Source of the DNA: Nitrospirota bacterium
Lineage (GTDB): Bacteria > Nitrospirota > JACRHL01
DNA: 64,000 nt
Assembly: GCA_029858285.1 (NCBI GenBank)
Contig: JAOUFN010000001.1
Span: 1 to 64,000 of the forward strand
Direction of reading: 5' to 3'
Made by a program: the position numbers and the translations under genes
Part shown: one piece after another, positions 1 to 64,000 of the stretch
Layout of the letters: every line of letters begins with the position of its first letter
Numbering within the stretch: position 1 is the first letter of the stretch
Notes under the pieces: model-generated
What the model was told of the DNA's origin: nothing
What the model saw: only the letters and a program-made list of their open reading frames with translations
Databases searched by the model: none

Positions 1-4
1 AGGA

Positions 5-68
5 CGGGGGGTTTGCCGCGGGGGTTTGCCACGGGGGTTTGCCACGGGGGTTTGCCACGGGGTTTGCT
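5..68. repeat. Short tandem repeat, 13-14 bp unit
   Basis: About five head-to-tail copies of a unit close to ACGGGGGTTTGCC, the first and last imperfect. It lies beyond the 3' end of the leftward ybdD gene, and the first 129 bases hold no convincing gene. The function is unknown; it may be a polymorphic minisatellite. Confidence 0.75.
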
Positions 69-129
69 GCAAGGGCGCCCGTGGGGTCCCTCCTCGCACA
101 CCGCAGCGGGGACGTGCCCGGCCCCCCCC

Positions 130-327
130 CTAGCAGCAGCGCCTTACCCCGTCCCACTTGTGCTCCTGCTCGCGGGCGCAAAATTCCTGGCGGGTGAGGG
201 GGGTGGACTCCGCATGGCGCGCGGCGTGGTGGCGCAGGTAGCGCTCGTAGGCGTCGTCGCCGGTCAGGCGGCGCAACAGCCGCCAGAGATTCCACAGGCG
301 GGCGCGCAGGCGGGGTATCGGGTTCAT
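130..327 (-). CDS. ybdD: YbdD/YjiX family small protein
   Basis: A 65-aa protein of the YbdD/YjiX (DUF466) family, which is usually encoded right after the CstA peptide/pyruvate transporter. The family pattern is visible: a DDAYERYLRHH segment, a proline-threonine turn (STPLTR), an FCAREQE helix and a C-terminal RRCC ending. It lies 15 bases downstream of cstA on the same strand, so the two are almost certainly co-transcribed. Its biochemical role is unsettled; it is thought to assist the transporter. It has no signal peptide or membrane segment and is of normal length for the family. Confidence 0.88.
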   Translation of the reverse strand: MNPIPRLRARLWNLWRLLRRLTGDDAYERYLRHHAARHAESTPLTRQEFCAREQEHKWDGVRRCC

Positions 328-342
328 CGCGGTTCCTGCCGG

Positions 343-2472
343 TCAGTCCCGTACCCAGGAATCGTCCAGGTGACTTTCCAGACGGGTCGGCTGGTGGGCG
401 GTTTCCGCCAGGGGGGGGACGGGTTTGCCCTTCAAATGGCGGGCCGAGATCCGCAGCATGTCCAGCACCACCGTCCACACCACGATCACAAAAAACAGCG
501 TCAGCCAGGCATCAAAACGCTGGTTGAAGATGAGCTGGGGCGCCACCGCCGCCTTTTCCGGCGAAAGCAGGCCCGCCGCCAGCTTGTCCTGAAGGCTGTT
601 CGCCGCCGCAAAAAAACCGATGCGCGGATTGGCGCTGAGGATTTTTTCCAGCGCCGCCGTGGTGGTGATGGTCACCAGCCACGCCAGCGGCAGGCCGGTC
701 ACCCAGGCAAAGCGGAGCTTGCCGGATTTGACCAGAATGCCCGTGGCCACGCTCAGGGCAATGGCCGCCAGCATCTGGTTGGCAATGCCGAACATCGGCC
801 ACAGAATGTTCACCCCGCCGTTGGGGTCGATGACGCCGATGTATAAAAAATAACCCCACGCCGACACCACCGCCGCCGAGGTCAGCAGCACCGAGGGGTA
901 CCACGAGGTTTGCCCCATGCGCGGCCACAGGTTGCCGAGCAAGTCCTGCAACATGAAACGCCCCACGCGGGTGCCCGCATCCAGCGTGGTGAGGATGAAG
1001 ACCGCCTCGAACATGATGGCGAAGTGGTACCACATGGCCAGCATCCCCCGGCCGAAAGTGGTGCCGAAAGCGGTGCCAAAGATACTGGCCATGCCCACCG
1101 CCAGGGACGGCGCGCCGCCGGTGCGGGCAAACAGCGTGGCTTCGCCCATTTCGCGGGCCAGATCACCCATGCGCGCCTCGGTGACGGGAAATCCCCAGGA
1201 AGAGATCAGGGCCACCGCGTCGGCGCCCGTCCCCACCACTCCGGCGGGGCTGTTGATGGCAAAATAAACGCCCGGCTCCAGCACCGTGGCCGCGATCATC
1301 GCCATGATCGCGACAAACGATTCCAGCGCCATGCTGCCGTAGCCGATGAGCGGGATGTCGCGCTCGTTGGCCAGCAACTTGGGGGTGGTGCCGGAGGAGA
1401 TCAGGGAGTGGAAGCCCGAAATCGCCCCGCAGGCCACGGTGATGAACACAAACGGAAACAGGGTGCCGCCAAAAATCGGCCCGCTGCCGTCGATGAACGG
1501 GGTCAGGGCGGGCATGTGGACCTGGGGCCGCAACACCACGATGGCCACGGCCAGAAGCAGGATGGTGCCCAGCTTCATGAAGGTCGAAAGATAGTCGCGG
1601 GGCGCCAGCAGCATCCATACCGGCAAAATGGCCGCCAGAAAGCCGTAGGTGATGACCGCCCACGCCAGCGGCAGACCCTCGTGGTCGAACAGGCCGCGCA
1701 GGGCGCTGCCGTCCACCCAGCCGCCGCCGACCACGGCCAGCAGGAGCAGGGCCACGCCGATGACCGTGCCCTCGAGCACGCGGCCGGGCCGCAGCACGCG
1801 CATGTAGAGCCCCACCAGAACGGCAATGGGAATGGTGGCGGCGATGGTCGAGGTGGCCCACGGGCTGTGTCGGGTGGCGTTCACCACCACCAGCCCGAGC
1901 ACGGCGATGAGGATGATCATGATCATGAACGTGCCCAACAGCGCCGCCGCGCCGCCGATGGCGCCCAGTTCGTCGCGGGCCATTTGCCCCAGGCTGCGTC
2001 CGCCCCGGCGGGTGGACAGGAACAGGATCACCATGTCCTGCACGCAGCCGCCCAGCACCGCGCCGACCAGAATCCACAGGGTGCCCGGCAGGTAGCCGAA
2101 CTGGGCCGCCAGCGTGGGACCGATGAGGGGGCCGGGCCCGGAGATGGCCGCAAAATGGTGGCCAAAGACGATCCAGCGGTGGGTGGGGACAAAGTCGCGG
2201 CCGTTGTTGAGGCGCTCCGCCGGGGTGGCGCGGGTGGGGTCCAGACAGAGAATCCGGGCGGCAATCCACGACGCATAGAAGCGGAAGCCGAGCAGGTAAA
2301 CGCAGACCGCCGCGGTCACGAACCAGATGGCGTTGATGGATTCGCCCCGGTGCAGGGCGATGCCCCCCACCGCCGTGGCGCCCAGTATCGCAACCGCAAT
2401 CCAGACCGCGCTCCGCAGGACGGGGCTGCCTCCGCCGGGTGAGGGGGGGGCCGGTTTGCCTGTGTCTGTCAT
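343..2472 (-). CDS. cstA: Carbon starvation protein CstA (peptide/pyruvate transporter)
   Basis: A 709-aa inner-membrane protein with many hydrophobic segments, the length and composition of CstA/BtsT transporters, which take up peptides or pyruvate. Family blocks seen include RFVPTHRWIVFGHHFAAISG-like sequence (here DFVPTHRWIVFGHHFAAI) near the N-terminus, GPGPLIGPTLAAQFGYLPG and a late NGGVNILWPMFGIANQMLA segment. The ATG at 2472 is preferred over the upstream in-frame start at 2532 because GAGG lies just ahead of it and the extra 20 residues are not conserved in character. It is followed by ybdD and preceded by a 41-aa membrane peptide on the same strand. Confidence 0.93.
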   Translation of the reverse strand: MTDTGKPAPPSPGGGSPVLRSAVWIAVAILGATAVGGIALHRGESINAIWFVTAAVCVYLLGFRFYASWIAARILCLDPTRATPAERLNNGRDFVPTHRWIVFGHHFAAISGPGPLIGPTLAAQFGYLPGTLWILVGAVLGGCVQDMVILFLSTRRGGRSLGQMARDELGAIGGAAALLGTFMIMIILIAVLGLVVVNATRHSPWATSTIAATIPIAVLVGLYMRVLRPGRVLEGTVIGVALLLLAVVGGGWVDGSALRGLFDHEGLPLAWAVITYGFLAAILPVWMLLAPRDYLSTFMKLGTILLLAVAIVVLRPQVHMPALTPFIDGSGPIFGGTLFPFVFITVACGAISGFHSLISSGTTPKLLANERDIPLIGYGSMALESFVAIMAMIAATVLEPGVYFAINSPAGVVGTGADAVALISSWGFPVTEARMGDLAREMGEATLFARTGGAPSLAVGMASIFGTAFGTTFGRGMLAMWYHFAIMFEAVFILTTLDAGTRVGRFMLQDLLGNLWPRMGQTSWYPSVLLTSAAVVSAWGYFLYIGVIDPNGGVNILWPMFGIANQMLAAIALSVATGILVKSGKLRFAWVTGLPLAWLVTITTTAALEKILSANPRIGFFAAANSLQDKLAAGLLSPEKAAVAPQLIFNQRFDAWLTLFFVIVVWTVVLDMLRISARHLKGKPVPPLAETAHQPTRLESHLDDSWVRD

Positions 2473-2500
2473 GCCTGCCTCGCCGTGTGTGGGGCTTTTT

Positions 2501-2626
2501 TTAGCCCCGGAACAGGGGCGCGAAGGAGACATACACCCCCAGCGCCGTGCCCATGGTGATGAGCAGCTTGGCCCACCACGGCAGGGCCATCAGCCAGTCT
2601 CCAAATGTGGGCGGTTTGTCGTTCAT
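2501..2626 (-). CDS. Small single-span membrane protein upstream of cstA
   Basis: A 41-aa open frame read by hand on the minus strand: a polar start (MNDKPPTFGDWL), two tryptophans before a lysine, then a hydrophobic helix (LLITMGTALGVYVSF) and a short tail. It ends 28 bases before the cstA start, so it could be the first gene of the cstA-ybdD operon. An in-frame ATG at 2635 would add three residues. No strong ribosome binding site is visible. It may be a small accessory subunit of the transporter. I do not recognise a named family. Confidence 0.5.
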   Translation of the reverse strand: MNDKPPTFGDWLMALPWWAKLLITMGTALGVYVSFAPLFRG

Positions 2627-2733
2627 GCCGCGCATGGTAGCGGGATGCCGCTCGGGGGGCAAGGTGGCGTCGTGACATTAAATGGTTAAATGTTCCGCAA
2701 AATGTTCGCCGCGAATCCGCCGAAAGGGGGTGT

Positions 2734-3132
2734 GTGAGAGCGCGCCCACCCAAGAAGACCACCTCGCCGGAGCGACGGCCCCAGCGCTATGCGGTGCAGC
2801 CGGTGGGCACCGGCAGGTCGTTTCGCATCATCGTCACCCGTCTGGAAAGCGGAGAGGTGGCGCGGGGGGTGCCGGTGTCTCTCAACTCCGGCGGCATGCT
2901 GGCGGAGTGCGACGCCCTGTTCCCGGCCAACGCCGAGGTCACCATCAACGCCGTGGCCCACGAAAATCACGGTTTTTTTCGCTTTTCCACCCGCGCCTGG
3001 GTGGCGTATAACACAGGCAACGCCATGGCGTTCCAGTTCGACGGCCTGTCGTCCGAGGCCAAGTCCACGGTGCGCGACATCGTGCGGCTGTTCCTGCCGG
3101 GGCGCAAAACGCCCTTCGACCCGCACCTGTAA
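2734..3132 (+). CDS. PilZ-like small protein
   Basis: A 132-aa protein starting at GTG 2734 behind GAAAGGGGG. The layout of beta strands resembles a PilZ barrel: a basic N-terminus (ERRPQRYAV), a VPVSLNSGGMLAE block in the place of the D/NxSxxG motif, then RFSTRAWVAYNTGNAMAFQF. The RxxxR motif and the aspartate of canonical c-di-GMP binders are not clear, so it may be a non-binding PilZ-fold protein. It sits between the divergent cst operon and glnD with its own short 5' region. Family assignment is inferred from pattern only. Confidence 0.55.
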   Translation: MRARPPKKTTSPERRPQRYAVQPVGTGRSFRIIVTRLESGEVARGVPVSLNSGGMLAECDALFPANAEVTINAVAHENHGFFRFSTRAWVAYNTGNAMAFQFDGLSSEAKSTVRDIVRLFLPGRKTPFDPHL

Positions 3133-3253
3133 AATTACCGCCCGTAACCCCCCGCCCGTAAGGCCGGTTTGCAACACCCGGCCCCCCCCCTTCCGTGCAC
3201 CACGGTTTGTTCCGGGTTTGGACTCGCGGACGGCAAACCCCTACAATCTGTGC

Positions 3254-5929
3254 ATGAGCAGCTTTGAACAGATCCTGCAAAAGGCCTTTATCGCCGAAGA
3301 TCCGACCGCGCGCTTTTCCATGCTCAAGGAGGAACTGGCGGCGCGGCTGGAGGCGGTGCGCGTGCTGCACGAGGAAGGGGCGCCGGGGCGCCGTGTGGTG
3401 GGCCGCGTCACGCGCATGATGGACGAACTGCTGGTGGCCCTGTACACCGATGCCGCCTGGCGCCACCTGCGCGACGACGACCCCGCGGAAACCCCCGGCG
3501 TGGCCCTGGTGGCGGTGGGGGGATACGGGCGCGGCGAACTCAATCCCCATTCCGACATCGACATCCTGATCCTCTACGATGCCAAACGCGCCGATGCCGC
3601 CAAGGGGGTGGCCAACGAGGTGCTGTATCCCCTGTGGGACCTGCGCCTGACCGTGGGCCACAGCGTGCGCACCGTGGCGGACTGCGTCGAGGTGGGCGGC
3701 GCGGACCTGTCGGCCCAGACCTGTATGATGGAATCGCGCCTGCTGGTGGGGGATGAAACCCTCTATGAGCAGTTCCGGGGCGAGTTCGCCGCCAGGGTGG
3801 TGAATCGCGACGTGGACGCCTTTTTGTTCCAGAAGGCCGAGGAGGCGCGCGGGCGCCACGAACGCTTTGGCGTGACCGTGTTTTTGCAGCAGCCGAACAT
3901 CAAGGAAAGCCCCGGCGGCCTGCGGGACATTCACTATCTGGTGTGGATCGCCACCGCCCGCCACGGCACCGGCAACCTGCGCGAACTGGCCGACCGGGGG
4001 GTGCTGGCGGAGCCCGATTACGAGGCGCTCACCAAGGCCCAGGCGTTTTTGTGGCGGGTGCGCAACGAACTGCACTTCGCCCACCGCAAGCGGGTGGATG
4101 TGCTCACCTTCGAGGAGCAACTGCGCATCGCCGAAAAATTCGGCTACGAGGACACCGCCCGCCAGCGCGGCGTGGAGCGCTTCATGCGGCGCTACTACGT
4201 GCACGCCTCCAAGGTGCTGGACGTGTGCCAGCGCTTTGTGGACCGGGCCACCACCCGCACCCGCTCCCAGGCCCTGTCCACCATGCTGTTTTCGCGCAAG
4301 GTGCGGCCCTTTTTCACCCTGACCAACCGCGAGATCCGCGTGGACGCGGCCAGGGAGGAGCGCTTTCTGGAGACCGGGGTGGCGGTGCTGCAACTGTTCC
4401 ATCTGGCCCAGATCCACGGCCTGCGCATCCACCCCGAAACCATGGACGCCCTGAGCCATGCCACGGTGCCGGGACGCTCCCTGCGCACCCAGGCCGCCAG
4501 CGAAGTGTTCATGAAAATCCTGCAGTGGGATTCGGGCATGGCCGAAACCCTCAAGCGCATGCACCGCCTGCGCATTCTGGGGCGGGTTGTTCCGGAACTG
4601 GCGCGGGTGGACCGGCTGGTCACCTTCAGCCAGTACCACAAATACACCGTGGACGCCCACACCCTGTACGCCATGGAGATCGTCGAGGGACTACGGGCCG
4701 AAACCAGCGTGTTCGCCGACGCCTACCGGGAGATTCGCCGCAAGGACATCCTGCATCTGGCGGTGCTGCTGCACGACTCCGGCAAGGGGGTGCATCGCGA
4801 CCACTGCGAGGTGGGCGCCGAACTGGCCGCCGCCGCCGCGCGCCGTCTGGGACTGAGCGAGGACGAGCGGGATCTGCTGGTGTTTTTGGTGGAACACCAC
4901 CTGCTGATGACCCACATCGCCTTCCGCCGCGACCTGTCGGACCCGGTGGTGCTGTCGCGCTTCGCCCGCACGGTGGAAACCACCGAGCGCCTCAAAATGC
5001 TGTTGGTGCTCACCCACGTGGACATCCGCGCCGTCGGTCCCGATACCTGGAACAAGTGGAAAGAGGGGCTGCTCACGGACCTGTACGGCCTGGCGCTGGG
5101 GGCGCTGGCCGGCCGGTCGCTGGTGCGCGACAAGGTGGCGGCCATCGGCCGCGTGCGCGCCAAGGTGCAGGAGGTGTGGGGGCCGGACGCGGCGGAGTGG
5201 ATCAAATCCACCCTGGACCGCCTGCCGGGACGCTATCTGCTGGATACCCGGGTGGACGAGATCGTCCACCACCTGACCATGGTGCGCCAGCTCGACCGCG
5301 AGGCGGTGCAGGTGGAGATTTCCCCGAGCGAGGAGGGCACCGCCGACATCGTGGTGTGCGCCATCAACGGCAAGGTGCCGGGGCTGTTTTCGCGCATCGC
5401 CGGGGTGCTGACCTCCAAGGGCCTCGAGGTGCTGGACGCGCGCATCACCACCTTCCGCGACGACGTGATTCTGGACGTGTTCCGGGTGCAGGACCCCACC
5501 GCCACCGGCTTTGTGGACCACAACCGCTGGAAACGCATCCGCGCCAGCCTGATGGACGTGGTGGAAGGGCGGACGAAGGTCGAGGATCTGTTCTCCGGCG
5601 GGCGCGGACGGGTGAGCCACGAGGGGGTGCCGTTCACCGGCACCGAGCCGCTGGTGCGCATCGACAACGAGACGTCGGACTCCTTTACCGTCATCGACAT
5701 CTTTGCCGCCGACCGGCGCGGCCTGCTCTATGTCATCACCCGCGCCCTTGCGGACCTGGGGCTGTCGATCTATTTTTCGCGCATCGCCACCAAGGCCGAT
5801 CAGGTGGTGGACGTGTTTTACGTCAAGGACCAGGACGGCAACAAACTCACCGACGAGACGCAGATCCGCAAGGTGCGCAAGGCGCTGCTGGAGGTGGTTT
5901 CCACCCCGGAGGTGTTGTCCGTCTCCTGA
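3254..5929 (+). CDS. glnD: [Protein-PII] uridylyltransferase / uridylyl-removing enzyme GlnD
   Basis: An 891-aa bifunctional nitrogen sensor that uridylylates PII under nitrogen limitation and removes UMP when glutamine is high. Visible in order: the nucleotidyltransferase motif GGYGRGELNPHSDID at residues 89-103; an HD hydrolase motif (LLHDSGKGVHRDH) in the middle; and two C-terminal ACT domains (GLFSRIAGVLTSKGLEVLDA, and a second starting DRRGLLYVITRALADLGLS). The ATG at 3254 gives the usual family length (about 890 aa); longer in-frame upstream sequence is not conserved in character. It is monocistronic, facing aroC convergently. Confidence 0.96.
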   Translation: MSSFEQILQKAFIAEDPTARFSMLKEELAARLEAVRVLHEEGAPGRRVVGRVTRMMDELLVALYTDAAWRHLRDDDPAETPGVALVAVGGYGRGELNPHSDIDILILYDAKRADAAKGVANEVLYPLWDLRLTVGHSVRTVADCVEVGGADLSAQTCMMESRLLVGDETLYEQFRGEFAARVVNRDVDAFLFQKAEEARGRHERFGVTVFLQQPNIKESPGGLRDIHYLVWIATARHGTGNLRELADRGVLAEPDYEALTKAQAFLWRVRNELHFAHRKRVDVLTFEEQLRIAEKFGYEDTARQRGVERFMRRYYVHASKVLDVCQRFVDRATTRTRSQALSTMLFSRKVRPFFTLTNREIRVDAAREERFLETGVAVLQLFHLAQIHGLRIHPETMDALSHATVPGRSLRTQAASEVFMKILQWDSGMAETLKRMHRLRILGRVVPELARVDRLVTFSQYHKYTVDAHTLYAMEIVEGLRAETSVFADAYREIRRKDILHLAVLLHDSGKGVHRDHCEVGAELAAAAARRLGLSEDERDLLVFLVEHHLLMTHIAFRRDLSDPVVLSRFARTVETTERLKMLLVLTHVDIRAVGPDTWNKWKEGLLTDLYGLALGALAGRSLVRDKVAAIGRVRAKVQEVWGPDAAEWIKSTLDRLPGRYLLDTRVDEIVHHLTMVRQLDREAVQVEISPSEEGTADIVVCAINGKVPGLFSRIAGVLTSKGLEVLDARITTFRDDVILDVFRVQDPTATGFVDHNRWKRIRASLMDVVEGRTKVEDLFSGGRGRVSHEGVPFTGTEPLVRIDNETSDSFTVIDIFAADRRGLLYVITRALADLGLSIYFSRIATKADQVVDVFYVKDQDGNKLTDETQIRKVRKALLEVVSTPEVLSVS

Positions 5930-5979
5930 GGCGGCGGGCCTGACGGGGGCACCCCGCCACCCGCCGGTCGCGGGAGCCG

Positions 5980-7080
5980 TTAGCCTGGGAAGGGGGTCAA
6001 GGCCCCGCGCTGGCCCACCTGACGCAGGTGGTGATCCGCCAGCACCAGGGCCATCATGGCCTCCACAATGGGCACGGCGCGGGGCAGCACGCACGGGTCG
6101 TGACGGCCACGGGCCTTGAGGGTCACGGCGTTGCCCTGATCGTCCACGGTCTGTTGCGGGTGGCCGATGGTGGCCGTGGGCTTGAAGGCACAGGACACCA
6201 GAATGTCCTCGCCGTCGGAAATTCCCCCCAAAATCCCCCCCGCGAAGTTGGTGCGGGTGCGCACCCGGCCATCGGCCATGTACATGGCGTCGTTGTGCTC
6301 GCGGCCGGTCATGGTGATGCCGCCGAAGCCGGAGCCGATCTCCACCCCCTTGCAGGCCGGTATGCTCATCATCGCCCGGGCGAGGTCGGCGTCCAGCTTG
6401 TCGAACACCGGATCGCCCAGCCCTGCGGGGATGCCGCTGGCCACGCAGCGCACGATGCCCCCCACCGAATCGCCCTCGTCACGGGCCTGCTCGATGCGCG
6501 CGATCATGCGCTCCGCTGCTTGCGGGTCGGGGCAGCGCACCATGTTGGCCTCCACCTGCTGCGGGGTGACCCCCTCCCAGCCGGTGGCGGCGGTGAGGGT
6601 GTGGACCTGCTGCACCCAGGCGGTGACGCGGGCGCCGAAGGCGGCCTCGAGGATGCGCTTGGCGACGGTTCCGGCGGCCACCCGGCCAATGGCCTCGCGG
6701 GCCGAGGCGCGCCCACCCCCCTGCCAGGAGCGGTGGCCGTACTTGGCCTGATAGGTGTAGTCGGCGTGGCCGGGCCGGTAGACGTGGCGGAAGTCCTCGT
6801 AGGACGAGGAGCGGGCGTCGGTGTTGCGCACCAGAATGGCGATGGAGGTGCCCAGGGTGCGCCCCTCGAACACGCCGGACAGGATTTCGCAGCGGTCCGG
6901 CTCGTCGCGGGGGGTGGTGATGCGGCTCTGGCCGGGGCGCCGACGGTCCAGATCGGGCTGGATGTCGGCCTCGGACAGGGGCATCCCCGCCGGGCAGCCG
7001 TCGATGGTCACGCCCACGCCGCCACCGTGGGATTCCCCCCAGGTGGCGATGCGCAACAAATGGCCAAAACTACTGCCCAC
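5980..7080 (-). CDS. aroC: Chorismate synthase AroC
   Basis: A 366-aa enzyme for the last step of the shikimate pathway, turning 5-enolpyruvylshikimate-3-phosphate into chorismate with reduced FMN. Signature blocks are present: the N-terminal [18 protein letters not shown], the [19 protein letters not shown] segment followed by RASARE, and a late [10 protein letters not shown] block. Length is normal. It is convergent with glnD and about 24 bases upstream in sequence from the TraT-like gene, which is on the same strand and may be co-transcribed. Confidence 0.96.
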
Positions 7081-7104
7081 GGGTGATCGTTCGTCTTCCG
7101 GGGG

Positions 7105-8004
7105 TTACGGCAGGGTGTTGGCGAGGGCCTTGGTCAGGCGCTCCTGCAACACCGGCTGGGCTTCCTCGGGCCCCAGGTTCATCTTGCTGACGAAGATCAG
7201 CAGGCGGTTCTGGTGGTAGAGGAAATCCTCGGTGGTTTCCACGCTCTGGCTCTCGGAACTGCCGCCGGCGGCAAAGCCGGAGTCGCGGCCGCCGGCGGAA
7301 CTGCTGCCGGAGTGGCCCACCATCCCCACGTCGCCGCTGGAGCGGGTGGTCTGCACCCCGCCCTCGACGCGCTCGCCGATGCGGGCGTCGATGACCACGT
7401 CGAACTCGCGGACCTTGTTGCGCTGGGCGGCGACGTCGAACAGCATGCCGGTGGCCAGACCGCCGACGATGGCGCCCTCGCCGGCGCGGCGCGACTGGTG
7501 GCCGATCACACCCCCGACGATGGCGCCGCCGATGCCCGCCGCCATGGTGGCGCGGCCGCCGTCGGCGTGGGCGTTTTCGCCAAAGTAGCGCAGGTCGAGG
7601 TTGAGCACGTACTGGGCATCCTTGAGGCTGCGCGTGACGCGGTAGCCCCGGTCTTCCAGGGCGGCGCGCAGGTCGCCGGTGATGTCGATTTCGGAGCCGG
7701 AGCTGTCACGCACCCGCACGTAGACGGTCATCTGGTCGTCGCCTACCATGCGCAGGTTGGGCTGCGGATTGAGCCAGCGGGTTTCCTGCTTGAGGCGGGT
7801 TTTGTCCGGGTCCACCATGCCGACGGTGCCGACGTAGGCCTTGTCGAGGGTCGAGCAGCCGGTGGCGAACAGGAGCAGGGCCGCCAGCGCCGGTGTGCCC
7901 GACATTCTGCCGAATACCCCGCCGAATGTGCTGCCGAATGTCCTGCCAACAAATGCTTGTCCGGACGCTGCCGCGGATGATGCGCTGATTGATATGCCCG
8001 ACAT
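7105..8004 (-). CDS. TraT-family outer-membrane lipoprotein
   Basis: A 299-aa protein of the TraT (complement resistance / surface exclusion) family, which in plasmids forms an outer-membrane lipoprotein complex. A lipobox LLFATGC puts the lipidated cysteine at residue 50. Further on are a TVYVRVRDSSG strand, glycine-rich membrane-like stretches (AAGIGGAIVGGVIGHQ, GAIVGGLATGM), and a terminal block LGPEEAQPVLQERLTKALAN that matches TraT closely. The ATG at 8004 follows GGGGAGGAAATC, an excellent ribosome site; it leaves an unusually long leader with repeated F-G pairs. The alternative ATG at 7905 would give a standard 16-residue lead-in to the cysteine. Confidence 0.8.
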   Translation of the reverse strand: MSGISISASSAAASGQAFVGRTFGSTFGGVFGRMSGTPALAALLLFATGCSTLDKAYVGTVGMVDPDKTRLKQETRWLNPQPNLRMVGDDQMTVYVRVRDSSGSEIDITGDLRAALEDRGYRVTRSLKDAQYVLNLDLRYFGENAHADGGRATMAAGIGGAIVGGVIGHQSRRAGEGAIVGGLATGMLFDVAAQRNKVREFDVVIDARIGERVEGGVQTTRSSGDVGMVGHSGSSSAGGRDSGFAAGGSSESQSVETTEDFLYHQNRLLIFVSKMNLGPEEAQPVLQERLTKALANTLP

Positions 8005-8133
8005 GATTTCCTCCCCAATCGCTTGTATGCACGTCATTTTTTCCGGCCACGGACGATCGCGGCCGGAAGATTCCGGCATTGTATGTGAATTTGACGCCGA
8101 TGTCAGGCGTGACGCCCAGGACGGTCCGGTCGC

Positions 8134-8139
8134 TATAAT
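8134..8139 (+). promoter_or_regulatory. Candidate sigma-70 -10 element for the 8220 gene
   Basis: A perfect TATAAT lies 80 bases before the start codon of the secreted 108-aa protein. The -35 position at suitable spacing (near 8110) is weak, so this is a tentative promoter. Confidence 0.35.
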
Positions 8140-8219
8140 AGGGACTCCCGGCGCCAATGCCACCTGAAAGTTCGGGCGGGGCGGGCGTCCGGGGCTAAAA
8201 CTGCACGAGGAGACATCTC

Positions 8220-8546
8220 ATGTTTACGACGGCAGGTGTGCGGAAATACGCGCCGAATGTCCCGGCGCTGGCGGGTCTGGTGGTGGCGGTTGGCCTGGCA
8301 ATGGGGCTGGCGACCGGCACTCCGGCGCTGGCCTGCGGCCCGGATGAGTACATGACCCATGTGGGCACCGTGGCCGCCATCGATCCTGCGGCCATGACCC
8401 TGACGCTGGTGGATGCCGAAACCGGCAAGAACCTGGTGTTCAAGGTGACCGCCGAGCAGATCGCGACCCTTACCCTCAACGGTCGGGTGAGCATCAACTA
8501 CGCCGAGGACAACGGCGCGCTGGTGGCGCAGAAAATCAGCGTCTAG
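8220..8546 (+). CDS. Secreted small protein of unknown function
   Basis: A 108-aa protein with a long signal peptide (hydrophobic LAGLVVAVGLAMGLATG and an ALA|C-type cleavage region near residue 38). The mature part starts CGPDEYMTHVGTV and alternates short beta strands (AAIDPAAMTLTLVDAETGK, LVFKVTAEQI, LNGRVSINYAEDNG), suggesting a small beta-barrel domain. The cysteine after ALA could be lipidated but the lipobox is poor. The start has a strong GAGGAG site. It is divergent from the TraT-like gene. I do not recognise a named family. Confidence 0.75.
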   Translation: MFTTAGVRKYAPNVPALAGLVVAVGLAMGLATGTPALACGPDEYMTHVGTVAAIDPAAMTLTLVDAETGKNLVFKVTAEQIATLTLNGRVSINYAEDNGALVAQKISV

Positions 8547-8600
8547 GCGGGGACGCAACCGGCGGTGGGGTGACGGAAAAAGCCGTCGGCCGGGCGGCGC

Positions 8601-11033
8601 TCAGCCGCCGGGGCGGTCGGGGCGGTCGGGGCGATCGGGGAAGAGGGACTGGTCGCCCCTGGCGAGCAGGGCGCGGAAATCTTCCGGCGCCACCGGCGGG
8701 CTGACCAGGAACCCCTGGATCAGGTGGCACCCTTCGGCCTGCAGGAAATCCAGTTGCTCCACCGTTTCCACCCCCTCGGCCACCACCTTGAGGCCCAGAC
8801 TCTGGGCCATGGAGATGACGGTGCGGGTGATGGTGGCGCTGTCCTTGTTGGTGGTGACGTCGGTGATGAACGAACGATCCACCTTCAGGGAGTCGATGGG
8901 GAAACGCTGTAGGTAGGCCAGGGACGAATAACCGGTGCCAAAATCGTCCACCGACAGGCTGATGTTCATCTGCTTGAGGGAATTGAGGGTGAGCACCGTG
9001 TCGGTGGCACTGTGCATGAAGGTGCTTTCGGTGATTTCCATCTCCAGGTGGCGCGGGTCGAAACCCGATTCCTTGAGGATCCCGCCGATGCGCTCTGCCA
9101 GGTCTTCCTGCCAGAACTGGCGTGCCGACAGGTTCACCGCGAGGTTGATGGGGGGCAACCCCTGTTTTTGCCACTCCACGCCCTGACGGCAGGCCTCCGC
9201 GATCACCCATTCGCCGATGGGAACGATCAGGCCCGATTCCTCGGCCAGGGGAATGAACTCGCCGGGGGCCACCATGCCCAGTTCCGGGTGGCGCCAGCGC
9301 ACCAGCGCCTCGGCGCCCAGCAGCCGACCACTGGCGATATCCACCTTGGGCTGGTAATAGAGCACTAGCTCCCGGTTCTCCAGGGCCTTTTGCAGCTTGC
9401 CCTCCAGGGCCACGCGGCGCATGGCGTCGGAGTTCATGGTGCTGGTGTAAAAGCGGTAATTGTTTTTGCCCTGCACCTTGGCCCCGCGCAGGGCGGCGCT
9501 GGCGTTGCGCAGCAGGCCGTCCACGGTGGTGCCGTCGGCGGGGTAGAGCACGGCGCCGATGCTGCTGGTGAGGTACACCTCGTGGCCGTCCACCAAAAAT
9601 GGCGCCGACAGGTCTTCCAGCGCCTGCCGGGCGGCGGTGGCCACCTCGGCGGCATCGCCCACGCGGCTCAGGATGATGCAGAACTCGTCGCCACCCAGAC
9701 GCCCGATGGTGGGTTGCAGGTCGTGGTGGGAGCGGGCCACCATCCGCTCCAGGGAGGAGCGCAGGCGGTTGGCCACCTCGCGCAGCACGGAGTCGCCGGT
9801 CTGGTGGCCGAAGGCGTTGTTGATGCGCTCGAAGCGGTCCAGACCGATGTTCAGCACCGCGGCCAACTGGCGACGGCGCTGGGCGTCGTGCAGCACGTCT
9901 GACAACCGTTCGGTCAGCAACTGCCGGTTGGGCAGCGAGGTCAGGCTGTCGTAGCGGGTCAGAAAATGGATGCGGCTTTCGGTTTCGCGCTGGGTGGTGA
10001 TGTCCTGCAGGGTGCCCACCAGACGCACCAGATGACCGCGTTCGTCGAATTCCGGTTCCGCCTCCTGGTGCACGAAACGGGTTTGCTCTCCGGGGTTGGT
10101 TCCCTGCAGGCGGTATTCGAGGAAGAACGAACTGCGCTTGGCGATGCCCATCTGCATGTGTTCCAGCACCCGGTCGCTGTCCTCCGGGTGGAGCAGGCTG
10201 ACAAACGACACGAAGCTGCCGTCAAAGCGCTGGGGGGCGATGCCAAGGAGCGGCAGCACCGCATCCGACATGGTCAGGCGGTCCGGGCCGATCTCCCACT
10301 CCCACACCCCCAGGCGGGCGATGCGCTGGGCTTTTACCAGCCGCTCCTCGCTCTGCCGCAGCTTGTCGGAAATGTGTTTCTGGCGGGCCATGTAGCGCAG
10401 ACGCTGGGCCAGCACCGGCCACTGGATCGGTTTGGTGGTGAAGTCGGTGGCACCGGCCTCGTAGGCGCGGTCGATGGAGGCCAGATCGTCCAGGGCGGTG
10501 ATCATGATGACCGGGGTGTTGGCGCCACCGGGCATGGAGCGTATCGCACGGCAGGTGCCAAAGCCGTCCAGCCCCGGCATCATCACGTCCAGCAGCACGA
10601 TGTCGGGGGCAAACTGGGCAAAAAGATCGGCGCCCTGCCGGCCATTGCCGGCGGCGGCCACGGAAAAACCGGTGATTTCCAGGGAGCGGGTGGCCAGTTC
10701 GCGCATGGCGCGGTCGTCATCCACCACCAGTACCCGGACGGCGCCGGGATTGCGGGGCGGCGGGCCTCCGGGGGGATTGCCGGAAGGGGATTCCTTGCGG
10801 CGAAAGCCGTTTTTCCCGACGCTTTTGGTCACGGGAACGCGGCCGACGCCGGTGGATGCCTGGTGGGTGGAAATAGCCTTCGATGCCTCCGATGCCAAGG
10901 GGGCTGGCCCACCCGTGGCGCGCGTATGACCGGCGTAACGGAGTCTTATCGGCCAAAACGCCCCCCCTGATAAGGGCAATCGGGGCGAAAGCCCGCGGGT
11001 GACGGACGGATTTCCAAAAAACCCGTACGGCAT
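8601..11033 (-). CDS. Receiver-PAS-GGDEF-EAL signalling protein
   Basis: An 810-aa c-di-GMP protein. After a low-complexity N-terminus of about 97 residues come a receiver domain (VRVLVVDDDRAM, phospho-acceptor in DIVLLDVMMPG), a PAS-like segment, a GGDEF domain with intact RLGGDEF, and an EAL domain with intact AEALVRW and DDFGTGYSSLAYL. The RxxD inhibitory site five residues before GGDEF is absent. Both catalytic motifs look active, so direction of activity cannot be told. The chain ends in a PDRPDRPDRPGG repeat. It is the last gene of a leftward operon after the O-methyltransferase (18-base gap). The ATG at 11033 has AGGGGG ahead of it. Confidence 0.9.
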   Translation of the reverse strand: MPYGFFGNPSVTRGLSPRLPLSGGAFWPIRLRYAGHTRATGGPAPLASEASKAISTHQASTGVGRVPVTKSVGKNGFRRKESPSGNPPGGPPPRNPGAVRVLVVDDDRAMRELATRSLEITGFSVAAAGNGRQGADLFAQFAPDIVLLDVMMPGLDGFGTCRAIRSMPGGANTPVIMITALDDLASIDRAYEAGATDFTTKPIQWPVLAQRLRYMARQKHISDKLRQSEERLVKAQRIARLGVWEWEIGPDRLTMSDAVLPLLGIAPQRFDGSFVSFVSLLHPEDSDRVLEHMQMGIAKRSSFFLEYRLQGTNPGEQTRFVHQEAEPEFDERGHLVRLVGTLQDITTQRETESRIHFLTRYDSLTSLPNRQLLTERLSDVLHDAQRRRQLAAVLNIGLDRFERINNAFGHQTGDSVLREVANRLRSSLERMVARSHHDLQPTIGRLGGDEFCIILSRVGDAAEVATAARQALEDLSAPFLVDGHEVYLTSSIGAVLYPADGTTVDGLLRNASAALRGAKVQGKNNYRFYTSTMNSDAMRRVALEGKLQKALENRELVLYYQPKVDIASGRLLGAEALVRWRHPELGMVAPGEFIPLAEESGLIVPIGEWVIAEACRQGVEWQKQGLPPINLAVNLSARQFWQEDLAERIGGILKESGFDPRHLEMEITESTFMHSATDTVLTLNSLKQMNISLSVDDFGTGYSSLAYLQRFPIDSLKVDRSFITDVTTNKDSATITRTVISMAQSLGLKVVAEGVETVEQLDFLQAEGCHLIQGFLVSPPVAPEDFRALLARGDQSLFPDRPDRPDRPGG

Positions 11034-11051
11034 GCCGACCCCCTTGCGGCC

Positions 11052-11726
11052 CTAGCGTTTGCGGGCCAGCGTGAGGCCGTCGGCGATGGGCACCAGAGAC
11101 AGGTCCACCCGTGAATCGGTGTGCACCTGACGGTTGAAGCGGCGCAGCGCCTCGGTGGTGGCGTCGTGTTTGGCCGCGTCGGCCACCCGCCCGGACCACA
11201 GCACGTTGTCCACGCAGATCAGGCCCCCCGTGCGCACCAGACGCAGACACTGCTCGAAATAGACCGGGTAGTTGACCTTGTCGGCGTCGATGAAGGCGAA
11301 GTCGAAGGAGCCGGGGCCGGATTCCGCCAGAAGTCCGTCCAGAATTCCGGGGGCGTCGCCGATGCGCAGGTCGATGCGCAGGTCGTGGCCCCGATCCACC
11401 CCGATGGCTCGCCAGTGGCGGCGGGCAATCTCTGCCGTTGCGGCGTCGCTGTCCACGGCCACCAGGGTGCCGTCCGGGGGCAGGGCGAGGGCCACGGCGG
11501 CGGCGGAGTAGCCGGTGAACACGCCGATTTCGAGGGCTTTTCGGACCCCGAGCAGGCGCACGAGCAGGGCCATGAACTGCCCCTGTTCCGGGGCGATCTG
11601 CATGCGCGCGTCGAGGTGGTGGCGGGTTTCCTCGCGCAGCAGGCGCAGGGATTCCGGCTCACGCAGGGAGACATCCAGCAGATACTGGTACAGGGCGCCG
11701 GGCAGGCCAAGGGTGCGGCGGGTCAT
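11052..11726 (-). CDS. Class I SAM-dependent O-methyltransferase (caffeoyl-CoA type family)
   Basis: A 224-aa enzyme of the O-methyltransferase family 3. SAM-binding motif I is ALEIGVFTGYSAAAVALAL; a FDFAFIDADKVNY block and GGLICVDNVLWSGRV follow, all typical of this cation-dependent family. It starts at ATG 11726, overlapping the TGA of the upstream hydrolase-like gene as ATGA, so the two are translationally coupled. The substrate cannot be told from sequence. Length is normal for the family. Confidence 0.9.
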   Translation of the reverse strand: MTRRTLGLPGALYQYLLDVSLREPESLRLLREETRHHLDARMQIAPEQGQFMALLVRLLGVRKALEIGVFTGYSAAAVALALPPDGTLVAVDSDAATAEIARRHWRAIGVDRGHDLRIDLRIGDAPGILDGLLAESGPGSFDFAFIDADKVNYPVYFEQCLRLVRTGGLICVDNVLWSGRVADAAKHDATTEALRRFNRQVHTDSRVDLSLVPIADGLTLARKR

Positions 11727-12805
11727 TTGGCGGTTCCGGGGCCGGTTCCGGGCGTGATTTGGGGGGCGATTTCGGGCTGTTTTTTGTTCCGGGCCGCCTG
11801 CAGGGCGCGCAGCACGGTGTCCGCCACCCGTTCCGGCTGGTCCAGCAGCAGGTTGCCCGGAGCGCCGGGCACCGGCAGGTCCACGGCGCCTTCGGCCAGC
11901 GCGGCCTGGGCCTTGTTCCAGGTGGTGTTGTAGCCTTCGGCGGTCCAGCCCTGCGGCAGACCGGCGGCCGACGCCGCCACGACCGGCGTCTCGCGGTACA
12001 GCACAAAGCGGGGGCGGGCCGGGTCCGGCGAGTAGGTGCGGGCGGGGTAGGCCTGGTGCAGCAACCAGTGGAACTCCGCCGCCACGGTTTCGTAGTAGCC
12101 GGGATACCGCAGGTGGCGGGAAAAAGTTTCTGTCTGGGGGGGCGGCGTCACGCCGGGCGGAAGGCCCAGAAAATGCGCGGCGCCGAAATGGGCCCAGGGC
12201 AGGGCGTGCTGCACATGCCTCAACAGGCGGGAACGGTGCGCCTCTGCCAGAGGGGTGAATTCCGGGGTGGCGGCGTCCACCAGTACCAGGGACAGCACGC
12301 GGTCCGGGTGGCGCGCGATAAAGGCCCCCGCCACCACCGCCCCCTCGCCGTGTGCGGCCAGCACCAGCGGGCCGTCCTCGCGGGCGGCGCGCAGCAGGGC
12401 GGAAAGGTCTGCCGCGAGATGGGCAGCGTCGCGCGGGCGGGGCCCGACCTCGCTCCAGCCGTAACCGGCCCGGTCGTAGGCGCACACGCGGGCGTGGGGC
12501 GCCAGCCGCGCCATCACCGGCAGCCAGTGAATGGACCATTCGCCGACGGCGGCCTCCAGCACCACGGTGGGGCTGCCGTCACCCAGACAGTTGAGGTGCA
12601 GGCGATAGCCCCCGACGTCGTAGGTGGTTCCGGGGGCCGGGTAGCGGTGGCGGTCGTTCTGCTCCCACAGATGCTGGGCGAGCATGGCCATTCCCGCACC
12701 CGCAAGCAGCGCCATCAGCGTCGCCCCCAGGACGCGGCTGAGGCCCCACTGGAAGCCGTGGATGCGGACCGCGCGCCGGTAGCGGGTGGGTTCGCCGTTG
12801 CTCAT
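11723..12805 (-). CDS. Alpha/beta-hydrolase fold protein lacking the catalytic serine and histidine
   Basis: A 360-aa protein with an N-terminal hydrophobic segment (GATLMALLAGAGMAMLAQHL) that probably anchors it to the membrane, then an alpha/beta-hydrolase domain. The oxyanion-side strand (SPTVVLEAAVGEWS) and RVCAYDRAGYGWSE block are normal. The nucleophile elbow, expected as GHSxGG, reads AAHGEGAVV, so the serine is replaced by glycine. The terminal motif, expected as GHxIxLDQPE, reads GNLLLDQPE and has no histidine. It is thus likely a pseudoenzyme or has a different chemistry. It sits 13 bases after hemJ and is coupled to the O-methyltransferase. Confidence 0.82.
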   Translation of the reverse strand: MSNGEPTRYRRAVRIHGFQWGLSRVLGATLMALLAGAGMAMLAQHLWEQNDRHRYPAPGTTYDVGGYRLHLNCLGDGSPTVVLEAAVGEWSIHWLPVMARLAPHARVCAYDRAGYGWSEVGPRPRDAAHLAADLSALLRAAREDGPLVLAAHGEGAVVAGAFIARHPDRVLSLVLVDAATPEFTPLAEAHRSRLLRHVQHALPWAHFGAAHFLGLPPGVTPPPQTETFSRHLRYPGYYETVAAEFHWLLHQAYPARTYSPDPARPRFVLYRETPVVAASAAGLPQGWTAEGYNTTWNKAQAALAEGAVDLPVPGAPGNLLLDQPERVADTVLRALQAARNKKQPEIAPQITPGTGPGTAK

Positions 12806-12818
12806 GCCCGGACCTCGT

Positions 12819-13244
12819 TCAGAATGGCCGCACCACGGCCAGGATCACCACGGCGAACAGCACCAGCGTGGGCAGCTCGTTGAACCAGCGGTAAAACCGG
12901 TGCGAACGGGTGTTGGCGCCCGCCGCAAAACGCGCCACCATGCGGCCACACACCAGGTGATAGGCGATCAGCCCGGCCACCAGCGCCAGCTTGACGCGAA
13001 ACCAGCCCGAGGGGGCGATGTGGCTCCAGCCGCCCGCGGCCAGCAGCACACCGAACAGCGTGGTGAGCAGCATGGCCGGGGTCATGATGAAGCGATACAG
13101 CTTGCGCTCCATCACGCAGAACTGCTCGTGCAGCGGCCCGGACGGCCCGGCGGCGGCGTGGTACACGAACAGGCGCGGCAGGTAGAACAGGCCGGCGAAC
13201 CAACTGACCATGAAGATGATGTGGAGCGCCTTGATCCAGAGCAT
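12819..13244 (-). CDS. hemJ: Protoporphyrinogen IX oxidase HemJ
   Basis: A 141-aa inner-membrane protein with four hydrophobic helices, matching HemJ (UPF0093), which oxidises protoporphyrinogen IX to protoporphyrin IX in haem synthesis. The diagnostic N-terminus LWIKALHIIFMVSWFAGLFY followed by LPRLFVYH, the MERKLYRFIMTPAM block and RWFNELPTLVLF near the C-terminus are present. It is the first gene of the leftward operon and diverges from the cytochrome operon at 13577. Confidence 0.95.
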   Translation of the reverse strand: MLWIKALHIIFMVSWFAGLFYLPRLFVYHAAAGPSGPLHEQFCVMERKLYRFIMTPAMLLTTLFGVLLAAGGWSHIAPSGWFRVKLALVAGLIAYHLVCGRMVARFAAGANTRSHRFYRWFNELPTLVLFAVVILAVVRPF

Positions 13245-13437
13245 GGGGCCTTTTGCGGAAAACGGTCCGGTGTGTTCGAACGATGCAGTGTTCTACACCA
13301 CCCGGAGCGCCGGAGCAAATTTTTCCGGCCGTGACGGGCCGCGCCTGCGGGGGATCACCGGCAACCTTCCGGATACTTTCCGGAAACCTGAGCGCCGTTC
13401 AGGGTGGGTTCAGAATGCCGCGTCAAAATGACTCCAA

Positions 13438-13505
13438 CGGCGGCGGATTTCCGATCCGCTTTCCTCCCCCTTTCGGGATCGGGGATTCGCCGCCGGCAAT
13501 TTTTT
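13438..13505 (+). terminator. Hairpin with T tract in the leader of the cytochrome operon
   Basis: An inverted repeat of 20 bases per arm (13438-13457 and 13476-13495, three positions mismatched or G-U) is followed four bases later by six T. It reads as an intrinsic terminator on the plus strand 70 bases before the b561-SHP gene, with no gene ending just upstream on that strand, so it may act as a leader attenuator. The rest of the 332-base hemJ-cytochrome gap shows no gene. Confidence 0.5.
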
Positions 13506-13576
13506 GATGCTATCCCCCGCGCCTTCCACCCGGCCAACGCCGTGGCGGGAGGTGCGGGCAACGACGGAGGTACCGA

Positions 13577-14698
13577 ATGCACGCCCCGCGACAGGCAGAC
13601 AATCCCCGGACGATGGCATTGGATTCCACGGCATTGGATTCTACGGCAGCGGAATCGGCCAGCATCCGGGTATGGGATCCGCTGATACGGGTGTTTCACT
13701 GGACGCTGGTGATCGCCTTTTCACTGGCCTGGCTGACCTCGGAGGACCGCGCGGCGGATTTCCACGCCATCGCCGGATATGTAATTCTGGGGCTGGTGGC
13801 CCTGCGTCTGGCGTGGGGGGTGATCGGTACCCACCATGCACGTTTTGTCAGTTTCGTCCGCCATCCCCGGGAGGGGGTGCGGTATCTGGTGGACCTTTAT
13901 CACCGCCGGGGCCACCCCTGTGTGGGGCACAATCCGGCGGCGGCCTGGATGGTGGTCACGTTGCTGGCTTCCCTGACCCTGACCGGGGTGACGGGCCTGA
14001 TGGCCTATGGCGCCAAGGAAGGTTTGGGGCCCATGGGGGCGGTGATGCCTCCCTGGGGGGAAGCCGCCGACCTGCTGGGGGATATGCACGGGGTACTGGC
14101 GGGGTTTACCCTGTTTCTGGTTGGATTGCATGTGGCTGGCGTAATGGCCAGCAGCCTGGTTCATCGGGAGAATTTGGTGAGAGCCATGATTACAGGACAA
14201 AAAAAGGTGCGTGAGGTGCCGACCGGCGAACCCGATCCGGGCGCGTCGGGGCCGGCACAGGGAATGCGGCTTGGCCTGGGTTCCGGGTGGGTGGCCGGAG
14301 TGGCAATGGCCGTGCTGCTGGGCGCCTTCCTGGCCGCCGCCGGAGCGGCCGTGGCGGCGCCCGCCAGCGCGGTAAACGACCGCCTGACGGAATACCGCGG
14401 CAAGGGCGCCGGACCGTTTTCGGCGGACGCCGGGCGAAAATTGTTCGAGGCCACCTACACGGTGGAGGGGGAAAAGCGCAATTGCGCCGCCTGCCACACC
14501 ACCGACCTGAAAAAGAAGGGCAAGCATCAGGAAACCGGCAAGCCCATCGACCCGCTGGCCCCGTCGGTGACGACCGACCGCCTGACGGACAGCGCCAAAA
14601 TCGAAAAATGGTTCCTGCGCAACTGCAAGTGGACCATCGGAAGACCCTGCACGCCCCAGGAAAAAGGCGACGTGCTGATGTTCCTCCAGACCCAGTAG
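13577..14698 (+). CDS. Cytochrome b561 - SHP-type cytochrome c fusion
   Basis: A 373-aa protein. Residues about 30-205 form a b561-type domain with several membrane helices (RVWDPLIRVFHW with His41, then DFHAIAGYVILG and DMHGVLAGFTLFLVGLH). After a linker and one more hydrophobic helix (about 240-262), residues 265-373 match the sphaeroides haem protein/DUF1924 type: NCAACH haem site (Cys303, Cys306, His307), then RNCKWTIGRPC, where Asn349 is the candidate distal ligand and Cys350/Cys358 a disulfide. In other bacteria SHP, DHC and the b561 are separate neighbouring genes. A GGAGG site precedes ATG 13577. DHC follows. Confidence 0.85.
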   Translation: MHAPRQADNPRTMALDSTALDSTAAESASIRVWDPLIRVFHWTLVIAFSLAWLTSEDRAADFHAIAGYVILGLVALRLAWGVIGTHHARFVSFVRHPREGVRYLVDLYHRRGHPCVGHNPAAAWMVVTLLASLTLTGVTGLMAYGAKEGLGPMGAVMPPWGEAADLLGDMHGVLAGFTLFLVGLHVAGVMASSLVHRENLVRAMITGQKKVREVPTGEPDPGASGPAQGMRLGLGSGWVAGVAMAVLLGAFLAAAGAAVAAPASAVNDRLTEYRGKGAGPFSADAGRKLFEATYTVEGEKRNCAACHTTDLKKKGKHQETGKPIDPLAPSVTTDRLTDSAKIEKWFLRNCKWTIGRPCTPQEKGDVLMFLQTQ

Positions 14699-14780
14699 AC
14701 ACGGGACCGGAATGTGACAGGGGACCATTGAAACACACCTGGCGGAAAATATTTTATCCGCCCCGCGAAGGAGTACCGCC

Positions 14781-15401
14781 ATGCAGTTCCGCACACCGAA
14801 AGACAGCCGGTCGCCCAAGGGCAGCAGGCAGCCTCACCACATGCAGCCCCGCCACTGGGTGGCCAGCGCGATTTTTGTGGCCCTGTTCGCAGCGGGTCTG
14901 ACGGCGGTGCAGGCCGAAGGGGGAGAGGGGGCCGTGACCCTGGTGGCCAAAAAGCGCGCTCCCGGCGTGGCCCCGGTAACCAACGACCTGTACCGCGAGG
15001 AGTGCGGCTCATGCCACTTCGCCTACCAGCCGGGGCTGCTGCCCGGAGCCAGTTGGAAACCCCTCATGGAGGGGCTGGACAACCACTTTGGCGACAACGC
15101 CGAACTGGCCCCGGAGGTGCAGGCGAAACTCACCGCCTTTGTGCTCGAAAACGCCGCCGACAACGCCACCAACCGCCTGTCCCAGCGCATCATGCGCTCG
15201 GCGAAGGGGGCGGCCCCCCGGCGTATCGGTGAGGTGCCCTTCATCCGCAAGGAACACCGGGAAATCCCCGCCAAAATGCTGGCCGACAACCCGCAGGTCA
15301 AATCCCTGTCGCGCTGCGAGGCCTGCCACCGGCGCGCGGAGGAGGGATATTTTAACGAACACAGCGTGGACATCCCCGGCTTCGGCAAGTGGGAGGACTG
15401 A
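14781..15401 (+). CDS. Diheme cytochrome c (DHC family)
   Basis: A 206-aa periplasmic cytochrome with a signal peptide (WVASAIFVALFAAGLTAVQA, residues about 26-45) and two haem sites: CGSCH (75-79) and CEACH (179-183). The blocks YREECGSCHFAYQPGLLP and DNATNRLSQRIMRS are those of DHC, the partner that passes electrons to SHP. It is transcribed behind the b561-SHP fusion, with GGAG before ATG 14781, and is followed by a PepSY gene whose ribosome site lies inside the DHC end. Confidence 0.9.
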   Translation: MQFRTPKDSRSPKGSRQPHHMQPRHWVASAIFVALFAAGLTAVQAEGGEGAVTLVAKKRAPGVAPVTNDLYREECGSCHFAYQPGLLPGASWKPLMEGLDNHFGDNAELAPEVQAKLTAFVLENAADNATNRLSQRIMRSAKGAAPRRIGEVPFIRKEHREIPAKMLADNPQVKSLSRCEACHRRAEEGYFNEHSVDIPGFGKWED

Positions 15402-15403
15402 AC

Positions 15404-15763
15404 GTGCCGCGCCACTCCGCCCGCATCGCAATCCGGAGGGGGAAGCGCATGGCCGCCGTGTTGGCCCTGGCCCTTCCGGGGGTGATGCTCCCGGGGGTGT
15501 TGCTGGCGCCCCCGGCGTGGGCGGGTGACGTGGACCACAGCCGGGTGCGCAAGCTGGTCGAGAGTGGCGAAATCCGGCCGCTGGCGGAACTGCTGCGGCG
15601 CGCGCAGGAACAGCATCAGGGAGAATTGCTGGAGGCCGAAATCGAGGAAGAAGGGGGAAAACTGGTGTACGAAATCGAACTACTGGCTCCGAACGGGGAG
15701 GTGTGGGAAGTTTATTTCGACGCCCGCAGCGGCGAACTGCTGAAAGTCGCACGGGAGGACTGA
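15404..15763 (+). CDS. Secreted PepSY-domain protein
   Basis: A 119-aa protein with a twin-positive N-terminus and a hydrophobic signal (AAVLALALPGVMLPGVLLA) ending near PAWAG. The mature part is a single PepSY domain: VRKLVESGEIRPLAELLRRA, then GELLEAEIEEEGGKLVYEIEL and WEVYFDARSGELLKV. Such proteins often sit beside OmpR-type two-component systems and may act as periplasmic modulators. GTG 15404 is chosen since GGGAGG lies seven bases ahead; it falls two bases after the DHC stop. The response regulator starts four bases later. Confidence 0.85.
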   Translation: MPRHSARIAIRRGKRMAAVLALALPGVMLPGVLLAPPAWAGDVDHSRVRKLVESGEIRPLAELLRRAQEQHQGELLEAEIEEEGGKLVYEIELLAPNGEVWEVYFDARSGELLKVARED

Positions 15764-15767
15764 CGCC

Positions 15768-16436
15768 ATGCGGGTTCTGGTGGTGGAAGACGAAGAGACC
15801 CTGCGTACCCGGTTGCACGACTCCCTGGCGGCGGCCGGATACGCGGTGGACGCCACCGGCAACGGGGCCAGCGCCGAGATTCTGGGCGACCAGTTTCCCT
15901 ATGACGCCGTGGTGCTCGATCTGGGGCTGCCCGGCAAGGCCGGACTGGATGTTCTGAAGGCCTGGCGGCGGCGGCGCAACCTCGTGCCGGTGATTGTGCT
16001 CACCGCACGCGGCCAGTGGCACGAAAAGGTCGATGGTTTTTCCGCCGGGGCCGACGATTATCTGGGCAAGCCGTTCCACATGCCGGAACTGATCGCCCGC
16101 CTCGGGGCCCTGGTCCGCCGCAGCCAGGGGCGCACCCAGGGGCCGCTGACGGTGGGGGGGGTGGCCCTGGACGAGGAAACCCAGCAAGTGGCCGTGGACG
16201 GCACCATCCACCGCCTGACCGGCGTGGAGTTTCGCCTGCTGCGCGCCCTGATGCTGAACCGTGGCCGGGTGCTCTCCAAGGAACGTCTGGAAGAACACGT
16301 TTACGACATGAACGCCGAGCGCGGCAGCAACGTCATCGAGGTCTACATCAAGCGCCTGCGCGACAAGGTGGGGCGCGACATGATCCAGACCCGGCGCGGG
16401 CAGGGGTACGTGTTCGGGGGCGGGGGCGACGGGTGA
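15768..16436 (+). CDS. OmpR/PhoP-family response regulator
   Basis: A 222-aa DNA-binding regulator. Receiver: VLVVEDEETL, the phospho-acceptor in DAVVLDLGLPG (about residue 51), and GKPF lysine near 102. Output: winged-helix with LTGVEFRLLRALMLNRGRVLSKERL and NVIEVYIKRLRDKVG plus RGQGYVF. Closest in style to QseB/PmrA-type regulators. It lies between the PepSY gene and its histidine kinase, whose GTG start overlaps its TGA stop. Confidence 0.94.
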   Translation: MRVLVVEDEETLRTRLHDSLAAAGYAVDATGNGASAEILGDQFPYDAVVLDLGLPGKAGLDVLKAWRRRRNLVPVIVLTARGQWHEKVDGFSAGADDYLGKPFHMPELIARLGALVRRSQGRTQGPLTVGGVALDEETQQVAVDGTIHRLTGVEFRLLRALMLNRGRVLSKERLEEHVYDMNAERGSNVIEVYIKRLRDKVGRDMIQTRRGQGYVFGGGGDG

Positions 16437-17812
16437 ATTCCCTCAAATCGCGCCTTGGGTGGGGGCTGGTGGCCGCGCTGGTGGTGCTGTTCGTATTGCA
16501 GGCGGCCATCATCCATGTGTCCGTGGGCAACCTGTTCCGCGACCTCATGGCGGAGCAGCTCGAACACAATGCCGAGGCGCTGCTGGCGGCCATGAGCGTC
16601 GGCCCTGATCGCTCCATCGTGCTGCTGCCGTCCCAGGTGGATCCGGTATTCCGCAGGCCGCTTTCGGGACACTATTTTCGCATCGAGGTGCCGGGGGCGG
16701 TGCTTTATTCCCGCTCCCTGTGGGACGAGGACTTTCCCGTGGCCCCCCCCGGCCTGTATCGTGCGGTGGGGCCGGAGGGCAGGCCGCTGCTGATTTTTAC
16801 CCGCCGTTACATCGCCCGTGGCCTGCCCATCACCATTTCGGTGACCGACGACCTGGCGGCGGTGGCCCGCCGCATCCGCCAGATGCAGGTGCTGGCCGGG
16901 GCGCTGTCGCTGTCGTTTCTGGCGTTGCTGGTGATCGTGCAGCGGGCCATTCTGGTGCATGCCCTGAGGCCGCTGGACCGGGTGCATCAGGATATGGCCG
17001 AACTGGAACGGGGCGAGGCGGCGCGGGTGACCGAGGAGGTGCCGGAGGAAATTCTGCCCCTGGTGCTGGCCTTCAACCGGCTGGCGGGATCCATGGCGCG
17101 CCGCGTGGAGCGCTCGCGCACCTCCCTGGGCAACCTGGCCCACGCCATCAAAACCCCCCTGAGCCTGATCCGGCAGGCCACCGAAAGTCCGGAACTGGCG
17201 GCGGCGACGGAACTGCGCCAGCATATCGAGGATCAAGCGGGGCGCATCGGCACGCTGGTGGAACGGGAACTGTCCCGCGCCCGGCTGGCGGGCGAGGCCA
17301 CCCCCGGCGAGCGGCTGGACCTGGAACGGGAACTGGGCGCCCTGCTGCGCGCGGTGCAGGCGGTGCACCGGGAACGCGACATCCGCATCGACATGCGGAT
17401 ACCCGCCGGGCGCACTTTTGCCATTGACCGGGAGGATTTTCTGGAACTGTTCGGCAACCTGCTGGATAACGCCTGCAAGTGGGCCGTCGGCCGGGTGCGG
17501 GTGACGGTGGAGGACGGCCGCGGTCTGGTGGTGGCGGTGGAAGACGACGGGCCGGGATGCCCCCCGGGGGAACTGGAAAACATCGCCCGGCGCGGGGTGC
17601 GCCTGGATGAGGCGGCGCCAGGACACGGCCTGGGACTGTCCATTGCCGGGGACGTGGCGGAATCTTATGGCGGCGGGTTATCCTTCGGCCGTTCCCCCGA
17701 GTTGGGCGGATTTGTGGCCAGAGTGGTGCTGCCGGACCCCGCGGACCGGGTGCATGGAAACCCGATGCGAGGCGCGTCCGGAGCGGCCGAGGCAGTGCGA
17801 GGAGAGACTTGA
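16433..17812 (+). CDS. Membrane sensor histidine kinase
   Basis: A 459-aa kinase. An N-terminal helix (WGLVAALVVLFVLQAAII), a periplasmic domain of about 130 residues, a second helix (LAGALSLSFLALLVIVQRAI), a HAMP-like linker, then the H-box GNLAHAIKTPLSLIR, N-box GNLLDNACKWA, G1 DDGPGCP and G2 GHGLGLSI. All catalytic motifs are intact. The GTG start overlaps the regulator's stop (GTGA), and its own TGA overlaps the TTG of the next gene, so regulator, kinase and cyclase are translationally coupled. Confidence 0.93.
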   Translation: MNSLKSRLGWGLVAALVVLFVLQAAIIHVSVGNLFRDLMAEQLEHNAEALLAAMSVGPDRSIVLLPSQVDPVFRRPLSGHYFRIEVPGAVLYSRSLWDEDFPVAPPGLYRAVGPEGRPLLIFTRRYIARGLPITISVTDDLAAVARRIRQMQVLAGALSLSFLALLVIVQRAILVHALRPLDRVHQDMAELERGEAARVTEEVPEEILPLVLAFNRLAGSMARRVERSRTSLGNLAHAIKTPLSLIRQATESPELAAATELRQHIEDQAGRIGTLVERELSRARLAGEATPGERLDLERELGALLRAVQAVHRERDIRIDMRIPAGRTFAIDREDFLELFGNLLDNACKWAVGRVRVTVEDGRGLVVAVEDDGPGCPPGELENIARRGVRLDEAAPGHGLGLSIAGDVAESYGGGLSFGRSPELGGFVARVVLPDPADRVHGNPMRGASGAAEAVRGET

Positions 17813-19158
17813 TCCGGCTCATCCGCTATCTGGGCAGTTCGCTGCGGGCGCGCTTCGCCGTGGGCATGGTGCTGCTGGCCGTCCTCACCATCGGCATGTC
17901 GGCGTGGGCCTTTGTGTTCCTGGGGGAGGTGGGAGGGTCGTACCAGCGCATCGTCAACCGGGCGCTGGATGACATGGTGCCGGTGTCGCGCCTGCAACAA
18001 CTGGCCTATTCCTCCTCCCAGCCGGTACACAACTACCTGCTGGACGGCGATCCGGTGTGGGCTCAGGCCTACGGGCGGGTGTCCATGGAGATCGACGGGC
18101 TGTTTGCCCGTTATGCCAGGCACGGGAATCTGCCCGATGCGGAGAAACCCGGCAACCAGCAGGCCCGGGCCGACGCGGCCGTGCTGCGGGTGGAGCGGCA
18201 GATGATGGCCATTGCCGTGGCCGAGTGGAAGACCGCCAACAACGAGGCCGAGTCGCTGTTCGCGGACGGGGTGAGCATGACTCCGGCGGCGCGCATCGCC
18301 CGCATGAACAAGTTTGACCGCCACGTGGGGCACACGGTGCAGGTTCTGGGTCGCCTGTATGACCTGATCGAAACCCGTGTCCACGACGAATGGGTGCGCA
18401 CCCGCGCCTCCCAGGAGCAGGACCTGTCGGTGGTGATGGGATTGCTGTGGGGCAGCCTGGCGCTGCTGGGGATCATGGGCTTCATGCTGATGCGTTCGGT
18501 GGTGGTGCCGCTGGGATCGTTGCAGCAGGCGGCGGCACGCTACGCCAAGGGCGATTTTGCGGTGCCGGTGGACACCACCCGCCGCGACGAACTGGGGCAA
18601 CTGGCAGCGGCCTTCCACCGCATGGGCGAAGACCTGTCGCGCACCCACGAGCAGTTGCGCTACCTTTCGGCCCACGACGAACTGACCGGGCTGTGGAACC
18701 GGCGCGCCTTTCACGAACAGCTTCTGGACGAGACCAATCGCGGGGAGCGCTTTGCCAGCGGCTTCGCCGTGGTGATTCTGGACGCGGACCACTTCAAGCA
18801 GGTCAACGACAACTTCGGCCACCAGGCCGGGGACGCGGCCCTCAAATGGCTGGCGGCGGCAATCCGGCGCGAGATCCGCGCGGTGGACCGGGCGGCGCGG
18901 CTGGGGGGTGAGGAGTTTGCGGTGCTGCTGCCCGGCACCGGGGTGGAAGGGGCGACGGCGCTGGCCGAGCGCATCCGCCTGAGCATGCAGGAGCATCCGG
19001 TGGAGGTGGAGGGTGACTCCATTCCCCTGACCGTGAGTGCCGGGGTGGCCGCCTATCCGGCCCACGGCGCCACCATCAACGCGGTGATGGCGGCCGCCGA
19101 CCGGGCCCTGTACGTGGCCAAGGACTCGGGCCGCAACCGGGTGGCCGTCTCGTCCTGA
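17809..19158 (+). CDS. Membrane HAMP-GGDEF diguanylate cyclase
   Basis: A 449-aa protein: helix 1 (FAVGMVLLAVLTIGMSAWAF), a periplasmic helical-bundle sensor of about 160 residues, helix 2 (VVMGLLWGSLALLGIMGFML), HAMP, then a GGDEF domain with HDELTGLWNRRAF, active site GGEEF and an intact inhibitory RxxD site (RAVD) five residues before it. It should make c-di-GMP with product inhibition. It starts with TTG at 17809 (GGAG ahead), overlapping the kinase stop as TTGA. It ends the cytochrome/two-component operon. Confidence 0.92.
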   Translation: MIRLIRYLGSSLRARFAVGMVLLAVLTIGMSAWAFVFLGEVGGSYQRIVNRALDDMVPVSRLQQLAYSSSQPVHNYLLDGDPVWAQAYGRVSMEIDGLFARYARHGNLPDAEKPGNQQARADAAVLRVERQMMAIAVAEWKTANNEAESLFADGVSMTPAARIARMNKFDRHVGHTVQVLGRLYDLIETRVHDEWVRTRASQEQDLSVVMGLLWGSLALLGIMGFMLMRSVVVPLGSLQQAAARYAKGDFAVPVDTTRRDELGQLAAAFHRMGEDLSRTHEQLRYLSAHDELTGLWNRRAFHEQLLDETNRGERFASGFAVVILDADHFKQVNDNFGHQAGDAALKWLAAAIRREIRAVDRAARLGGEEFAVLLPGTGVEGATALAERIRLSMQEHPVEVEGDSIPLTVSAGVAAYPAHGATINAVMAAADRALYVAKDSGRNRVAVSS

Positions 19159-19201
19159 ACCGGCGGCCCGAGGGGGTTTTCCGGCGCGGTTTGCCGGAGT
19201 G

Positions 19202-20053
19202 TCAGGCCCGGGCCAGAATCCAGTCCAGCACGCGCGTGGGCAGCACCCGGCGCAGAAATCCGAACAGGTGGGTGGGAAATGTCACGTAGTAGCGCGGCCG
19301 GGGCCGGGGCGCCTCCAGGGCGTGGATGACCTTTTTCAGCACCGCCTCCGGCGGTCGCGTGAACCGGCTTTGGCGGCGGCCGCGGGCGGTCTGCCGGCGC
19401 ATGTCGCGGTAGCGCCCGGCGTGGGCGCTGTGGTCCGCGTCGATGTGAGCCTCGAACTGTCGCCTTGCGGCGGCGCGGAAATTGGACTGGATCGGCCCCG
19501 GCTCGATCAGGACCGCGTGGACGCCGCTGCCACGCAGTTCCAGGCGCAGGGTGTCGGTGATGCCTTCCAGCGCGAATTTGGTGGCGTTGTAGGCGCCCCG
19601 GTACGGCATGGCCACCAAGCCCAGTACCGAACCGTTCATGACAATGCGGCCGTGGCCCCGGGCGCGCATGGCGGGCAGCACCGCGTTGGTCAGCTCGATG
19701 GTGCCGAACAGGTTGACCTCGAACTGGGCGCGCAGGGCGTCGCGGGACAGATCCTCGACGGCGCCTGGCTGGGCGAAGGCGGCGTTGTTGAACAGGGCGT
19801 CCAGCCTGCCGTCGGTGGCCTCCAGCACGGTTTTGGCGGCGGCCAGTGTGGAGGCGGAAGTGGCCAGGTCCAGCGGCACCGGGGTCAGCCCCGCGTCCCC
19901 CAGCGCCTGCAAATCCGCGTCACTGCGGGCGGTGGCGAACACGGCCCAGCCGCGCTGTTTCAGCCCCAGCGCCACGCAGCGGCCAATGCCGGAAGAGGCG
20001 CCGGTGACCAGAACGGTGCGGACGGGGGCGGGGGGGGGCATGGGGGCAGTCAT
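19202..20053 (-). CDS. Short-chain dehydrogenase/reductase
   Basis: A 283-aa classical SDR. The cofactor motif TGASSGIG, NNAA (variant of NNAG), the catalytic serine in MNGSVLG and YNATK (YxxxK) are all present, so it should be active with NAD(P)H. Substrate unknown. A basic C-terminal stretch (RRQTARGRRQSRF) and a hydrophobic end may attach it to membrane. It is the last of a leftward trio after thpR and yjbQ, 78 bases downstream of yjbQ. Confidence 0.92.
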   Translation of the reverse strand: MTAPMPPPAPVRTVLVTGASSGIGRCVALGLKQRGWAVFATARSDADLQALGDAGLTPVPLDLATSASTLAAAKTVLEATDGRLDALFNNAAFAQPGAVEDLSRDALRAQFEVNLFGTIELTNAVLPAMRARGHGRIVMNGSVLGLVAMPYRGAYNATKFALEGITDTLRLELRGSGVHAVLIEPGPIQSNFRAAARRQFEAHIDADHSAHAGRYRDMRRQTARGRRQSRFTRPPEAVLKKVIHALEAPRPRPRYYVTFPTHLFGFLRRVLPTRVLDWILARA

Positions 20054-20131
20054 GGGGAGATTATAGGGGGAGTGGGGGGCGGTTACAGGGAGATGCCGCC
20101 GTCCGGCAGCCCGCCGAGGCCCCCCCGTGCC

Positions 20132-20551
20132 TCAGGCGCCGATGATTTTGATCAGCACGCGCTTGGCGCGGCGGCCGTCGAACTCGCCGTAAAAAATCTG
20201 CTCCCAGGTGCCGAAATCGAGCATGCCGCTGGTGATCGCCACCACCACCTCGCGACCCATCACCTGGCGTTTGAGGTGGGCGTCGGCGTTGTCCTCGCCG
20301 GTGTTGTTGTGGCGGTACTGTTCGATGGGCGCGTGGGGCGCCAGCCGCTCCAGCCACTCCTGATAGTCCTGGTGCAGCCCCGGCTCGTCGTCGTTGATGA
20401 ATACCGACGAGGTGATGTGCATGGCGTTTACCAGGCACAGGCCGTCGGTCACGCCGCTGGCTTCCACCGCGGCCTCCACCTCGGGGGTGATGTTCACGAA
20501 CGCCTGACGCTCGGGAATCTCGAAGGTCAATTCCTTGCGGTAAATCTTCAT
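20132..20551 (-). CDS. YjbQ/UPF0047 family protein
   Basis: A 139-aa protein of the YjbQ family, reported to have weak thiamine-phosphate synthase activity, true role unclear. Conserved blocks are visible: [26 protein letters not shown], seen here in parts ([18 protein letters not shown]), [19 protein letters not shown] ([16 protein letters not shown]) and the terminal [18 protein letters not shown]. Length is normal. It starts ten bases after the thpR stop. Confidence 0.92.
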
Positions 20552-20560
20552 CGGCAGTCT

Positions 20561-21154
20561 CTATTCCTGTTCCTCATCCTGTTCCTCAAAAAACCGTGAC
20601 GCGTCCTGTGATGCCGTCTCCGGCAGGGGAAATGCGGCCTCCATCCGATGCACCGCCCGGCCGGGGGTGAGCACGCTGGAGTAAAGCCGCAACTCCGTGA
20701 CCGGAAACGCCGGTGTGGCGAACAACGCCTGGTGCGTCAGCCATTCGGCCATTTTTCCGGACGGAACCCGGTTCAGGCGGGCCAGCGTCACGTGCGGCAT
20801 GTAGTTGCGTTTCTCGGGCATCACTCCGGCGCTCCTGATGGCCTTTTCGACCTGTTGCTGCAACTGCATGAGGGCGGGATTCTCCCGCACCCCGGCCCAC
20901 AGCACATGGGGCACGCCACGGGGCGGAAACACGCCGACGCCGTGCAGGGCCAGATCGAAGGGCGCCGTGCGAATCTCTCCCAGCGCCTCGTGCAGGTCGT
21001 TCACCTGGCTCCCCGCCACCTCGCCTGCGAACGCCAGGGTGAGGTGCAACTGCGCTTCGGGCACCCAGCGCGCATCGCGCAGGCCGTGGCACAGCAGCGC
21101 CAGTTGCTGGCGGATGACGGCGGGAAAATCAATGGCGACGAACAGGCGCGGCAT
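20561..21154 (-). CDS. thpR: RNA 2',3'-cyclic phosphodiesterase ThpR (LigT family)
   Basis: A 197-aa member of the 2H phosphoesterase superfamily, which opens 2',3'-cyclic phosphates on RNA. Both catalytic HxTx motifs are present: HLTL at residues 37-40 and HVTL at 121-124. The start MPRLFVAIDF is typical of the family, so ATG 21154 is preferred over the longer frame from 21190. The C-terminus ends in an acidic EEQDEEQE tail. First gene of the thpR-yjbQ-SDR group. Confidence 0.9.
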   Translation of the reverse strand: MPRLFVAIDFPAVIRQQLALLCHGLRDARWVPEAQLHLTLAFAGEVAGSQVNDLHEALGEIRTAPFDLALHGVGVFPPRGVPHVLWAGVRENPALMQLQQQVEKAIRSAGVMPEKRNYMPHVTLARLNRVPSGKMAEWLTHQALFATPAFPVTELRLYSSVLTPGRAVHRMEAAFPLPETASQDASRFFEEQDEEQE

Positions 21155-21335
21155 AGGACCCCATTCTGGCCTCCAGGCCGTGGAATGCAAGGGGTTTTTG
21201 CCGCCTTCGGCGCGGTTGGGCGGTGGTCGGCAAACATTTTGTTGAAGAAATCAGGCCAATGTGCCGAAACGTCCGCAGGTGGGGCTGCGTGCGGCCCAAC
21301 GACACTGTTTCTGTCCCCCGTCGCGGAGGCCCCCC

Positions 21336-21701
21336 ATGCGTGCCCGCCCTTTTGTCCTTCCCGCCACTCCGGAAACCCGCTCGCCGCGTGTCCGGGTGCG
21401 CCAACTGGGCATTCGCGCCACCATCCGGCCGTTGGCGTTTCCCATGCCGGTAAATGGCTGGATCAGCACCCTCGCCGTCGGCGGCGCCTATGTGGAGGCC
21501 CCGCGCCACCTGCCCCGCGACACGGAAATCCGCATCGACTGGATGGCGCAGGACAAGGGGCGTCTGGTCCGCCTGCGCCTCACCGGCTGGGTGGCCTATG
21601 CCGACGAGCGCGGCATGGGGATTCAGTTCGACCGCGACAGCCTGCCGGATCCCACCGAGCTGGACGGCCTGGTTTCCAGCTATCTCAGCGCCGCCGGGTA
21701 G
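21336..21701 (+). CDS. PilZ-domain protein
   Basis: A 121-aa protein formed almost entirely of a PilZ-like domain: an arginine-rich lead (RVRVRQLGIRATIR), the NGWISTLAVGGAYVEAP block in the position of (D/N)xSxxG, LRLTGWVAYADERGMGIQF near the end. It is a possible c-di-GMP effector, related in layout to the protein at 2734. GGAGG lies eight bases before ATG 21336. It stands alone between thpR (divergent) and a membrane protein. Confidence 0.75.
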   Translation: MRARPFVLPATPETRSPRVRVRQLGIRATIRPLAFPMPVNGWISTLAVGGAYVEAPRHLPRDTEIRIDWMAQDKGRLVRLRLTGWVAYADERGMGIQFDRDSLPDPTELDGLVSSYLSAAG

Positions 21702-21902
21702 CTTCGGCCGGGGATTCCAGCATTCGTTTGAGAGGCGGCGGCGGAGTGTTTTTTGGCGGGGTTCCGCCCGGTATTGGCCAGCAGGTTTTTTCCGGCGCCA
21801 GGTTCCGGTAAAAAACAATGCTTTACGCAAATGATGCAAATCGTGTACAGATAGTAGGCCCGCAGGAAGCGGGCGTGGCCCAGGTCCATGGAGGAGACGG
21901 GT

Positions 21903-22394
21903 ATGGGGAATCGATTGCCGGGCGGCGCCTTGCCGCACCGCAGTGTATCGTGGCGCAGCAAGCGCCCGGAGGGGAGTCGGCGTGCGTCGGTGCTGCGTCG
22001 GACGCGTCCGGACGAGGTGTTTGGCGCCGATGCCGGGCCGGAAACCGGTCTGGTGCGCGATCCGTTGCGCCTGTGGGTCTATCACGGCGTGGCGTTGCTT
22101 TCCACCCTGATCTGCTTGCGGGAAGGGTTGTCGCTGCTGGGCGATGCCACCCTCAAGGGAAATGCCGACGGACCTCTGGTGGCCCTGGCGGGCGCCGTGC
22201 TGCTGCTGCCCTTGCTGGTGACCGGCCTGTTCGGCCTGCGTGCCGACTGTGCTCCCGCCGGCGGCCTGGTTCACGTGTGGACAGGCGCCGCAGGACGGCG
22301 CATCAACCTGATTTTGATCGGTGCGTGGCTGGCGGCGGCCGTGGCGATTTTGCTGGTGCGTTTGCTGCCGCTGACCGGCGCCGCCGGAGGTTGA
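21903..22394 (+). CDS. Small multi-span membrane protein of unknown function
   Basis: A 163-aa protein with an arginine-rich cytoplasmic N-terminus (about 55 residues) and three hydrophobic segments: LWVYHGVALLSTLICL, PLVALAGAVLLLPLLVTGLF and NLILIGAWLAAAVAILLV. ATG 21903 follows GGAGGAGACGGGT. A possible promoter lies around 21825-21850 where ATGCAAAT-like octamers repeat. It is not recognised as a named family. Its neighbour, a globin, is convergent. Confidence 0.7.
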   Translation: MGNRLPGGALPHRSVSWRSKRPEGSRRASVLRRTRPDEVFGADAGPETGLVRDPLRLWVYHGVALLSTLICLREGLSLLGDATLKGNADGPLVALAGAVLLLPLLVTGLFGLRADCAPAGGLVHVWTGAAGRRINLILIGAWLAAAVAILLVRLLPLTGAAGG

Positions 22395-22441
22395 CCCACG
22401 GCGGATGGGGTGGGCCAGAAACCGGCCTGGCGGAAGCGGGG

Positions 22442-22867
22442 CTACGGGGCCAGTCGTTGCAGCGGGAGACCGGAGGTGGGGGTGACCAGAGCCACGGCGC
22501 GGCCCATGACGGTGCGCCAGGTCTCCTCGGTATGCGCGTCCAGCATCGGGTCGCAGGCGCGCACGGTTTCGATCAGCGCCTCCAGCCATTCCGAAAAATA
22601 GTGGGGCGGAATGTCCATTTCCACCGGTCCGTGGCGGTGCTGGATGCGGGCCAGCAGGTCGGCCGCCGCGGGAGAACCGGCGGCCTCCATCAGCGAAGTG
22701 GTGATGGCCTTGCGCAGGAAGGCGTGCAGCATGGCCTCATCGGCCCCCTCGAAGTATTTGCCCACCTGCGGCAGACGCCGCGTCAGGCGCTGGAAAAACG
22801 TGCCGTAGAAGGCATGGTTGGCCAGGCAGCGGCGAAAACTGTCGGTGATGGTGGTCAGGTCGGACAC
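22442..22867 (-). CDS. Single-domain bacterial globin
   Basis: A 141-aa protein with globin pattern: SFRRCLANHAFYGTFFQRL, LPQVGKYFEG, AMLHAFLRKAITTSLM, then a proximal-histidine region IQHRHGPVEMDIPPHYFSEW and a terminal ETWRTVMGRAV helix. Such proteins bind haem and may sense or detoxify O2 or NO. Length matches a single globin domain with no fused output. The promoter-side gap to 23015 holds no gene. Confidence 0.82.
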   Translation of the reverse strand: MSDLTTITDSFRRCLANHAFYGTFFQRLTRRLPQVGKYFEGADEAMLHAFLRKAITTSLMEAAGSPAAADLLARIQHRHGPVEMDIPPHYFSEWLEALIETVRACDPMLDAHTEETWRTVMGRAVALVTPTSGLPLQRLAP

Positions 22868-23015
22868 GGGATGTGAATCGTCCAGATTAAACTAAACTTT
22901 TCGGGCGCAAACGACCCCCCCTTGAGATCGAGCGCGGGGCACCATACCCCAATTGCAGCGCGTGTGGAAAGAAACGATTTTTGACGCCGGCGTCGGCCTT
23001 GCGTCCGTCCGGGGG

Positions 23016-25559
23016 TTACGCAGGCCGCCGCAGGCGCGGCAGGGCCACCGCCACCACCTCGTCAAAATGCTCCACCGGATGGAAGGTGAGCCCTTTCACC
23101 ATGTAGCCGGGCAGCTCCAGCAGGTCGCGCTGGTTGTCGGCGGGAAGGATGACGTGGCGCAGCCCGTGGCGGCGCGCGGCGATGATTTTTTCGCGAATTC
23201 CCCCCACCGCCAGCACGCGGCCGGTGAGGGTGAGCTCGCCGGTCATGCACACCCGGGGGGCCAGGGGTTTGCCGCTGGCCAGGGACAGCAGGGCACAGGC
23301 CATGGTGACGCCCGCGGAGGGGCCGTCCTTGGGGGTGGCACCGGCGGGAACGTGCAGGTGCACCTGGTGATTGGCAAAATAGTCGTCGGCGATGCCGAAA
23401 TCGGCGGCGCGGCTGGCGATGTAGCTGTGGGCGATGGCGGTGGACTCGGCCATTACGCCCCCCAGTTGTCCGGTGTGGCGGAAGCCGTTTTTTTTGCCGG
23501 CGATCGCCAGCGCCTCCACCTCCAGCACGGCGCCCCCCAGGCTGGTCCACGCCAGCCCCACGGCAAGGCCCGGACGGCGCTGGCGCGACAGTTCCGTCTC
23601 CCGGTGGCGGGGCTCCCCCAGCAGCGGTTTGAGATCCTCCACGGTGGCAATGCGCGCCGGCTCGAAGGTTTCGGGGTCGGTGGCCAGGCGCGTGGCCACC
23701 TTGCGGCAGACGCGGGCGATCTCCTGCTCCAGTTTGCGCACACCGGCCTCCCGCGCCCAGCCACGGGCCAGGGCGCGCAGGGCGGTGGTGGTCATGGACA
23801 GGTCACGCACCTTGAGGCCGTGTTCGGCGCGCTGGCGCGGCAAAAGGTACTGGCGGGCAATGGCGAGCTTTTCCTGCTCCACATAGCCCGGCAGGCGGAT
23901 CATTTCCATGCGGTCCAGCAGGGCGCGGGGCACGCCGTCCACGGTGTTGGCGGTGGCCACGAAGAACACCCGTGAAAGATCGCAGCGCACGTCCAGGTAG
24001 TGGTCCAGAAACTGGTTGTTCTGTTCCGGATCGAGCACCTCGAGCAGAGCCGACGACGGGTCGCCGTGATAGGTGGACGACAGCTTGTCGATTTCGTCCA
24101 GCATGATCACCGGGTTGGCGGTGCCGACCCGGCTCAGGGCCTGCACGATCTTGCCCGGCATGGCGCCCACATAGGTGCGGCGGTGGCCCTTGATCTCGGC
24201 CTCGTCGCGCATGCCGCCGAGGGAAAAGCGGTAAAAATGCCGCCCCATGGCCCGGGCGATGCTGCGCCCGATGCTGGTCTTGCCCACTCCCGGCGGCCCC
24301 ACCAGGCACAGGATGGAGCCGCGCATGCCGCCCGGCTTCAGGCGGTGGACGGCCAGGTATTCGACGATGCGCTCCTTGACGTCCTCCAGACCGTAGTGAT
24401 CGGCGTCCAGGATGGCGCGGGCGCGCTTTAAATCCACCGCCTCGGCGTCATACACCCCCCAGGGCAGGCGGGTGAGCCAGTCCAGGTAGTTGCGGGTGAC
24501 GTTGAACTCGGGGCTGGCAGGTTCGATCAGTTCCAGCTTTTCCATCTCGGCATCGATGACACCGCGCACGTCGTCCGGGCAGGTGAGGGCCTGAATGCGC
24601 TCGGCCATGCGGGAGATTTCGATGGTGCGCGGGTCCGCCGCGATACCCAGTTCCTTCTTGATGGTCTTGAGCTGCTCCTTGAGGAAGAACTCGTGTTGCT
24701 GGCGGTTGACCTTTTCTTCGATGCGGCGGTGGATCTCGCGCTGCAATCCGACCAGTTCCAGCTCTTCCTTGACCAGCAGGAGGGCTTTTTCCAGCCGCGC
24801 CCGAACGTCGAATTCGTCGAGGATTTCCTGCATCCGTTCACGGCTGGCACTGGTGAGGGCCACAGCCATGTCGGCCATGCGACCCGCGTCCTCCAGCGGC
24901 ACCGGCGGGTTGAACACGGCGGCGCTGCCTGCGAACAGGGGACTTTTTTTCACCAGCCGCCGCAGGTCGGTCATCAGCGCCATGGCGAGGGCGCGGGTTT
25001 CCTGATCGCCCAGGTCGATGCGGTCCTCCGGGTAACTGACCTCGGCCAGCAGGTAGGGTTTCACCTGGATGATCCGTTCCACCACAAAGCGGTGGCTGCC
25101 CTTGAGCAGCAGGTTGAGGTCGGATTCGGCGCCCGCCCGGGCGATGGCGTCGCGCAGGCGGTTGAGGGAGCCGGGGGGAGACTCCGGGGTTTCGGCCCCA
25201 TCCTCACCCGAGTCGTCCTCGTCTTCCTCTTCGTCACCCAGCCAGCGCACCACACGGGCGCACAGGCCAACGCGGTGGATTTCTGACAAGAGGGTGATTT
25301 CCTCTGACGCCGGATCGAGGATCTGCACCACCCCAAGCAGGGCGCCGTACTCCTCCACCGCGGCCCGCGCCGCTGGCCGGTCGGTGACGGAAAACGGCGC
25401 CATCGCCTGCGGAAACAGGGGGCGGCCGTTGTTGGGCAGCAGGATCAGGCGGGCCGGACGTTCCCGGTCCACACGTTCCGGGGGGGGCGAAACGGGGTGC
25501 GGCACGGCATGTGCATCAGGTGTTTCCAGGGCCGGGTCGGAGGGGGGGCTGGTGGTCAT
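23016..25559 (-). CDS. lon: ATP-dependent protease Lon
   Basis: An 847-aa AAA+ serine protease. Order: N-terminal LON domain (ILLPNNGRPLFPQAMAPFSV), a coiled-coil region, the ATPase with Walker A GPPGVGKT, Walker B IMLDEIDK and sensor regions, then the protease domain with Ser748 in KDGPSAGVT and Lys791 in GGIREKIIA, 43 residues apart as in E. coli. The N-domain carries an unusual acidic insert (EEEDEDDSGEDG). ATG 25559 is used; a TTG at 25577 would add six residues. Neither has a clear ribosome site. No clp or hupB neighbour. Confidence 0.95.
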   Translation of the reverse strand: MTTSPPSDPALETPDAHAVPHPVSPPPERVDRERPARLILLPNNGRPLFPQAMAPFSVTDRPAARAAVEEYGALLGVVQILDPASEEITLLSEIHRVGLCARVVRWLGDEEEDEDDSGEDGAETPESPPGSLNRLRDAIARAGAESDLNLLLKGSHRFVVERIIQVKPYLLAEVSYPEDRIDLGDQETRALAMALMTDLRRLVKKSPLFAGSAAVFNPPVPLEDAGRMADMAVALTSASRERMQEILDEFDVRARLEKALLLVKEELELVGLQREIHRRIEEKVNRQQHEFFLKEQLKTIKKELGIAADPRTIEISRMAERIQALTCPDDVRGVIDAEMEKLELIEPASPEFNVTRNYLDWLTRLPWGVYDAEAVDLKRARAILDADHYGLEDVKERIVEYLAVHRLKPGGMRGSILCLVGPPGVGKTSIGRSIARAMGRHFYRFSLGGMRDEAEIKGHRRTYVGAMPGKIVQALSRVGTANPVIMLDEIDKLSSTYHGDPSSALLEVLDPEQNNQFLDHYLDVRCDLSRVFFVATANTVDGVPRALLDRMEMIRLPGYVEQEKLAIARQYLLPRQRAEHGLKVRDLSMTTTALRALARGWAREAGVRKLEQEIARVCRKVATRLATDPETFEPARIATVEDLKPLLGEPRHRETELSRQRRPGLAVGLAWTSLGGAVLEVEALAIAGKKNGFRHTGQLGGVMAESTAIAHSYIASRAADFGIADDYFANHQVHLHVPAGATPKDGPSAGVTMACALLSLASGKPLAPRVCMTGELTLTGRVLAVGGIREKIIAARRHGLRHVILPADNQRDLLELPGYMVKGLTFHPVEHFDEVVAVALPRLRRPA

Positions 25560-25567
25560 CGGGGTCA

Positions 25568-25579
25568 GATTGCGCAATC
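25568..25579. promoter_or_regulatory. Perfect 12-bp palindrome at the lon start
   Basis: GATTGCGCAATC lies just upstream of the lon ATG, over the alternative TTG. It could be an operator or block the ribosome site in mRNA. Chance occurrence is possible. Confidence 0.3.
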
Positions 25580-25720
25580 AGTAATGGTTTCGTTGCTGTC
25601 CCGGCACCGTGCGGGGGGACGATCCAAGGCTACCGTGGCAGCCGCCACGGGAACAGTGTAGGGCCTTTTTTAATCATCACGCCTGTGGTGTCAACCGCAG
25701 CCGCTCAAGTCGGAGGTAAA

Positions 25721-25981
25721 ATGGACCGAAAAAGAGGCAGCGCAGGGGGTGTTCGCGGGCCTGTAACCACGGAGTCACCCATGTCCGAAATCCGGAACTT
25801 CGAAGAAGACCGATTTGTGCCGGACCTTGCCACGGAGTCGCCATTTTTGTGCAACTTCTGTGAAGACATTCAGTTTGCTGCCGATTCCGATCTGGACATC
25901 CAGCGTGAACTGGATATTTGCCGCAAGTGCGTGCGCATCGACCGCTCTGTCCGCTTTGCCGATTTTCTGCTGATCCAGTAA
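25721..25981 (+). CDS. Small protein with two CxxC pairs
   Basis: An 86-aa protein starting at ATG 25721 directly behind an optimal CGGAGGTAAA site. The C-terminal half has CNFC and CRKC pairs about 25 residues apart, separated by an acidic stretch, which suggests a zinc or iron site, though it is not a standard zinc ribbon spacing. The rest is polar. An internal ATG at 25781 would give a 66-aa form. It lies between lon (divergent) and the NtrC-type regulator. Family unknown. Confidence 0.65.
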   Translation: MDRKRGSAGGVRGPVTTESPMSEIRNFEEDRFVPDLATESPFLCNFCEDIQFAADSDLDIQRELDICRKCVRIDRSVRFADFLLIQ

Positions 25982-26133
25982 ACCCGGAAAGCCGTGTCAT
26001 AAGCGGTTTTCCGGCGTTTACCCCCCCCCGTTTTTTCCTTCCTTTAATTTGAATTTTGGCTGATTCCGGGCCGGACCCTCGCCGCAGGCGGGAAAAATTT
26101 TCCCGCCCGGCGGCGCACACACCCGTCACATTG

Positions 26134-26162
26134 TTGACACTATTGCACAAGCTCTGATAGCG
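26134..26162 (+). promoter_or_regulatory. Possible sigma-70 promoter for the NtrC-type regulator
   Basis: A TTGACA hexamer at 26134 is followed 16-17 bases later by a poor -10 (GATAGC/ATAGCG). It lies 100 bases before the regulator start in an otherwise gene-free 280-base gap. Confidence 0.3.
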
Positions 26163-26261
26163 TTTGGGCGAGTCTCAGGTTGTGTGGGGTGTCTGCCGGT
26201 GTGCTGTCGCCGGGGTGGCGGTGCGTCCGGCGTGGTGTTTTTTTTGAGGAAGGAATGCGTC

Positions 26262-27713
<1,452 letters not shown>

Positions 27714-27769
27714 CGAGCGCGCTTCTTTGCTTCTTTTTCCCCCGCCCTGTCGGGGGAACAGGCACGGAC

Positions 27770-27802
27770 GGCCACCGGGGAAAAAACCTTTTTCCGGTGG
27801 CC
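27770..27802. terminator. Hairpin after the NtrC-type regulator
   Basis: GGCCACCGG at 27770-27778 pairs with CCGGTGGCC at 27794-27802, with an inner A/T-rich stem. It precedes a stronger terminator by 80 bases. Confidence 0.5.
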
Positions 27803-27881
27803 GTCGCCGTTTTGTCCGCGCCGTCAGGTTGCCGCCGTGTGGCGTCGCCCGATTGACGCAAAATCTCCCTTCATCTGATTC

Positions 27882-27932
27882 CGCCCGGGGGGATTTCCGC
27901 CTCCCGGCAGAAATCCCCCCGGGCGTTTTTTT
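27882..27932 (+). terminator. Strong rho-independent terminator
   Basis: A perfect 15-bp stem (27882-27896 with 27911-27925), 14-base loop and seven T directly after. It separates the regulator from the switch genes, so the latter must use their own promoter. The 318-base gap 27714-28031 holds no coding sequence resembling FliF. Confidence 0.92.
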
Positions 27933-27992
27933 GCCGACCGTTGCAGGGGGTAACGAGGGAACCAAAGCGCTTGCCGTGGCGCATCCGTGGGG

Positions 27993-28009
27993 TTTGCACG
28001 GAGTTTGCA
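27993..28009 (+). promoter_or_regulatory. Sigma-54-type promoter of the FliF-tail/fliG pair
   Basis: TTTGCACGGAGTTTGCA fits the sigma-54 consensus with TG instead of GG at -25/-24, ten bases, then GC at -13/-12. It sits 23 bases before the FliF-tail gene, immediately after the terminator. The lost G lowers confidence. Confidence 0.5.
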
Positions 28010-28031
28010 ATCCCCGTCTGTGGTGACCGCG

Positions 28032-28538
28032 ATGCAACCGACACAGCACACCATAACGAAAACCAATCCGCCCCGATCTTTTCGCCTGCCGCGCCGAACC
28101 AGCCGCCGGGGCAGCCGGAACGGGTTGATCGACGTGGTGCTGCGGCCAAAAGCCGTCGGCGCCAGGTACGGCACGATACTGGCGGCCCTGGCATGGACGG
28201 GCACGGCGTGGGCCGGCCCCCCCCTTCCGCTCATGGCGGTGTGGATGGGGGGGGCGGGGTCCACGGTTTTTGCGCTGCTGGCCGCTGCGGTGGCCGGTGC
28301 ACTGGCGGCGGCACTGGTTCTGTGGTGGCGGGAAAAGCCGGGTGGCGTGTCCCGGATGCCGGACCATCCGGCGGGCCCGGCTGCGGCAACTTCGCGGGCT
28401 TCGACGGCGGCTCCGGCTGGAATCACTGCGGCCAACCCCCGGCCGGTGGCGGCCGTGGAGCGGTTGTGCCGGGAGCACCCCGCACGGGCGGCGGTGTTGT
28501 TGCGCCAGTGGATGCGCGGCGGAATGCGGGACGCGTGA
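28032..28538 (+). CDS. Membrane anchor with FliF C-terminal FliG-binding tail
   Basis: A 168-aa protein. A basic N-terminus (PRRTSRRGSR) leads to two hydrophobic stretches (about 45-62 and 64-98, the second ending LVLWWR), a proline/alanine linker, and a C-terminal helix VERLCREHPARAAVLLRQWM. This end closely resembles the FliG-binding end of FliF (E. coli DPRVVALVIRQWM). The ring-building periplasmic domains of FliF (normally over 500 aa in total) are absent. GGTGA lies five bases before ATG 28032. Its TGA overlaps the GTG of fliG, so the two are coupled. It may be a minimal FliF or a different FliG anchor. Confidence 0.7.
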   Translation: MQPTQHTITKTNPPRSFRLPRRTSRRGSRNGLIDVVLRPKAVGARYGTILAALAWTGTAWAGPPLPLMAVWMGGAGSTVFALLAAAVAGALAAALVLWWREKPGGVSRMPDHPAGPAAATSRASTAAPAGITAANPRPVAAVERLCREHPARAAVLLRQWMRGGMRDA

Positions 28539-29587
28539 GCGGCGTGGCCGTGCAGGATTCTTCCCGGCCCCAAACCCCGCCGCTGCCGTCCCTCACCGGG
28601 GCGGAAAAGGCCGCGCTGCTGCTGTGGGCGGTGGGGGAGGAGGCGTCCGGGGCGGTGTTGCGCCACATGTCGTCCACCGAGGTGCGCGAACTGGCCGCCT
28701 GCATGGCGCGGCTGGAAGGGGCGCCCACGGCGTGGGCGGATGCGATCCTGAACGATTTTATCAACCTGGCGCGGGACCTGGGAGAGGAATCTCCCCCTGC
28801 CGGAGAATCGGACCTGCTGCGGCGCACGCTGGCCAGCGCGCTGGGGGACGATGTGGCGGCGCGGGTGATGGCGGAGATCGGCTCCGGCCCCGGTCCGTTC
28901 GCCACACTGGAGGGGGCGGATGCGGTGGCGATCGCCGAACTGCTGGAGCACGAACACCCGCAGACGGTGGCCTTGAGTCTGGCCCATATGGAGCCGTCCC
29001 TGGCGTCGCGGGTGTTGCCGTTTTTGCCCGAGGAACTGGCCGCTCATGCGGTGCTGCGTCTGGCCGATCTCAAGCCGGTGGCGGCGGAAATGCGCACCCT
29101 GCTGGGCGAGGTGCTGGGGGAACAACTGGTGTCCTGGCGCGAAAGCCACGGCGCCGCCGCCGGGGGTGGCCGCTGCGCCGCCCGCATGCTGGGCGGCATG
29201 GACCGGGACGCGGCGGACGACCTGCTCGACCGGGTGGCCCAGTCCGGCCCCACGGTCGCGGACCGCATCCGCCAGCACCGTTTCGAGTTCGAGGATCTGG
29301 CGCGGCTGGAGGATCGCTCCCTGCAGGAGTTGCTGCGCGCCGTGAGCCGCGAGATACTGGGCCTGGCCCTGACCGGCACGGCGACCGGGGTGCGGGAACG
29401 GTTTTTTGCCAACCTGTCGGAACGCGCCGCCGCGGTGCTGCGCGAGGAGATGGAGCGCTGCATCGCCGCCCGCCCCGGCGCGGTGCAGGCGGCCCGCGGC
29501 GAGGTGTTGCAGGCAGCCTGGCGGCTGGCGGCCCAGGGGCGCATCCACGTGGAGGCGCTGGGCCCGTCCAAGGGGGGCGGTCAGTAG
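28535..29587 (+). CDS. fliG: Flagellar motor switch protein FliG
   Basis: A 350-aa FliG. N-domain: LTGAEKAALLLWAVGEEAS and HMSSTEVRELAACM. Middle domain: the EHPQT motif in LLEHEHPQTVALSLAHM. C-domain: FEFEDLARLEDRSLQELLRAV and the torque helix NLSERAAAVLREEMERC, where the conserved arginine is kept and the two acidic residues are Glu-Glu rather than Asp-Asp. Full length and apparently functional. It starts at GTG 28535 overlapping the anchor gene's stop. A 342-base gap with a sigma-54 promoter follows. Confidence 0.92.
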   Translation: MSGVAVQDSSRPQTPPLPSLTGAEKAALLLWAVGEEASGAVLRHMSSTEVRELAACMARLEGAPTAWADAILNDFINLARDLGEESPPAGESDLLRRTLASALGDDVAARVMAEIGSGPGPFATLEGADAVAIAELLEHEHPQTVALSLAHMEPSLASRVLPFLPEELAAHAVLRLADLKPVAAEMRTLLGEVLGEQLVSWRESHGAAAGGGRCAARMLGGMDRDAADDLLDRVAQSGPTVADRIRQHRFEFEDLARLEDRSLQELLRAVSREILGLALTGTATGVRERFFANLSERAAAVLREEMERCIAARPGAVQAARGEVLQAAWRLAAQGRIHVEALGPSKGGGQ

Positions 29588-29862
29588 CCCGCCTGCCGGT
29601 GGGCAGAATTCATGGCGCGGGGGTGTTCCACACACCGCCGTGGCCGACGGTCGTGCCGGGTGGTGCGGCCGGACCCGGGAAACATGGGCGGACCGGCGGG
29701 ATCGTCCCCGCCGCCCAGGGAGAGGCCCGGCTCCGGCTGCCACCCGGCCCGGACGTCAACAAACCGGCGTCCGGGCGACGCCATTCCACCGCTTTCCCCC
29801 TCCAGGCACCGAAAAACCCCCTAAAAAATCGCATAACTAACCGTTTTAAGACGAAAACAAGG

Positions 29863-29879
29863 TTGGCACCGGTGTTGCA
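29863..29879 (+). promoter_or_regulatory. Sigma-54 promoter of the motA-like/fliM/fliN/fliO operon
   Basis: TTGGCACCGGTGTTGCA is a near-perfect sigma-54 element (GG at 29865-29866, ten bases, GC at 29877-29878). Transcription would start near 29890, 40 bases before the next gene. The rest of the 29588-29929 gap shows no gene. Confidence 0.88.
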
Positions 29880-29929
29880 ATTGGGAACCGTGAGGGCCTC
29901 CGCATGGTGCGGGGCCGGAGCGGGACGCC

Positions 29930-30742
29930 ATGGATTTTGCAACCCTGATCGCACTGGCCGTGGCGCTTGCGGCCACCGGATTTGCCTCCCACGTCTGGGG
30001 TGGGGCGGGGGGCGGACTGTCTCCGGCGCTGGCGGCGGTCCTGCTGGTCATCGGGGGGAGTTTTTCCGCCTTGCTGGTGCATTTTTCGCTGCCGGCGCTG
30101 GCGGCATTGCCACGCCACCTGAGGCGCACCCTGAGAGAGCGCCCGGAGGTGGCGGCCATGCAGCGGGTGGCGGGCCTTGCCGGGCTGGCGGAACGGGCGC
30201 GCCGCTCCGGCGTGCTTTCTCTGGCCGAGGAGGCGGGGCGCATCGAAGACGGTTTTTTCCGCCGCTGCGTGGAGATGGTGGTGGATGGCGGGCACGCCGA
30301 CGAGATCGGCCGGGTGATGGGGCGCGAACTGTCCCTGGCGGAGGCCGATCCCCGGCAGGCGACGCGAATGTTGCGCTGGGCTGCCGCCTATGCCGCCCTG
30401 TTTGGTGCGTTCGGCACGTTGCTGGCGTTGCCGGGCGTGCCGGGTGCCGCCCTGGCGACGGCTGACCGTGGCGCGGCCGTTTCGGCCTTTTGGCCACTGC
30501 TGTGCGGCGCGGCGCTGGTGCCCACGCTGCTGGCGGCGGCGGGCCGGGTGGCGGAATCGACCGGTGCCGAGGCGGTGCTGCGCGCCCTGACCGTGGAGGG
30601 TATTGTGGGCATTGCCGGAGGCGAGCACCCCGCCGTGCTGCGGCGGCGGCTGGCCGCCTTTGCGGCTCCGGGGGCGGTGAATGCCGGGGGTGAGGTGGCC
30701 GATATGGAGCGCTGGCGCCAGCGTCGGGGCGGGGGAAGCTGA
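29930..30742 (+). CDS. MotA/PomA-like stator protein, divergent
   Basis: A 270-aa membrane protein aligned by eye with PomA: start MDFATLIAL, GGSFSALLVHF, the cytoplasmic ERARRSGVLSLAEEAG block with the charged Arg91/Arg92 and Glu100 of the FliG interface, FFRRCVEMVVDG, then helices 3 and 4. The conserved proline of helix 3 (APAxG in PomA) is Ala156 in YAALFGAFGTLL, and that of helix 4 (FFPIADKL) is alanine near 203. Threonine in the GTL motif is kept. No motB follows; fliM starts within its stop (TGATG). Proton or sodium conduction is therefore doubtful. Confidence 0.75.
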   Translation: MDFATLIALAVALAATGFASHVWGGAGGGLSPALAAVLLVIGGSFSALLVHFSLPALAALPRHLRRTLRERPEVAAMQRVAGLAGLAERARRSGVLSLAEEAGRIEDGFFRRCVEMVVDGGHADEIGRVMGRELSLAEADPRQATRMLRWAAAYAALFGAFGTLLALPGVPGAALATADRGAAVSAFWPLLCGAALVPTLLAAAGRVAESTGAEAVLRALTVEGIVGIAGGEHPAVLRRRLAAFAAPGAVNAGGEVADMERWRQRRGGGS

Positions 30743-31728
30743 TGGAGCGGGTACTTTCCCAGGAGGAAGTCAACGCCCTGTTGACCACGGCCCCCGGCTC
30801 CGCTGCGGAGCCGACGCCGGGGCCGGACGGCATTACCACCTGCGACCTGACCGGTCAGGCCGGTTCCCGCTGGCCGCGCCTGCCGGGGCTCTCTGCGGTG
30901 TGCGGGCGCTTTGCGCGGGGCATCGAGGATTCCCTGTCGCGGTGGATTCAGGAGGTTCCGGCGGTCCATCCCGAGATGGTGCGCTGCGAGCGTTTCCAGT
31001 CGTTCGTGGACTCCCTGCCGGTGCCCAGCAGCTTTACCGTATTCAATCTGGCGCCCCTGCCCGGCGAGGGGGTGCTGGTGCTGGAGGCCGAGGCCGTGGT
31101 GCATCTGGTGGGGCGCCTGTTCGGTGGCGGCGCGCAAACCCACGTCAAGGTGCCGGGGCGCGATTTTTCCCCCGTCGAACGGCGTTTGATCGCCCTGCTG
31201 GCGGGACGTTTTCTGTGCGACCTCGGGGCCGCCTGGCGGGATATTACGCCCATGGACTGCAAGCCACTGGGCATGGAGGTGCATCCGGGGCTGGCGGCCA
31301 TCGCGGCGCCTTCGGACATGGTGGTGTGCTGCCCGCTGAGCGTGGAACTGGACACCGACACGGTGCGCCTGTACGCCGTTTTTCCGCGCGCCTCCCTGGA
31401 CCCCCTGCGCGGTCGCCTGCAACTGGACCCCGCCCATGCGCTGGCGGCGGACCCGGTGTGGCGCGGGCGCCTGCTCAATGGGGCGTTGCAGGCCCCGGTG
31501 CGGACCTGGGTGGACCTGGGGGAGACCGAAATGTCCCTTGGGCGGGTGCGGGACTGGCGGCCCGGTGAGGTGCTCATGCTCGGCCAGTCTGCCCACCGGC
31601 CCCTGTCGCTGGTGGTGGAATCCGTGCCGCGCTTCAGCGGCATGCCGCGGGAGCGGGACGGTCACCTGGTGCTGGAAATTGTGGGGGCAGGCGGGGAACG
31701 CGACGTGCTCGCGGGAGGGGGAAGCTGA
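30742..31728 (+). CDS. fliM: Flagellar motor switch protein FliM
   Basis: A 328-aa FliM. The N-terminus MERVLSQEEVNALL is the CheY-P binding motif, so the switch should answer a chemotaxis-type signal. The middle domain (SFTVFNLAPLPGEGVLVLEAEAVVHLVGRLFGGG) and the C-terminal SpoA/FliN-like domain (APVRTWVDLGETEMSLGRV, RPGEVLML) are present. ATG overlaps the MotA-like stop, and its own TGA overlaps the fliN ATG, as in a tightly coupled operon. Confidence 0.92.
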   Translation: MERVLSQEEVNALLTTAPGSAAEPTPGPDGITTCDLTGQAGSRWPRLPGLSAVCGRFARGIEDSLSRWIQEVPAVHPEMVRCERFQSFVDSLPVPSSFTVFNLAPLPGEGVLVLEAEAVVHLVGRLFGGGAQTHVKVPGRDFSPVERRLIALLAGRFLCDLGAAWRDITPMDCKPLGMEVHPGLAAIAAPSDMVVCCPLSVELDTDTVRLYAVFPRASLDPLRGRLQLDPAHALAADPVWRGRLLNGALQAPVRTWVDLGETEMSLGRVRDWRPGEVLMLGQSAHRPLSLVVESVPRFSGMPRERDGHLVLEIVGAGGERDVLAGGGS

Positions 31729-32150
31729 TGACCCGGCGCGACCATAAATCCGTTCCCGGCGAAGCCGCGCCGACCGTGGACGTCGCCGGGGGACCGGTGG
31801 GTGACACCCGGCCCCGCAGCAAGTCGAAGGCCGCGCCGGTGCGTTTTACCGATCTTCACGGGCAACCCGCCACGGGCGACCCGAGGGACGTGTCGTTCCT
31901 GTATGACATTCCGGTGCAGGTTTCCGTGCGGCTGGGGGGCGCGCGCCTGCTGCTGCGCGATCTGCTCGGACTGGGGCCCGGTTCGGTGGTGGAACTGGAC
32001 CGCATGGCCGGCGAACCCCTGGAGGTTCTGGTAAACGGCAGACTGCTGGCGCGTGGCGAGGCGGTGGTGGTCAACGGCAAATTTGGCGTGCGGCTCACCG
32101 AACTGGTGGACACGGTGGAAGACGGCGTGTCCCCGATTGCCAAAGAGTGA
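31728..32150 (+). CDS. fliN: Flagellar motor switch protein FliN
   Basis: A 140-aa FliN. A polar, variable N-terminal 55 residues, then the SpoA domain: FLYDIPVQVSVRLGGARLLLRDLLGLGPGSVVELDRM (seen in parts), EPLEVLVNGRLLARGEAVVVNGKFGVRLTEL. It would form the base of the C-ring with FliM. Start ATG 31728 overlaps the fliM stop (TGATG). Length is typical. Confidence 0.93.
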   Translation: MTRRDHKSVPGEAAPTVDVAGGPVGDTRPRSKSKAAPVRFTDLHGQPATGDPRDVSFLYDIPVQVSVRLGGARLLLRDLLGLGPGSVVELDRMAGEPLEVLVNGRLLARGEAVVVNGKFGVRLTELVDTVEDGVSPIAKE

Positions 32151-32177
32151 GCGGGTCTGTGAGGGGGCAGGAGGTGC

Positions 32178-33266
32178 ATGATGGGTAAGGCAAGTTCATG
32201 GGTGATGATGGTCGTTCTGGGGGCGTGGCTCCCGGCGGCGAATGCACTGGCGGCGGCGGATTCCGACGGCTATGTGGCCGCAGGGGGGGCGGCCCCGGTG
32301 GCGCAGCGGCTGGTGATGGCGGGCTTTGCGGTGCAGGAGGTGGGGGGTGCCCTGGGCATTGACCTGCCCATGCTCCAGGCGTCGGGATGGCTGCCGGAAT
32401 CCCAACCGGGGTCGCAACTGGAGTTTCTGGATCATGCCATCCAACTGACCCTGCATCCGGTCACGCTGACCCCCGGCAAGCAGTATCAAGCGGTCAATCA
32501 CCCCCTCTTTTCCCACATTTTCGCCTACCAGTACAGCCCCGATACCGTGCGCGTGCGCCTGCTCACGCGTCAATTTGACGGCAGCCGACTGGAAGGGGCG
32601 GTGACCGTGGCGCGGACCCCCACCGGCCTGCGGCTGGTGGTGGGCGCACCGTTGGCGGACGCGACGCCGCAGGGGGTTTCCAACCCGGTTGCGGAAGCGG
32701 ACGGCCCGGCCCGGCGGTTGCCGGATGAACTGACCACCGGGAACCCCGCCGGTCAGGTGGCCGCCGATGGCCCCCTGATGCCCGAAGACATGATTCAGGT
32801 GGGGGTGGCGCTGCTGGGGATGGTGGTCCTGCTGTGGCTGGGTGGACTGGTGCGGCGGCGATTGGTGGCCTATTGGTCTTCACCCCGTGGCCACCTGAGC
32901 CTGATCAGCCGGGTGGAGGTGGGCGAAGGGCAGCACGTTGCCCTTCTGGAGGCGGACGGTCGCCGTCTGGTGGTGGCGCTGGAGGCGGACGGCATGCGCC
33001 TGATCGCCGACCTGGGGGAGGTTGTGACCCCCGGTGACGACGCGCCGCAGGCGGAAGGCGTGCTGGCCGAGGCCTTTGCCGATGAAATGGCCGGGGAACA
33101 GGCGGAAAATTTGGCCGACGACTGGCCGGTCCTGCCGTCCGATGCGGCGCCACTTTACCTTTGTCCGGTGCCGGTACCCCACTTCGGTTTTGCCGACGAA
33201 CCCCGCGCGGCGTACCCGGAGAACACCGCGCCGCAGCACGAAAACCGCTGGCTGGCCGCCTCCTGA
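32178..33266 (+). CDS. fliO: FliO-like membrane protein with large N-terminal periplasmic region
   Basis: A 362-aa protein. A signal peptide (WVMMVVLGAWLPAANALA) precedes about 180 periplasmic residues rich in beta-type sequence. A membrane helix follows (IQVGVALLGMVVLLWLGGLV) and then a FliO-type cytoplasmic domain: LSLISRVEVGEGQHVALLEADGRRLVVAL with DLGE. Canonical FliO is much shorter (about 100-200 aa); the periplasmic extension and the long acidic tail after 290 are unusual. FliPQR are not next to it; pabB follows. FliO normally helps FliP assemble. Confidence 0.75.
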   Translation: MMGKASSWVMMVVLGAWLPAANALAAADSDGYVAAGGAAPVAQRLVMAGFAVQEVGGALGIDLPMLQASGWLPESQPGSQLEFLDHAIQLTLHPVTLTPGKQYQAVNHPLFSHIFAYQYSPDTVRVRLLTRQFDGSRLEGAVTVARTPTGLRLVVGAPLADATPQGVSNPVAEADGPARRLPDELTTGNPAGQVAADGPLMPEDMIQVGVALLGMVVLLWLGGLVRRRLVAYWSSPRGHLSLISRVEVGEGQHVALLEADGRRLVVALEADGMRLIADLGEVVTPGDDAPQAEGVLAEAFADEMAGEQAENLADDWPVLPSDAAPLYLCPVPVPHFGFADEPRAAYPENTAPQHENRWLAAS

Positions 33267-33442
33267 GGAGGGTTTGGGAAAAAACCGGCCCGCCGCAGTG
33301 CCCGCCGCAGTGCAGCAAATCCACCCGGTACCTTGCCCCGGCCGGTGTCGGGTCCGTATCATTCCCCATCCGGGGCATGAGTCGGTGCCTGTCTGCCTGC
33401 CGCACCGTTTCCGTGCCCGTCAATCCACCCTGTCTTTTTCCC

Positions 33443-34990
33443 GTGAGTGACTGTTTGCAGAACGCGGTCTGGACACCGAGTCGCGAAGCTTTTTTGGCCC
33501 CTGGTTCCACCTGGGCCATGGGGGCGTGGGTGCCCTTGCAGGGGCGTCAGCCGCAGCTTCTGCTGGAGCGTTTTTGCCCCATGCGGCAACCGTTCCTGCT
33601 GGAGACGGCGCGCCTGCCGTTGGGAGGGGCGGGGTACAGTTTTCTGGGCGGCGATCCGGTGCTGACCGTGCGCGCCACCCCCGCCGGGGTACAGATTGAC
33701 CGCCCCGGACGGGCCACCGAGGTTTCCCCTGACGGCCCCCTGCGCACCCTGCGCACCCTGCTGGCCGATTGGCACACTCCGCGTCCGGCCGGTTTTCCGC
33801 CGTTCTTCGCGGGTGCCTGCGGGGTGGTTTCCTACGATTTTTCCCGGCGACTGGAGCGCTTGCCGGAGATCGCCGCAGACGACCTGTCGCTGCCGGACAT
33901 GGATCTGTCTTTTTATGACCTAGTGGTGGGGGTGGATCACGCGGCGGAGCGGCTGTGGGTGACCTGGGTGCCGGAACCCGGGATGCGCCGGAAGCTCGGC
34001 CGCGAGGTGCTCTACAGCGTGGGTTTGGGGCGCATCGGCGCGGCCCTGTCCTGGCTGCGCGACGCCCCCCCGGAGCGTTCTGCGGCACCCGGCCACGTCG
34101 GCCCCTTTACGGCCGAAACCGGGCGCGCCGAATACACCGCCATGGTGCGCACGGCACAGGAACTCATCGCACGGGGCGATATCTTTCAGGCCAATCTGTC
34201 CCAACGCTTTCACGCCCCGGTGTCGGGCGTGGATGCCTGGCATCTGTACGGCGTGCTGTCCGAGGTCAACCCGGCGCCCTTTGCCTGTTATCTGGACCGG
34301 GGGGATTATCAGGTGGTCAGTTCCTCTCCGGAACGGCTGGCGTCCTTGCGGGAGGGGCGGGTGGAGGCGCGCCCCATCGCCGGAACCCGGCCACGCGGCG
34401 CCGATTCCGCCGGGGACGTGGCCAACGGCGCGGAGTTGCTGTCCAGCCCCAAGGAGCAGGCCGAGCATGTGATGCTGGTGGACCTGACCCGCAACGACCT
34501 GGGGCGGGTGTGCGACTACGGCAGCGTGCGGGTGACCGAATTCATGAGCATGGAACGCTATTCCCACGTCATTCACATCGTCTCCAACGTGGCCGGTGAC
34601 CTGGGGCCGGGACAGGATGCGGTATCGGTGCTGCGGGCGGTGTTTCCCGGCGGCACCATCACCGGCGCGCCCAAGGTGCGCTGCATGGAGATCATCGAGG
34701 AACTGGAACCGGTGCGCCGGGGAGTTTATACCGGCTCGGCGGGGTATCTGTCGGCGGGCGGCGAGATGGATTTGAACATTCTCATCCGCACCGTGCTGCT
34801 CAAGGACGGTGTGGCATTTTTTCAGGCGGGCGCCGGGATTGTGGCGGATTCCAGTCCGGAGGCGGAATACAAGGAGACCCTGCACAAGGCCGAGGCCATG
34901 CGCCGCGCCCTGGAGCGGGCGGGCGGCGGGGGTGAGGTCGCGGCCGTGGCGTCCGGGGCGCCTCCGGCCCCCATGGGGCTGACCGCATGA
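33443..34990 (+). CDS. pabB: Aminodeoxychorismate synthase component I (PabB)
   Basis: A chorismate-binding enzyme of about 515 aa that makes 4-amino-4-deoxychorismate for folate. Conserved blocks: ARGDIFQANLSQRF, RPIAGTRPRGAD, SPKEQAEHVMLVDLTRNDLG, FPGGTITGAPKVRCMEII and GYLSAGGEMDLNILIRT. The PIAGT form (alanine where E. coli PabB has lysine) is shared with TrpE, but the overlapping class-IV aminotransferase argues for PabB. The start is uncertain: GTG 33443 or ATG 33518, neither with a clear ribosome site. The stop overlaps the next ATG (ATGA). Confidence 0.85.
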   Translation: MSDCLQNAVWTPSREAFLAPGSTWAMGAWVPLQGRQPQLLLERFCPMRQPFLLETARLPLGGAGYSFLGGDPVLTVRATPAGVQIDRPGRATEVSPDGPLRTLRTLLADWHTPRPAGFPPFFAGACGVVSYDFSRRLERLPEIAADDLSLPDMDLSFYDLVVGVDHAAERLWVTWVPEPGMRRKLGREVLYSVGLGRIGAALSWLRDAPPERSAAPGHVGPFTAETGRAEYTAMVRTAQELIARGDIFQANLSQRFHAPVSGVDAWHLYGVLSEVNPAPFACYLDRGDYQVVSSSPERLASLREGRVEARPIAGTRPRGADSAGDVANGAELLSSPKEQAEHVMLVDLTRNDLGRVCDYGSVRVTEFMSMERYSHVIHIVSNVAGDLGPGQDAVSVLRAVFPGGTITGAPKVRCMEIIEELEPVRRGVYTGSAGYLSAGGEMDLNILIRTVLLKDGVAFFQAGAGIVADSSPEAEYKETLHKAEAMRRALERAGGGGEVAAVASGAPPAPMGLTA

Positions 34991-35886
34991 GTGCCTCGCC
35001 CACAGCCCCTCCGGACAGCATGGTGTATCTGAACGGCAAGACGCTCCCCGCCGGGGAGGCGCGGATTTCGCCCTTTGACCACGGCCTGCTCTTCGGCGAC
35101 GGCGTGTTCGAGACGGTGCGCGCCTATGGCGGGGCGGTGTTCCAGTCCGACGCGCATTTCAGGCGCCTGGTCCGCTCGGCGCGGATGGTGGACATCCCGC
35201 TGCCGTTCGACGCCGCTGGCTGGAGTGACATCCTGCACCGGGTGCTGGCGGCCAACGGGGTTACCGACGCGCTATTGCGATTGACCGTCACGCGGGGCGC
35301 CGGGACGCCCCGGATGGGAAAGCCCGAGGGCCCGCCCACGGTGCTGGCATTCCTGCGCCCATCGCCCCAGGGGGAGCCGGTGGAATGGGAGCGGGGCATT
35401 ACCGCCGCACTGGTGGACGTGCGCACCCGTTCCGGCGCCACACTGGATCCGGGGATCAAGAGCCTGAGCTTCATGTCCAACGTTCTGGCCATCCGGCAGG
35501 CGTGGGAGCGGGGTGCGGATGAGGCGATCCTGCTCAATGGCCGGGGTTTTGTGGCGGAGGGCAGTGTGAGCAACCTGTTTGGCGTCTGGGACGGCGGCGT
35601 CGTCACGCCGCCGGAGGGAGATATCCTGCCCGGCGTTACCCGTGCCGTGGTACTGGACCTGGCGCGCTCCGCGGGGTTGTCAGTTGCGGAAAAACCGATT
35701 GCCGCGGGGCGGCTCGGGGCGGCGCAGGAGCTGTTTGTCACCGGCACCGGCTGGGAGGTGATGCCCGTCACCCATCTGGACGGCGCCGCCGTCGGGGATG
35801 GCCGTCCGGGGCCGATCACCCGCAGCCTGTACGCGGCCTTTTGCCGTCGGGTGGCGACACTTCACGAAGACCAACCAGCGGCCTGA
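34987..35886 (+). CDS. pabC: Class IV aminotransferase, probable 4-amino-4-deoxychorismate lyase
   Basis: A 299-aa PLP enzyme. FDHGLLFGDGVFETVRAY at the N-terminus, the PLP lysine in DPGIKSLSFMSNVLA, and AEGSVSNLFGVWDGGVVTP are typical of class IV. Tight coupling with pabB (ATGA overlap) suggests the lyase that releases p-aminobenzoate; a branched-chain or D-amino-acid aminotransferase cannot be excluded by sequence alone. Length is slightly over the family's 270-290. Confidence 0.82.
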   Translation: MSASPTAPPDSMVYLNGKTLPAGEARISPFDHGLLFGDGVFETVRAYGGAVFQSDAHFRRLVRSARMVDIPLPFDAAGWSDILHRVLAANGVTDALLRLTVTRGAGTPRMGKPEGPPTVLAFLRPSPQGEPVEWERGITAALVDVRTRSGATLDPGIKSLSFMSNVLAIRQAWERGADEAILLNGRGFVAEGSVSNLFGVWDGGVVTPPEGDILPGVTRAVVLDLARSAGLSVAEKPIAAGRLGAAQELFVTGTGWEVMPVTHLDGAAVGDGRPGPITRSLYAAFCRRVATLHEDQPAA

Positions 35887-35903
35887 GGGGTTATCATCGT
35901 CCC

Positions 35904-36743
35904 GTGAATCATCTGATCTTCATCGTCATGGACAGTTGCCGCTACGATGCGGCCCTGGCCGCAAACACCCCGAATCTGGACCGTCTGGGGGCGCTTCAGC
36001 GGCGCTTCAGCTTCGCCAGTTGGACCAGCCCGTCGCACTACACCTTCCTGATGGGCATGACGCCCCACACCTCGCCCCCCGGGGTGTTCGCCAGCGAGGT
36101 TTACAAAAAGGATTTTGCCCTGTGGATCGAGCGTCTGGGGGTGCCCGACATGTCGTTCCGCAATTTTGTGCCGTTTCTGTCGCTGCCCAAGGTGCTCAAG
36201 GGGCTCGGGTATCGCACGGTGGGGCGGGTGAGCATGCCGGTGCTGAACCCGTTCACCACCTTCAGCGCCCATTTTGACGACTATAAGCTGATGGACAACC
36301 ACAACGACTTTGCCGGCATGGTGGACGCCATGACCTTTGGCGATGACGCACCGCAGTTCTACTTTCTGAACCTGGGCGAAACCCATTATCCCTACATGCT
36401 GTCCGGTGAGGACCTGCCGATCCTGCACGGCGTGAACGGGGTGTTCAAGAATCTGGACGACATGGTGACCCATGTGGGGGACCACACCGAGGTGCGCACC
36501 GAACTGGCCGACCGTTTCTTCAACCGCGAACAGCTGGATCAACTGCGCCAGCAGCAGATCGTTTGCGTGGAATATGTGGACCGGCAACTGGGGCGGCTGT
36601 TCGAAAAAACCCCGCCCAATACCCATGTAATCGTGACCGCCGACCACGGAGAACTGTTTGGCGAGGACGGCTTTTTCGGCCACGGGCCGATCATGCACGA
36701 AAAGGTGTTCGAGGTACCGTTTGTGGAAGGAAAAGTGCCATGA
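35904..36743 (+). CDS. Alkaline phosphatase/sulfatase-fold metalloenzyme, short
   Basis: A 279-aa protein with the fold's first metal site (FIVMDSCRYDAALAANTPNLD; nucleophile region DSCR) and second (VIVTADHGELFGEDGFFGHG). It ends abruptly after HEKVFEVPFVEG, at the place where other members continue through about 100 further residues. It may thus be a C-terminally shortened version. GTG 35904 is chosen as MDSCRYD then lies at residue 9, as usual. Its stop overlaps the GT2 start (ATGA), so the pair probably work on the same glycan or lipid headgroup. Confidence 0.75.
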   Translation: MNHLIFIVMDSCRYDAALAANTPNLDRLGALQRRFSFASWTSPSHYTFLMGMTPHTSPPGVFASEVYKKDFALWIERLGVPDMSFRNFVPFLSLPKVLKGLGYRTVGRVSMPVLNPFTTFSAHFDDYKLMDNHNDFAGMVDAMTFGDDAPQFYFLNLGETHYPYMLSGEDLPILHGVNGVFKNLDDMVTHVGDHTEVRTELADRFFNREQLDQLRQQQIVCVEYVDRQLGRLFEKTPPNTHVIVTADHGELFGEDGFFGHGPIMHEKVFEVPFVEGKVP

Positions 36744-37651
36744 GCGGCGATGTTCCGTCGAAATCTCCCTCCCGGCAGCCGCCCCTGTCCGTGGTCATCC
36801 CCTGCTACAACGAGGAGATGAACATCGGCCCGGTGGTGGCGGGAGTGCGCACGCAGATGGGGCCGGAGGTGGAGGTGATCGTGGTGGACGACGGCTCTTC
36901 GGACGCCACCGCCCGCATCGCCGCCGAGGCCGGGGCGCGGGTGGTGCGCCACGCCTACAATATTGGCAACGGCGCCGCCTGGAAGAGCGGTATCCGCGCC
37001 GCCCGCGGTCGCAACATCGTCATCATGGACGGCGACGGCCAGCACGACCCGGCAGACATTACGCGTCTGGTAGCGGCCCTGGACGACTATCACATGGTGG
37101 TGGGGGCGCGTACCCGTTCCTCCGACACCGACATGCACCGCGACGTGGCCAACGCCGTGTTCAACGCCTTTGCCACCTACCTGGCCAAAAAACGCATCGA
37201 GGACCTGACCAGCGGTTTCCGGGCGTTTCGCGGCCGGCTGGCCAAGCAGTTCGCCTATCTGTTGCCCAACACGTTTTCATCCCCCTCCACCATCACCCTG
37301 GCGACCATCCGCGCCGGGTATTCGGTGCGCTACGAGCCGATTGTGGTAAAGCGCCGCAAGGGCAAATCCAAAATCCGCCCGCTGCGGGACGCCACGCGGT
37401 TTTTTCTGATCATGCTCAAGGTCAGCACCCTGTTTTCGCCCCTCCGGGTGTTTTTGCCCGCCGCCGCGCTGTTTTTTGTCGCCGGAGCGGGATATTACGC
37501 CTTCACCTACATCACCTCGCACCGTTTTACCAACATGAGCGCCCTGCTGATTACCAACAGTGTGCTGGTGTTCCTGCTGGGCATGATCTCGGAGCAGATC
37601 GCCCAGTTGCGGCTGGACCGCTCCGAAGAACATCACCTGGACGAGGAGTAG
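36740..37651 (+). CDS. Family 2 glycosyltransferase (DPM1-like) with C-terminal membrane helices
   Basis: A 303-aa enzyme: SVVIPCYNEEMNIGPVV, the nucleotide-sugar DDGSSDAT region, DGDGQHDP (DxD-type metal site) and SGFRAFRG. Two C-terminal helices (LPAAALFFVAGAGYYAFTYI and ALLITNSVLVFLLGMI) resemble GtrB/ArnC-like polyprenyl-phosphate glycosyltransferases. It would load a sugar onto undecaprenyl phosphate for use by a GT-C enzyme such as the neighbour at 37681. It is coupled to the phosphatase-fold gene and convergent with that neighbour. Confidence 0.9.
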   Translation: MSGDVPSKSPSRQPPLSVVIPCYNEEMNIGPVVAGVRTQMGPEVEVIVVDDGSSDATARIAAEAGARVVRHAYNIGNGAAWKSGIRAARGRNIVIMDGDGQHDPADITRLVAALDDYHMVVGARTRSSDTDMHRDVANAVFNAFATYLAKKRIEDLTSGFRAFRGRLAKQFAYLLPNTFSSPSTITLATIRAGYSVRYEPIVVKRRKGKSKIRPLRDATRFFLIMLKVSTLFSPLRVFLPAAALFFVAGAGYYAFTYITSHRFTNMSALLITNSVLVFLLGMISEQIAQLRLDRSEEHHLDEE

Positions 37652-37680
37652 GGGGGGGCCGGATGCCCGGTCGCGCGGCG

Positions 37681-39414
37681 TCAGTCGCCTGCCGGAGAGG
37701 GGGGCGTGTTCCGCCCCGCGCGGCGGGTGAACAAAATGCCCGCCAGCGCCAGCCGCCGCAATGCGGCGGGAGCGAGGGTGAAGGCGATCACCATGGCCAC
37801 TACCCACAGATCGCGTACCGGAATAATGTACCGTGAGGCATCGGCTGTGTTCACCAGCCCGTGCAGCAGGCTGTGGCCAAACACGATCATCAGGCAGGCA
37901 CCCAGCACCAGCAGCAGGCGCTGGTCCAGCCGGTGCCAGGTGAGAGGGATCAGGAGCAGGGTCAGGGCCAGCAGGGCCGGTGCGGTCAGGTATTGCAGCG
38001 CCCTGGTGACACTCATCACCGGTGGCGCCATATCGCGGACCGTGGTGTCGTAGCGTGCCATTGCCCCGGGGGAGGTGGCGTAGGGCGGCTGCCAGGGGTG
38101 GCTGCCCCCCATGGTCTGCCAGGTGTGCAGGCCGGGGGAACTTGTGGCCAGCGGGCTTCCGCCATCGGGATCGAGCAGGTGGGTGAATTGCCCGGCGGAG
38201 CGGAGGTGTGCCCTCAGCCACATTGGGGAAAAATCCGGGCCGACGGTGGTGCGCACTGCGACCGGCAACTCACTCAGCATCAAGGCGGTGCGGTTTGCGG
38301 CGTAGATCAGGTAGGCGGTTGGGTGGGCGCGGATGCCCTCCACGGCCAGATCCTGGAAAATCCGGTTACGCCGGGCGTCCGGGGTGGTGCCGGGGTAGCG
38401 GTCGATGTACTGGTCCACCACACTGCGGGGGCTGTGATCGCCAAAGTCCCGGGCAATATCGCCCCTTACGATGCCGAACGCCACCCAGCTGTGGCAGTAA
38501 ATCCCCCGGTCCGTGTACCACTTTTTGTAGGCCGGCAAAATTTCCCGCAGTCCGGCCTTGATGTCCGGATAGGTGGGAGAGGTCAGGTCGGTGTACTGGG
38601 CCACATGGGAGTAGAGGTTAACGCCCGAATGATGGGTCAGGCCCAGGTCGCCGAACCTGGCCTTGAACAGCAGTGCGTTGGTCGCCAGCCCGGCCGCCAG
38701 CAGGCAGGCACCGACCCCCGCGGCGAGGACAACGCCGCCCCGGAGAGCGGGGCTGGTCCTCAGCCAGAAAACGGTGTAGGCAATGCCGAGGGCCACGGCC
38801 AGCACTACTCCGGTGGGGCGTATCAGGATGGAAGCCAGCACCAAAAGGGACAGAACTGCCCCGTTGCGGATTCGCCACGGCGCGTCCATGGCCCGGATCA
38901 GTGCCGCCAGGAACAGCAATGTCAGGGCGCGGGCGGGGTGTTCGGAGAGCAACTCATATTCCGCCCCCAGGTTGGCATGGACCAGGGACAGGCAGGCCAG
39001 AAGTGCCAGGGAGCCCGCGCGCAGGCCAAGCCGGAAGCGCAGGGTGAGGACAATGGCCAGGGTGGAGACGGCCCACAACAGATTGTTCACCACCAGGAAG
39101 CCCATCGGGTGGTGAAACAGGGCCAGCGACAGGGCGATCAGGTACGGCTCGCCCAGAGTGACCGGTTCGCTCAGGGGCAGCCAGGGGGAGGCGAGGGCCG
39201 GGGTGAGGTAGGCAAATGAATCCGGTCCGATGGACGGAATCCCCAGCGTGGTAGTGAGGAGGCCGCGGACCAGCGCGCCGGCCCCGAATAAAACCGCAAA
39301 CAGAATCCACCAGAGGCGGGGGTCAAGTTGCGGGCGGCCTGGCAGCAGGCGGCGCAGGGTGCGCTGTGCCCACGTGCGTGCACCGGTCGCGGCAGATGGC
39401 GTCGATTCAGTCAC
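37681..39414 (-). CDS. Multi-span membrane protein, GT-C glycosyltransferase-like
   Basis: A 577-aa protein with about ten hydrophobic helices. An early luminal loop has IGPDSFAYLTPALASPW, in the position of the acidic catalytic loop of PMT/ArnT-like enzymes, then a long soluble section (about 260-450) and more helices. GTG start at 39414. It may transfer the sugar loaded by the neighbouring GT2, but this is inferred from context. It could equally be another lipid-linked glycosyltransferase. The gap of 95 bases to the AlgJ-like gene suggests its own or a read-through promoter. Confidence 0.65.
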   Translation of the reverse strand: MTESTPSAATGARTWAQRTLRRLLPGRPQLDPRLWWILFAVLFGAGALVRGLLTTTLGIPSIGPDSFAYLTPALASPWLPLSEPVTLGEPYLIALSLALFHHPMGFLVVNNLLWAVSTLAIVLTLRFRLGLRAGSLALLACLSLVHANLGAEYELLSEHPARALTLLFLAALIRAMDAPWRIRNGAVLSLLVLASILIRPTGVVLAVALGIAYTVFWLRTSPALRGGVVLAAGVGACLLAAGLATNALLFKARFGDLGLTHHSGVNLYSHVAQYTDLTSPTYPDIKAGLREILPAYKKWYTDRGIYCHSWVAFGIVRGDIARDFGDHSPRSVVDQYIDRYPGTTPDARRNRIFQDLAVEGIRAHPTAYLIYAANRTALMLSELPVAVRTTVGPDFSPMWLRAHLRSAGQFTHLLDPDGGSPLATSSPGLHTWQTMGGSHPWQPPYATSPGAMARYDTTVRDMAPPVMSVTRALQYLTAPALLALTLLLIPLTWHRLDQRLLLVLGACLMIVFGHSLLHGLVNTADASRYIIPVRDLWVVAMVIAFTLAPAALRRLALAGILFTRRAGRNTPPSPAGD

Positions 39415-39509
39415 GGCAGCTATTTTAGCCGAATGACGATGAGACTGTTAAAGATAGTCTAAACAGTCGTGTTGCGATGCCGACTGTTTGCCGGGGTGGT
39501 GTTTTGGCG

Positions 39510-40700
39510 TTATGTCCCGGGTACCCGGTGCTGGACGGCCATGCGTCGTTCCACGGACTCCTCGATGATCAGGTCCGGGTGGAAGGCGGCGATCATCTGG
39601 TCCACCAGTTCCGGATCAAAGCGGCTCCAGACATAAGCCGCCTGGCGGAAGTTTTCTGACAAAAAAGGCATCAGGCGGGTGCCAAAGGAATCGCGCAGCA
39701 CCAGCACCCGCAGGGGGGGGGCAATGGGGCATTCGGTGGCCAGGGGCGGACGGCCGGGCTTGTTCCACTCTTCCGGAAGCACCGTTGGGAACGGGATGGG
39801 CACCGCGCAGTGGCCGCCGTGGGGTGACAGTCGGGGCTCCCGCTCGGCAAAGCGCCCCTTCAGGCCGCCCATGTCCACCAGTTCGAACGCCTTTTCTTCG
39901 GACCATGCCAGGTCAAAATCGGTGAACGGGTGCGGGGCAATCCGGGGAAAGTCGGACTGGAGGCGCAGCAGGATTTCCCGATATCCCACATAGGCCCCCA
40001 CATCGGTCCAGTGGGTGCCGGTTCTTTCGTACAGCGGTGCGGGAAAGGCTGTTTTGCTGCGTGCCAGCGCTTCATCCAGGTTGAGCAGGGGAAGGTGGCT
40101 GCCGTCCGGCGTGTTTGCCAGATAGGTGGTCAGTTGCACCATGCGTCGGGGACGGTGGCCCTGGCCGGGGGGGGGAAAGGAGGCGTCCGCCGGATGTTCC
40201 GGCAGATGTTCCGAATAGACCGACTGCTTGTCCGGCACCGACACGAACAGATAGTGGATGCCCCGGCGATGCAGCCAGTCGCGGCGTTTTGCCAGTTCGT
40301 CCCGCCAGATGGACAGTTCCAGCCCGGTCCACGGGTTGAGGCCGCGCTGGTCGCGAACCACGTCGTCCTCGGCGTAGAACAGCCAGCCATCGGTGCCCAC
40401 CAGCACGCGGCTGTCGGAGGGCAGACGCAGCAGGCTGAAACGGACGTAGGAGTAAAAGCGGATAAAGGTGTTACGCAGTCCAAAATGGTCGGCATACCAG
40501 GTGTCGAACGCCTTGGGGAAGGCGTTTATCTCTGCCAGCGAGTGCGGTACCCCGGGAGCGCTGGCGAGGGTGCGGTTTTCGTCCATTCCCACGCTCTCCG
40601 TGGGGGTAAGCAGGGTGGCCACGGGGGGGGTGAAAACCAGCAGGCAGAACAGGCCCACCAGGATGCGCATCCGCAGCGGTGTGTGGTGTTCCTCGGCCAT
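39510..40700 (-). CDS. AlgJ/AlgX-like O-acetyltransferase (SGNH-type)
   Basis: A 396-aa protein with an N-terminal signal-anchor (MRILVGLFCLLVFTPPVATLL). The catalytic-domain blocks of AlgJ/AlgX are seen: DTWYADHFGLRNTFIRFYSY, GTDGWLFYAEDDVV, the histidine in RTGTHWTDVGAY and the serine in LVLRDSFGTRL. It would place acetyl groups on a secreted polysaccharide with the MBOAT partner just upstream (5-base gap). The polymer is unknown; no alginate synthase genes are in the window. Confidence 0.88.
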   Translation of the reverse strand: MAEEHHTPLRMRILVGLFCLLVFTPPVATLLTPTESVGMDENRTLASAPGVPHSLAEINAFPKAFDTWYADHFGLRNTFIRFYSYVRFSLLRLPSDSRVLVGTDGWLFYAEDDVVRDQRGLNPWTGLELSIWRDELAKRRDWLHRRGIHYLFVSVPDKQSVYSEHLPEHPADASFPPPGQGHRPRRMVQLTTYLANTPDGSHLPLLNLDEALARSKTAFPAPLYERTGTHWTDVGAYVGYREILLRLQSDFPRIAPHPFTDFDLAWSEEKAFELVDMGGLKGRFAEREPRLSPHGGHCAVPIPFPTVLPEEWNKPGRPPLATECPIAPPLRVLVLRDSFGTRLMPFLSENFRQAAYVWSRFDPELVDQMIAAFHPDLIIEESVERRMAVQHRVPGT

Positions 40701-40705
40701 CCCCG

Positions 40706-42154
40706 TCAGAAGCGGAAATACAGAAAGGGGTTAAAGGTTCCGGCGGCCACGCTGGCGGCCGACAGCAACAGCAGCACCAGAAGAGTGGCGGTGCCGGTGG
40801 CCGACAGCAGTCCGCGCAGTGTTCTCATTCGGCTCTGTGCCGTCCAGTGACTGTTGAGTGTCTGGTAGCGTTCCCGCAGGAACGGCAGCAGGGGCGTGAC
40901 AAACAGGATGCCGAACAGCAGGGACCAGCGCACGTCGTTGCTCAGGTAGGTGGCGGGAAAGTGGAGCGGAGTTGCACCAAGGCCGAACATGGCTTTCAGG
41001 TAGCCGATGGCGTCGGGTAATTTTTCTACGCGGAAAAATACCCAGGCGATCATCACCATCAGCAGCACGTAGGCGTGTTGCAGGGGCTGCCACAGGCGAT
41101 CGATCCACGCGCCAAAACGCCCGCGCTCCACCACCAGAAGGGCGCCGTGCAGCAGCCCCCAGATGACGAAGTTCCAACTCGCCCCGTGCCACAGCCCGCA
41201 CAGGAAAAACACCAGAAGCAAATTGAAATGGGTGCGCGCCGGGCTTAGCCGGTTGCCCCCCAGGGGGATATAAAGGTAGTCGCGGAACCAGGTGGACAGG
41301 GATATGTGCCAACGGCGCCAGAACTCGCGGACACTGCGGGAGATGTACGGGTAGTTGAAATTTTCCGGGAAGGAGAAGCCGAACATGCGTCCCAGGCCGA
41401 TGGCCATGTCGGAGTAACCGGAAAAATCGAAATAGATTTGCAATGTGTAACAGGCGACCCCCAGCCACGCCAGGGCCGGATGGACCTGGGCGGCGGGCAG
41501 GGAAAAAATCTGGTCCGCCACCTGCCCCAACGGGTTGGCGACCAGCATCTTTTTGGCCAGGCCAAAGGTGAATCGTTCGATCCCCCGGGCGAAGTCCGCC
41601 AGCTTCACGCTGCGCTCCACGATCTGCCGGGCCACGTCGTGGTAACGCACGATGGGGCCTGCGATCAATTGCGGGAACAGGGCGATATACAGCGCGACGT
41701 GCAGCGGGTTGCGACTGGCCGGGGTTTCGCCCCGGTACACGTCCACAATGTAGGTGATGGCCTGAAAGGTGAAAAAGGAGATGCCGATGGGCAGGTGCAC
41801 CGGGGCCAGCTCCAGGCGGGAAAAACCCGCCGCCCCCAGCAGGGTGTTGGCATTGTCGGCCAGAAAATTGGCGTACTTGCAGGACGCCAGCAAGGCCAGG
41901 TTGATGGCTACCCCCACCCCCAGCCACCGCCGCCCGACGCGCTGTTGCCGGTGCCGGTCCACCGCCAGGCCGAACAGGTAATTGGCGGTGATGGAGGCGA
42001 GCATCACCAGCAGATAAAAACCCTCGCCCCAGGCATAGAACAGCAGGCTGGCGGACAGGAGCAGGGCATTGCGCCACGAGCGGGGGCCACCGAAATAAGC
42101 CGCCAGCAGCACGGGCAGGAACAGAAATAGAAATACGGGGGAGCTGAAAACCAT
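40706..42154 (-). CDS. MBOAT-family O-acyltransferase (AlgI-like)
   Basis: A 482-aa multi-span membrane protein of the membrane-bound O-acyltransferase family that moves acetyl groups across the membrane for exopolysaccharide acetylation. Motifs: GISFFTFQAITYIVDVYRG, FDFSGYSDMAIGLGRMFG, FWRRWHISLSTWFRDYLYIP, and the catalytic histidine in LWHGASWNFVIWGLLHG. Start at ATG 42154 fits the usual MVFSSPVFLFLFLP N-terminus; a 9-residue longer frame begins at 42181. Paired with the AlgJ-like gene. Confidence 0.93.
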   Translation of the reverse strand: MVFSSPVFLFLFLPVLLAAYFGGPRSWRNALLLSASLLFYAWGEGFYLLVMLASITANYLFGLAVDRHRQQRVGRRWLGVGVAINLALLASCKYANFLADNANTLLGAAGFSRLELAPVHLPIGISFFTFQAITYIVDVYRGETPASRNPLHVALYIALFPQLIAGPIVRYHDVARQIVERSVKLADFARGIERFTFGLAKKMLVANPLGQVADQIFSLPAAQVHPALAWLGVACYTLQIYFDFSGYSDMAIGLGRMFGFSFPENFNYPYISRSVREFWRRWHISLSTWFRDYLYIPLGGNRLSPARTHFNLLLVFFLCGLWHGASWNFVIWGLLHGALLVVERGRFGAWIDRLWQPLQHAYVLLMVMIAWVFFRVEKLPDAIGYLKAMFGLGATPLHFPATYLSNDVRWSLLFGILFVTPLLPFLRERYQTLNSHWTAQSRMRTLRGLLSATGTATLLVLLLLSAASVAAGTFNPFLYFRF

Positions 42155-42233
42155 CGGTTCCGGGGCGGTTAGGGGCAGCACGCTGCGGGCCCGATTGGGG
42201 GCCGGCCCGGATTATATCCGTGTCCCGGCAAAC

Positions 42234-42677
42234 TCACCACTTTTTCGGCAAAACCAGCCCCGCAAGCGCCGCCGCATCACCGGCGGCGGCATCCAGCCTG
42301 TGGCACAGTGCGCCAATATCCACGCCCCAAAACCCGCCTTGGCAAAGGCCGAGCTTTTCCCGCGCCTTGGCCAGATTGCGTACCGCCGCCGACCGTCGTC
42401 CCCGCGACCCGGCGTGCAGGGCGGCGGCCAGCTGAATCAACCCGCGCAGCACGATCTCGCCGTCATCCTGCGGCGTATTGCCCATGCGTCGCCAGGTTTC
42501 CTCCCAGCGCTCGTGGGCGCTCCAGTAATCCCGGTGGTGAAAACAGGTCATGCCGTCGGAAAAATCACGGGCCTGTTCCGGGCTTTGCGGTGGTTCGGGG
42601 AGGGGGCCTGAAGCCCGCAACTCTTCCATGGAGCGTTTTTTGGGTGGGGGCGCGGGAGCGCCGCCGCGGGGGGACAA
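42234..42677 (-). CDS. DUF309 family protein
   Basis: A protein of up to 147 aa with the DUF309 core: DGMTCFHHRDYWSAHERWEETWRRMG, LRGLIQLAAALH and AAVRNLAKAREKL, an all-helical fold of unknown function. The start is either TTG 42677 (three bases after the stop of the previous gene) or ATG 42629; neither has a good ribosome site. It follows the formylglycine-enzyme-like lipoprotein gene with no gap, so they are probably co-transcribed. Confidence 0.82.
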   Translation of the reverse strand: MSPRGGAPAPPPKKRSMEELRASGPLPEPPQSPEQARDFSDGMTCFHHRDYWSAHERWEETWRRMGNTPQDDGEIVLRGLIQLAAALHAGSRGRRSAAVRNLAKAREKLGLCQGGFWGVDIGALCHRLDAAAGDAAALAGLVLPKKW

Positions 42678-42680
42678 AAA

Positions 42681-43574
42681 TTACCGCGAGCTGCCCGCGC
42701 AGCGGAAACCCACGTCGCGCAGGCGGGCGTTGGGGGGGTCGTAACCGCGGAAGGACGCCCGCGCGGTCACCTCCAGCACGCGCCGGTAGTCGGGGCCGGG
42801 AAAATGCCCCAGAGGCTCGTAAGAGAGGCCGCGCACCACCTTGTGGCCCTTGCCGAAGTTTTCTGCGGCCTCTGGGTCCGCTCCCGGATAGGGGGCGTAA
42901 TCGTCCGCCACCCATTCCCACACGTTGCCGATCATGTCCAGCACCCCGTAAGGGCTGGCGCCGCCGGGGGTGGTGCCGACGGCGTGGGCGCGTCCGGCGT
43001 CAAACGGGCCGACGGACAGGTTGGCGAGTTCGGGCCGGAACTCGTCACCCCAGGGGTAGACGCGTCCGCCGGAGCCGCGCGCGGCCTTTTCCCACTCTGC
43101 CTCGGAGGGCAGCCGCCCACCGCGCCAGCGGCAATAAAAATCGGCGTGATACCAGGTGACGTAGACCACCGGGTATTCATCCTTGCCGGGGGCGTATTGG
43201 CGCCGGGACCAGTCGTCCGGTGCGTGAACCTCTGGATGGGCGTTGATGAATTTCTGGTAGTCGCGGTTGGTGACTTCGGTGCGGTCGATCCAGAAAGTCG
43301 GCAGCCGCACTTCGTGCAGGGGGTGTTCGTCCACATACCACGGCTCGGGCAGGCCGTAGTTGGTGGCCTCCATCATTTCGTCCACGGTGGCCGTGCCCAT
43401 GGGGAAGGGGCCGGCCGGAATCCTGACTCTCCCGTTGCCGGAGGCGGTGGCGCAGCCGCCCAGCAGCAGGGCCACCAGCCCCAGGGCGGGCAGCCAGCCG
43501 ACAAACAATGGACGGTGGGGGGAGAAAGAAGGGGCGGACGACGGACGGGGCTGGAACGCACGGCTTCGAAACAT
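42681..43574 (-). CDS. Lipoprotein with formylglycine-generating-enzyme (SUMF1) fold
   Basis: A 297-aa protein. A signal with lipobox LLLGGC gives a lipidated cysteine at residue 41. The FGE-sulfatase domain follows: IPAGPFPMGT, FWIDRTEVTNRDYQKFI, VTWYHADFYCRW, LPSEAEWEKAARG, MIGNVWEWVADD, VVRGLSYE and DVGFRC. FGE itself activates sulfatases by oxidising a cysteine; many family members have other roles. The two catalytic cysteines of true FGE near the C-terminus are not clear here, so an ergothioneine- or adhesin-like role is possible. Confidence 0.87.
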   Translation of the reverse strand: MFRSRAFQPRPSSAPSFSPHRPLFVGWLPALGLVALLLGGCATASGNGRVRIPAGPFPMGTATVDEMMEATNYGLPEPWYVDEHPLHEVRLPTFWIDRTEVTNRDYQKFINAHPEVHAPDDWSRRQYAPGKDEYPVVYVTWYHADFYCRWRGGRLPSEAEWEKAARGSGGRVYPWGDEFRPELANLSVGPFDAGRAHAVGTTPGGASPYGVLDMIGNVWEWVADDYAPYPGADPEAAENFGKGHKVVRGLSYEPLGHFPGPDYRRVLEVTARASFRGYDPPNARLRDVGFRCAGSSR

Positions 43575-43609
43575 GGCGGGTCATTATACCCAACCACGAG
43601 GCAAAGAAA

Positions 43610-43658
43610 AGGCAGGTTGCGGTCCCCCCGGAGTGATCGGTGGGGCCGCAACCTGCCT
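43610..43658 (-). terminator. Rho-independent terminator of the zinc-ribbon gene
   Basis: AGGCAGGTTGCGG near 43610 pairs with the end of the arm at 43658 (a 13-bp stem plus four GC pairs after a bulge). On the minus strand the stem is followed by TTTTCTTT. Confidence 0.85.
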
Positions 43659-43711
43659 GTTGTCGTTCTCGCTGGACGACCGGGCGATGCCGGTGGTCCC
43701 GCGCCGTGGGC

Positions 43712-44791
43712 TTAAACGGGAGCGGAGGCCGTCTTGCGGGCGACGAACGCCTCTACCGCGTCGTTGAAGTAGTCGGTGGAGCTCTGAATCTCCGGCGACA
43801 CCTTTTCCTTGTAGTGCTCACGCCCTTCGTCCAGGAACTGCTCCAGCGTCTGGCGCAGGTTGCCGTTCTTGATGCCGTCCTGCACCGCCTCCTGGTTGTA
43901 GAGAGCGATGTCCGAGACGATGGTGCGGGCCAGGCGCTGGGCCTTGGCGTGATCCGGGTCGGCGGACAGGGGCTTGCTGATGGTAGCGGTCGCGCCACTT
44001 CCGGAACCCGGTGCTCCGGGGGCGCCCCCCGTCGTCCCCGCGCTGGCGGGGGAAGGGGCAGCCGGGGGCTGCTGCATGACCGGTTCCGGCACGGGCGCAG
44101 CCGGGGGCCGCTGCATGACCGGCTCCGGCACGGGCGCAGCCGGGGGCCGCTGCATGACCGGCTCCGGCACGGGCGCAGCCGGGGGCTGCTGCATGACCGG
44201 CTCCGGCACGGGCGCAGCCGGGGGCTGCTGCATGACCGGCTCCGGCACGGGCGCAGCCGCGACCGCGGCCGGGCGCTCGCCGCTTGCCAGGGCGTGCACT
44301 GCGGCCACGACGGCCTCGGCCCCGGCCACCGCGGGCATGGTGTGGTCGGCGCCCGGAACCGGCAGGGACGCGGACGGGTCGGAGTGCAACCCCAATACCC
44401 GGGTGTTGCGGGTGACATTGCTCTTCTTGAGGATCTCGCCGATCCCCATGCCGAACACCGGCTCGAAGCCGCCGTCAATCACCGCCACGTTGGGGACGTC
44501 CTGCCCCAGCCGTTCCAATGCCTGGCGGGCGTCGCCGCTGTCGGTCACGGCAAATCCCGCGGCACGCAGGGCCTCGACGTAGGCGGTGCGCATCTGGTCG
44601 TCGCGCATGACAACGGTCACCTTGGGGGTGGAGGGCGCCGCGCTGGCGGCGGCCCCCGGCCGGATGATGGTGGCCGAAACGGAGACCCCGATCACTGCGG
44701 CGCAGTGGCCACAGGTGACATCGGCGCAGAGGCGCTCGTCCACCGCGAGGACGTCCAGCTCCTGTTTACAGGAAGGACATGCGAGTTTCAT
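43712..44791 (-). CDS. Zinc-ribbon, receiver-like protein with proline-rich repeats
   Basis: A 359-aa protein. Residues 1-35 form a zinc ribbon (CPSCKQE, CGHC). Residues about 57-145 resemble a receiver (VTVVMRDDQMRTAYVEALRAAGFAV, VAVIDGGFEP) but without the usual acidic pocket pattern. A linker has five exact-length 13-residue repeats (APVPEPVMQ-Q/R-PPA). The C-terminal domain is alpha-helical: AKAQRLARTIVSDIALYNQEAV, FLDEGREHYKEKVSPEI. This architecture is seen in deltaproteobacterial-type proteins of unknown role. GGGAG lies before ATG 44791. Confidence 0.78.
   Translation of the reverse strand: MKLACPSCKQELDVLAVDERLCADVTCGHCAAVIGVSVSATIIRPGAAASAAPSTPKVTVVMRDDQMRTAYVEALRAAGFAVTDSGDARQALERLGQDVPNVAVIDGGFEPVFGMGIGEILKKSNVTRNTRVLGLHSDPSASLPVPGADHTMPAVAGAEAVVAAVHALASGERPAAVAAAPVPEPVMQQPPAAPVPEPVMQQPPAAPVPEPVMQRPPAAPVPEPVMQRPPAAPVPEPVMQQPPAAPSPASAGTTGGAPGAPGSGSGATATISKPLSADPDHAKAQRLARTIVSDIALYNQEAVQDGIKNGNLRQTLEQFLDEGREHYKEKVSPEIQSSTDYFNDAVEAFVARKTASAPV
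44061..44255 (-). repeat. Five tandem 39-bp coding repeats
   Basis: Five units of 39 bases inside the zinc-ribbon gene, differing almost only by CTGCTG versus CCGCTG (Gln-Gln or Gln-Arg). The near identity suggests recent expansion. Confidence 0.95.
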
Positions 44792-45148
44792 CTCATTTCT
44801 CCCACAAGGTTCTCAAAAATGCTCCGGTCCCGCCTTCCTTGCGCGGGCACTGGCGGCAGAAAAATCTGTGCCATGGATACAGTCAATTTTTCGGCACGGA
44901 GGGGGCTGCTTCTTGAGCGTCCGGCGGTTTTTTTTGGTGTTTATGCGAACATTTCTCCGCAGCCGTTGCGGAACCCCCGGATTTTTCTGGAGTGTGCAAT
45001 TCTGTGCGTTTCGCGGGCGTTTTGGTGTTTCACCCCGTGGCGGCTTCCGCCGACTGTTCTTGACCTCCCCCCCCTGCAGGGTGGTACAACCTCGGTGTAC
45101 CGACTGATGGCGTCGGCGCCGCTGCCGCCATCGCCTCCCCCATAGCCC
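44792..45148. other. Gene-free divergent intergenic region
   Basis: A 357-base gap between the leftward zinc-ribbon gene and the rightward UPF0182 gene, slightly lower in GC. It must hold both promoters; a TTGACC near 45058 with TACAAC 19 bases on is the only weak candidate I see. Confidence 0.5.
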
Positions 45149-47902
45149 ATGAGTGCCCCTCCCCCGATGAGCCTGCAAACTCCGCCCGGCGTTCCCAATC
45201 CCATGCACACCTTGCGCAACCTGTTGTTGCTGGTGACGGGGTTTGTGCTGCTTCTGTCCATGTCGGCGCTGGTCGGCCTGTATGTGGAGTGGCTGTGGTT
45301 CCGCGAGGTGCGGTTTGCCGACGTGTTCCGCACCATCCTGTCCACCAGGGTGTCGCTGGGGGCGGGGGCGGCGCTGGTCTGCTTTGGCATTCTGTATGTG
45401 AACCTGCGGCATGCCGCCGCCTTCCCCAAGGAACACCTGTTGCGCATGATGCAGCAGGAGGGGTCCCGCCTGCCGGTGCGCGAGGTGCTGGACCGCTATC
45501 TGGGACCGGCGGTGGTGGCGGCGTGCGCGGTGATGGCCCTGTTGTCCGGCGTCAAGGCGTCGGCGGGGTGGCAGGATTTTATGCTCTATGCCCACGGCGT
45601 GCCGTTCGGCCGCGTGGATCCGCAACTGGGCAAGGATCTGGGGTTCTATGTGTTCCAGTTGCCGTTCGTGCACTGGGCGCAGGCGTGGCTGCTGGGTAAC
45701 CTGCTGTTGGCCATGATGGTCTCGGCGGCGGTCTATTTTGTCCTGGGCGGCATTCTGTTCACCCCGGTGGGGCCGGTGCTCGACCAGCGGGTCTGCCGCC
45801 ACCTGGGGTTGATCGGCGCTGCGGTGATTGTGGTCATGGGGGCCGGTTTCTACCTGCAGATTTTCGACAGCCTGTTCACCCGTCACGGGGTGGTGACCGG
45901 CGCCTCCTATGCCGACGTGTACGCCCGCATTCCCGCCTATAAATTGCTGGCGGCGGTGAGCGTGGGGGTGGCGGGAGTGGTGGCCTTTTTCAGTTGGCGT
46001 GGCCAGTGGAAACTGCCGCTGCTTGCCGTGGGCGGGCTGCTTCTGCTGTCGTTCGTCGGCGGCGGCGTATTGCCGGGCATGCTGCAAAAATACCAGGTGG
46101 TGCCCAACGAGATCGTCAAGGAGAGTCTGTTCATCGACCGCAACATCGCCGCCACCCGCGACGGTTTTGGGCTCACCAACGTCAGCGCCGAGGAGTTCCC
46201 GGCCGCCGATTCCCTCACGGCCCAGTCCCTGGCCAACAACCGCGCCACCATCGAAAACGTGCGCCTGTGGGACCACAAACCCCTGTTGTCCACCTACCGC
46301 CAGTTGCAGCAGATCCGTACCTATTACGATTTTGTCGATGTGGACAACGACCGGTACACCATCGACGGCGAGGTGCGGCAGGTGATGCTGTCGCCGCGCG
46401 AGCTGTCCTTTGGCAACCTGCCGGGGGGCGCCAACTGGATCAATGAACACCTGACCTATACCCACGGCTACGGCGTATCGGTGGGACCGGTGAACCGCAT
46501 CAGCCCGGAGGGGTTGCCGGAATTTTTCGTCAAGGACATTCCGCCGGTGTCGTCCACCCAGTCCCTGCAGGTGACGCGCCCCGAAATCTACTATGGCGAG
46601 GCCGCCAACGAATACGTGTTCGTGCGCACCCAGGCCAAGGAATTCGATTTTCCGGTGGGGGACCAGAACCAGTACGCGACCTACGCAGGAAAAGGTGGCG
46701 TGCCGATCGGCGGCGGGCTGCGCAAACTGATCTATTCCTACCACTTCCGCAACACCAAGCTGCTGTTCTCGTCCGATATCGTGGCGGAAAGCCGCATCAT
46801 GTATCATCGCGAGATCCGCGATCGCGCCGCCATGGTTGCCCCCTACCTGCTGTGGGATCAGGACCCCTACATGGTGATCCGCGAGGACGGCTCCCTGGTG
46901 TGGCTGCTGGATGGCTATACCGTTACCCGGCGCCTGCCCTATTCGGAGCCGATGGGCGGTCACAACGGCTTCAACTATATTCGCAACTCGGTGAAGGCGG
47001 TGGTGGATGCCTACCACGGCAGCGTCACCCTGTATATGGCCGACGCCAGCGATCCGATCATCCGCACCTGGGCCTCGGTGTTCCCGGAAACCCTGTTGCC
47101 CCTGGAGACCATGCCGTCGGACATCCGCGCCCACCTGCGCTATCCGCAGGATCTGTTCTCGGTGCAGGCGGGAATGCTCCAGAAGTACCACATGCTGGGC
47201 TCGCAGAATTTCTACAACAACGAGGATTTGTGGGAGATCCCGCGCCAGGGTGACAGCGCGGCGGCACCGTACTACACCATCATGAAGCTGCCGGGGGAGA
47301 AGGAGGAGGAGTTCATCCTGCTGCTGCCCTATACCCCGTCACGGCGCGACAACATGACGGCGTGGCTGGCGGCGCGTTCGGATGGCGAGAACTACGGCAA
47401 GCTGGTGGTGTATCTGTTCCCCAAACAAAAACTGATCTACGGTCCGCGCCAGATCGAGGCGCGCATTGATCAGGACGCCCAGATCAGCGAGCAACTGACG
47501 CTGTGGAGCCAGATGGGGTCCACGGTGATCCGCGGCACCCTGCTGGTGATCCCCATCGAGGACTCCCTGCTGTACATCGAGCCGCTGTATCTGGCGGCGG
47601 AAAAGGGCTCGTTGCCCGAACTCCGGCGGGTGATCGTTTCCTACGGCAACCGCATGGCCATGGAACCAAACCTGGAACTGGCGCTGGGCCGCATTTTTGG
47701 CAAGGGGGTTCCGGAGAGCCGTCCGGTAGGCCGTCCCGGGGAGGTGCAAGCCCCACAAAAACTGCGCACCCTCAAGGACATGGCGCTGGACGCCCAGCGG
47801 GCCTTCGAAGCCGCCCAGCACGCCCAAAGGGGCGGCAACTGGAGTGAATACGGCGAGCGTCTGCGGGATCTGGAGGCGGTATTGCGGGAAATGGGGCGCT
47901 AA
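45149..47902 (+). CDS. UPF0182 family membrane protein
   Basis: A 917-aa protein with about seven membrane helices in the first 320 residues (e.g. NLLLLVTGFVLLLSMSALVGLY, LPLLAVGGLLLLSFVGGGVLPG) and a large soluble part with family blocks: NEIVKESLFIDRNIAATRDGFG-type (IDRNIAATRDGFG), NIRLWD-like NVRLWDHKPLL, YYDFVDVDNDRY, FYNNEDLWEIPRQ and FSVQAGMLQKYHML. Function unknown. An in-frame start at 45203 would shorten the N-terminus. Its own strong bidirectional terminator follows. Confidence 0.93.
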   Translation: MSAPPPMSLQTPPGVPNPMHTLRNLLLLVTGFVLLLSMSALVGLYVEWLWFREVRFADVFRTILSTRVSLGAGAALVCFGILYVNLRHAAAFPKEHLLRMMQQEGSRLPVREVLDRYLGPAVVAACAVMALLSGVKASAGWQDFMLYAHGVPFGRVDPQLGKDLGFYVFQLPFVHWAQAWLLGNLLLAMMVSAAVYFVLGGILFTPVGPVLDQRVCRHLGLIGAAVIVVMGAGFYLQIFDSLFTRHGVVTGASYADVYARIPAYKLLAAVSVGVAGVVAFFSWRGQWKLPLLAVGGLLLLSFVGGGVLPGMLQKYQVVPNEIVKESLFIDRNIAATRDGFGLTNVSAEEFPAADSLTAQSLANNRATIENVRLWDHKPLLSTYRQLQQIRTYYDFVDVDNDRYTIDGEVRQVMLSPRELSFGNLPGGANWINEHLTYTHGYGVSVGPVNRISPEGLPEFFVKDIPPVSSTQSLQVTRPEIYYGEAANEYVFVRTQAKEFDFPVGDQNQYATYAGKGGVPIGGGLRKLIYSYHFRNTKLLFSSDIVAESRIMYHREIRDRAAMVAPYLLWDQDPYMVIREDGSLVWLLDGYTVTRRLPYSEPMGGHNGFNYIRNSVKAVVDAYHGSVTLYMADASDPIIRTWASVFPETLLPLETMPSDIRAHLRYPQDLFSVQAGMLQKYHMLGSQNFYNNEDLWEIPRQGDSAAAPYYTIMKLPGEKEEEFILLLPYTPSRRDNMTAWLAARSDGENYGKLVVYLFPKQKLIYGPRQIEARIDQDAQISEQLTLWSQMGSTVIRGTLLVIPIEDSLLYIEPLYLAAEKGSLPELRRVIVSYGNRMAMEPNLELALGRIFGKGVPESRPVGRPGEVQAPQKLRTLKDMALDAQRAFEAAQHAQRGGNWSEYGERLRDLEAVLREMGR

Positions 47903-47971
47903 CCCCCCACCGGGGTATTTCTCCCGCCCGCCCGTGCGGGCGGGGCGCGGTATCGGGGAGGGACACCCAAA

Positions 47972-48010
47972 ACAACGGGGCCGGATTCGCGATGAATCCG
48001 GCCCCGTTGT
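47972..48010. terminator. Bidirectional terminator
   Basis: A perfect 17-bp stem (47972-47988 with 47994-48010) and 5-base loop, with TTTT on both outer sides, between the convergent UPF0182 and first SmbP-like genes. Confidence 0.9.
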
Positions 48011-48077
48011 GTGTTTTACGCGGCTGCCGCAGCGGGCGGGCCCGCCAGGGGCCTCCCCCGCCCACGGGCCTGTTCTC

Positions 48078-48500
48078 TTACAAGTGGCCCAGTGCCTCGC
48101 GCAGGTCTTTCATGCCGGCCATGGCGTGCATCAGCGCCACATCGTTGTGCCCCTGTTTGGCGTGGTCGATGGCCTCCCGCACATGATCGCTACCCTTTTG
48201 GGTGAGTTCGATGAACTGCTTCACGTGATCGCTCCTGGTCTGCGCCAGGTCTTCCTTGGCGTGATTGATGGCCTCTTCATCGTGTTTGATGGTTTCCTTG
48301 GCGTGCTTGATGAGCAGGTCCATGTTGCCTTTGTCCCCCTCGAGGAGCATCTGGTCGCCGTGTTCGATGGCGGTGGTGGCGTGTTTGAGGGCGGTGGCGG
48401 CGTGAGGACCGGCCCAGGCCGCAGGAGTCAGCGTCAGGCACAGGGCCACGGTACAGAGCGGGAGCAAAACGGTGGCGAAGAATCCGGAAGAGCGGCGCAT
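48078..48500 (-). CDS. SmbP-like periplasmic metal-binding protein, copy 1
   Basis: A 140-aa protein with a signal peptide (LLPLCTVALCLTLTPAAWA). The mature protein is a helical bundle with histidines at regular spacing (HAATALKHATTAIEHGDQ, LLIKHAKETIKHDEEAINH, HVREAIDHAKQGHNDV), twelve in about 110 residues. It resembles the small metal-binding protein SmbP of nitrifiers, which binds copper and nickel in the periplasm. Optimal AGGAGG site before ATG 48500. It is next to a paralogue in the same orientation. Confidence 0.82.
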   Translation of the reverse strand: MRRSSGFFATVLLPLCTVALCLTLTPAAWAGPHAATALKHATTAIEHGDQMLLEGDKGNMDLLIKHAKETIKHDEEAINHAKEDLAQTRSDHVKQFIELTQKGSDHVREAIDHAKQGHNDVALMHAMAGMKDLREALGHL

Positions 48501-48703
48501 GGTGCCTCCTTTACCCGCTGGGGGGGTGGTTGCAGTGGGTTGATCCGGGAGGCGGCGGCGCCGACTCCGATCGCTCACCATACGCCCGCACCGAGGCGGA
48601 GGCAAGACTGACGGCAAACGGTCATGTGGCGTGGAGTGGCCGGGGGGAGGGGGGAAGTGAGTTCCGGGCGAGTCCCCGCGCCCGGAACTCACAGGGGGTC
48701 CTC

Positions 48704-49135
48704 CTAAAGGTGGGTAACGGCGTCGTGCAGGTCTTTTACGCCAGCGATGGCGGCCGTCAACGCCGGGTCCTTGTGGCCCTGTTGTGCGTTCTGGATTGCG
48801 TCACGTACCTCGTGGTGGCCCTTCTGGGCGAGGTCAATGAACTCCTTCATCCTGGCGCTCCTGGTTTGTGCCATGTCCTGCTTGGCGATGTTGATGGCCT
48901 CTTCATCGTGCTTGATGGCTTCCTTGCCTTGCTGGATGAACAGGTCCATCTTTCCCGCATTTCCATCGGTCAGTATCTTGTCACCGTGCTGGATGGCCGT
49001 GGTGATGTGTTGCCTGGCGGTTTTGGCGTGGGCGCCGGCAGCCCAAACCGGCGTGACCGATGCCAGGCCCAGGGCTGCGATGGAGAGGGAAAGTGCCAGG
49101 ACAGGACGGGGGACTGCAATGAACAAGGGACGCAT
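48704..49135 (-). CDS. SmbP-like periplasmic metal-binding protein, copy 2
   Basis: A 143-aa paralogue of the preceding gene (same KHDEEAINxAK and DLAQTRS/DMAQTRS blocks and terminal GVKDLHDAVTHL). Signal peptide ends near VWAAG. Several histidines of copy 1 are replaced (LFIQQGKEAI, INIAKQD), leaving about nine, so binding capacity or metal preference may differ. Separate upstream region (203 bases) suggests independent expression. Confidence 0.8.
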   Translation of the reverse strand: MRPLFIAVPRPVLALSLSIAALGLASVTPVWAAGAHAKTARQHITTAIQHGDKILTDGNAGKMDLFIQQGKEAIKHDEEAINIAKQDMAQTRSARMKEFIDLAQKGHHEVRDAIQNAQQGHKDPALTAAIAGVKDLHDAVTHL

Positions 49136-49288
49136 GTCGTCCCCTTTTCACCCGCTTGCCGCAGGTGATGTGTGGAATGTTGAACCATCGAACAACGTGG
49201 ATCCACTGCGGGCACAGTGCTCCCGGATTTATGGAAAAGGCAAGCCCGCCCGGGGGCGGCTTGTTCCGGCGGGGCGGGTACGCCCGGA

Positions 49289-51250
49289 TCAGGCGGTGGT
49301 TCCGGGGGGCTGGCGGCGGATGACGTTGTTGTGTGCGGGGAAGCCCAGGTCGCCGTCGCGGAAGGCACGGGAGGCGCTTTGATAATAGGCGGTAGCCTCA
49401 TCCGCCAGCGCCGGGTCCACAGGCATCGGGGTGGCCTCGAGGGTTTGCGGGTCGATGCGGAACGCCTCTACCTTTTCACGGGGCGACAGCACGGTGAGGA
49501 TGCCGTTCTTGTAGTAGCCCAGTTCCTGGTAGTTGCTGATGAACGCCCGTTCCGGTTGCGGGGCGTCCGCGAACAGGGAGTGGCCGTAGAACAGTTCGCT
49601 GCCGTCCGCGCCCAGCACCTCCAGCAGGGTGGGGGCGAGATCGATCTGGCTGACCAGACGCTGGTCGTTCCCCGGCGCGAGCAGGTCCGGAGCGTAGAGG
49701 ATGGCCGGAATGTGGTAGCGCGCCACCGGCAGGCTGGTGCGTCCCGCCACCGAGGCGCAGTGGTCGGCCACAATCACGAACAGGGTGTCCTTGAACCACG
49801 GCTTCGACCGGGCGTCGTCGATGAATTTGCCAATGGCATAGTCGGTGTATTTGATCGCCCCGGCGCGTCCACCCGGGGACGGGATGTCGATGCGGCCGTC
49901 CGGATAGGTGTAGGGGCGGTGGTTGGAGGTGGTCATCACGTGGGCAAAGAACGGCTTGCCTTCGGCCACGGTCCGGTCCAGTTCGGTGAGGGTGTTGTTG
50001 AACAGCGCCTCGTCGGCCACTCCCCAGACGTTTTCGTGCATCACGGTGTCGTCGGGAAAATTGGTGCGGTCCACCACCTGGTAGTCGTTGTCACGAAAAT
50101 ACTGGTTCATGTTGTCGAACATGCCGTAGCCGCCATAGACGAACAGGGTGGCGTAGCCCTGATGTTCCAGAATTTCGCCGATGGTCGCCAGGTGTTCGTT
50201 GCCGGGGCGGCGCACGATGGATTGGCCGGGCGTCGGCGGGGTGCCCACAGACAGGGCCTCCAGGCCGCGCACGGTGCGGGTGCCGGTGGCGAACAGGCGG
50301 TCGAAGCGGTAGCCCTCGTTGGCCAGTTTGTCCAGACGGGGGGTCAGCCCGTGCTGGCTGCCGTACAGGCCCATGAAATCGGCGGATAAACTCTCCACCG
50401 AAATCAGCACCACGTTGCGCGGGCGCTGCTTGAAGGGGCCGATCGTGCTCTGTTTGGTGGCGTGAGCGGCGGCCGCTTTGGCCGGCAGGGCCAGGGGTTG
50501 GCGCTGGACGCCAAGAGCGGCCAGACGGGCGTCGGCGATCTCCTGGGGGATGGTGCGGTAAAAGCGGTCGTAGTCCAGTTCGTTATGGCGCATGGCGGCG
50601 GCGAAGGCAAACAGGCCGTTGCCCGACAGCTCTCCCGCATAGGCGTTTTCGGTTTGCATCTGTTCCACGCTGGCCAGCGCCCAACTGCCCATGGGCAGGA
50701 GCAGCGCCATGGTGAGCAGGGTGGCGCGGCGGAACAGCCCGATGGGCGCGCGGTCGAGGCGAATTTTCCGCCGGATGCCGATCACCGCCAGCAGCGCGGC
50801 GGCCGCAATGGCCGATAGCAGGACGCCTACCGGGTAGGACTGCTGGATGTTGCCGATCACCTCCTGGGTGTAAATGAGGTAATCCACCGCGATGAAATTG
50901 AAGCGGGTGGTGAATTCATCCCAGAACAGGAACTCGGAGACCGCGTCGAACAGCAAGGCCGCCACCACCACCCACAGCAGCCCCCAGCGCAGCAGGTGGG
51001 CGGTGGCGCTGGTGCGCCAGCGGTTGGGGGCGAGGGCAGACACCAGCAGCCACGGGGCGACGATCCAGGCCAGGGTGGCCGAGTCGAACCACAGGCCGCG
51101 AACAAAGGCCGCCATGGTCTGGCCCGGCGTGAGCTGCTGGGGCCCCAGGTACAGCCACAGGACGATGCGCAACACCAGCCAGGTGACCAGGGCCAGCCCA
51201 ACCGCAATCACGGGAAACGAGACGTGGGGAATCTTGGATGCTTTGCTCAT
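49289..51250 (-). CDS. LTA-synthase-like phosphoglycerol/sulfatase-family membrane enzyme
   Basis: A 653-aa inner-membrane protein with five N-terminal helices and a periplasmic sulfatase-fold domain from about residue 275: VVLISVESLSADFMGLYGS, the nucleophile threonine in ATGTRTVRGLEALS, FFAHVMTTSNHRPYTYPDG and FVIVADHC. This is the LTA synthase/OpgB type that moves phosphoglycerol or phosphoethanolamine onto glycans in Gram-negatives. Substrate unknown; candidates are periplasmic glucans or LPS. Monocistronic, downstream of tRNA-Gly. Confidence 0.9.
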   Translation of the reverse strand: MSKASKIPHVSFPVIAVGLALVTWLVLRIVLWLYLGPQQLTPGQTMAAFVRGLWFDSATLAWIVAPWLLVSALAPNRWRTSATAHLLRWGLLWVVVAALLFDAVSEFLFWDEFTTRFNFIAVDYLIYTQEVIGNIQQSYPVGVLLSAIAAAALLAVIGIRRKIRLDRAPIGLFRRATLLTMALLLPMGSWALASVEQMQTENAYAGELSGNGLFAFAAAMRHNELDYDRFYRTIPQEIADARLAALGVQRQPLALPAKAAAAHATKQSTIGPFKQRPRNVVLISVESLSADFMGLYGSQHGLTPRLDKLANEGYRFDRLFATGTRTVRGLEALSVGTPPTPGQSIVRRPGNEHLATIGEILEHQGYATLFVYGGYGMFDNMNQYFRDNDYQVVDRTNFPDDTVMHENVWGVADEALFNNTLTELDRTVAEGKPFFAHVMTTSNHRPYTYPDGRIDIPSPGGRAGAIKYTDYAIGKFIDDARSKPWFKDTLFVIVADHCASVAGRTSLPVARYHIPAILYAPDLLAPGNDQRLVSQIDLAPTLLEVLGADGSELFYGHSLFADAPQPERAFISNYQELGYYKNGILTVLSPREKVEAFRIDPQTLEATPMPVDPALADEATAYYQSASRAFRDGDLGFPAHNNVIRRQPPGTTA

Positions 51251-51395
51251 GATGCCGTCAGTATGCCGTCATTGGGGGATAGTGGCACTGCCTCTCGCGG
51301 AAGTCGCGGGCCGATGGCGTGCCGGGCGCATGTCCCCACTATACAGGTGGTTATGGGGACTCGCAACGGCGAGTGCGACGGGAGTGGCATGGCGG

Positions 51396-51431
51396 GGGAA
51401 AAAGAAAGGCCGCCCCGGCGGGGGGCGGCCT
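51396..51431 (-). terminator. Terminator of tRNA-Gly
   Basis: AGGCCGCCCC (51407-51416) pairs with GGGGCGGCCT (51422-51431); on the minus strand TTTCTTTTT follows. It lies 15 bases beyond the tRNA 3' end. Confidence 0.88.
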
Positions 51432-51445
51432 GACCTGTTGAAACT

Positions 51446-51521
51446 TGGAGCGGGAAACGGGATTCGAACCCGCGACCCCAACCTTGGCAAGGTTGTGCTC
51501 TACCAGCTGAGCTATTCCCGC
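51446..51521 (-). tRNA. tRNA-Gly (GCC)
   Basis: A 76-base cloverleaf with acceptor GCGGGAA/TTCCCGC, D-arm AGCTCAGCTGGTAGAGC, anticodon loop CTTGCCAA (GCC), T-arm GGTTCGAATCC and encoded CCA. Confidence 0.98.
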
Positions 51522-51647
51522 CCGAAAAACATGCAGTGGGCGTGTCCACGACCAAACTTCGGCGGCGGTGCCGCCAAGGAAGCCGGAATGATACAACATG
51601 GCCCCATGGCCTTGCAACGGGGAAGTGTGGGGCTTCTTTACGCGGGT

Positions 51648-52322
51648 TTACGCGGGCGTGGCGGCGCGTGGGAGCGCGCGGGACTCCCGGTGGTGGTCAA
51701 TCCACCAGGCCCAGGCCAACAGCAGCCACAGCCCCAGGTCGGTGACGGCCACCGGCGTGATGCCGGGGGGCGGCGGGCCGAAGCTGCCACCCAGGTAGAT
51801 CGCCATCAGAAAGCCGATCAACCCCCACAGGGCGCGGGAGCCGGTGCGGTCGCGGGCGCGGGTGCAGCGGGCGTACAGGGCAATGCCGACGGTGAACAGC
51901 GCACCCTCCACCGCCAGACTGGCCGCCACATGGTTCCAAAGGCCAAGTCCGACCAGCGGGCCGCCGGGCCACAGGGGCATGTCGGGGCGGTGACTGACGA
52001 AATCCAGCAGCCAGTGGCTGAGGACCAGCGCCCCCAGCCAGAGTGACTCGACGGGGCGGCGGCGCAGGAACCACCACAGGCCGCCCAGCGCGGCGGCCCA
52101 TGCGGTCAGGGTCGCCAGGCTGTGGGACCAGGGATAACTGGTGAAGGCGAGGGGCATCATGGCGGTATTGCCGGGGGCGACGCGCGCTGTTTCGATGCCG
52201 GCCAGCAGCAGGGGCCCCCACAGCAGGTCGGGCCACTGGGCGGCCAGCAGCAGCATCCCCAGCGGAAGGGATGGGGAGGCCCGTTTGGCGGCAAAGGCGA
52301 CGGCGAAATGCCCGATGAACAT
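51648..52322 (-). CDS. YdjM/DUF457-like membrane-bound metal-dependent hydrolase family protein
   Basis: A 224-aa membrane protein. N-terminus MFIGHFAVAFAAKR with the GHF histidine, then LLLAAQWPDLLW, YPWSHSLATL and LGALVLSHWLLDFVSHRPDMP, giving the spaced His/Asp residues of the YbcI/YdjM group. Several membrane helices. A C-terminal helix LGLWLLLAWAWWIDHH. The true activity of the family is unclear. Confidence 0.78.
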   Translation of the reverse strand: MFIGHFAVAFAAKRASPSLPLGMLLLAAQWPDLLWGPLLLAGIETARVAPGNTAMMPLAFTSYPWSHSLATLTAWAAALGGLWWFLRRRPVESLWLGALVLSHWLLDFVSHRPDMPLWPGGPLVGLGLWNHVAASLAVEGALFTVGIALYARCTRARDRTGSRALWGLIGFLMAIYLGGSFGPPPPGITPVAVTDLGLWLLLAWAWWIDHHRESRALPRAATPA

Positions 52323-52383
52323 AGCCCCTCCGTGATGGGTTCATCAATGGGTTCATCATAACGGAAGGACGGGGCAAGGGGGG

Positions 52384-52400
52384 AAATGGTTGCGGGGGGG
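52384..52400. repeat. Distal copy of the tRNA-fMet 3' end (possible att site)
   Basis: Identical over 17 bases to 53744-53760. The match ends exactly with the seventh G; the flanking bases differ on both sides. Confidence 0.6.
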
Positions 52401-52658
52401 CAACCCATCGTATTTGCTTTCTGCGCCAGAGCGATTTTTCTTGGCCTGCCAGGGACTTGCCCTGAGCAAGGGAGGTGGTCGCCAGAGGGCAGGGGCGTGG
52501 CTCCGCAACGCCCAGTCAGACTTCGAGATCGCCCTCTGGAATTAAGTATCATGTCTCCCGAATTCGAGAGCCCATCCGGTTCCGCGACCATGGCCGGGAA
52601 TTGAATGTTGTGTCCCCGGAATTCCCGGAATTTCCCAATTACCCAGAGTTTGGTTAGC

Positions 52659-53471
52659 TTAAATGGCAACACCTATCTTTAGCGTGTACATATTAATTCT
52701 GGCGAAGTCCACCTCTGCGGACATGCTCAAATGGCGCCAATGGAACTGAGTGCCCAGAATTCCCTCGGTCGCGGTGGACCGCTGCTGGATTAAATCGACC
52801 TTGTCGGTCTCTTCCTTGGCGACCGAATAGGTGCCCGTGACGCCCGCATAGGGTGTGAACCGTCCCACATCCCTGGATATTAGCAGGTCAGTTGCTCCCT
52901 GATAGTAATCCATGTCCTGGACGCCGGTCAGGACAACCGTGCTCCACCTGGCCGCATAATACAGGCCGCGACTTCTGTCTTGGTGAAAGACGTATTTAAC
53001 ATCGAAGCCAACCCAGCCGTAATTTGTGTTCCAGTTGTCGGTAAACAACAGTCCCATGTCGAGTTTTTCGGTCACTCCATAGCGGCCGGTGATCACTGGA
53101 ATGGACAGCCTGTGGTTATCACCCGTTAGCCAATGATCCGCACTCGGATGGCTGAACGTGTTGTTCCAGGAGCCGTTGTAATCCTTCAGTGGAGCCGTCG
53201 TGGCCTGTTCCAGTCCCACATCAAACCGGCCCTTGCCCAGCGGTTTTGCTCCCGTGGTCGGTTTGAAATAAATAATCGACGCCAGGTCCCTGGAAAAGGT
53301 CTTCCATTCGTTGAGGGTCAAGGACGGATCCAGAACGATGGCGCAGTCGTCCCATTGCGTGTTGGTGTGGAGCACCACCGCGTGGTCCCCGACGTGGTGC
53401 GCCTCGCCGTTGCCGGCCCACATCAACCCGAACAAAAGAGACAGGATCGGAAAACCAAACAGACGTTTCAT
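52659..53471 (-). CDS. Predicted outer-membrane beta-barrel protein
   Basis: A 270-aa protein with a signal peptide (FPILSLLFGLMWAGNGEA) and alternating aromatic/polar strands (GRFDVGLEQAT, LDMGLLFTDNW, YGWVGFDVKYVF, GLYYAARWSTVVLTG, FTPYAGVTGTYSV, MSAEVDFARINMYTLKIGVAI), typical of a 10- to 12-strand barrel. The name of the family is not recognised. Codon use is less GC-rich than in its neighbours, and it lies inside the putative tRNA-fMet islet, suggesting transfer. Confidence 0.72.
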   Translation of the reverse strand: MKRLFGFPILSLLFGLMWAGNGEAHHVGDHAVVLHTNTQWDDCAIVLDPSLTLNEWKTFSRDLASIIYFKPTTGAKPLGKGRFDVGLEQATTAPLKDYNGSWNNTFSHPSADHWLTGDNHRLSIPVITGRYGVTEKLDMGLLFTDNWNTNYGWVGFDVKYVFHQDRSRGLYYAARWSTVVLTGVQDMDYYQGATDLLISRDVGRFTPYAGVTGTYSVAKEETDKVDLIQQRSTATEGILGTQFHWRHLSMSAEVDFARINMYTLKIGVAI

Positions 53472-53692
53472 TTGTCGCCGCCTGGGTATTAAGGGTGTAA
53501 CGCCGTTTTCTCGGCGCCGCTCGCTCTAATCCTGACGCTGTTGGCAGTCAATGTGGATTCAATCCTGGCACCAGTCGGGGATATCTGAACGGAAGAGGCC
53601 GACCAACAATTCGATGCTGTCATCCGCGGTCGAGGGTGGAGGGAGCGCCGTTCGACGGGTTTCCGCCCCCCAAGTGGGCCTCGCGAAAAACG

Positions 53693-53735
53693 CAACAAGG
53701 GGGTCAGCGCCGTGGATGCCCTGACCCCCTTGTTG
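53693..53735 (-). terminator. Terminator of tRNA-fMet
   Basis: A perfect 15-bp stem (53693-53707 with 53721-53735), 13-base loop; on the minus strand GCGTTTTT follows. It lies 12 bases after the tRNA end, inside the putative islet. Confidence 0.88.
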
Positions 53736-53746
53736 ATATGGGAAAA

Positions 53747-53823
<77 letters not shown>

Positions 53824-54021
53824 ACGAAGACGCATATCATAGGGGGCCGTCGGGGCGCATGTCAAACCCTAATGTGGCGATCACCGCCGGGAACAGGCTG
53901 GCGACGCCCGCTCCTGCGGGTTGGCTTGACTTATGGCCCCCGCTACCGGAAATATGGGCGCGGGTCGGCACGCCGGAAGGGGGAATTGCTTTCGTCCGGA
54001 AGCGCCTCGAAGGGAGGTCCG

Positions 54022-55080
54022 ATGCGGAATGGGGATGCGGGAGACTGCGTGCGCCAAGGATTGGATGTGCCCTTGAACCGGGCCTTGAATGTGCCCCGGA
54101 AGTCTGTCCTGGCGGTCGTCCTGCCGGTGGCCCTGGCGCTGCTGGTCGGCGGCTGCGGGTCGACCATGGTTTATACCAAGCGTCTGCGCCCCGCCGTGGT
54201 GGATCTTGGCGACTATCCCCATGTGATGGTGGGCGCCATCGAAGGCGATAGCGGTGACGTGCTGGCCGACCGCATTCAGTTTCGCATGGAGCAGGCGGGC
54301 ACCGTGCCCATGCTCGATCCCCGATTCCTGCTGGGCGGCCCGCTGGGCGGCATGGCGATGGTGGGAGGGGATATCCAGTCCATCCCCCTCGCCGAGCAAC
54401 GGGCGGAAAACGGGTATTGGACCCTCACGGCCCACCTGACTCTGATTGATACCGCCACAGGGCGTGTCCTGCTGGAGCGGACCATCACGCGGGTCGAAGC
54501 TCGGGAGGAACCCAAATCCACCCCCAAACATGGCAATTCCCTTGGCGAGTTGCTGCTTTCCGTCGTGGTGGAGGGAGCACTGTCCGGCTCCGGCGCCGGC
54601 GCCCAGGTGGCGGCAAAACTTTCGGACGGGGTGGCCATCGAGTTCGCCCGGCTGGCCGCGCCGTCCTTCGAGTCGGTGGGTGTGCCCCTGTACAAAACCC
54701 CAGGGGTAAACGGCATGGGGATCGCCCTGGCCCGCAAGGGCGACTGGGAGGGGGCAGCGGGCAGTTTCGGTCAGGAACTGGAGCAGGCCGAGTCCGGCAC
54801 GGTCAAACCCCGCGACCTGGCGAGGGCTCGTTACAACCTGGGAGTGGCCCTGGGGTATGCGGGCCACCCGGAAGAGGGGCTCAAGGAACTGGACGCCGCC
54901 ATTGCCATACTCCCTGAGGACACATTTTTGAGGCAGCGTGACGAGGTGGCCCGCATGGGGGTTGCGACCCCGGCTCGGGAGACGCCCGCCTCTCCTGGAG
55001 GCATTGCGGCGGGCGTGCCGTTGCCGGTGCCCACGGACCTGCGCACCATCCTTCCCACCATGGAGAAACCCGGGCGATGA
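54022..55080 (+). CDS. Lipoprotein with C-terminal TPR-like repeats
   Basis: A 352-aa protein. ATG 54022 is set by GGGAGGTCC directly ahead. Lipobox LLVGGC gives a lipidated Cys45 after a long N-region. The first domain (about 50-235) has KRLRPAVVDLGDYPHVMVGAI, resembling a CsgG/curli-secretion-type nucleotide-free core, with a glycine-rich GALSGSGAGAQVAAKL segment. Two TPR-like helices pairs (GIALARKGDWEGAAGSF, YNLGVALGYAGHPEEGLKEL) follow. It overlaps the nfeD start (ATGA), so it may work with NfeD/slipin at the envelope. Family not named. Confidence 0.78.
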   Translation: MRNGDAGDCVRQGLDVPLNRALNVPRKSVLAVVLPVALALLVGGCGSTMVYTKRLRPAVVDLGDYPHVMVGAIEGDSGDVLADRIQFRMEQAGTVPMLDPRFLLGGPLGGMAMVGGDIQSIPLAEQRAENGYWTLTAHLTLIDTATGRVLLERTITRVEAREEPKSTPKHGNSLGELLLSVVVEGALSGSGAGAQVAAKLSDGVAIEFARLAAPSFESVGVPLYKTPGVNGMGIALARKGDWEGAAGSFGQELEQAESGTVKPRDLARARYNLGVALGYAGHPEEGLKELDAAIAILPEDTFLRQRDEVARMGVATPARETPASPGGIAAGVPLPVPTDLRTILPTMEKPGR

Positions 55081-56537
55081 CATCCATTCTGCGGCTTCGC
55101 GTTCTGCGGCCTGCGTTCCTGCGGCACGGGCTTTTGTGCCTGGTATTCCTGTTGGGCTCCCTGCCGTGGGGGGGAGCCCTTGCGGCCCCCGGAGACGCCG
55201 CTGTCCCCGCATCCGGGTCCAAGGACAAGGTGCGGGTCGGGCCGGTATCGGAGGTGGCCCCGGAGGACGACGGCGAGGTGTTGTGGCTGGAACTGTCCGG
55301 GCCGGTCACCCCCGCCATGGCCGACGTGTGGGTGGACGCCATTGCCCGTGCCGAGGAACAGAACGCCAATGTGCTGATCGTGCAGATGGACACGCCCGGC
55401 GGGATGATGGAATCCATGCGCCAGATCATCAAGTCGATGCTGGCCAGCGGCGTGCCGGTGGTGGTGTATGTGGCGCCGGACGGTTCGCGGGCGGCCTCTG
55501 CGGGGGTTTTTCTGTTGTATGCCGCGCACGTGGCGGCCATGTCGCCGGGGACCAATATGGGCGCAGCACACCCGGTGATGATGGGGGAAGACAAGCCGGA
55601 CGAAACCATGATGGGGAAAGTCACCAATGACGCGGCCGCCTACATCCGCAGTTTGGCCGAGTTGCGCGGGCGCAACGCCGAGTGGGGGGAAAAGGCGGTG
55701 CGTGAAAGCGTTTCCCTGACCGCCGACGAGGCATTGAGACAGAACGTGATCGACCTGGTGGTCAAGAACCGCAAGGAGCTTCTTGAAGCGCTGGACGGTC
55801 GCGTGCTTAAAACCCCCGAGGGGCCGGTGACTCTGCACACCAGAGACCGGGAAGTTCATGTGCTGGAGATTTCGGCGGGCAAGCGCCTGCTGACCGCACT
55901 GGCCGATCCCAACGTGGCCTATATTCTGATGATGCTGGGCACTTATGGACTGATCTATGAACTGGCCAACCCCGGCGCCATCCTGCCCGGCGTGGTGGGG
56001 GCCATTTGCCTGATTCTGGCGCTCTACGCCTTTTCGTCCCTGCCCGTGTCCTACGCCGGGGTGGCCCTGATTCTGCTGGGCGTGGCCCTGTGCGTGGCCG
56101 AGGTGATGGTGACCAGCTTCGGCCTGCTGGCGGCGGGGGGAGTGGTGTCGCTGCTGCTGGGTTCGATGATGCTGGTGAAGACCGATATCGAATTCGCCCG
56201 CGTCAGCCTGGAGGTGCTGATTCCGGTGACCCTCGTGGCCATTGGTTTCGCCGTGCTGACCGCCACCCTGGCGGTGCGTTCCCTGCGCCGCCGCCCGGTA
56301 TCCGGCGCCGAGGGGATGGTGGGTGTCGTGGTGCGCCTGACCGCCCCGCTGGAACCGGAAGGGCGGCTGGAGATGGCCGGGGAGTCGTGGCGGGCACGGG
56401 CCAGGATGCCGGTGGCGGTGGGCCAACAGGTGCGGGTGACAGGCTTTGACGGGTTGACGGCTCTGGTGGAGGTGGTGGAACCAGACGCCCCCGAAGCTCT
56501 GGCAACCTCCGATCACATCTATGAGGGAGACAAATAA
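55077..56537 (+). CDS. NfeD family ClpP-class membrane serine protease
   Basis: A 486-aa protein: signal peptide, a ClpP-class serine protease domain with the catalytic serine in SRAASAGVFLLYA and the lysine in GKVTNDAAAYIRSLAELRGRN, then four to five membrane helices and a C-terminal OB-fold (GMVGVVVRLTAPLEPEGRLEM). This is the long NfeD (1510-N type) that cleaves the partner slipin/stomatin. The slipin gene follows immediately. Start at ATG 55077 overlaps the lipoprotein stop. Confidence 0.93.
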   Translation: MTSILRLRVLRPAFLRHGLLCLVFLLGSLPWGGALAAPGDAAVPASGSKDKVRVGPVSEVAPEDDGEVLWLELSGPVTPAMADVWVDAIARAEEQNANVLIVQMDTPGGMMESMRQIIKSMLASGVPVVVYVAPDGSRAASAGVFLLYAAHVAAMSPGTNMGAAHPVMMGEDKPDETMMGKVTNDAAAYIRSLAELRGRNAEWGEKAVRESVSLTADEALRQNVIDLVVKNRKELLEALDGRVLKTPEGPVTLHTRDREVHVLEISAGKRLLTALADPNVAYILMMLGTYGLIYELANPGAILPGVVGAICLILALYAFSSLPVSYAGVALILLGVALCVAEVMVTSFGLLAAGGVVSLLLGSMMLVKTDIEFARVSLEVLIPVTLVAIGFAVLTATLAVRSLRRRPVSGAEGMVGVVVRLTAPLEPEGRLEMAGESWRARARMPVAVGQQVRVTGFDGLTALVEVVEPDAPEALATSDHIYEGDK

Positions 56538-57317
56538 ATGGGCGACTTGCTGCATCTGTTGACCAGCCCCATCATTTTGGCGGCGCTGGCGCTGTTTTTG
56601 GTTTTCAACGTATTCAAGGTGCTGCGCGAGTACGAGCGCGCCGTGATCTTCATGCTGGGAAAATTCCATCGGGTGTCCGGTCCGGGCATCATCCTGCTCA
56701 TTCCCGGCGTGCAGCAGATGGTCAAGGTGTCCTTGCGCACTGTAACCATGGACGTGCCGACCCAGGACATCATCACCCGCGACAACGTGTCGGTGAAGGT
56801 CAACGCCGTGGTCTACTTCCGGGTGGTGGACCCGCAGAAGGCGGTCATCAACATCGAGGATTACCTGTATGCCACCAGCCAGGTGTCCCAGACCACGCTA
56901 CGGTCGGTGCTGGGCTCTGCGGAGATGGACGAACTGCTGTCGGCACGGGATGTCCTCAATCAGCGCCTGCAGGAGATTCTCGATCGCCAGACCGACGTCT
57001 GGGGCATCAAGGTGTCCATGGTAGAGGTCAAGCACGTGGACCTGCCTCAGGAGATGCAACGTGCCATGGCCCGGCAGGCCGAATCGGAGCGCGACCGGCG
57101 CGCCAAGGTGATCCATGCCGAGGGTGAATTCCAGGCTTCCCAGCGTCTGGCGGATGCCGCCGCCATCATGGCCGCTCAGCCGATCACCCTGCAGTTGCGC
57201 TATCTGCAAACCATGATCGAGATGACCTCGGACAAGAGCACGACCATTGTCGTGCCCCTGCCTATGGACCTGATCCGACCGTTCCTGGAACGGCCAGGCG
57301 GCCCGACCGGGGGATAA
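56538..57317 (+). CDS. Slipin/stomatin-like SPFH-domain protein
   Basis: A 259-aa membrane-attached SPFH protein. N-terminal hydrophobic hairpin ([17 protein letters not shown]), [48 protein letters not shown] and a coiled-coil stretch ([26 protein letters not shown]). It should oligomerise and be a target of NfeD. The ATG directly abuts the nfeD stop. It ends the operon. Confidence 0.95.
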
Positions 57318-57419
57318 CCCGCTCGCCGGCCCGCCCTCCATGGTAGGGAGCGTGCCGATGCGGTATACTCGGGAAATCCGAAAACCCGGTGTGTACCGCT
57401 TCTGGCGCGGTTTGGAGGC

Positions 57420-59300
57420 ATGGTGTCGGCAAAAACCGTTACATCCCTGATCCAGCAGGGGGCCGAATTTCAGGCCCGGGGTGATTTTGCGGCGGCCGGG
57501 GGCTGTTATCGCAAGGCATTGAAGGCCGCTCCCGATCATCCGCAGGCGCTGTGGATGCTGGGGATGCTGGAATTGGGGATGGGGCGGGTCGATTCTGGCG
57601 CCCGACATATGGAGCGTTTGTTGCGGCTGCAACCCCAATCGACGCATTCCCACTGCGGCATGGCCCAGGTGCGTGTGGCGCAGGGGCGGATGGCCGAAGC
57701 CAGGGCGGGTTATCAGCGGGCCGTGTCGCTGGATGGCGCAAACCTGCCGGCCCTGGTTGGCCTGGGGGCGCTGCTGGCGCAGGAGGGGGACCTGGAGGGC
57801 GCTGAAGCCACGCTGCGCCGGGCGGTGGCGGTGGACCCCAGGGCGCCGGAGGTGCGGATTCAGCTGGGCCGAGTGCTGTACCGAACGGGCCGCATGGATG
57901 CCGCCAGGGTCGAGTGCGAGGCGGCGGTGGCGTTGGCCCCCAACCGTCCCGAACTGGTGCGGGTGCTGGCCGAATTTTATCTGGACATGCGGTTGTGGGA
58001 GGAGGCGGCGCAGGCGGGCGGTCACTGGGCCAGGCTGGATCCGGAAAATGCCCGGCCCCACGCGCTGGTGGGAACAGCCCTCCTGAGTCTGCAAAAAGTA
58101 GCGGGCGCTGACGCCGCCTTCGACCAGGCGCTCAGTCGGGATCCGGGCGAGGTCTCGGCACGGGCCGGAAAATGCGGCGTCCTGCGCATGCGGGGGGACA
58201 TGGGGGCGGCCTGTCAGATGATTGAACCGCTGCTTGCGGACGCGGAATGCCCGCCCGGAATCGTGGTGGCCTATGCCGGAATCGCGGAGGGTGTGGGTCG
58301 ACTGGACGATGCCCTGGCCCGTATCGAGAAAATGCTCGCGGGTTATCGTTTGAGCCCGGCGGACCGGAGAAACCTGCATTTCGCCGCCGGAGAATTGCTG
58401 GACAAGAAAAAAGATTATGACCGGGCCTTCCGGCACTACCATGAGGGTAATCAGGCCTCTCAAAGCGCTTTCGACCCGGATATTTTCCGGCAGTTCGTGG
58501 ATCGCCAGATTGCGGTGTTCGGTTCGGAAAATTTGGGGGGCCTGGCCCGCGCCCGCAATCGCATCAAGCGTCCGGTACTGATCGTGGGCATGCCGCGCTC
58601 GGGTACCTCGCTGGTGGAGCAGATTCTTGCCAGTCACCCACTGGTGCACGGGGCGGGAGAACTGGAGCACCTCCCGAGGATTGCCACGGTCCATTTGCAA
58701 GCCGGCCTGTCATCCGGTCCACCCTATCCGGAGTGCGTGCGGGATTTATCCTGCGACGATCTGGACCGGCTGGCGCGGGAATACGATGCGGACCTTGCCC
58801 GGATGGGCGGGGATGCCTTGCGGGTGACCGATAAAAATCCACTGAACTTCCTGCACCTGGGGCTTGTCCAGCGGATGTTGCCCCATGTGCGGGTCATCCA
58901 TTGTCGGCGCAATCCGGTAGACACCTGTCTGTCCAATTATTTCCAGGATTTCGCCAGTCTGGGTTTGGCATATTCCACCGACCTGTCGCATTTGGGGTTT
59001 TTCTACCGTCAGTACGAGCGCTTGATGGCCCACTGGCGGGAGGTGCTGGACCTGGAGATGCTGGAGTTGGACTACGAGGAGATGGTGGCTGATCAGGAGG
59101 GTGCCAGCCGCAAGCTGGTGTCGTTTGTCGGCTTGGAATGGGACGAAGCCTGTCTGCAGTTCCACAAGACCAGGCGTACGGTATCCACCGCCAGCGCCAC
59201 CCAGGTGCGCCAGCCGATGTACAAGGGATCGGTGGAACGGTGGCGGCGCTACGAAAAACACCTGGGGCCGTTGCTGGAGGCGCTGGGCATCCGGCACTGA
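57420..59300 (+). CDS. TPR-sulfotransferase, copy 1
   Basis: A 626-aa protein: about nine TPR-type repeats in residues 1-330 and a C-terminal sulfotransferase domain with the PAPS 5'-phosphosulfate loop RPVLIVGMPRSGTSLVEQIL and the 3'-phosphate site RVIHCRRNPVDTCLSNYFQ. It should sulfate a protein or glycan chosen by the TPR part. ATG 57420 is one base from GGAGG, too close; the GTG at 57423 may be the real start. It shares 417 bp with copy 2 (one mismatch). Confidence 0.9.
   Translation: MVSAKTVTSLIQQGAEFQARGDFAAAGGCYRKALKAAPDHPQALWMLGMLELGMGRVDSGARHMERLLRLQPQSTHSHCGMAQVRVAQGRMAEARAGYQRAVSLDGANLPALVGLGALLAQEGDLEGAEATLRRAVAVDPRAPEVRIQLGRVLYRTGRMDAARVECEAAVALAPNRPELVRVLAEFYLDMRLWEEAAQAGGHWARLDPENARPHALVGTALLSLQKVAGADAAFDQALSRDPGEVSARAGKCGVLRMRGDMGAACQMIEPLLADAECPPGIVVAYAGIAEGVGRLDDALARIEKMLAGYRLSPADRRNLHFAAGELLDKKKDYDRAFRHYHEGNQASQSAFDPDIFRQFVDRQIAVFGSENLGGLARARNRIKRPVLIVGMPRSGTSLVEQILASHPLVHGAGELEHLPRIATVHLQAGLSSGPPYPECVRDLSCDDLDRLAREYDADLARMGGDALRVTDKNPLNFLHLGLVQRMLPHVRVIHCRRNPVDTCLSNYFQDFASLGLAYSTDLSHLGFFYRQYERLMAHWREVLDLEMLELDYEEMVADQEGASRKLVSFVGLEWDEACLQFHKTRRTVSTASATQVRQPMYKGSVERWRRYEKHLGPLLEALGIRH
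57443..57859. repeat. Near-identical 417-bp segment shared with 59447-59863
   Basis: Offset of 2,004 bases; only one difference was found by reading (G at 57534, A at 59538; Asp versus Asn). Both copies then diverge sharply at 57860/59864. This is the N-terminal TPR-coding part. Confidence 0.92.
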
Positions 59301-59423
59301 TCCCTCTGCCCGGATTGGGCGTTGCCAGGACGTTGGCTATACTGTCCAAATATTGTTCATCGATATTGTTCATCGAGCCGGGGCCCGCCCCCCCGTGTGT
59401 GGTTGTCGAGGAGGCCCAAACGA

Positions 59424-61301
59424 ATGGCATCGACCAAAAAACTGGAATCCCTGATCCAGCAGGGGGCCGAATTTCAGGCCCGGGGTGATTTTGCGGCGGC
59501 CGGGGGCTGTTATCGCAAGGCATTGAAGGCCGCTCCCAATCATCCGCAGGCGCTGTGGATGCTGGGGATGCTGGAATTGGGGATGGGGCGGGTCGATTCT
59601 GGCGCCCGACATATGGAGCGTTTGTTGCGGCTGCAACCCCAATCGACGCATTCCCACTGCGGCATGGCCCAGGTGCGTGTGGCGCAGGGGCGGATGGCCG
59701 AAGCCAGGGCGGGTTATCAGCGGGCCGTGTCGCTGGATGGCGCAAACCTGCCGGCCCTGGTTGGCCTGGGGGCGCTGCTGGCGCAGGAGGGGGACCTGGA
59801 GGGCGCTGAAGCCACGCTGCGCCGGGCGGTGGCGGTGGACCCCAGGGCGCCGGAGGTGCGGATCCGCCTTGGCGGTGTGTTGTCGCTCCTGAACCGGGAG
59901 GAGGAGGCCGGTGCCGAATACGAGGCCGCCGCCGATCTGGCCCCCAACCTCCCCATAACGGCGCGGGTGTTGACCCGCTTTTGCATCGACTGGCGTCTGT
60001 GGCAGCGCGCCCTGCACATGAGTGAGCGCTGGATCGGGCTGGAGCCGGAGAATGTTGACGCCCACGTGGCACATGGTGTGGCCCTCCTGAATTTGCAGCA
60101 GGTGGACCGCGCTGAATCCGCGTTCGACAAGGGGCTGAGCCTGGACCCCGGGGCACACACGGCACGGATCGGAAAGTGCGACGTCCTGCGCCTGCGAGGG
60201 GATATGCAAGCCGCCTGTCAAATGGTCGAGCCGCTGCTCTCGGACGAAAATCCGTCCGGTGCGTTGCTCGCCTACGCCGGTATTGCGGAGGGTATGGGCA
60301 GGCGGGATGATGCACTGGCCCGCATCGACGAGGCACTGAGGGGCGACCGGCTGCCCGAGGATCTGCGGCGGGACCTGCATTTCGCCGCCGGTGAGTTGCT
60401 GGACAAAAAGAAGGATTATGACCGCGCCTTCGAGCACTATCGCGAAGGCAACCGGATGTCCCCGGGGACGTTCGACCCGGAGATATTCCGGCAATTCGTG
60501 GACCGGCAAATCGAGGTGTTTGACCCCGCAGCCGTGGGCAGGTTGGCGCGCGCCAGCGGCCATCTGTTACGGCCGGTGCTGATCGTGGGCATGCCGCGTT
60601 CCGGCACCACGCTGGTGGAACAGGTGCTGTCCAGTCATCCCCAGGCGCACGGAGCCGGAGAACTGGAACACATCTCGCGCATTGCCCACCTTCGTGCGCC
60701 AGCACTTTCCCCCACACGCCGGGAGTATCCGGAATGTGTGCGGGACCTGACTCGTGATGAACTGGACCGGCTGGCGCGGGAATATGACACGGACCTTGCC
60801 CGCATGGGGGGAGAGGCCCTGCGGGTGACCGACAAACAGCCGTTGAATTGCCTCCATCTTGGGCTTATCCATCTGATGCTGCCCCACGTGCGGGTGATTC
60901 ACTGCCGACGCAACCCGGTGGATACCTGTCTTTCCAACTACTTCCAGAATTTTTCCAGTCTGGGGCTGGCGTACTCCAGAGATCTGTCCCACCTGGGTTT
61001 CTACTATCGTCAGTACGACCGGCTGATGGCCCACTGGCGGGAGACGCTGGACCTGCAGGTGCTGGAAGTGGACTACGAAGAGATGGTGGCCGATCAGGAG
61101 GGCATGAGTCGCAAGCTGGTGGCATTCGTCGGTCTGGAGTGGGACGATGCCTGCCTGCAGTTTCACAAGACAAAGCGCACGGTATCCACCGCCAGCGCCA
61201 CCCAGGTGCGCCAGCCGATGTACAAGGGATCGGTGGAACGGTGGCGGCGCTACGAAAAACACCTGGCGCCGTTGCTGGAGGCGCTGGGCATCCGGGGATG
61301 A
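59424..61301 (+). CDS. TPR-sulfotransferase, copy 2
   Basis: A 625-aa paralogue of the gene before, with the same layout. The first 145 residues are almost identical to copy 1, the central TPR region (about 146-330) differs strongly, and the sulfotransferase domain is close (RPVLIVGMPRSGTTLVEQVL, RVIHCRRNPVDTCLSNYFQ). Such a pattern points to a changed binding specificity under a conserved catalytic domain. GAGGAGG lies before ATG 59424. Confidence 0.9.
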   Translation: MASTKKLESLIQQGAEFQARGDFAAAGGCYRKALKAAPNHPQALWMLGMLELGMGRVDSGARHMERLLRLQPQSTHSHCGMAQVRVAQGRMAEARAGYQRAVSLDGANLPALVGLGALLAQEGDLEGAEATLRRAVAVDPRAPEVRIRLGGVLSLLNREEEAGAEYEAAADLAPNLPITARVLTRFCIDWRLWQRALHMSERWIGLEPENVDAHVAHGVALLNLQQVDRAESAFDKGLSLDPGAHTARIGKCDVLRLRGDMQAACQMVEPLLSDENPSGALLAYAGIAEGMGRRDDALARIDEALRGDRLPEDLRRDLHFAAGELLDKKKDYDRAFEHYREGNRMSPGTFDPEIFRQFVDRQIEVFDPAAVGRLARASGHLLRPVLIVGMPRSGTTLVEQVLSSHPQAHGAGELEHISRIAHLRAPALSPTRREYPECVRDLTRDELDRLAREYDTDLARMGGEALRVTDKQPLNCLHLGLIHLMLPHVRVIHCRRNPVDTCLSNYFQNFSSLGLAYSRDLSHLGFYYRQYDRLMAHWRETLDLQVLEVDYEEMVADQEGMSRKLVAFVGLEWDDACLQFHKTKRTVSTASATQVRQPMYKGSVERWRRYEKHLAPLLEALGIRG

Positions 61302-61461
61302 TGTCTTGTGGGTGGGGGGGGGCCGTTCCGGGACCGGTCGGATACTTTTTGGTTGCTGGCTATATATACTGGTTCCTCGCGGGCTTCGTTGCGGTCCTTG
61401 CCGCCCGGGTGCGCTTGTGTCCCGGAGTGTGTTTGTCTGTGTTGTTGAGGTGATCCGGAAA

Positions 61462-63342
61462 ATGGTCTCCAAAGGGGAAATCGCATTACTGATCCAGCAA
61501 GGGGCTGATTTTCAGGCCCGGCACGATTTTGCGGCTGCCGCGGATTGTTACCGGCGGGCGCTGGAGTCGGTGCCCGATCACCCGCAGGCCCTGTGGCTGC
61601 TGGGGATGCTGGAGTTGGGGCTGGGGAACGTCGACTCCAGCGCCCGGTGTATGGAGCGGTTGTTGCAAACCCAGTCACGCTCCGCGCAAGCCCATTACGG
61701 GATGGGCCAGGTGCGTGTGGCACAGGGGCGGCAGGCGGACGCCGAGTCGTGCTATCGCCACGCCATCGGCATCGATAGCGGGTATGTGCCGGCGTTGATC
61801 GGCCTGGGGCTGCTGCTGGAGGGGAAAGGCGACGCGGACGAGTCCGAGCATCTGCTGCGGCGCGCGGTGGCGGCGGACCCCCGTGTTGCGGAGGCTCGCA
61901 TGTACCTGGGTAAATTGCTGTACCGGAACGGCCGTGTGAATGACGCGCTGATGGAACTGAAGGCGGCCTCCTCACTGGCCCCCAACAACCCGGCGGTGGT
62001 GCGTCTGCTGGCGGATGTTCAGGTGGACCAGTTGCAGTGGGACGAGGCGCTGCTGGCGGCTGGACATCTGGTGCGGCTGGAACCCTCGGATGCCACGTCC
62101 CACGTGGTGTTGGGAATGGCGTATCTGGGGGCGCAGCGGGTGGAGGAGGCCATCGTCAGCCTGGAACGCGCCCTCGAACTGGCCCCCAACCACCCCCCGG
62201 CGCTGATTGCCCTGTGCGATGCATTGTATCTGAACGGGGAGTTTGAGCGCGGATACGAATTAATCCGGCTGTTGCTGGATAGTCCCGGAGTCTCCCCCGG
62301 GGTGCTGACCGCCTATGCCGCCATTGCCGAGGGGGTCGGTAAAACAGATGATGCCCTGTCGCGCATTGAACAGAGCCTTGCCGGGGAAAATCTGGATGCC
62401 CGTGCCCGTCAGGGGCTGTGTTTTTCCGCTGGCGAGTTACTGGACAGGCGGGGGGATTACGACCGGGCCTTCGAGATGTATCACGAGGGCAACCGCTCGA
62501 GCGCCGGAACCTTCAACCCGGAGGAATTTTCCCGTCAGGTGGACCGCCAGATCCAGGTGTTCGGTCACGCGGGACTGAAGCGACTGGCCCGTGCCCACAA
62601 CCGCATTTCCCGTCCGGTGCTGATCGTGGGCATGCCGCGCTCCGGCACTTCGCTGGTGGAGCAGATCCTGTCCAGCCATCCACGGGTGCACGGCGCGGGC
62701 GAACTGATGCACATCCAGCGCATCGCCACGTTCCGCACCCCCACCTGTTCACCGTCGGGCCAGGCGTATCCCGAGTGCCTGCGGGACATGACCCATGAGG
62801 AACTGGACCATCTCGCACGGGACTACGACATGGATCTTGCCCGCATGGGGGAAAACGCCCTGCGGGTGACCGACAAGAATCCGCTGAATTTCATGCACCT
62901 GGGGCTGGTCCACCAGATGCTGCCCCATGTGCGGGTGATCCACTGCCGACGCAACCCGGTGGATACCTGTGTGTCCAATTACTTCCAGAGTTTCGCCAGT
63001 TCCGCGCTGGCATATTCCAACGATCTGTCGCACCTGGGCTTTTACTATCGCCAGTACGAGCGGTTAATGGCCCATTGGCGGGAGGTTCTGGACCTCCGGA
63101 TGCTGGAGGTGGACTACGAAGAACTGGTGGCGGACCAGGAACGTGTCAGCCGGGCACTGGTGACGTTTGCCGGTCTGGAATGGGACGACGCCTGTTTGCA
63201 ATTCCACAAAACCCGGCGCACGGTGTCCACCGCCAGCGCCAAACAGGTGCGCAAGCCAATCTACAAGGGGTCTGTGGAACGGTGGCGGCGCTACGAAAAG
63301 CACCTGGGGCCGCTGCTGGAGGCGCTGGGTATTCAGCCGTGA
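61462..63342 (+). CDS. TPR-sulfotransferase, copy 3
   Basis: A 626-aa paralogue, less close to copies 1 and 2 at the N-terminus (MVSKGEIALLIQQGADFQARHDFAAAADCYRRALE) but with the same sulfotransferase motifs (RPVLIVGMPRSGTSLVEQIL, RVIHCRRNPVDTCVSNYFQ). GAGGTGATC precedes ATG 61462 at suitable spacing. All three are in one direction with gaps of 120-160 bases, each perhaps with its own start signals. The 328-base gap to 63670 holds only the regulatory site below. Confidence 0.9.
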   Translation: MVSKGEIALLIQQGADFQARHDFAAAADCYRRALESVPDHPQALWLLGMLELGLGNVDSSARCMERLLQTQSRSAQAHYGMGQVRVAQGRQADAESCYRHAIGIDSGYVPALIGLGLLLEGKGDADESEHLLRRAVAADPRVAEARMYLGKLLYRNGRVNDALMELKAASSLAPNNPAVVRLLADVQVDQLQWDEALLAAGHLVRLEPSDATSHVVLGMAYLGAQRVEEAIVSLERALELAPNHPPALIALCDALYLNGEFERGYELIRLLLDSPGVSPGVLTAYAAIAEGVGKTDDALSRIEQSLAGENLDARARQGLCFSAGELLDRRGDYDRAFEMYHEGNRSSAGTFNPEEFSRQVDRQIQVFGHAGLKRLARAHNRISRPVLIVGMPRSGTSLVEQILSSHPRVHGAGELMHIQRIATFRTPTCSPSGQAYPECLRDMTHEELDHLARDYDMDLARMGENALRVTDKNPLNFMHLGLVHQMLPHVRVIHCRRNPVDTCVSNYFQSFASSALAYSNDLSHLGFYYRQYERLMAHWREVLDLRMLEVDYEELVADQERVSRALVTFAGLEWDDACLQFHKTRRTVSTASAKQVRKPIYKGSVERWRRYEKHLGPLLEALGIQP

Positions 63343-63589
63343 AGTGCGCGGTGCAGCCGGGCGGGGGCGGCTGCGGGCGGTTCCGGACCTGGAACACTAC
63401 AAATGCCCCCGAGTCCGGGTTGCCGCGCACGATGCCCCCGTTCCCTTTCAGGCGGAACGAGCGCCCCAATCCACCAGCACGGGGCTGGCACTCTACTGCG
63501 GCAGGAACCACGGCAGGAGACGGGGGGACCCATCCTGGTGAATGGTGGCGGTCCGGGCGCCTTCGTGGCAAAAAAAATGCCCCCGCCTA

Positions 63590-63618
63590 TTGACAATATA
63601 TAAGAATATTCTTATATT
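63590..63618 (+). promoter_or_regulatory. Near-consensus sigma-70 promoter
   Basis: TTGACA at 63590-63595, 17 bases, TATATT at 63613-63618; 53 bases before the DUF2892 gene. The AT-rich block stands out in GC-rich surroundings. Confidence 0.88.
63598..63617. promoter_or_regulatory. Perfect 20-bp palindromic operator in the promoter spacer
   Basis: ATATAAGAATATTCTTATAT is an exact inverted repeat covering the spacer and most of the -10 box. It is the classical position for a dimeric repressor such as ArsR/SmtB, SqrR/BigR or Rrf2-type regulators. The regulator is not in the window. Confidence 0.85.
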
Positions 63619-63670
63619 AATGCCATATGGTTTTTTTCGAGGCCTTTTTCACATCGGAGGACATTTCATC

Positions 63671-63892
63671 ATGACCGTCGACGAAGCATTGCGCGCAATG
63701 GCTGGTTCCTTTTTGCTCATCAGCCTGGGGTTGGCCCACTATGTCAGCGAATACTGGCTGTTGTTTTCGGCCTTCATCGGCCTCAACCTGTTGCAGTCGG
63801 CGTTTTCCAAGTGGTGCCCGGCCATGACCATCTTCCGCAAAATGGGTTTGCCCGAGGGCGGGAGCGGGTGTGGGGCCAAGGCAGCCGATTAG
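63671..63892 (+). CDS. DUF2892 family inner-membrane protein
   Basis: A 73-aa protein with two helices (AMAGSFLLISLGLAHYVSEY and LLFSAFIGLNLLQSAF) followed by CPAM and a glycine-rich CGAK tail; the pattern of DUF2892 (YgaP-like membrane domain), often beside rhodaneses and sulfide-oxidising enzymes. ATG 63671 gives the typical N-terminus (MTVDEALRAMAG). Under the palindromic promoter, with a probable rhodanese next. Confidence 0.85.
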   Translation: MTVDEALRAMAGSFLLISLGLAHYVSEYWLLFSAFIGLNLLQSAFSKWCPAMTIFRKMGLPEGGSGCGAKAAD

Positions 63893-63937
63893 GCTGTACG
63901 GTCAACCGGCTGAATCGCTGAACAGGGAGGCACGGAT

Positions 63938-64000
63938 ATGCGCGCCAACTGCATGGCCGACGTCAGTGACGAAAAACTGGATCGGGGAGCACGTTGCATC
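63938..64000 (+). CDS. Start of a probable rhodanese-domain protein (partial)
   Basis: Begins at ATG 63938 behind GGGAGGCACGG and is cut by the window end after 21 residues. The SDEKLDRGARCI segment is like the lead-in of a rhodanese domain (…GA-x-I-D-V-R-E). Only the context of DUF2892 and this short match support the call. Confidence 0.45.
   Translation, partial: MRANCMADVSDEKLDRGARCI

Follow-up and report, generated by a model that had tools for sequence, protein, structure and literature searches.

A reduced flagellar locus joining a short reading frame with a FliF-like tail to fliG, fliM, fliN and a degenerate motA in a Nitrospirota genome

A compact locus, found within the analysed stretch of 64,000 nucleotides (the window), keeps genes for the flagellar switch proteins FliG, FliM and FliN together with a MotA derivative, a FliO-like protein and, directly before fliG, a short reading frame, named TailF, whose predicted product ends in a FliF-like tail. 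The reading somewhat favoured here is that of a non-rotating, membrane-tethered switch ring, kept as a signalling or landmark hub; the retention of a switch ring after the loss of the flagellum suggests a job other than swimming. The initial annotation, centred on TailF and fliG, overlooked that MotA, FliM, FliN and FliO are kept, that the export apparatus, rod/hook and MotB are gone, that the channel is degenerate and that sigma-54-type sites are present, all of which makes the case stronger.

Organization and origin of the locus

The features of the locus and its outer neighbours are reported below, in the order of their position in the window.

23016-25577, minus strand: Lon protease, outer neighbour, 64% identical to the Lon of the family member G001 and in synteny with L045; it adjoins the regulator in G001 too
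26232-27713, plus strand: sigma-54 response regulator (receiver, AAA+ and HTH_8 domains, by Pfam), possible regulator of the locus
27767-27805, plus strand: terminator-like hairpin between regulator and TailF (17 pairs; from a pattern scan, a pattern match only)
27994-28009, plus strand: sigma-54-type site with one mismatch, TTGCACGGAGTTTGCA, 22 nt before the TailF ATG
28032-28538, plus strand: TailF, predicted short membrane protein with a FliF tail, 168 aa, start codon uncertain
28263-28322, plus strand: strong transmembrane segment of TailF (residues ~78-97, by hydropathy; helix 76-101 in the structural model)
28431-28517, plus strand: predicted FliF-like, FliG-binding tail of TailF (residues 134-162; 15.5 bits with a FliF-tail HMM)
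28535-29587, plus strand: fliG, with all three domains (Pfam, invariant residues, tree)
29864-29879, plus strand: perfect sigma-54-type site, TGGCACCGGTGTTGCA, 50 nt before motA
29930-30742, plus strand: MotA derivative, with degenerate channel helices and the cytoplasmic loop kept (NCBIfam/Pfam, regional identities)
30742-31728, plus strand: fliM, its start overlapping the motA stop (Pfam, alignment)
31728-32150, plus strand: fliN, its start overlapping the fliM stop (Pfam, and NCBIfam fliN above cut-off)
32178-33266, plus strand: FliO-like protein with an extra N-terminal region (Pfam FliO, 23.3 bits with a cut-off of 22)
33518-34990, plus strand: pabB, outer neighbour, 62% identical to the pabB of G001 and syntenic

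The locus was compared with those of two members of the same family, G001 and G002, where gene names were assigned by sequence resemblance and order, with domain matches for FliF, FliG, FliM, MotB and hook. Contig 19 of G001 carries Lon, a sigma-54 regulator, flgB, flgC, fliE, fliF, fliG, fliH, fliI and fliJ, in this order, and contig 23 carries flgD, flgE, motA, two motB-like genes, fliL, fliM, fliN, fliO, fliP, pabB, pabC and a glycosyltransferase gene. The order in the window is Lon, regulator, TailF, fliG, motA, fliM, fliN, fliO, pabB, pabC, a sulfatase-type gene and a glycosyltransferase gene; fliP, placed by G001 between fliO and pabB, is missing from the syntenic place. The regulator shares 77% identity with its G001 counterpart, which adjoins the flgB-fliG operon; this is more than Lon shares with the Lon of G001. 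The FliO-like protein is 42% identical to G001 FliO over 172 aa. This synteny shows that the window locus consists of two ancestral flagellar loci joined, with selective deletions. As read from gene order, its origin lies in two loci which are intact in G001, and the deletions joining them spared only the FliF tail, fliG, motA, fliM, fliN and fliO, besides the outer neighbours. A tblastn search of the gaps of the locus revealed no debris of the deleted genes above noise.

The proposal of a C-ring on a new base, made in the initial annotation, does not hold, since the locus derives, by reduction, from flagellar loci that belong to the family itself. In the FliG tree the genome of the window, G000, is sister to the flagellated relatives G001 and G002, with a support of 99/97. 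Its branch is long (2.2, against 0.085 and 0.28) and its exact position needs caution, yet it is the place that taxonomy predicts. Horizontal acquisition of FliG, considered as a candidate origin, is unsupported by this tree, long branch included.

The sigma-54-type pattern TGGCACNNNNNTTGCA was searched throughout the 64-kb window, allowing at most one mismatch. Only the two sites listed above were detected, both on the coding strand, one before each unit. Two matches are the number that chance gives; the probability of falling within 100 nt upstream of either unit is about 0.0016 per site, computed post hoc. Their placement is not expected by chance and the sites, which are pattern matches, are regarded as putative promoters. 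A sigma-54-type site also precedes motA in the relatives, by 114 nt in G001 and 63 nt in G002, and flgB of G001 is preceded by a site with two mismatches.

Elsewhere in the window, the stretch 57420-63342 encodes three paralogues in a row, which share 61-77% identity and combine TPR repeats at the N-terminus with a sulfotransferase domain at the C-terminus. AlgX-like and MBOAT genes, a pair typical of polysaccharide O-acetylation, lie side by side on the minus strand at 39510-42181, and a 141-aa protein encoded at 22442-22867 has a globin match below threshold (17.9 bits, cut-off 22).

Flagellar genes in the genome and in the phylum

The flagellar absences reported here rest on genome-wide searches of G000 (2.56 Mb in 57 contigs, 99.5% complete) for FliF, FlhA, MotB_plug and Flg_bb_rod. 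A full-length fliF, which the initial annotation suggested looking for, was found nowhere in the genome by a search for YscJ_FliF (PF01514): no MS-ring protein is encoded on which a C-ring could assemble. Similarly, there was no match in G000 to FHIPEP/FlhA (PF00771), of the type III export core, nor any, at E up to 0.1, to MotB_plug (PF13677) or to Flg_bb_rod (PF00460), of rod and hook. The same searches detected all four families in G001. In G002, which is fragmented and has a contig ending inside fliF, they detected three, FliF being the exception. In the third member of the family, G003, none of the four is above cut-offs, and FliG and FliM were not found.

FliG and FliM are found once each in G000, and a scan of genome contigs, using FliG as query, returned only four distant loci. 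A second switch complex beside a normal flagellum, as envisaged in the initial annotation, is ruled out by these single copies, together with the absence of FliF and FlhA.

The arrangement was searched for in a phylum sample of 346 genomes with a completeness of at least 90%. FliG_N was detected in 214 genomes and FlhA in 207, while eight genomes contain FliG_N in the absence of FlhA. Six of the seven such genomes other than G000 have a full fliF just before fliG, and are probably incomplete. One genome, G327, was discarded as another case, its weak FliG_N match being unconfirmed by protein search. The TailF-fliG arrangement has been found in one genome so far, within a collection that represents roughly half of all GTDB species and in which the genus has no further member. 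In G008 (98% complete, 230 contigs) FliF, FliG and FliM were detected but no FlhA, which its congener G017 has; this missing FlhA is probably an assembly gap.

Such gaps occur, as the six genomes with a full fliF beside fliG indicate, and the 57 contigs of G000 leave room for them. Nevertheless, it is scarcely credible that a normal flagellum is encoded, with fliF, flhA and other genes lying in assembly gaps and the window locus being an extra or rearranged copy: the locus is flanked by syntenic sequence on both sides within a 230-kb contig, fliP is not at the place where synteny would put it, a genome 99.5% complete lacks four flagellar families, FliG and FliM are single, and the degeneration of the MotA channel lies in the sequence itself, for which a gap offers no explanation. 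The position in the interior of this contig (229,909 bp), with synteny to a relative on both sides, also rules out an assembly break as the origin of TailF; the initial annotation had named a 3' fragment of fliF, produced by assembly error, as the case against its proposal.

G000 also carries a cluster formed by flhG, fliA, cheY, cheV, cheA, cheB, cheR, a receptor gene and cheW (L079:6020-15808, contig 16), named by sequence resemblance, synteny with G001 and a CheW search. The same flhG-fliA-cheY-cheV-cheA-cheB-cheR-mcp-cheW cluster is present in G003 (L083:3395-13136, contig 103), though FliG and FliM were not found there, so that the retention of che genes and flhG does not require a switch complex. 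CheY is 97.5% identical between G000 and G003, and by most proteins of the cluster G003 is closer than G001 to G000. In G003, at least, CheY probably acts on something other than the flagellum, and the conservation of CheY, taken by itself, is no proof of an action on FliM in G000. PilM, a type IV pilus protein, occurs in each of the four genomes of the family.

TailF, sequence constraint and the MotA derivative

TailF is, as initially annotated, an open reading frame of 168 aa whose stop overlaps the start of fliG: the TGA at 28536-28538 and the GTG start at 28535 produce a 4-nt overlap. The predicted product ends in ...VERLCREHPARAAVLLRQWMRGGMRDA. A FliF-tail HMM was built from 28 tails of phylum relatives, leaving TailF out. 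TailF scored 15.5 bits, while unrelated ORFs of the window did not exceed 6.6 and the best of 2000 shuffles reached 6.8; the resemblance of the predicted tail to FliF is above chance, and the FliF-like C-terminus described in the initial annotation is thus confirmed. By using a 115-aa model of the FliF C-terminus, the match proved to be limited to residues 134-162, again with 15.5 bits (8.6 for the next unrelated ORF), and no homology to FliF was recognisable outside them. When G001 FliF is used as a tblastn query, its C-terminus aligns to 28437-28517, at an E-value of only 0.034. Searches with TailF against Pfam and NCBIfam, and by phmmer, gave no match of note, and a PDB search with the 35-aa tail gave nothing meaningful, the query being too short.

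Two hydrophobic segments had been described in TailF. That at residues ~78-97 is strong, with a mean hydropathy of 2.64 over 19 residues, equalled by two of 180 chunks from non-coding frames, while that at residues ~41-60 is weak, at most 0.9. The strong segment has no detectable sequence homology to the C-terminal transmembrane helix which precedes the tail in FliF. A single-sequence AlphaFold model of low confidence (mean pLDDT 54), to be taken as a hint only, contains helices at 39-59 and 76-101, followed by a disordered linker and by two tail helices, 137-148 and 150-167, with a break between them. At 168 aa, at most, TailF carries no YscJ_FliF periplasmic ring-building domain. A minimal anchor recruiting FliG to the membrane, the role assigned in the initial annotation, is the natural reading.

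The chief doubt about TailF is its poor codon signal over the whole ORF. The value per codon is -0.05, versus 0.30-0.46 for fliG, motA, fliM, fliN and fliO, and all short genes called in the genome sample have a higher one; neither the translation of the whole ORF nor its start codon is therefore certain. This signal, together with homology confined to the last 30 residues, would suit a functional FliG, FliM and FliN assembly, either soluble or otherwise anchored, in which TailF is no working anchor, only its end being translated as a leader for coupling into fliG, or none of it. Such an explanation is improbable, as the tail is conserved as protein sequence, at 15.5 bits, which is needless for a leader, the same frame encodes, ahead of the tail, a strong transmembrane segment, and FliG_N, the known partner of the FliF tail, is kept.

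The domain families of FliG, FliM and FliN are all above the Pfam cut-offs (for FliG, FliG_N scores 87 bits, FliG_M 70 and FliG_C 114). FliG keeps 22 of 26 invariant residues, EHPQ included, and its agreement with the consensus decreases from 79% in columns at least 95% conserved to 53% in those conserved at 75-95%, 41% at 50-75% and 22% below. The ORFs of fliG, motA, fliM, fliN and fliO are all intact at 58-70% nucleotide identity. In a rough neutral simulation, with half of the nucleotide divergence assigned to the G000 lineage, the runs free of stops, out of 300, were 9 for fliG, 24 for motA, 6 for fliM and 153 for fliN, jointly about 2e-5. In addition, the folded domains of FliN in G000 and G001 share 74% identity, and the N-terminal LSQEEVNALL motif of FliM is present. 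The genes left at the locus look selected. The constraint nevertheless appears weaker than in flagellated relatives: FliG identity is 38% to the window protein versus 75% between G001 and G002, with housekeeping neighbours at 50-77% between G000 and G001. By branch length FliG evolved 8 to 25 times faster than in these relatives, which also fits relaxed constraint.

The pattern observed in MotA, with the channel lost and the loop largely kept, is the most telling part of the case. TM3-4, the best conserved part of the protein between G001 and G002 (90%), is the worst conserved in comparisons with the window protein (24-27%), and the identity of the cytoplasmic loop goes from 51% to only 38-40%. 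At the positions of E. coli P173, P222 and T209, which have channel or torque roles (PMC6677748), the window protein has A, A and L. Invariant residues are lost at 23 of 34 channel positions and 3 of 13 loop positions (p = 0.009, for regions picked after viewing the alignment), and overall 37 of 76 are lost; four hydrophobic segments and the GTL motif of TM3 are kept. Given the lost channel residues and the failure to find a MotB, the window MotA is, as far as its sequence tells, most likely no longer an ion channel. In G001 (L061:4280-5586) and G002 (L063:3466-4796) two MotB-like genes, side by side, come after motA, and the plug match is in the second.

The four segments and the GTL motif, and the fact that B subunits can diverge strongly, might be taken to mean that the complex still rotates, the ring being driven by the MotA derivative paired with a B subunit that escaped recognition, for example in gliding or pilus-related movement. 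This is very improbable, in view of the P173A, P222A and T209L replacements, by which channel and torque residues are lost, of the lack of MotB_plug matches in G000 at E up to 0.1, and of TM3-4 being the least conserved part of MotA.

The main rival explanation, and a serious one although unlikely, is slow decay, in which the genes would be remnants en route to full loss, as in G003, with no present function, and TailF the last stretch of a fliF pseudogene. The long FliG branch, the poor codon signal of TailF, the invariants lost by MotA and the failure to find FliG, FliM, FliF and FlhA in G003 all agree with it. The gene-by-gene pattern argues against: five long ORFs are intact in spite of their divergence, the conservation of FliG is graded, tight gene overlaps are retained, sigma-54-type sites stand before both units, and the gaps are free of debris.

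Possible role and comparison with known systems

In the favoured reading the lineage lost its flagellum, and deletions took away the genes for export, rod, hook and the MotB-like proteins, along with most of the periplasmic part of FliF. The remaining set comprises a short putative membrane anchor with a FliF tail, FliG, FliM, FliN, the MotA derivative and the FliO-like protein. By analogy with the established FliF-FliG structure, the tail of TailF would fold into FliG_N, holding FliG, FliM and FliN at the inner membrane as a ring or patch, with FliM and FliN presumably assembling on FliG as usual. The MotA derivative, non-conducting, may still touch FliG_C and so constitute a second membrane tether. 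The static platform thus formed might respond to CheY and/or FlhG, or be read by the sigma-54 regulator; type IV pili, or a sigma-54 programme under the adjacent regulator, are speculative outputs. The joint retention of the FliF tail and FliG_N, and that of CheY, FlhG, FliA and the FliM motif, were counted as support for a retained complex. The fully specified version, a flagellum-free, non-rotary complex in which FliF, cut to anchor and tail, tethers FliG-FliM-FliN, MotA has turned into a structural tether of FliG, and the whole is a membrane hub controlled by CheY or FlhG for some other output, is possible, and is held with slightly more doubt than belief.

No comparable stand-alone C-ring was found in literature searches. 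The locus resembles the flagellar C-ring in its three-domain FliG, FliM and FliN, in the MotA-type neighbour and in the FliF-type tail directly before FliG, as well as in its descent from the family's own flagellar loci; it differs from it in that no MS-ring domain, export apparatus, rod/hook or MotB was found, the MotA channel is degenerate and the anchor is at most 168 aa long. If confirmed, it would show what portion of the flagellar motor is able to exist by itself, and would supply a minimal FliF-FliG anchor from nature with which C-rings could be built in the laboratory.

FlgSR, a sigma-54 checkpoint regulator system which reads the FliF-FliG ring (PMC7064773), is a precedent for the readout by a sigma-54 regulator considered above. 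Here too a sigma-54 response regulator adjoins the locus, and sigma-54-type sites, as pattern matches, precede both units; unlike in FlgSR, there is no export core for a checkpoint. In Lysobacter (PMC9927559), similarly a non-flagellated relative of flagellated bacteria with part of the flagellar genes, fliG, fliM, motA and motB are lost and the export system is described as still functional. The selection observed here is the reverse: the rotor genes survive and export does not.

The passages of a 2025 survey dealing with rotor proteins (PMC12199754) report at least one of them in 11% of non-motile species, and suggest an alternative function. FliG, FliM and FliN kept without a flagellum are a similar case, which differs in that the genes stand together as a syntenic block that also includes a FliF-tail anchor of its own and a degenerate MotA, a unit not described in those passages. 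The locus is a clean and compact case of filament-free rotor proteins, whose losses and retentions point to a sub-assembly apart from export and rotation.

Follow-up and report, generated by a model that had tools for sequence, protein, structure and literature searches.

The window analysed here, a stretch of 64,000 nucleotides at the start of a contig of a Nitrospirota bacterium, contains three tandem TPR-sulfotransferase (TPR-ST) genes, g1, g2, and g3, whose products of 625-626 aa each carry about 10 TPRs and a PF13469 domain (Table 1). The PF13469 scores of the three copies (149.5, 160.4, and 161.3 bits) all lie above the curated cut-off of 27, and the motifs of the 5'-phosphosulfate loop and the 3'-phosphate site, PRSGT(S/T)L, GAGE, TDK.P, and RRNPVDTC.S, are intact in all three. 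In the g1 product, the P-loop PRSGTSL is found at 392, GAGE at 411, and RRNPVDTCLS at 496. At the amino acid level, g1 and g2 are 77% identical, and g3 shares 63% with g1 and 61% with g2. For g2 we used the ATG start at 59424, the longer TTG ORF from 59322 being unnecessary. The -10-like element TATACT occurs only three times in the window, both strands considered, and each occurrence lies 56-97 nt upstream of one array gene; each gene may have a separate promoter. A scan of genome contigs returned distant homologues only, and no genome of the same genus or of a close strain was present among the genomes searched.

Table 1. Features of the TPR-sulfotransferase array (positions in the window)
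Feature	Position	Strand	Description
-10-like element 5' of g1	57364..57369	+	TATACT; motif search of the window
g1, TPR-sulfotransferase copy 1	57420..59300	+	626 aa, ATG start; TPR models, PF13469 E 2e-43
5' conversion tract, g1	57443..57859	+	codons 9-146, TPR1-TPR4; 417 bp, 1 mismatch to 59447-59863; pS = 0
Diverged TPR5-TPR10 region, g1	57860..58571	+	codons 147-384; versus g2, pS 0.53-0.75, pN 0.18-0.28
PF13469 sulfotransferase domain of g1	58572..59147	+	TPST2-like, E about 4e-8
3' conversion tract, g1	59178..59294	+	codons 587-625, end of sulfotransferase domain; 117 bp, 1 mismatch
-10-like element 5' of g2	59338..59343	+	TATACT; motif search of the window
g2, TPR-sulfotransferase copy 2	59424..61301	+	625 aa, ATG start; PF13469 E 1e-46
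5' conversion tract, g2	59447..59863	+	partner of 57443-57859; 417 bp, 1 mismatch
3' conversion tract, g2	61179..61295	+	exact runs of 88 and 28 bp, 1 mismatch to 59178-59294
-10-like element 5' of g3	61365..61370	+	TATACT; motif search of the window
g3, TPR-sulfotransferase copy 3	61462..63342	+	626 aa; PF13469 E 5e-47

An AlphaFold2 model (mean pLDDT 79.7; built from only five sequences, which makes the catalytic domain less reliable) showed about 10 TPRs in a 34-residue register from residue 7, mostly at pLDDT >80, followed by the sulfotransferase from residue 385. An earlier reading of the sequence alone had noted that g1 and g2 share a nearly identical 417-bp stretch with sharp divergence past it, and that their 3' ends are almost identical as well. 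All three observations were confirmed. The 5' tract consists of exact runs of 91 and 325 bp and, in the TPR register, spans TPR1-TPR4 plus four residues. Its sole mismatch (G at 57534, A at 59538) changes Asp to Asn; since Asp is found at this codon in g3 too, the change probably arose in g2. Identity is lost abruptly on both sides of the tract, with only 14 of the first 24 nt of g1 and g2 in agreement and a drop to 58-75% beyond codon 146. The likeness of the 3' ends belongs to a separate tract, which is short and lies within a constrained region.

Silent (pS) and non-silent (pN) differences were counted on a codon alignment of the copies. Between g1 and g2, pS and pN were 0.00 and 0.00 for codons 9-146, 0.53 and 0.28 for codons 147-320, 0.75 and 0.18 for codons 320-384, 0.56 and 0.12 for codons 384-580, and 0.10 and 0.04 from codon 580 onward. 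All 87 fourfold sites in the 5' tract are identical, compared with 93 of 153 in codons 147-586 (Fisher p = 9e-15), and the last 39 codons are identical at 23/23 such sites (Fisher p = 3e-5; permutation outside the 5' tract, p = 0.009). Silent variable sites were concordant in an unbroken run of up to 30, against a mean maximum of 5.8 after shuffling (permutation p = 5e-5), and the finding of 0 changes at 111 silent sites sets a 95% upper limit of 0.027 per site. Outside the two tracts, silent divergence between g1 and g2 is near saturation. This difference between the tracts and the remainder upholds the earlier proposal of recent gene conversion.

The identity of the 5' tract does not reflect a constraint at the nucleotide level, such as an overlapping gene or RNA, because 29 silent sites inside it set g3 apart from g1 and g2. 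Since the three copies are nearly equidistant at silent sites outside the tracts, we take all of them to be old. The segments beyond the ends of g1 and g2 gave no alignment above shuffled controls, either upstream or downstream. Together with the silent divergence, these flanks rule out a recent duplication of the whole gene, and they also oppose a simple unequal crossover. We consider it highly probable, from the pattern of silent sites, that g1 and g2 are old paralogs carrying two recent conversion tracts and not the products of a recent duplication; the tracts would stem from two non-reciprocal transfers or from one patchy transfer. A mosaic allele acquired from a different strain is a less likely alternative.

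The mechanism that we propose starts from g1 and g2 as two of three TPR-sulfotransferase genes that have long stood in tandem. The sequence pattern shows homologous recombination between the two, presumably a RecA-type non-reciprocal conversion, which recently transferred TPR1-4 (417 bp) and the final ~117 bp of the catalytic domain, while the remainder stayed diverged. In each product, the TPR solenoid would most likely hold a protein for sulfation by the PAPS-dependent, TPST-like domain at the C-terminus. Conversion would then amount to a by-product, homogenising those parts that can be exchanged without loss, with no programmed switch. The tract is a case of ordinary ectopic gene conversion between tandem paralogs, a well-known process.

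The earlier reading had further held that the central TPR region differs between the two genes. TPR5, TPR6, and TPR7 are indeed only 56, 44, and 50% identical (TPR8, TPR9, and TPR10, 71, 65, and 76%), but the divergence is not restricted to the TPR region: in the sulfotransferase domain, silent sites are mostly as diverged as in the central TPRs, and conservation is at the protein level. Identical ends around a different middle would also be expected if g1 had recently been duplicated in tandem to give g2 and codons 147-586 of one copy had then been replaced by those of another family member, that is, by domain shuffling. In keeping with such a replacement, the resolved amino acid sites in codons 216-320 pair g1 with g2 (32:6:5, or 32/43) and those in codons 147-215, within g2 TPR5-6, do not (10:11:3, or 10/24); the contrast gives p = 0.017, which is post hoc and weak. 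Nevertheless, the first 8 and the last codons of the two genes differ, the intergenic regions cannot be aligned, and the g2 middle matches g3 in age, falls in the same genome-specific group, and has ordinary GC3. A donor copy is, moreover, absent from the genome. We regard duplication with replacement of the middle as quite improbable. By the pattern of resolved sites, codons 216-320 retain an older kinship of g1 and g2. The TPR5-6 portion of g2 (codons 147-215, 59862-60068) is without the kinship seen downstream; it would have evolved faster or had a separate history, possibly including further old exchange.

TPR-ST genes in related genomes bear on how such tracts arise. A relative from the same family (G003) has a tandem pair at the syntenic locus, between nfeD-band7 and ArsR-RND, and no significant conversion tract was detected in this pair (p = 0.80). 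There, a TATAAT lies ahead of the pair, whose two genes are 24 bp apart. The N halves of the window genes match the G003 pair at an identity of 0.40-0.49; the figure falls to 0.26-0.38 for the middle and climbs to 0.59-0.64 across the catalytic domain, with the end highest at 0.73-0.80. Because the same gradient is seen between genomes, the order of conservation (N half above middle, middle below catalytic end) reads as a property of the family that is explained by constraint. Further out in the phylum, genomes have multiple TPR-ST genes. In one of them (G148), genes m1 and m2 have ~480 bp of the catalytic domain in common: across about codons 475-640, pS is 0.00-0.20 and there are identical stretches of 121, 116, and 73 bp, while the TPRs of the two are diverged (pS about 0.7, pN about 0.3). 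A tandem pair at a MAG locus (L028) shares a 65-bp run around the 3'-phosphate motif (p = 0.006), and another genome (G188) provides one weaker case of a tract between TPR-ST genes. Judged from these alignments, ectopic conversion recurs among TPR-ST paralogs, often at the catalytic end. Selection is not needed to account for tracts there, since the catalytic domain is the most similar part and recombination is favoured accordingly.

The sequence-only reading had gone on to propose a cassette-like system for target choice, in which the ends are kept and the recognition part is varied. In its strongest form this would be programmed or selected switching of TPR specificity, in the style of pilins or surface antigens. 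The recurrence of arrays with homogenised catalytic ends and diverging TPRs, in G148 and at L028, speaks in its favour. The array in the window, however, gave a different answer. Beyond the three array genes, the genome holds no further copy of the 417-bp tract (there is one 27-bp chance match) and no partial TPR-ST copies or silent donor cassettes; all three genes are intact, each with a -10-like element and a start. The comparison of dN/dS by domain found pN below pS in every region, with no signal of positive selection, although saturation of silent sites, where it occurs, limits the power of such an averaged test. Ligand-groove positions showed no significant excess of the differences in TPR5-9 (19/35 vs 53/134, p = 0.13). 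Finally, the exchanged stretch is TPR1-4, itself part of the presumed recognition arm, and not the variable repeats, so that a portion of that arm has been homogenised. Cassette switching is therefore very improbable.

We attach equally little probability to an assembly artefact, a repeat collapsed or duplicated in a short-read assembly: the genome is a 57-contig draft and reads shorter than 325 bp could not span the longer exact run, but both copies are intact in-frame ORFs with different flanks on both sides and one distinguishing base, both lie inside a contig of 229,909 bp, direct-repeat misassembly normally deletes an interval and does not add a second in-frame copy, and G003 has a tandem array at the same locus.

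With regard to function, the fold of the TPR arm matched the OGT TPR domain best (1w3b, E 1.7e-12), and the best sequence matches of the catalytic domain, weak ones, were TPST1/2 (E about 4e-8), in an alignment that covers the P-loop PRSGT region and the Glu region after it. An APS kinase, needed for PAPS, is encoded in the genome. The array products are putative protein sulfotransferases in which an OGT-like TPR arm would present proteins to a TPST-like, PAPS-dependent catalytic domain, an assignment to which we give somewhat less than even weight. Members of PF13469 may also sulfate glycans. As substrates we favour exported surface proteins or their glycans, and for the proteins themselves our confidence is tentative, falling just short of the halfway mark. 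Because TPR5-8 diverge, substrate preference is probably not the same in the three enzymes. No characterised bacterial TPR-sulfotransferase was found in the part of the literature covered by our search.

The preference for surface substrates is drawn purely by analogy with the gene neighbourhoods of homologues: the window holds no secreted substrate candidate, TonB receptor, autotransporter, or surface-protein neighbour of the array, and no link was found between the array and the contig of the same genome that carries a TonB receptor. Another contig of this genome (C21; L045, L046) encodes an APS kinase, nucleotide-sugar and glycosyltransferase-like ORFs, an ABC exporter-like ORF, and a further sulfotransferase-like gene (21413-21709); this gene set probably serves to make a sulfated polysaccharide. 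In G148 and G188, TPR-STs lie directly 3' of ECF sigma - FecR - TonB receptor modules, and in G148 an APS kinase and a PepSY_TM gene adjoin one such TPR-ST. Modules of ECF sigma, FecR, TonB-dependent receptor, and TPR-sulfotransferase occur repeatedly (L076, L077, L078, and L079, in G148, G188, and G250) and are a candidate for an iron-uptake-linked surface sulfation system. On plasmids of Kluyvera, Thalassospira, and Pacificitalea (L082, L083, L085), TPR-sulfotransferases lie beside or near autotransporters; in Kluyvera a family 8 glycosyltransferase is also nearby. For one plasmid homologue, a TonB receptor gene is found at a distance of a few kilobases. At the MAG locus (L028, 716-9797), the two TPR-ST genes overlap by 4 bp and come immediately after the gene for a 1699-aa repetitive surface-type protein.

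A practical consequence of these results is that, across the tract, neither g1 nor g2 can safely be used for dating or phylogeny. They also suggest that enzymes otherwise differing by as much as 56% per repeat can exchange TPR1-4 and the catalytic C-terminus, which would put specificity in TPR5-8. Similar tracts in other lineages, and the presence of genes for TonB receptors, autotransporters, and APS kinase in the neighbourhoods, hint at a role for TPR-sulfotransferases in the modification of surface proteins. A broader proposal, which we think unlikely but worth stating, is that TPR-ST arrays are modular enzymes in which repeated ectopic conversion keeps the catalytic end (here TPR1-4 too) common and TPR5-8 diverge. 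Such an array would be a library of one head with different substrate-reading arms, possibly directing the sulfation of specific outer-membrane or autotransporter proteins. If true, this would be a kind of protein sulfation system that has been little described in bacteria.

Among known systems, OGT resembles the array proteins in layout, with a long TPR superhelix at the N-terminus leading into a catalytic domain that transfers a group. The likeness is architectural only, since the array proteins carry a PAPS-type sulfotransferase (PF13469) and not a glycosyltransferase. Among proteins of solved structure, TPST1/2 come closest to the catalytic domain, but the solved TPSTs lack a TPR arm, and the activity of the array proteins is predicted from sequence. 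RaxST is a bacterial protein-tyrosine sulfotransferase. For the conversion itself, the class-I release factors RF1 and RF2 of bacteria offer a parallel: there, conversion is confined to a shared domain (domain 3) and was judged neutral (Ishikawa et al. 2015, PMC4530459). As in the array, ectopic conversion acts between functionally distinct paralogs in a common domain, and the specificity domains stay distinct. The RF1/RF2 events, however, are old, predating the divergence of classes or genera (PMC4530459), whereas g1 and g2 stand in tandem, their event is recent enough to have left silent sites identical, and their larger tract lies in the TPR arm, not in the catalytic domain. In the concerted evolution of prokaryotic paralogs, copies within a genome are likewise kept alike by conversion (Wang and Chen 2018, PMC6053082); between g1 and g2, by comparison, conversion is partial, involving two tracts and not the whole gene.
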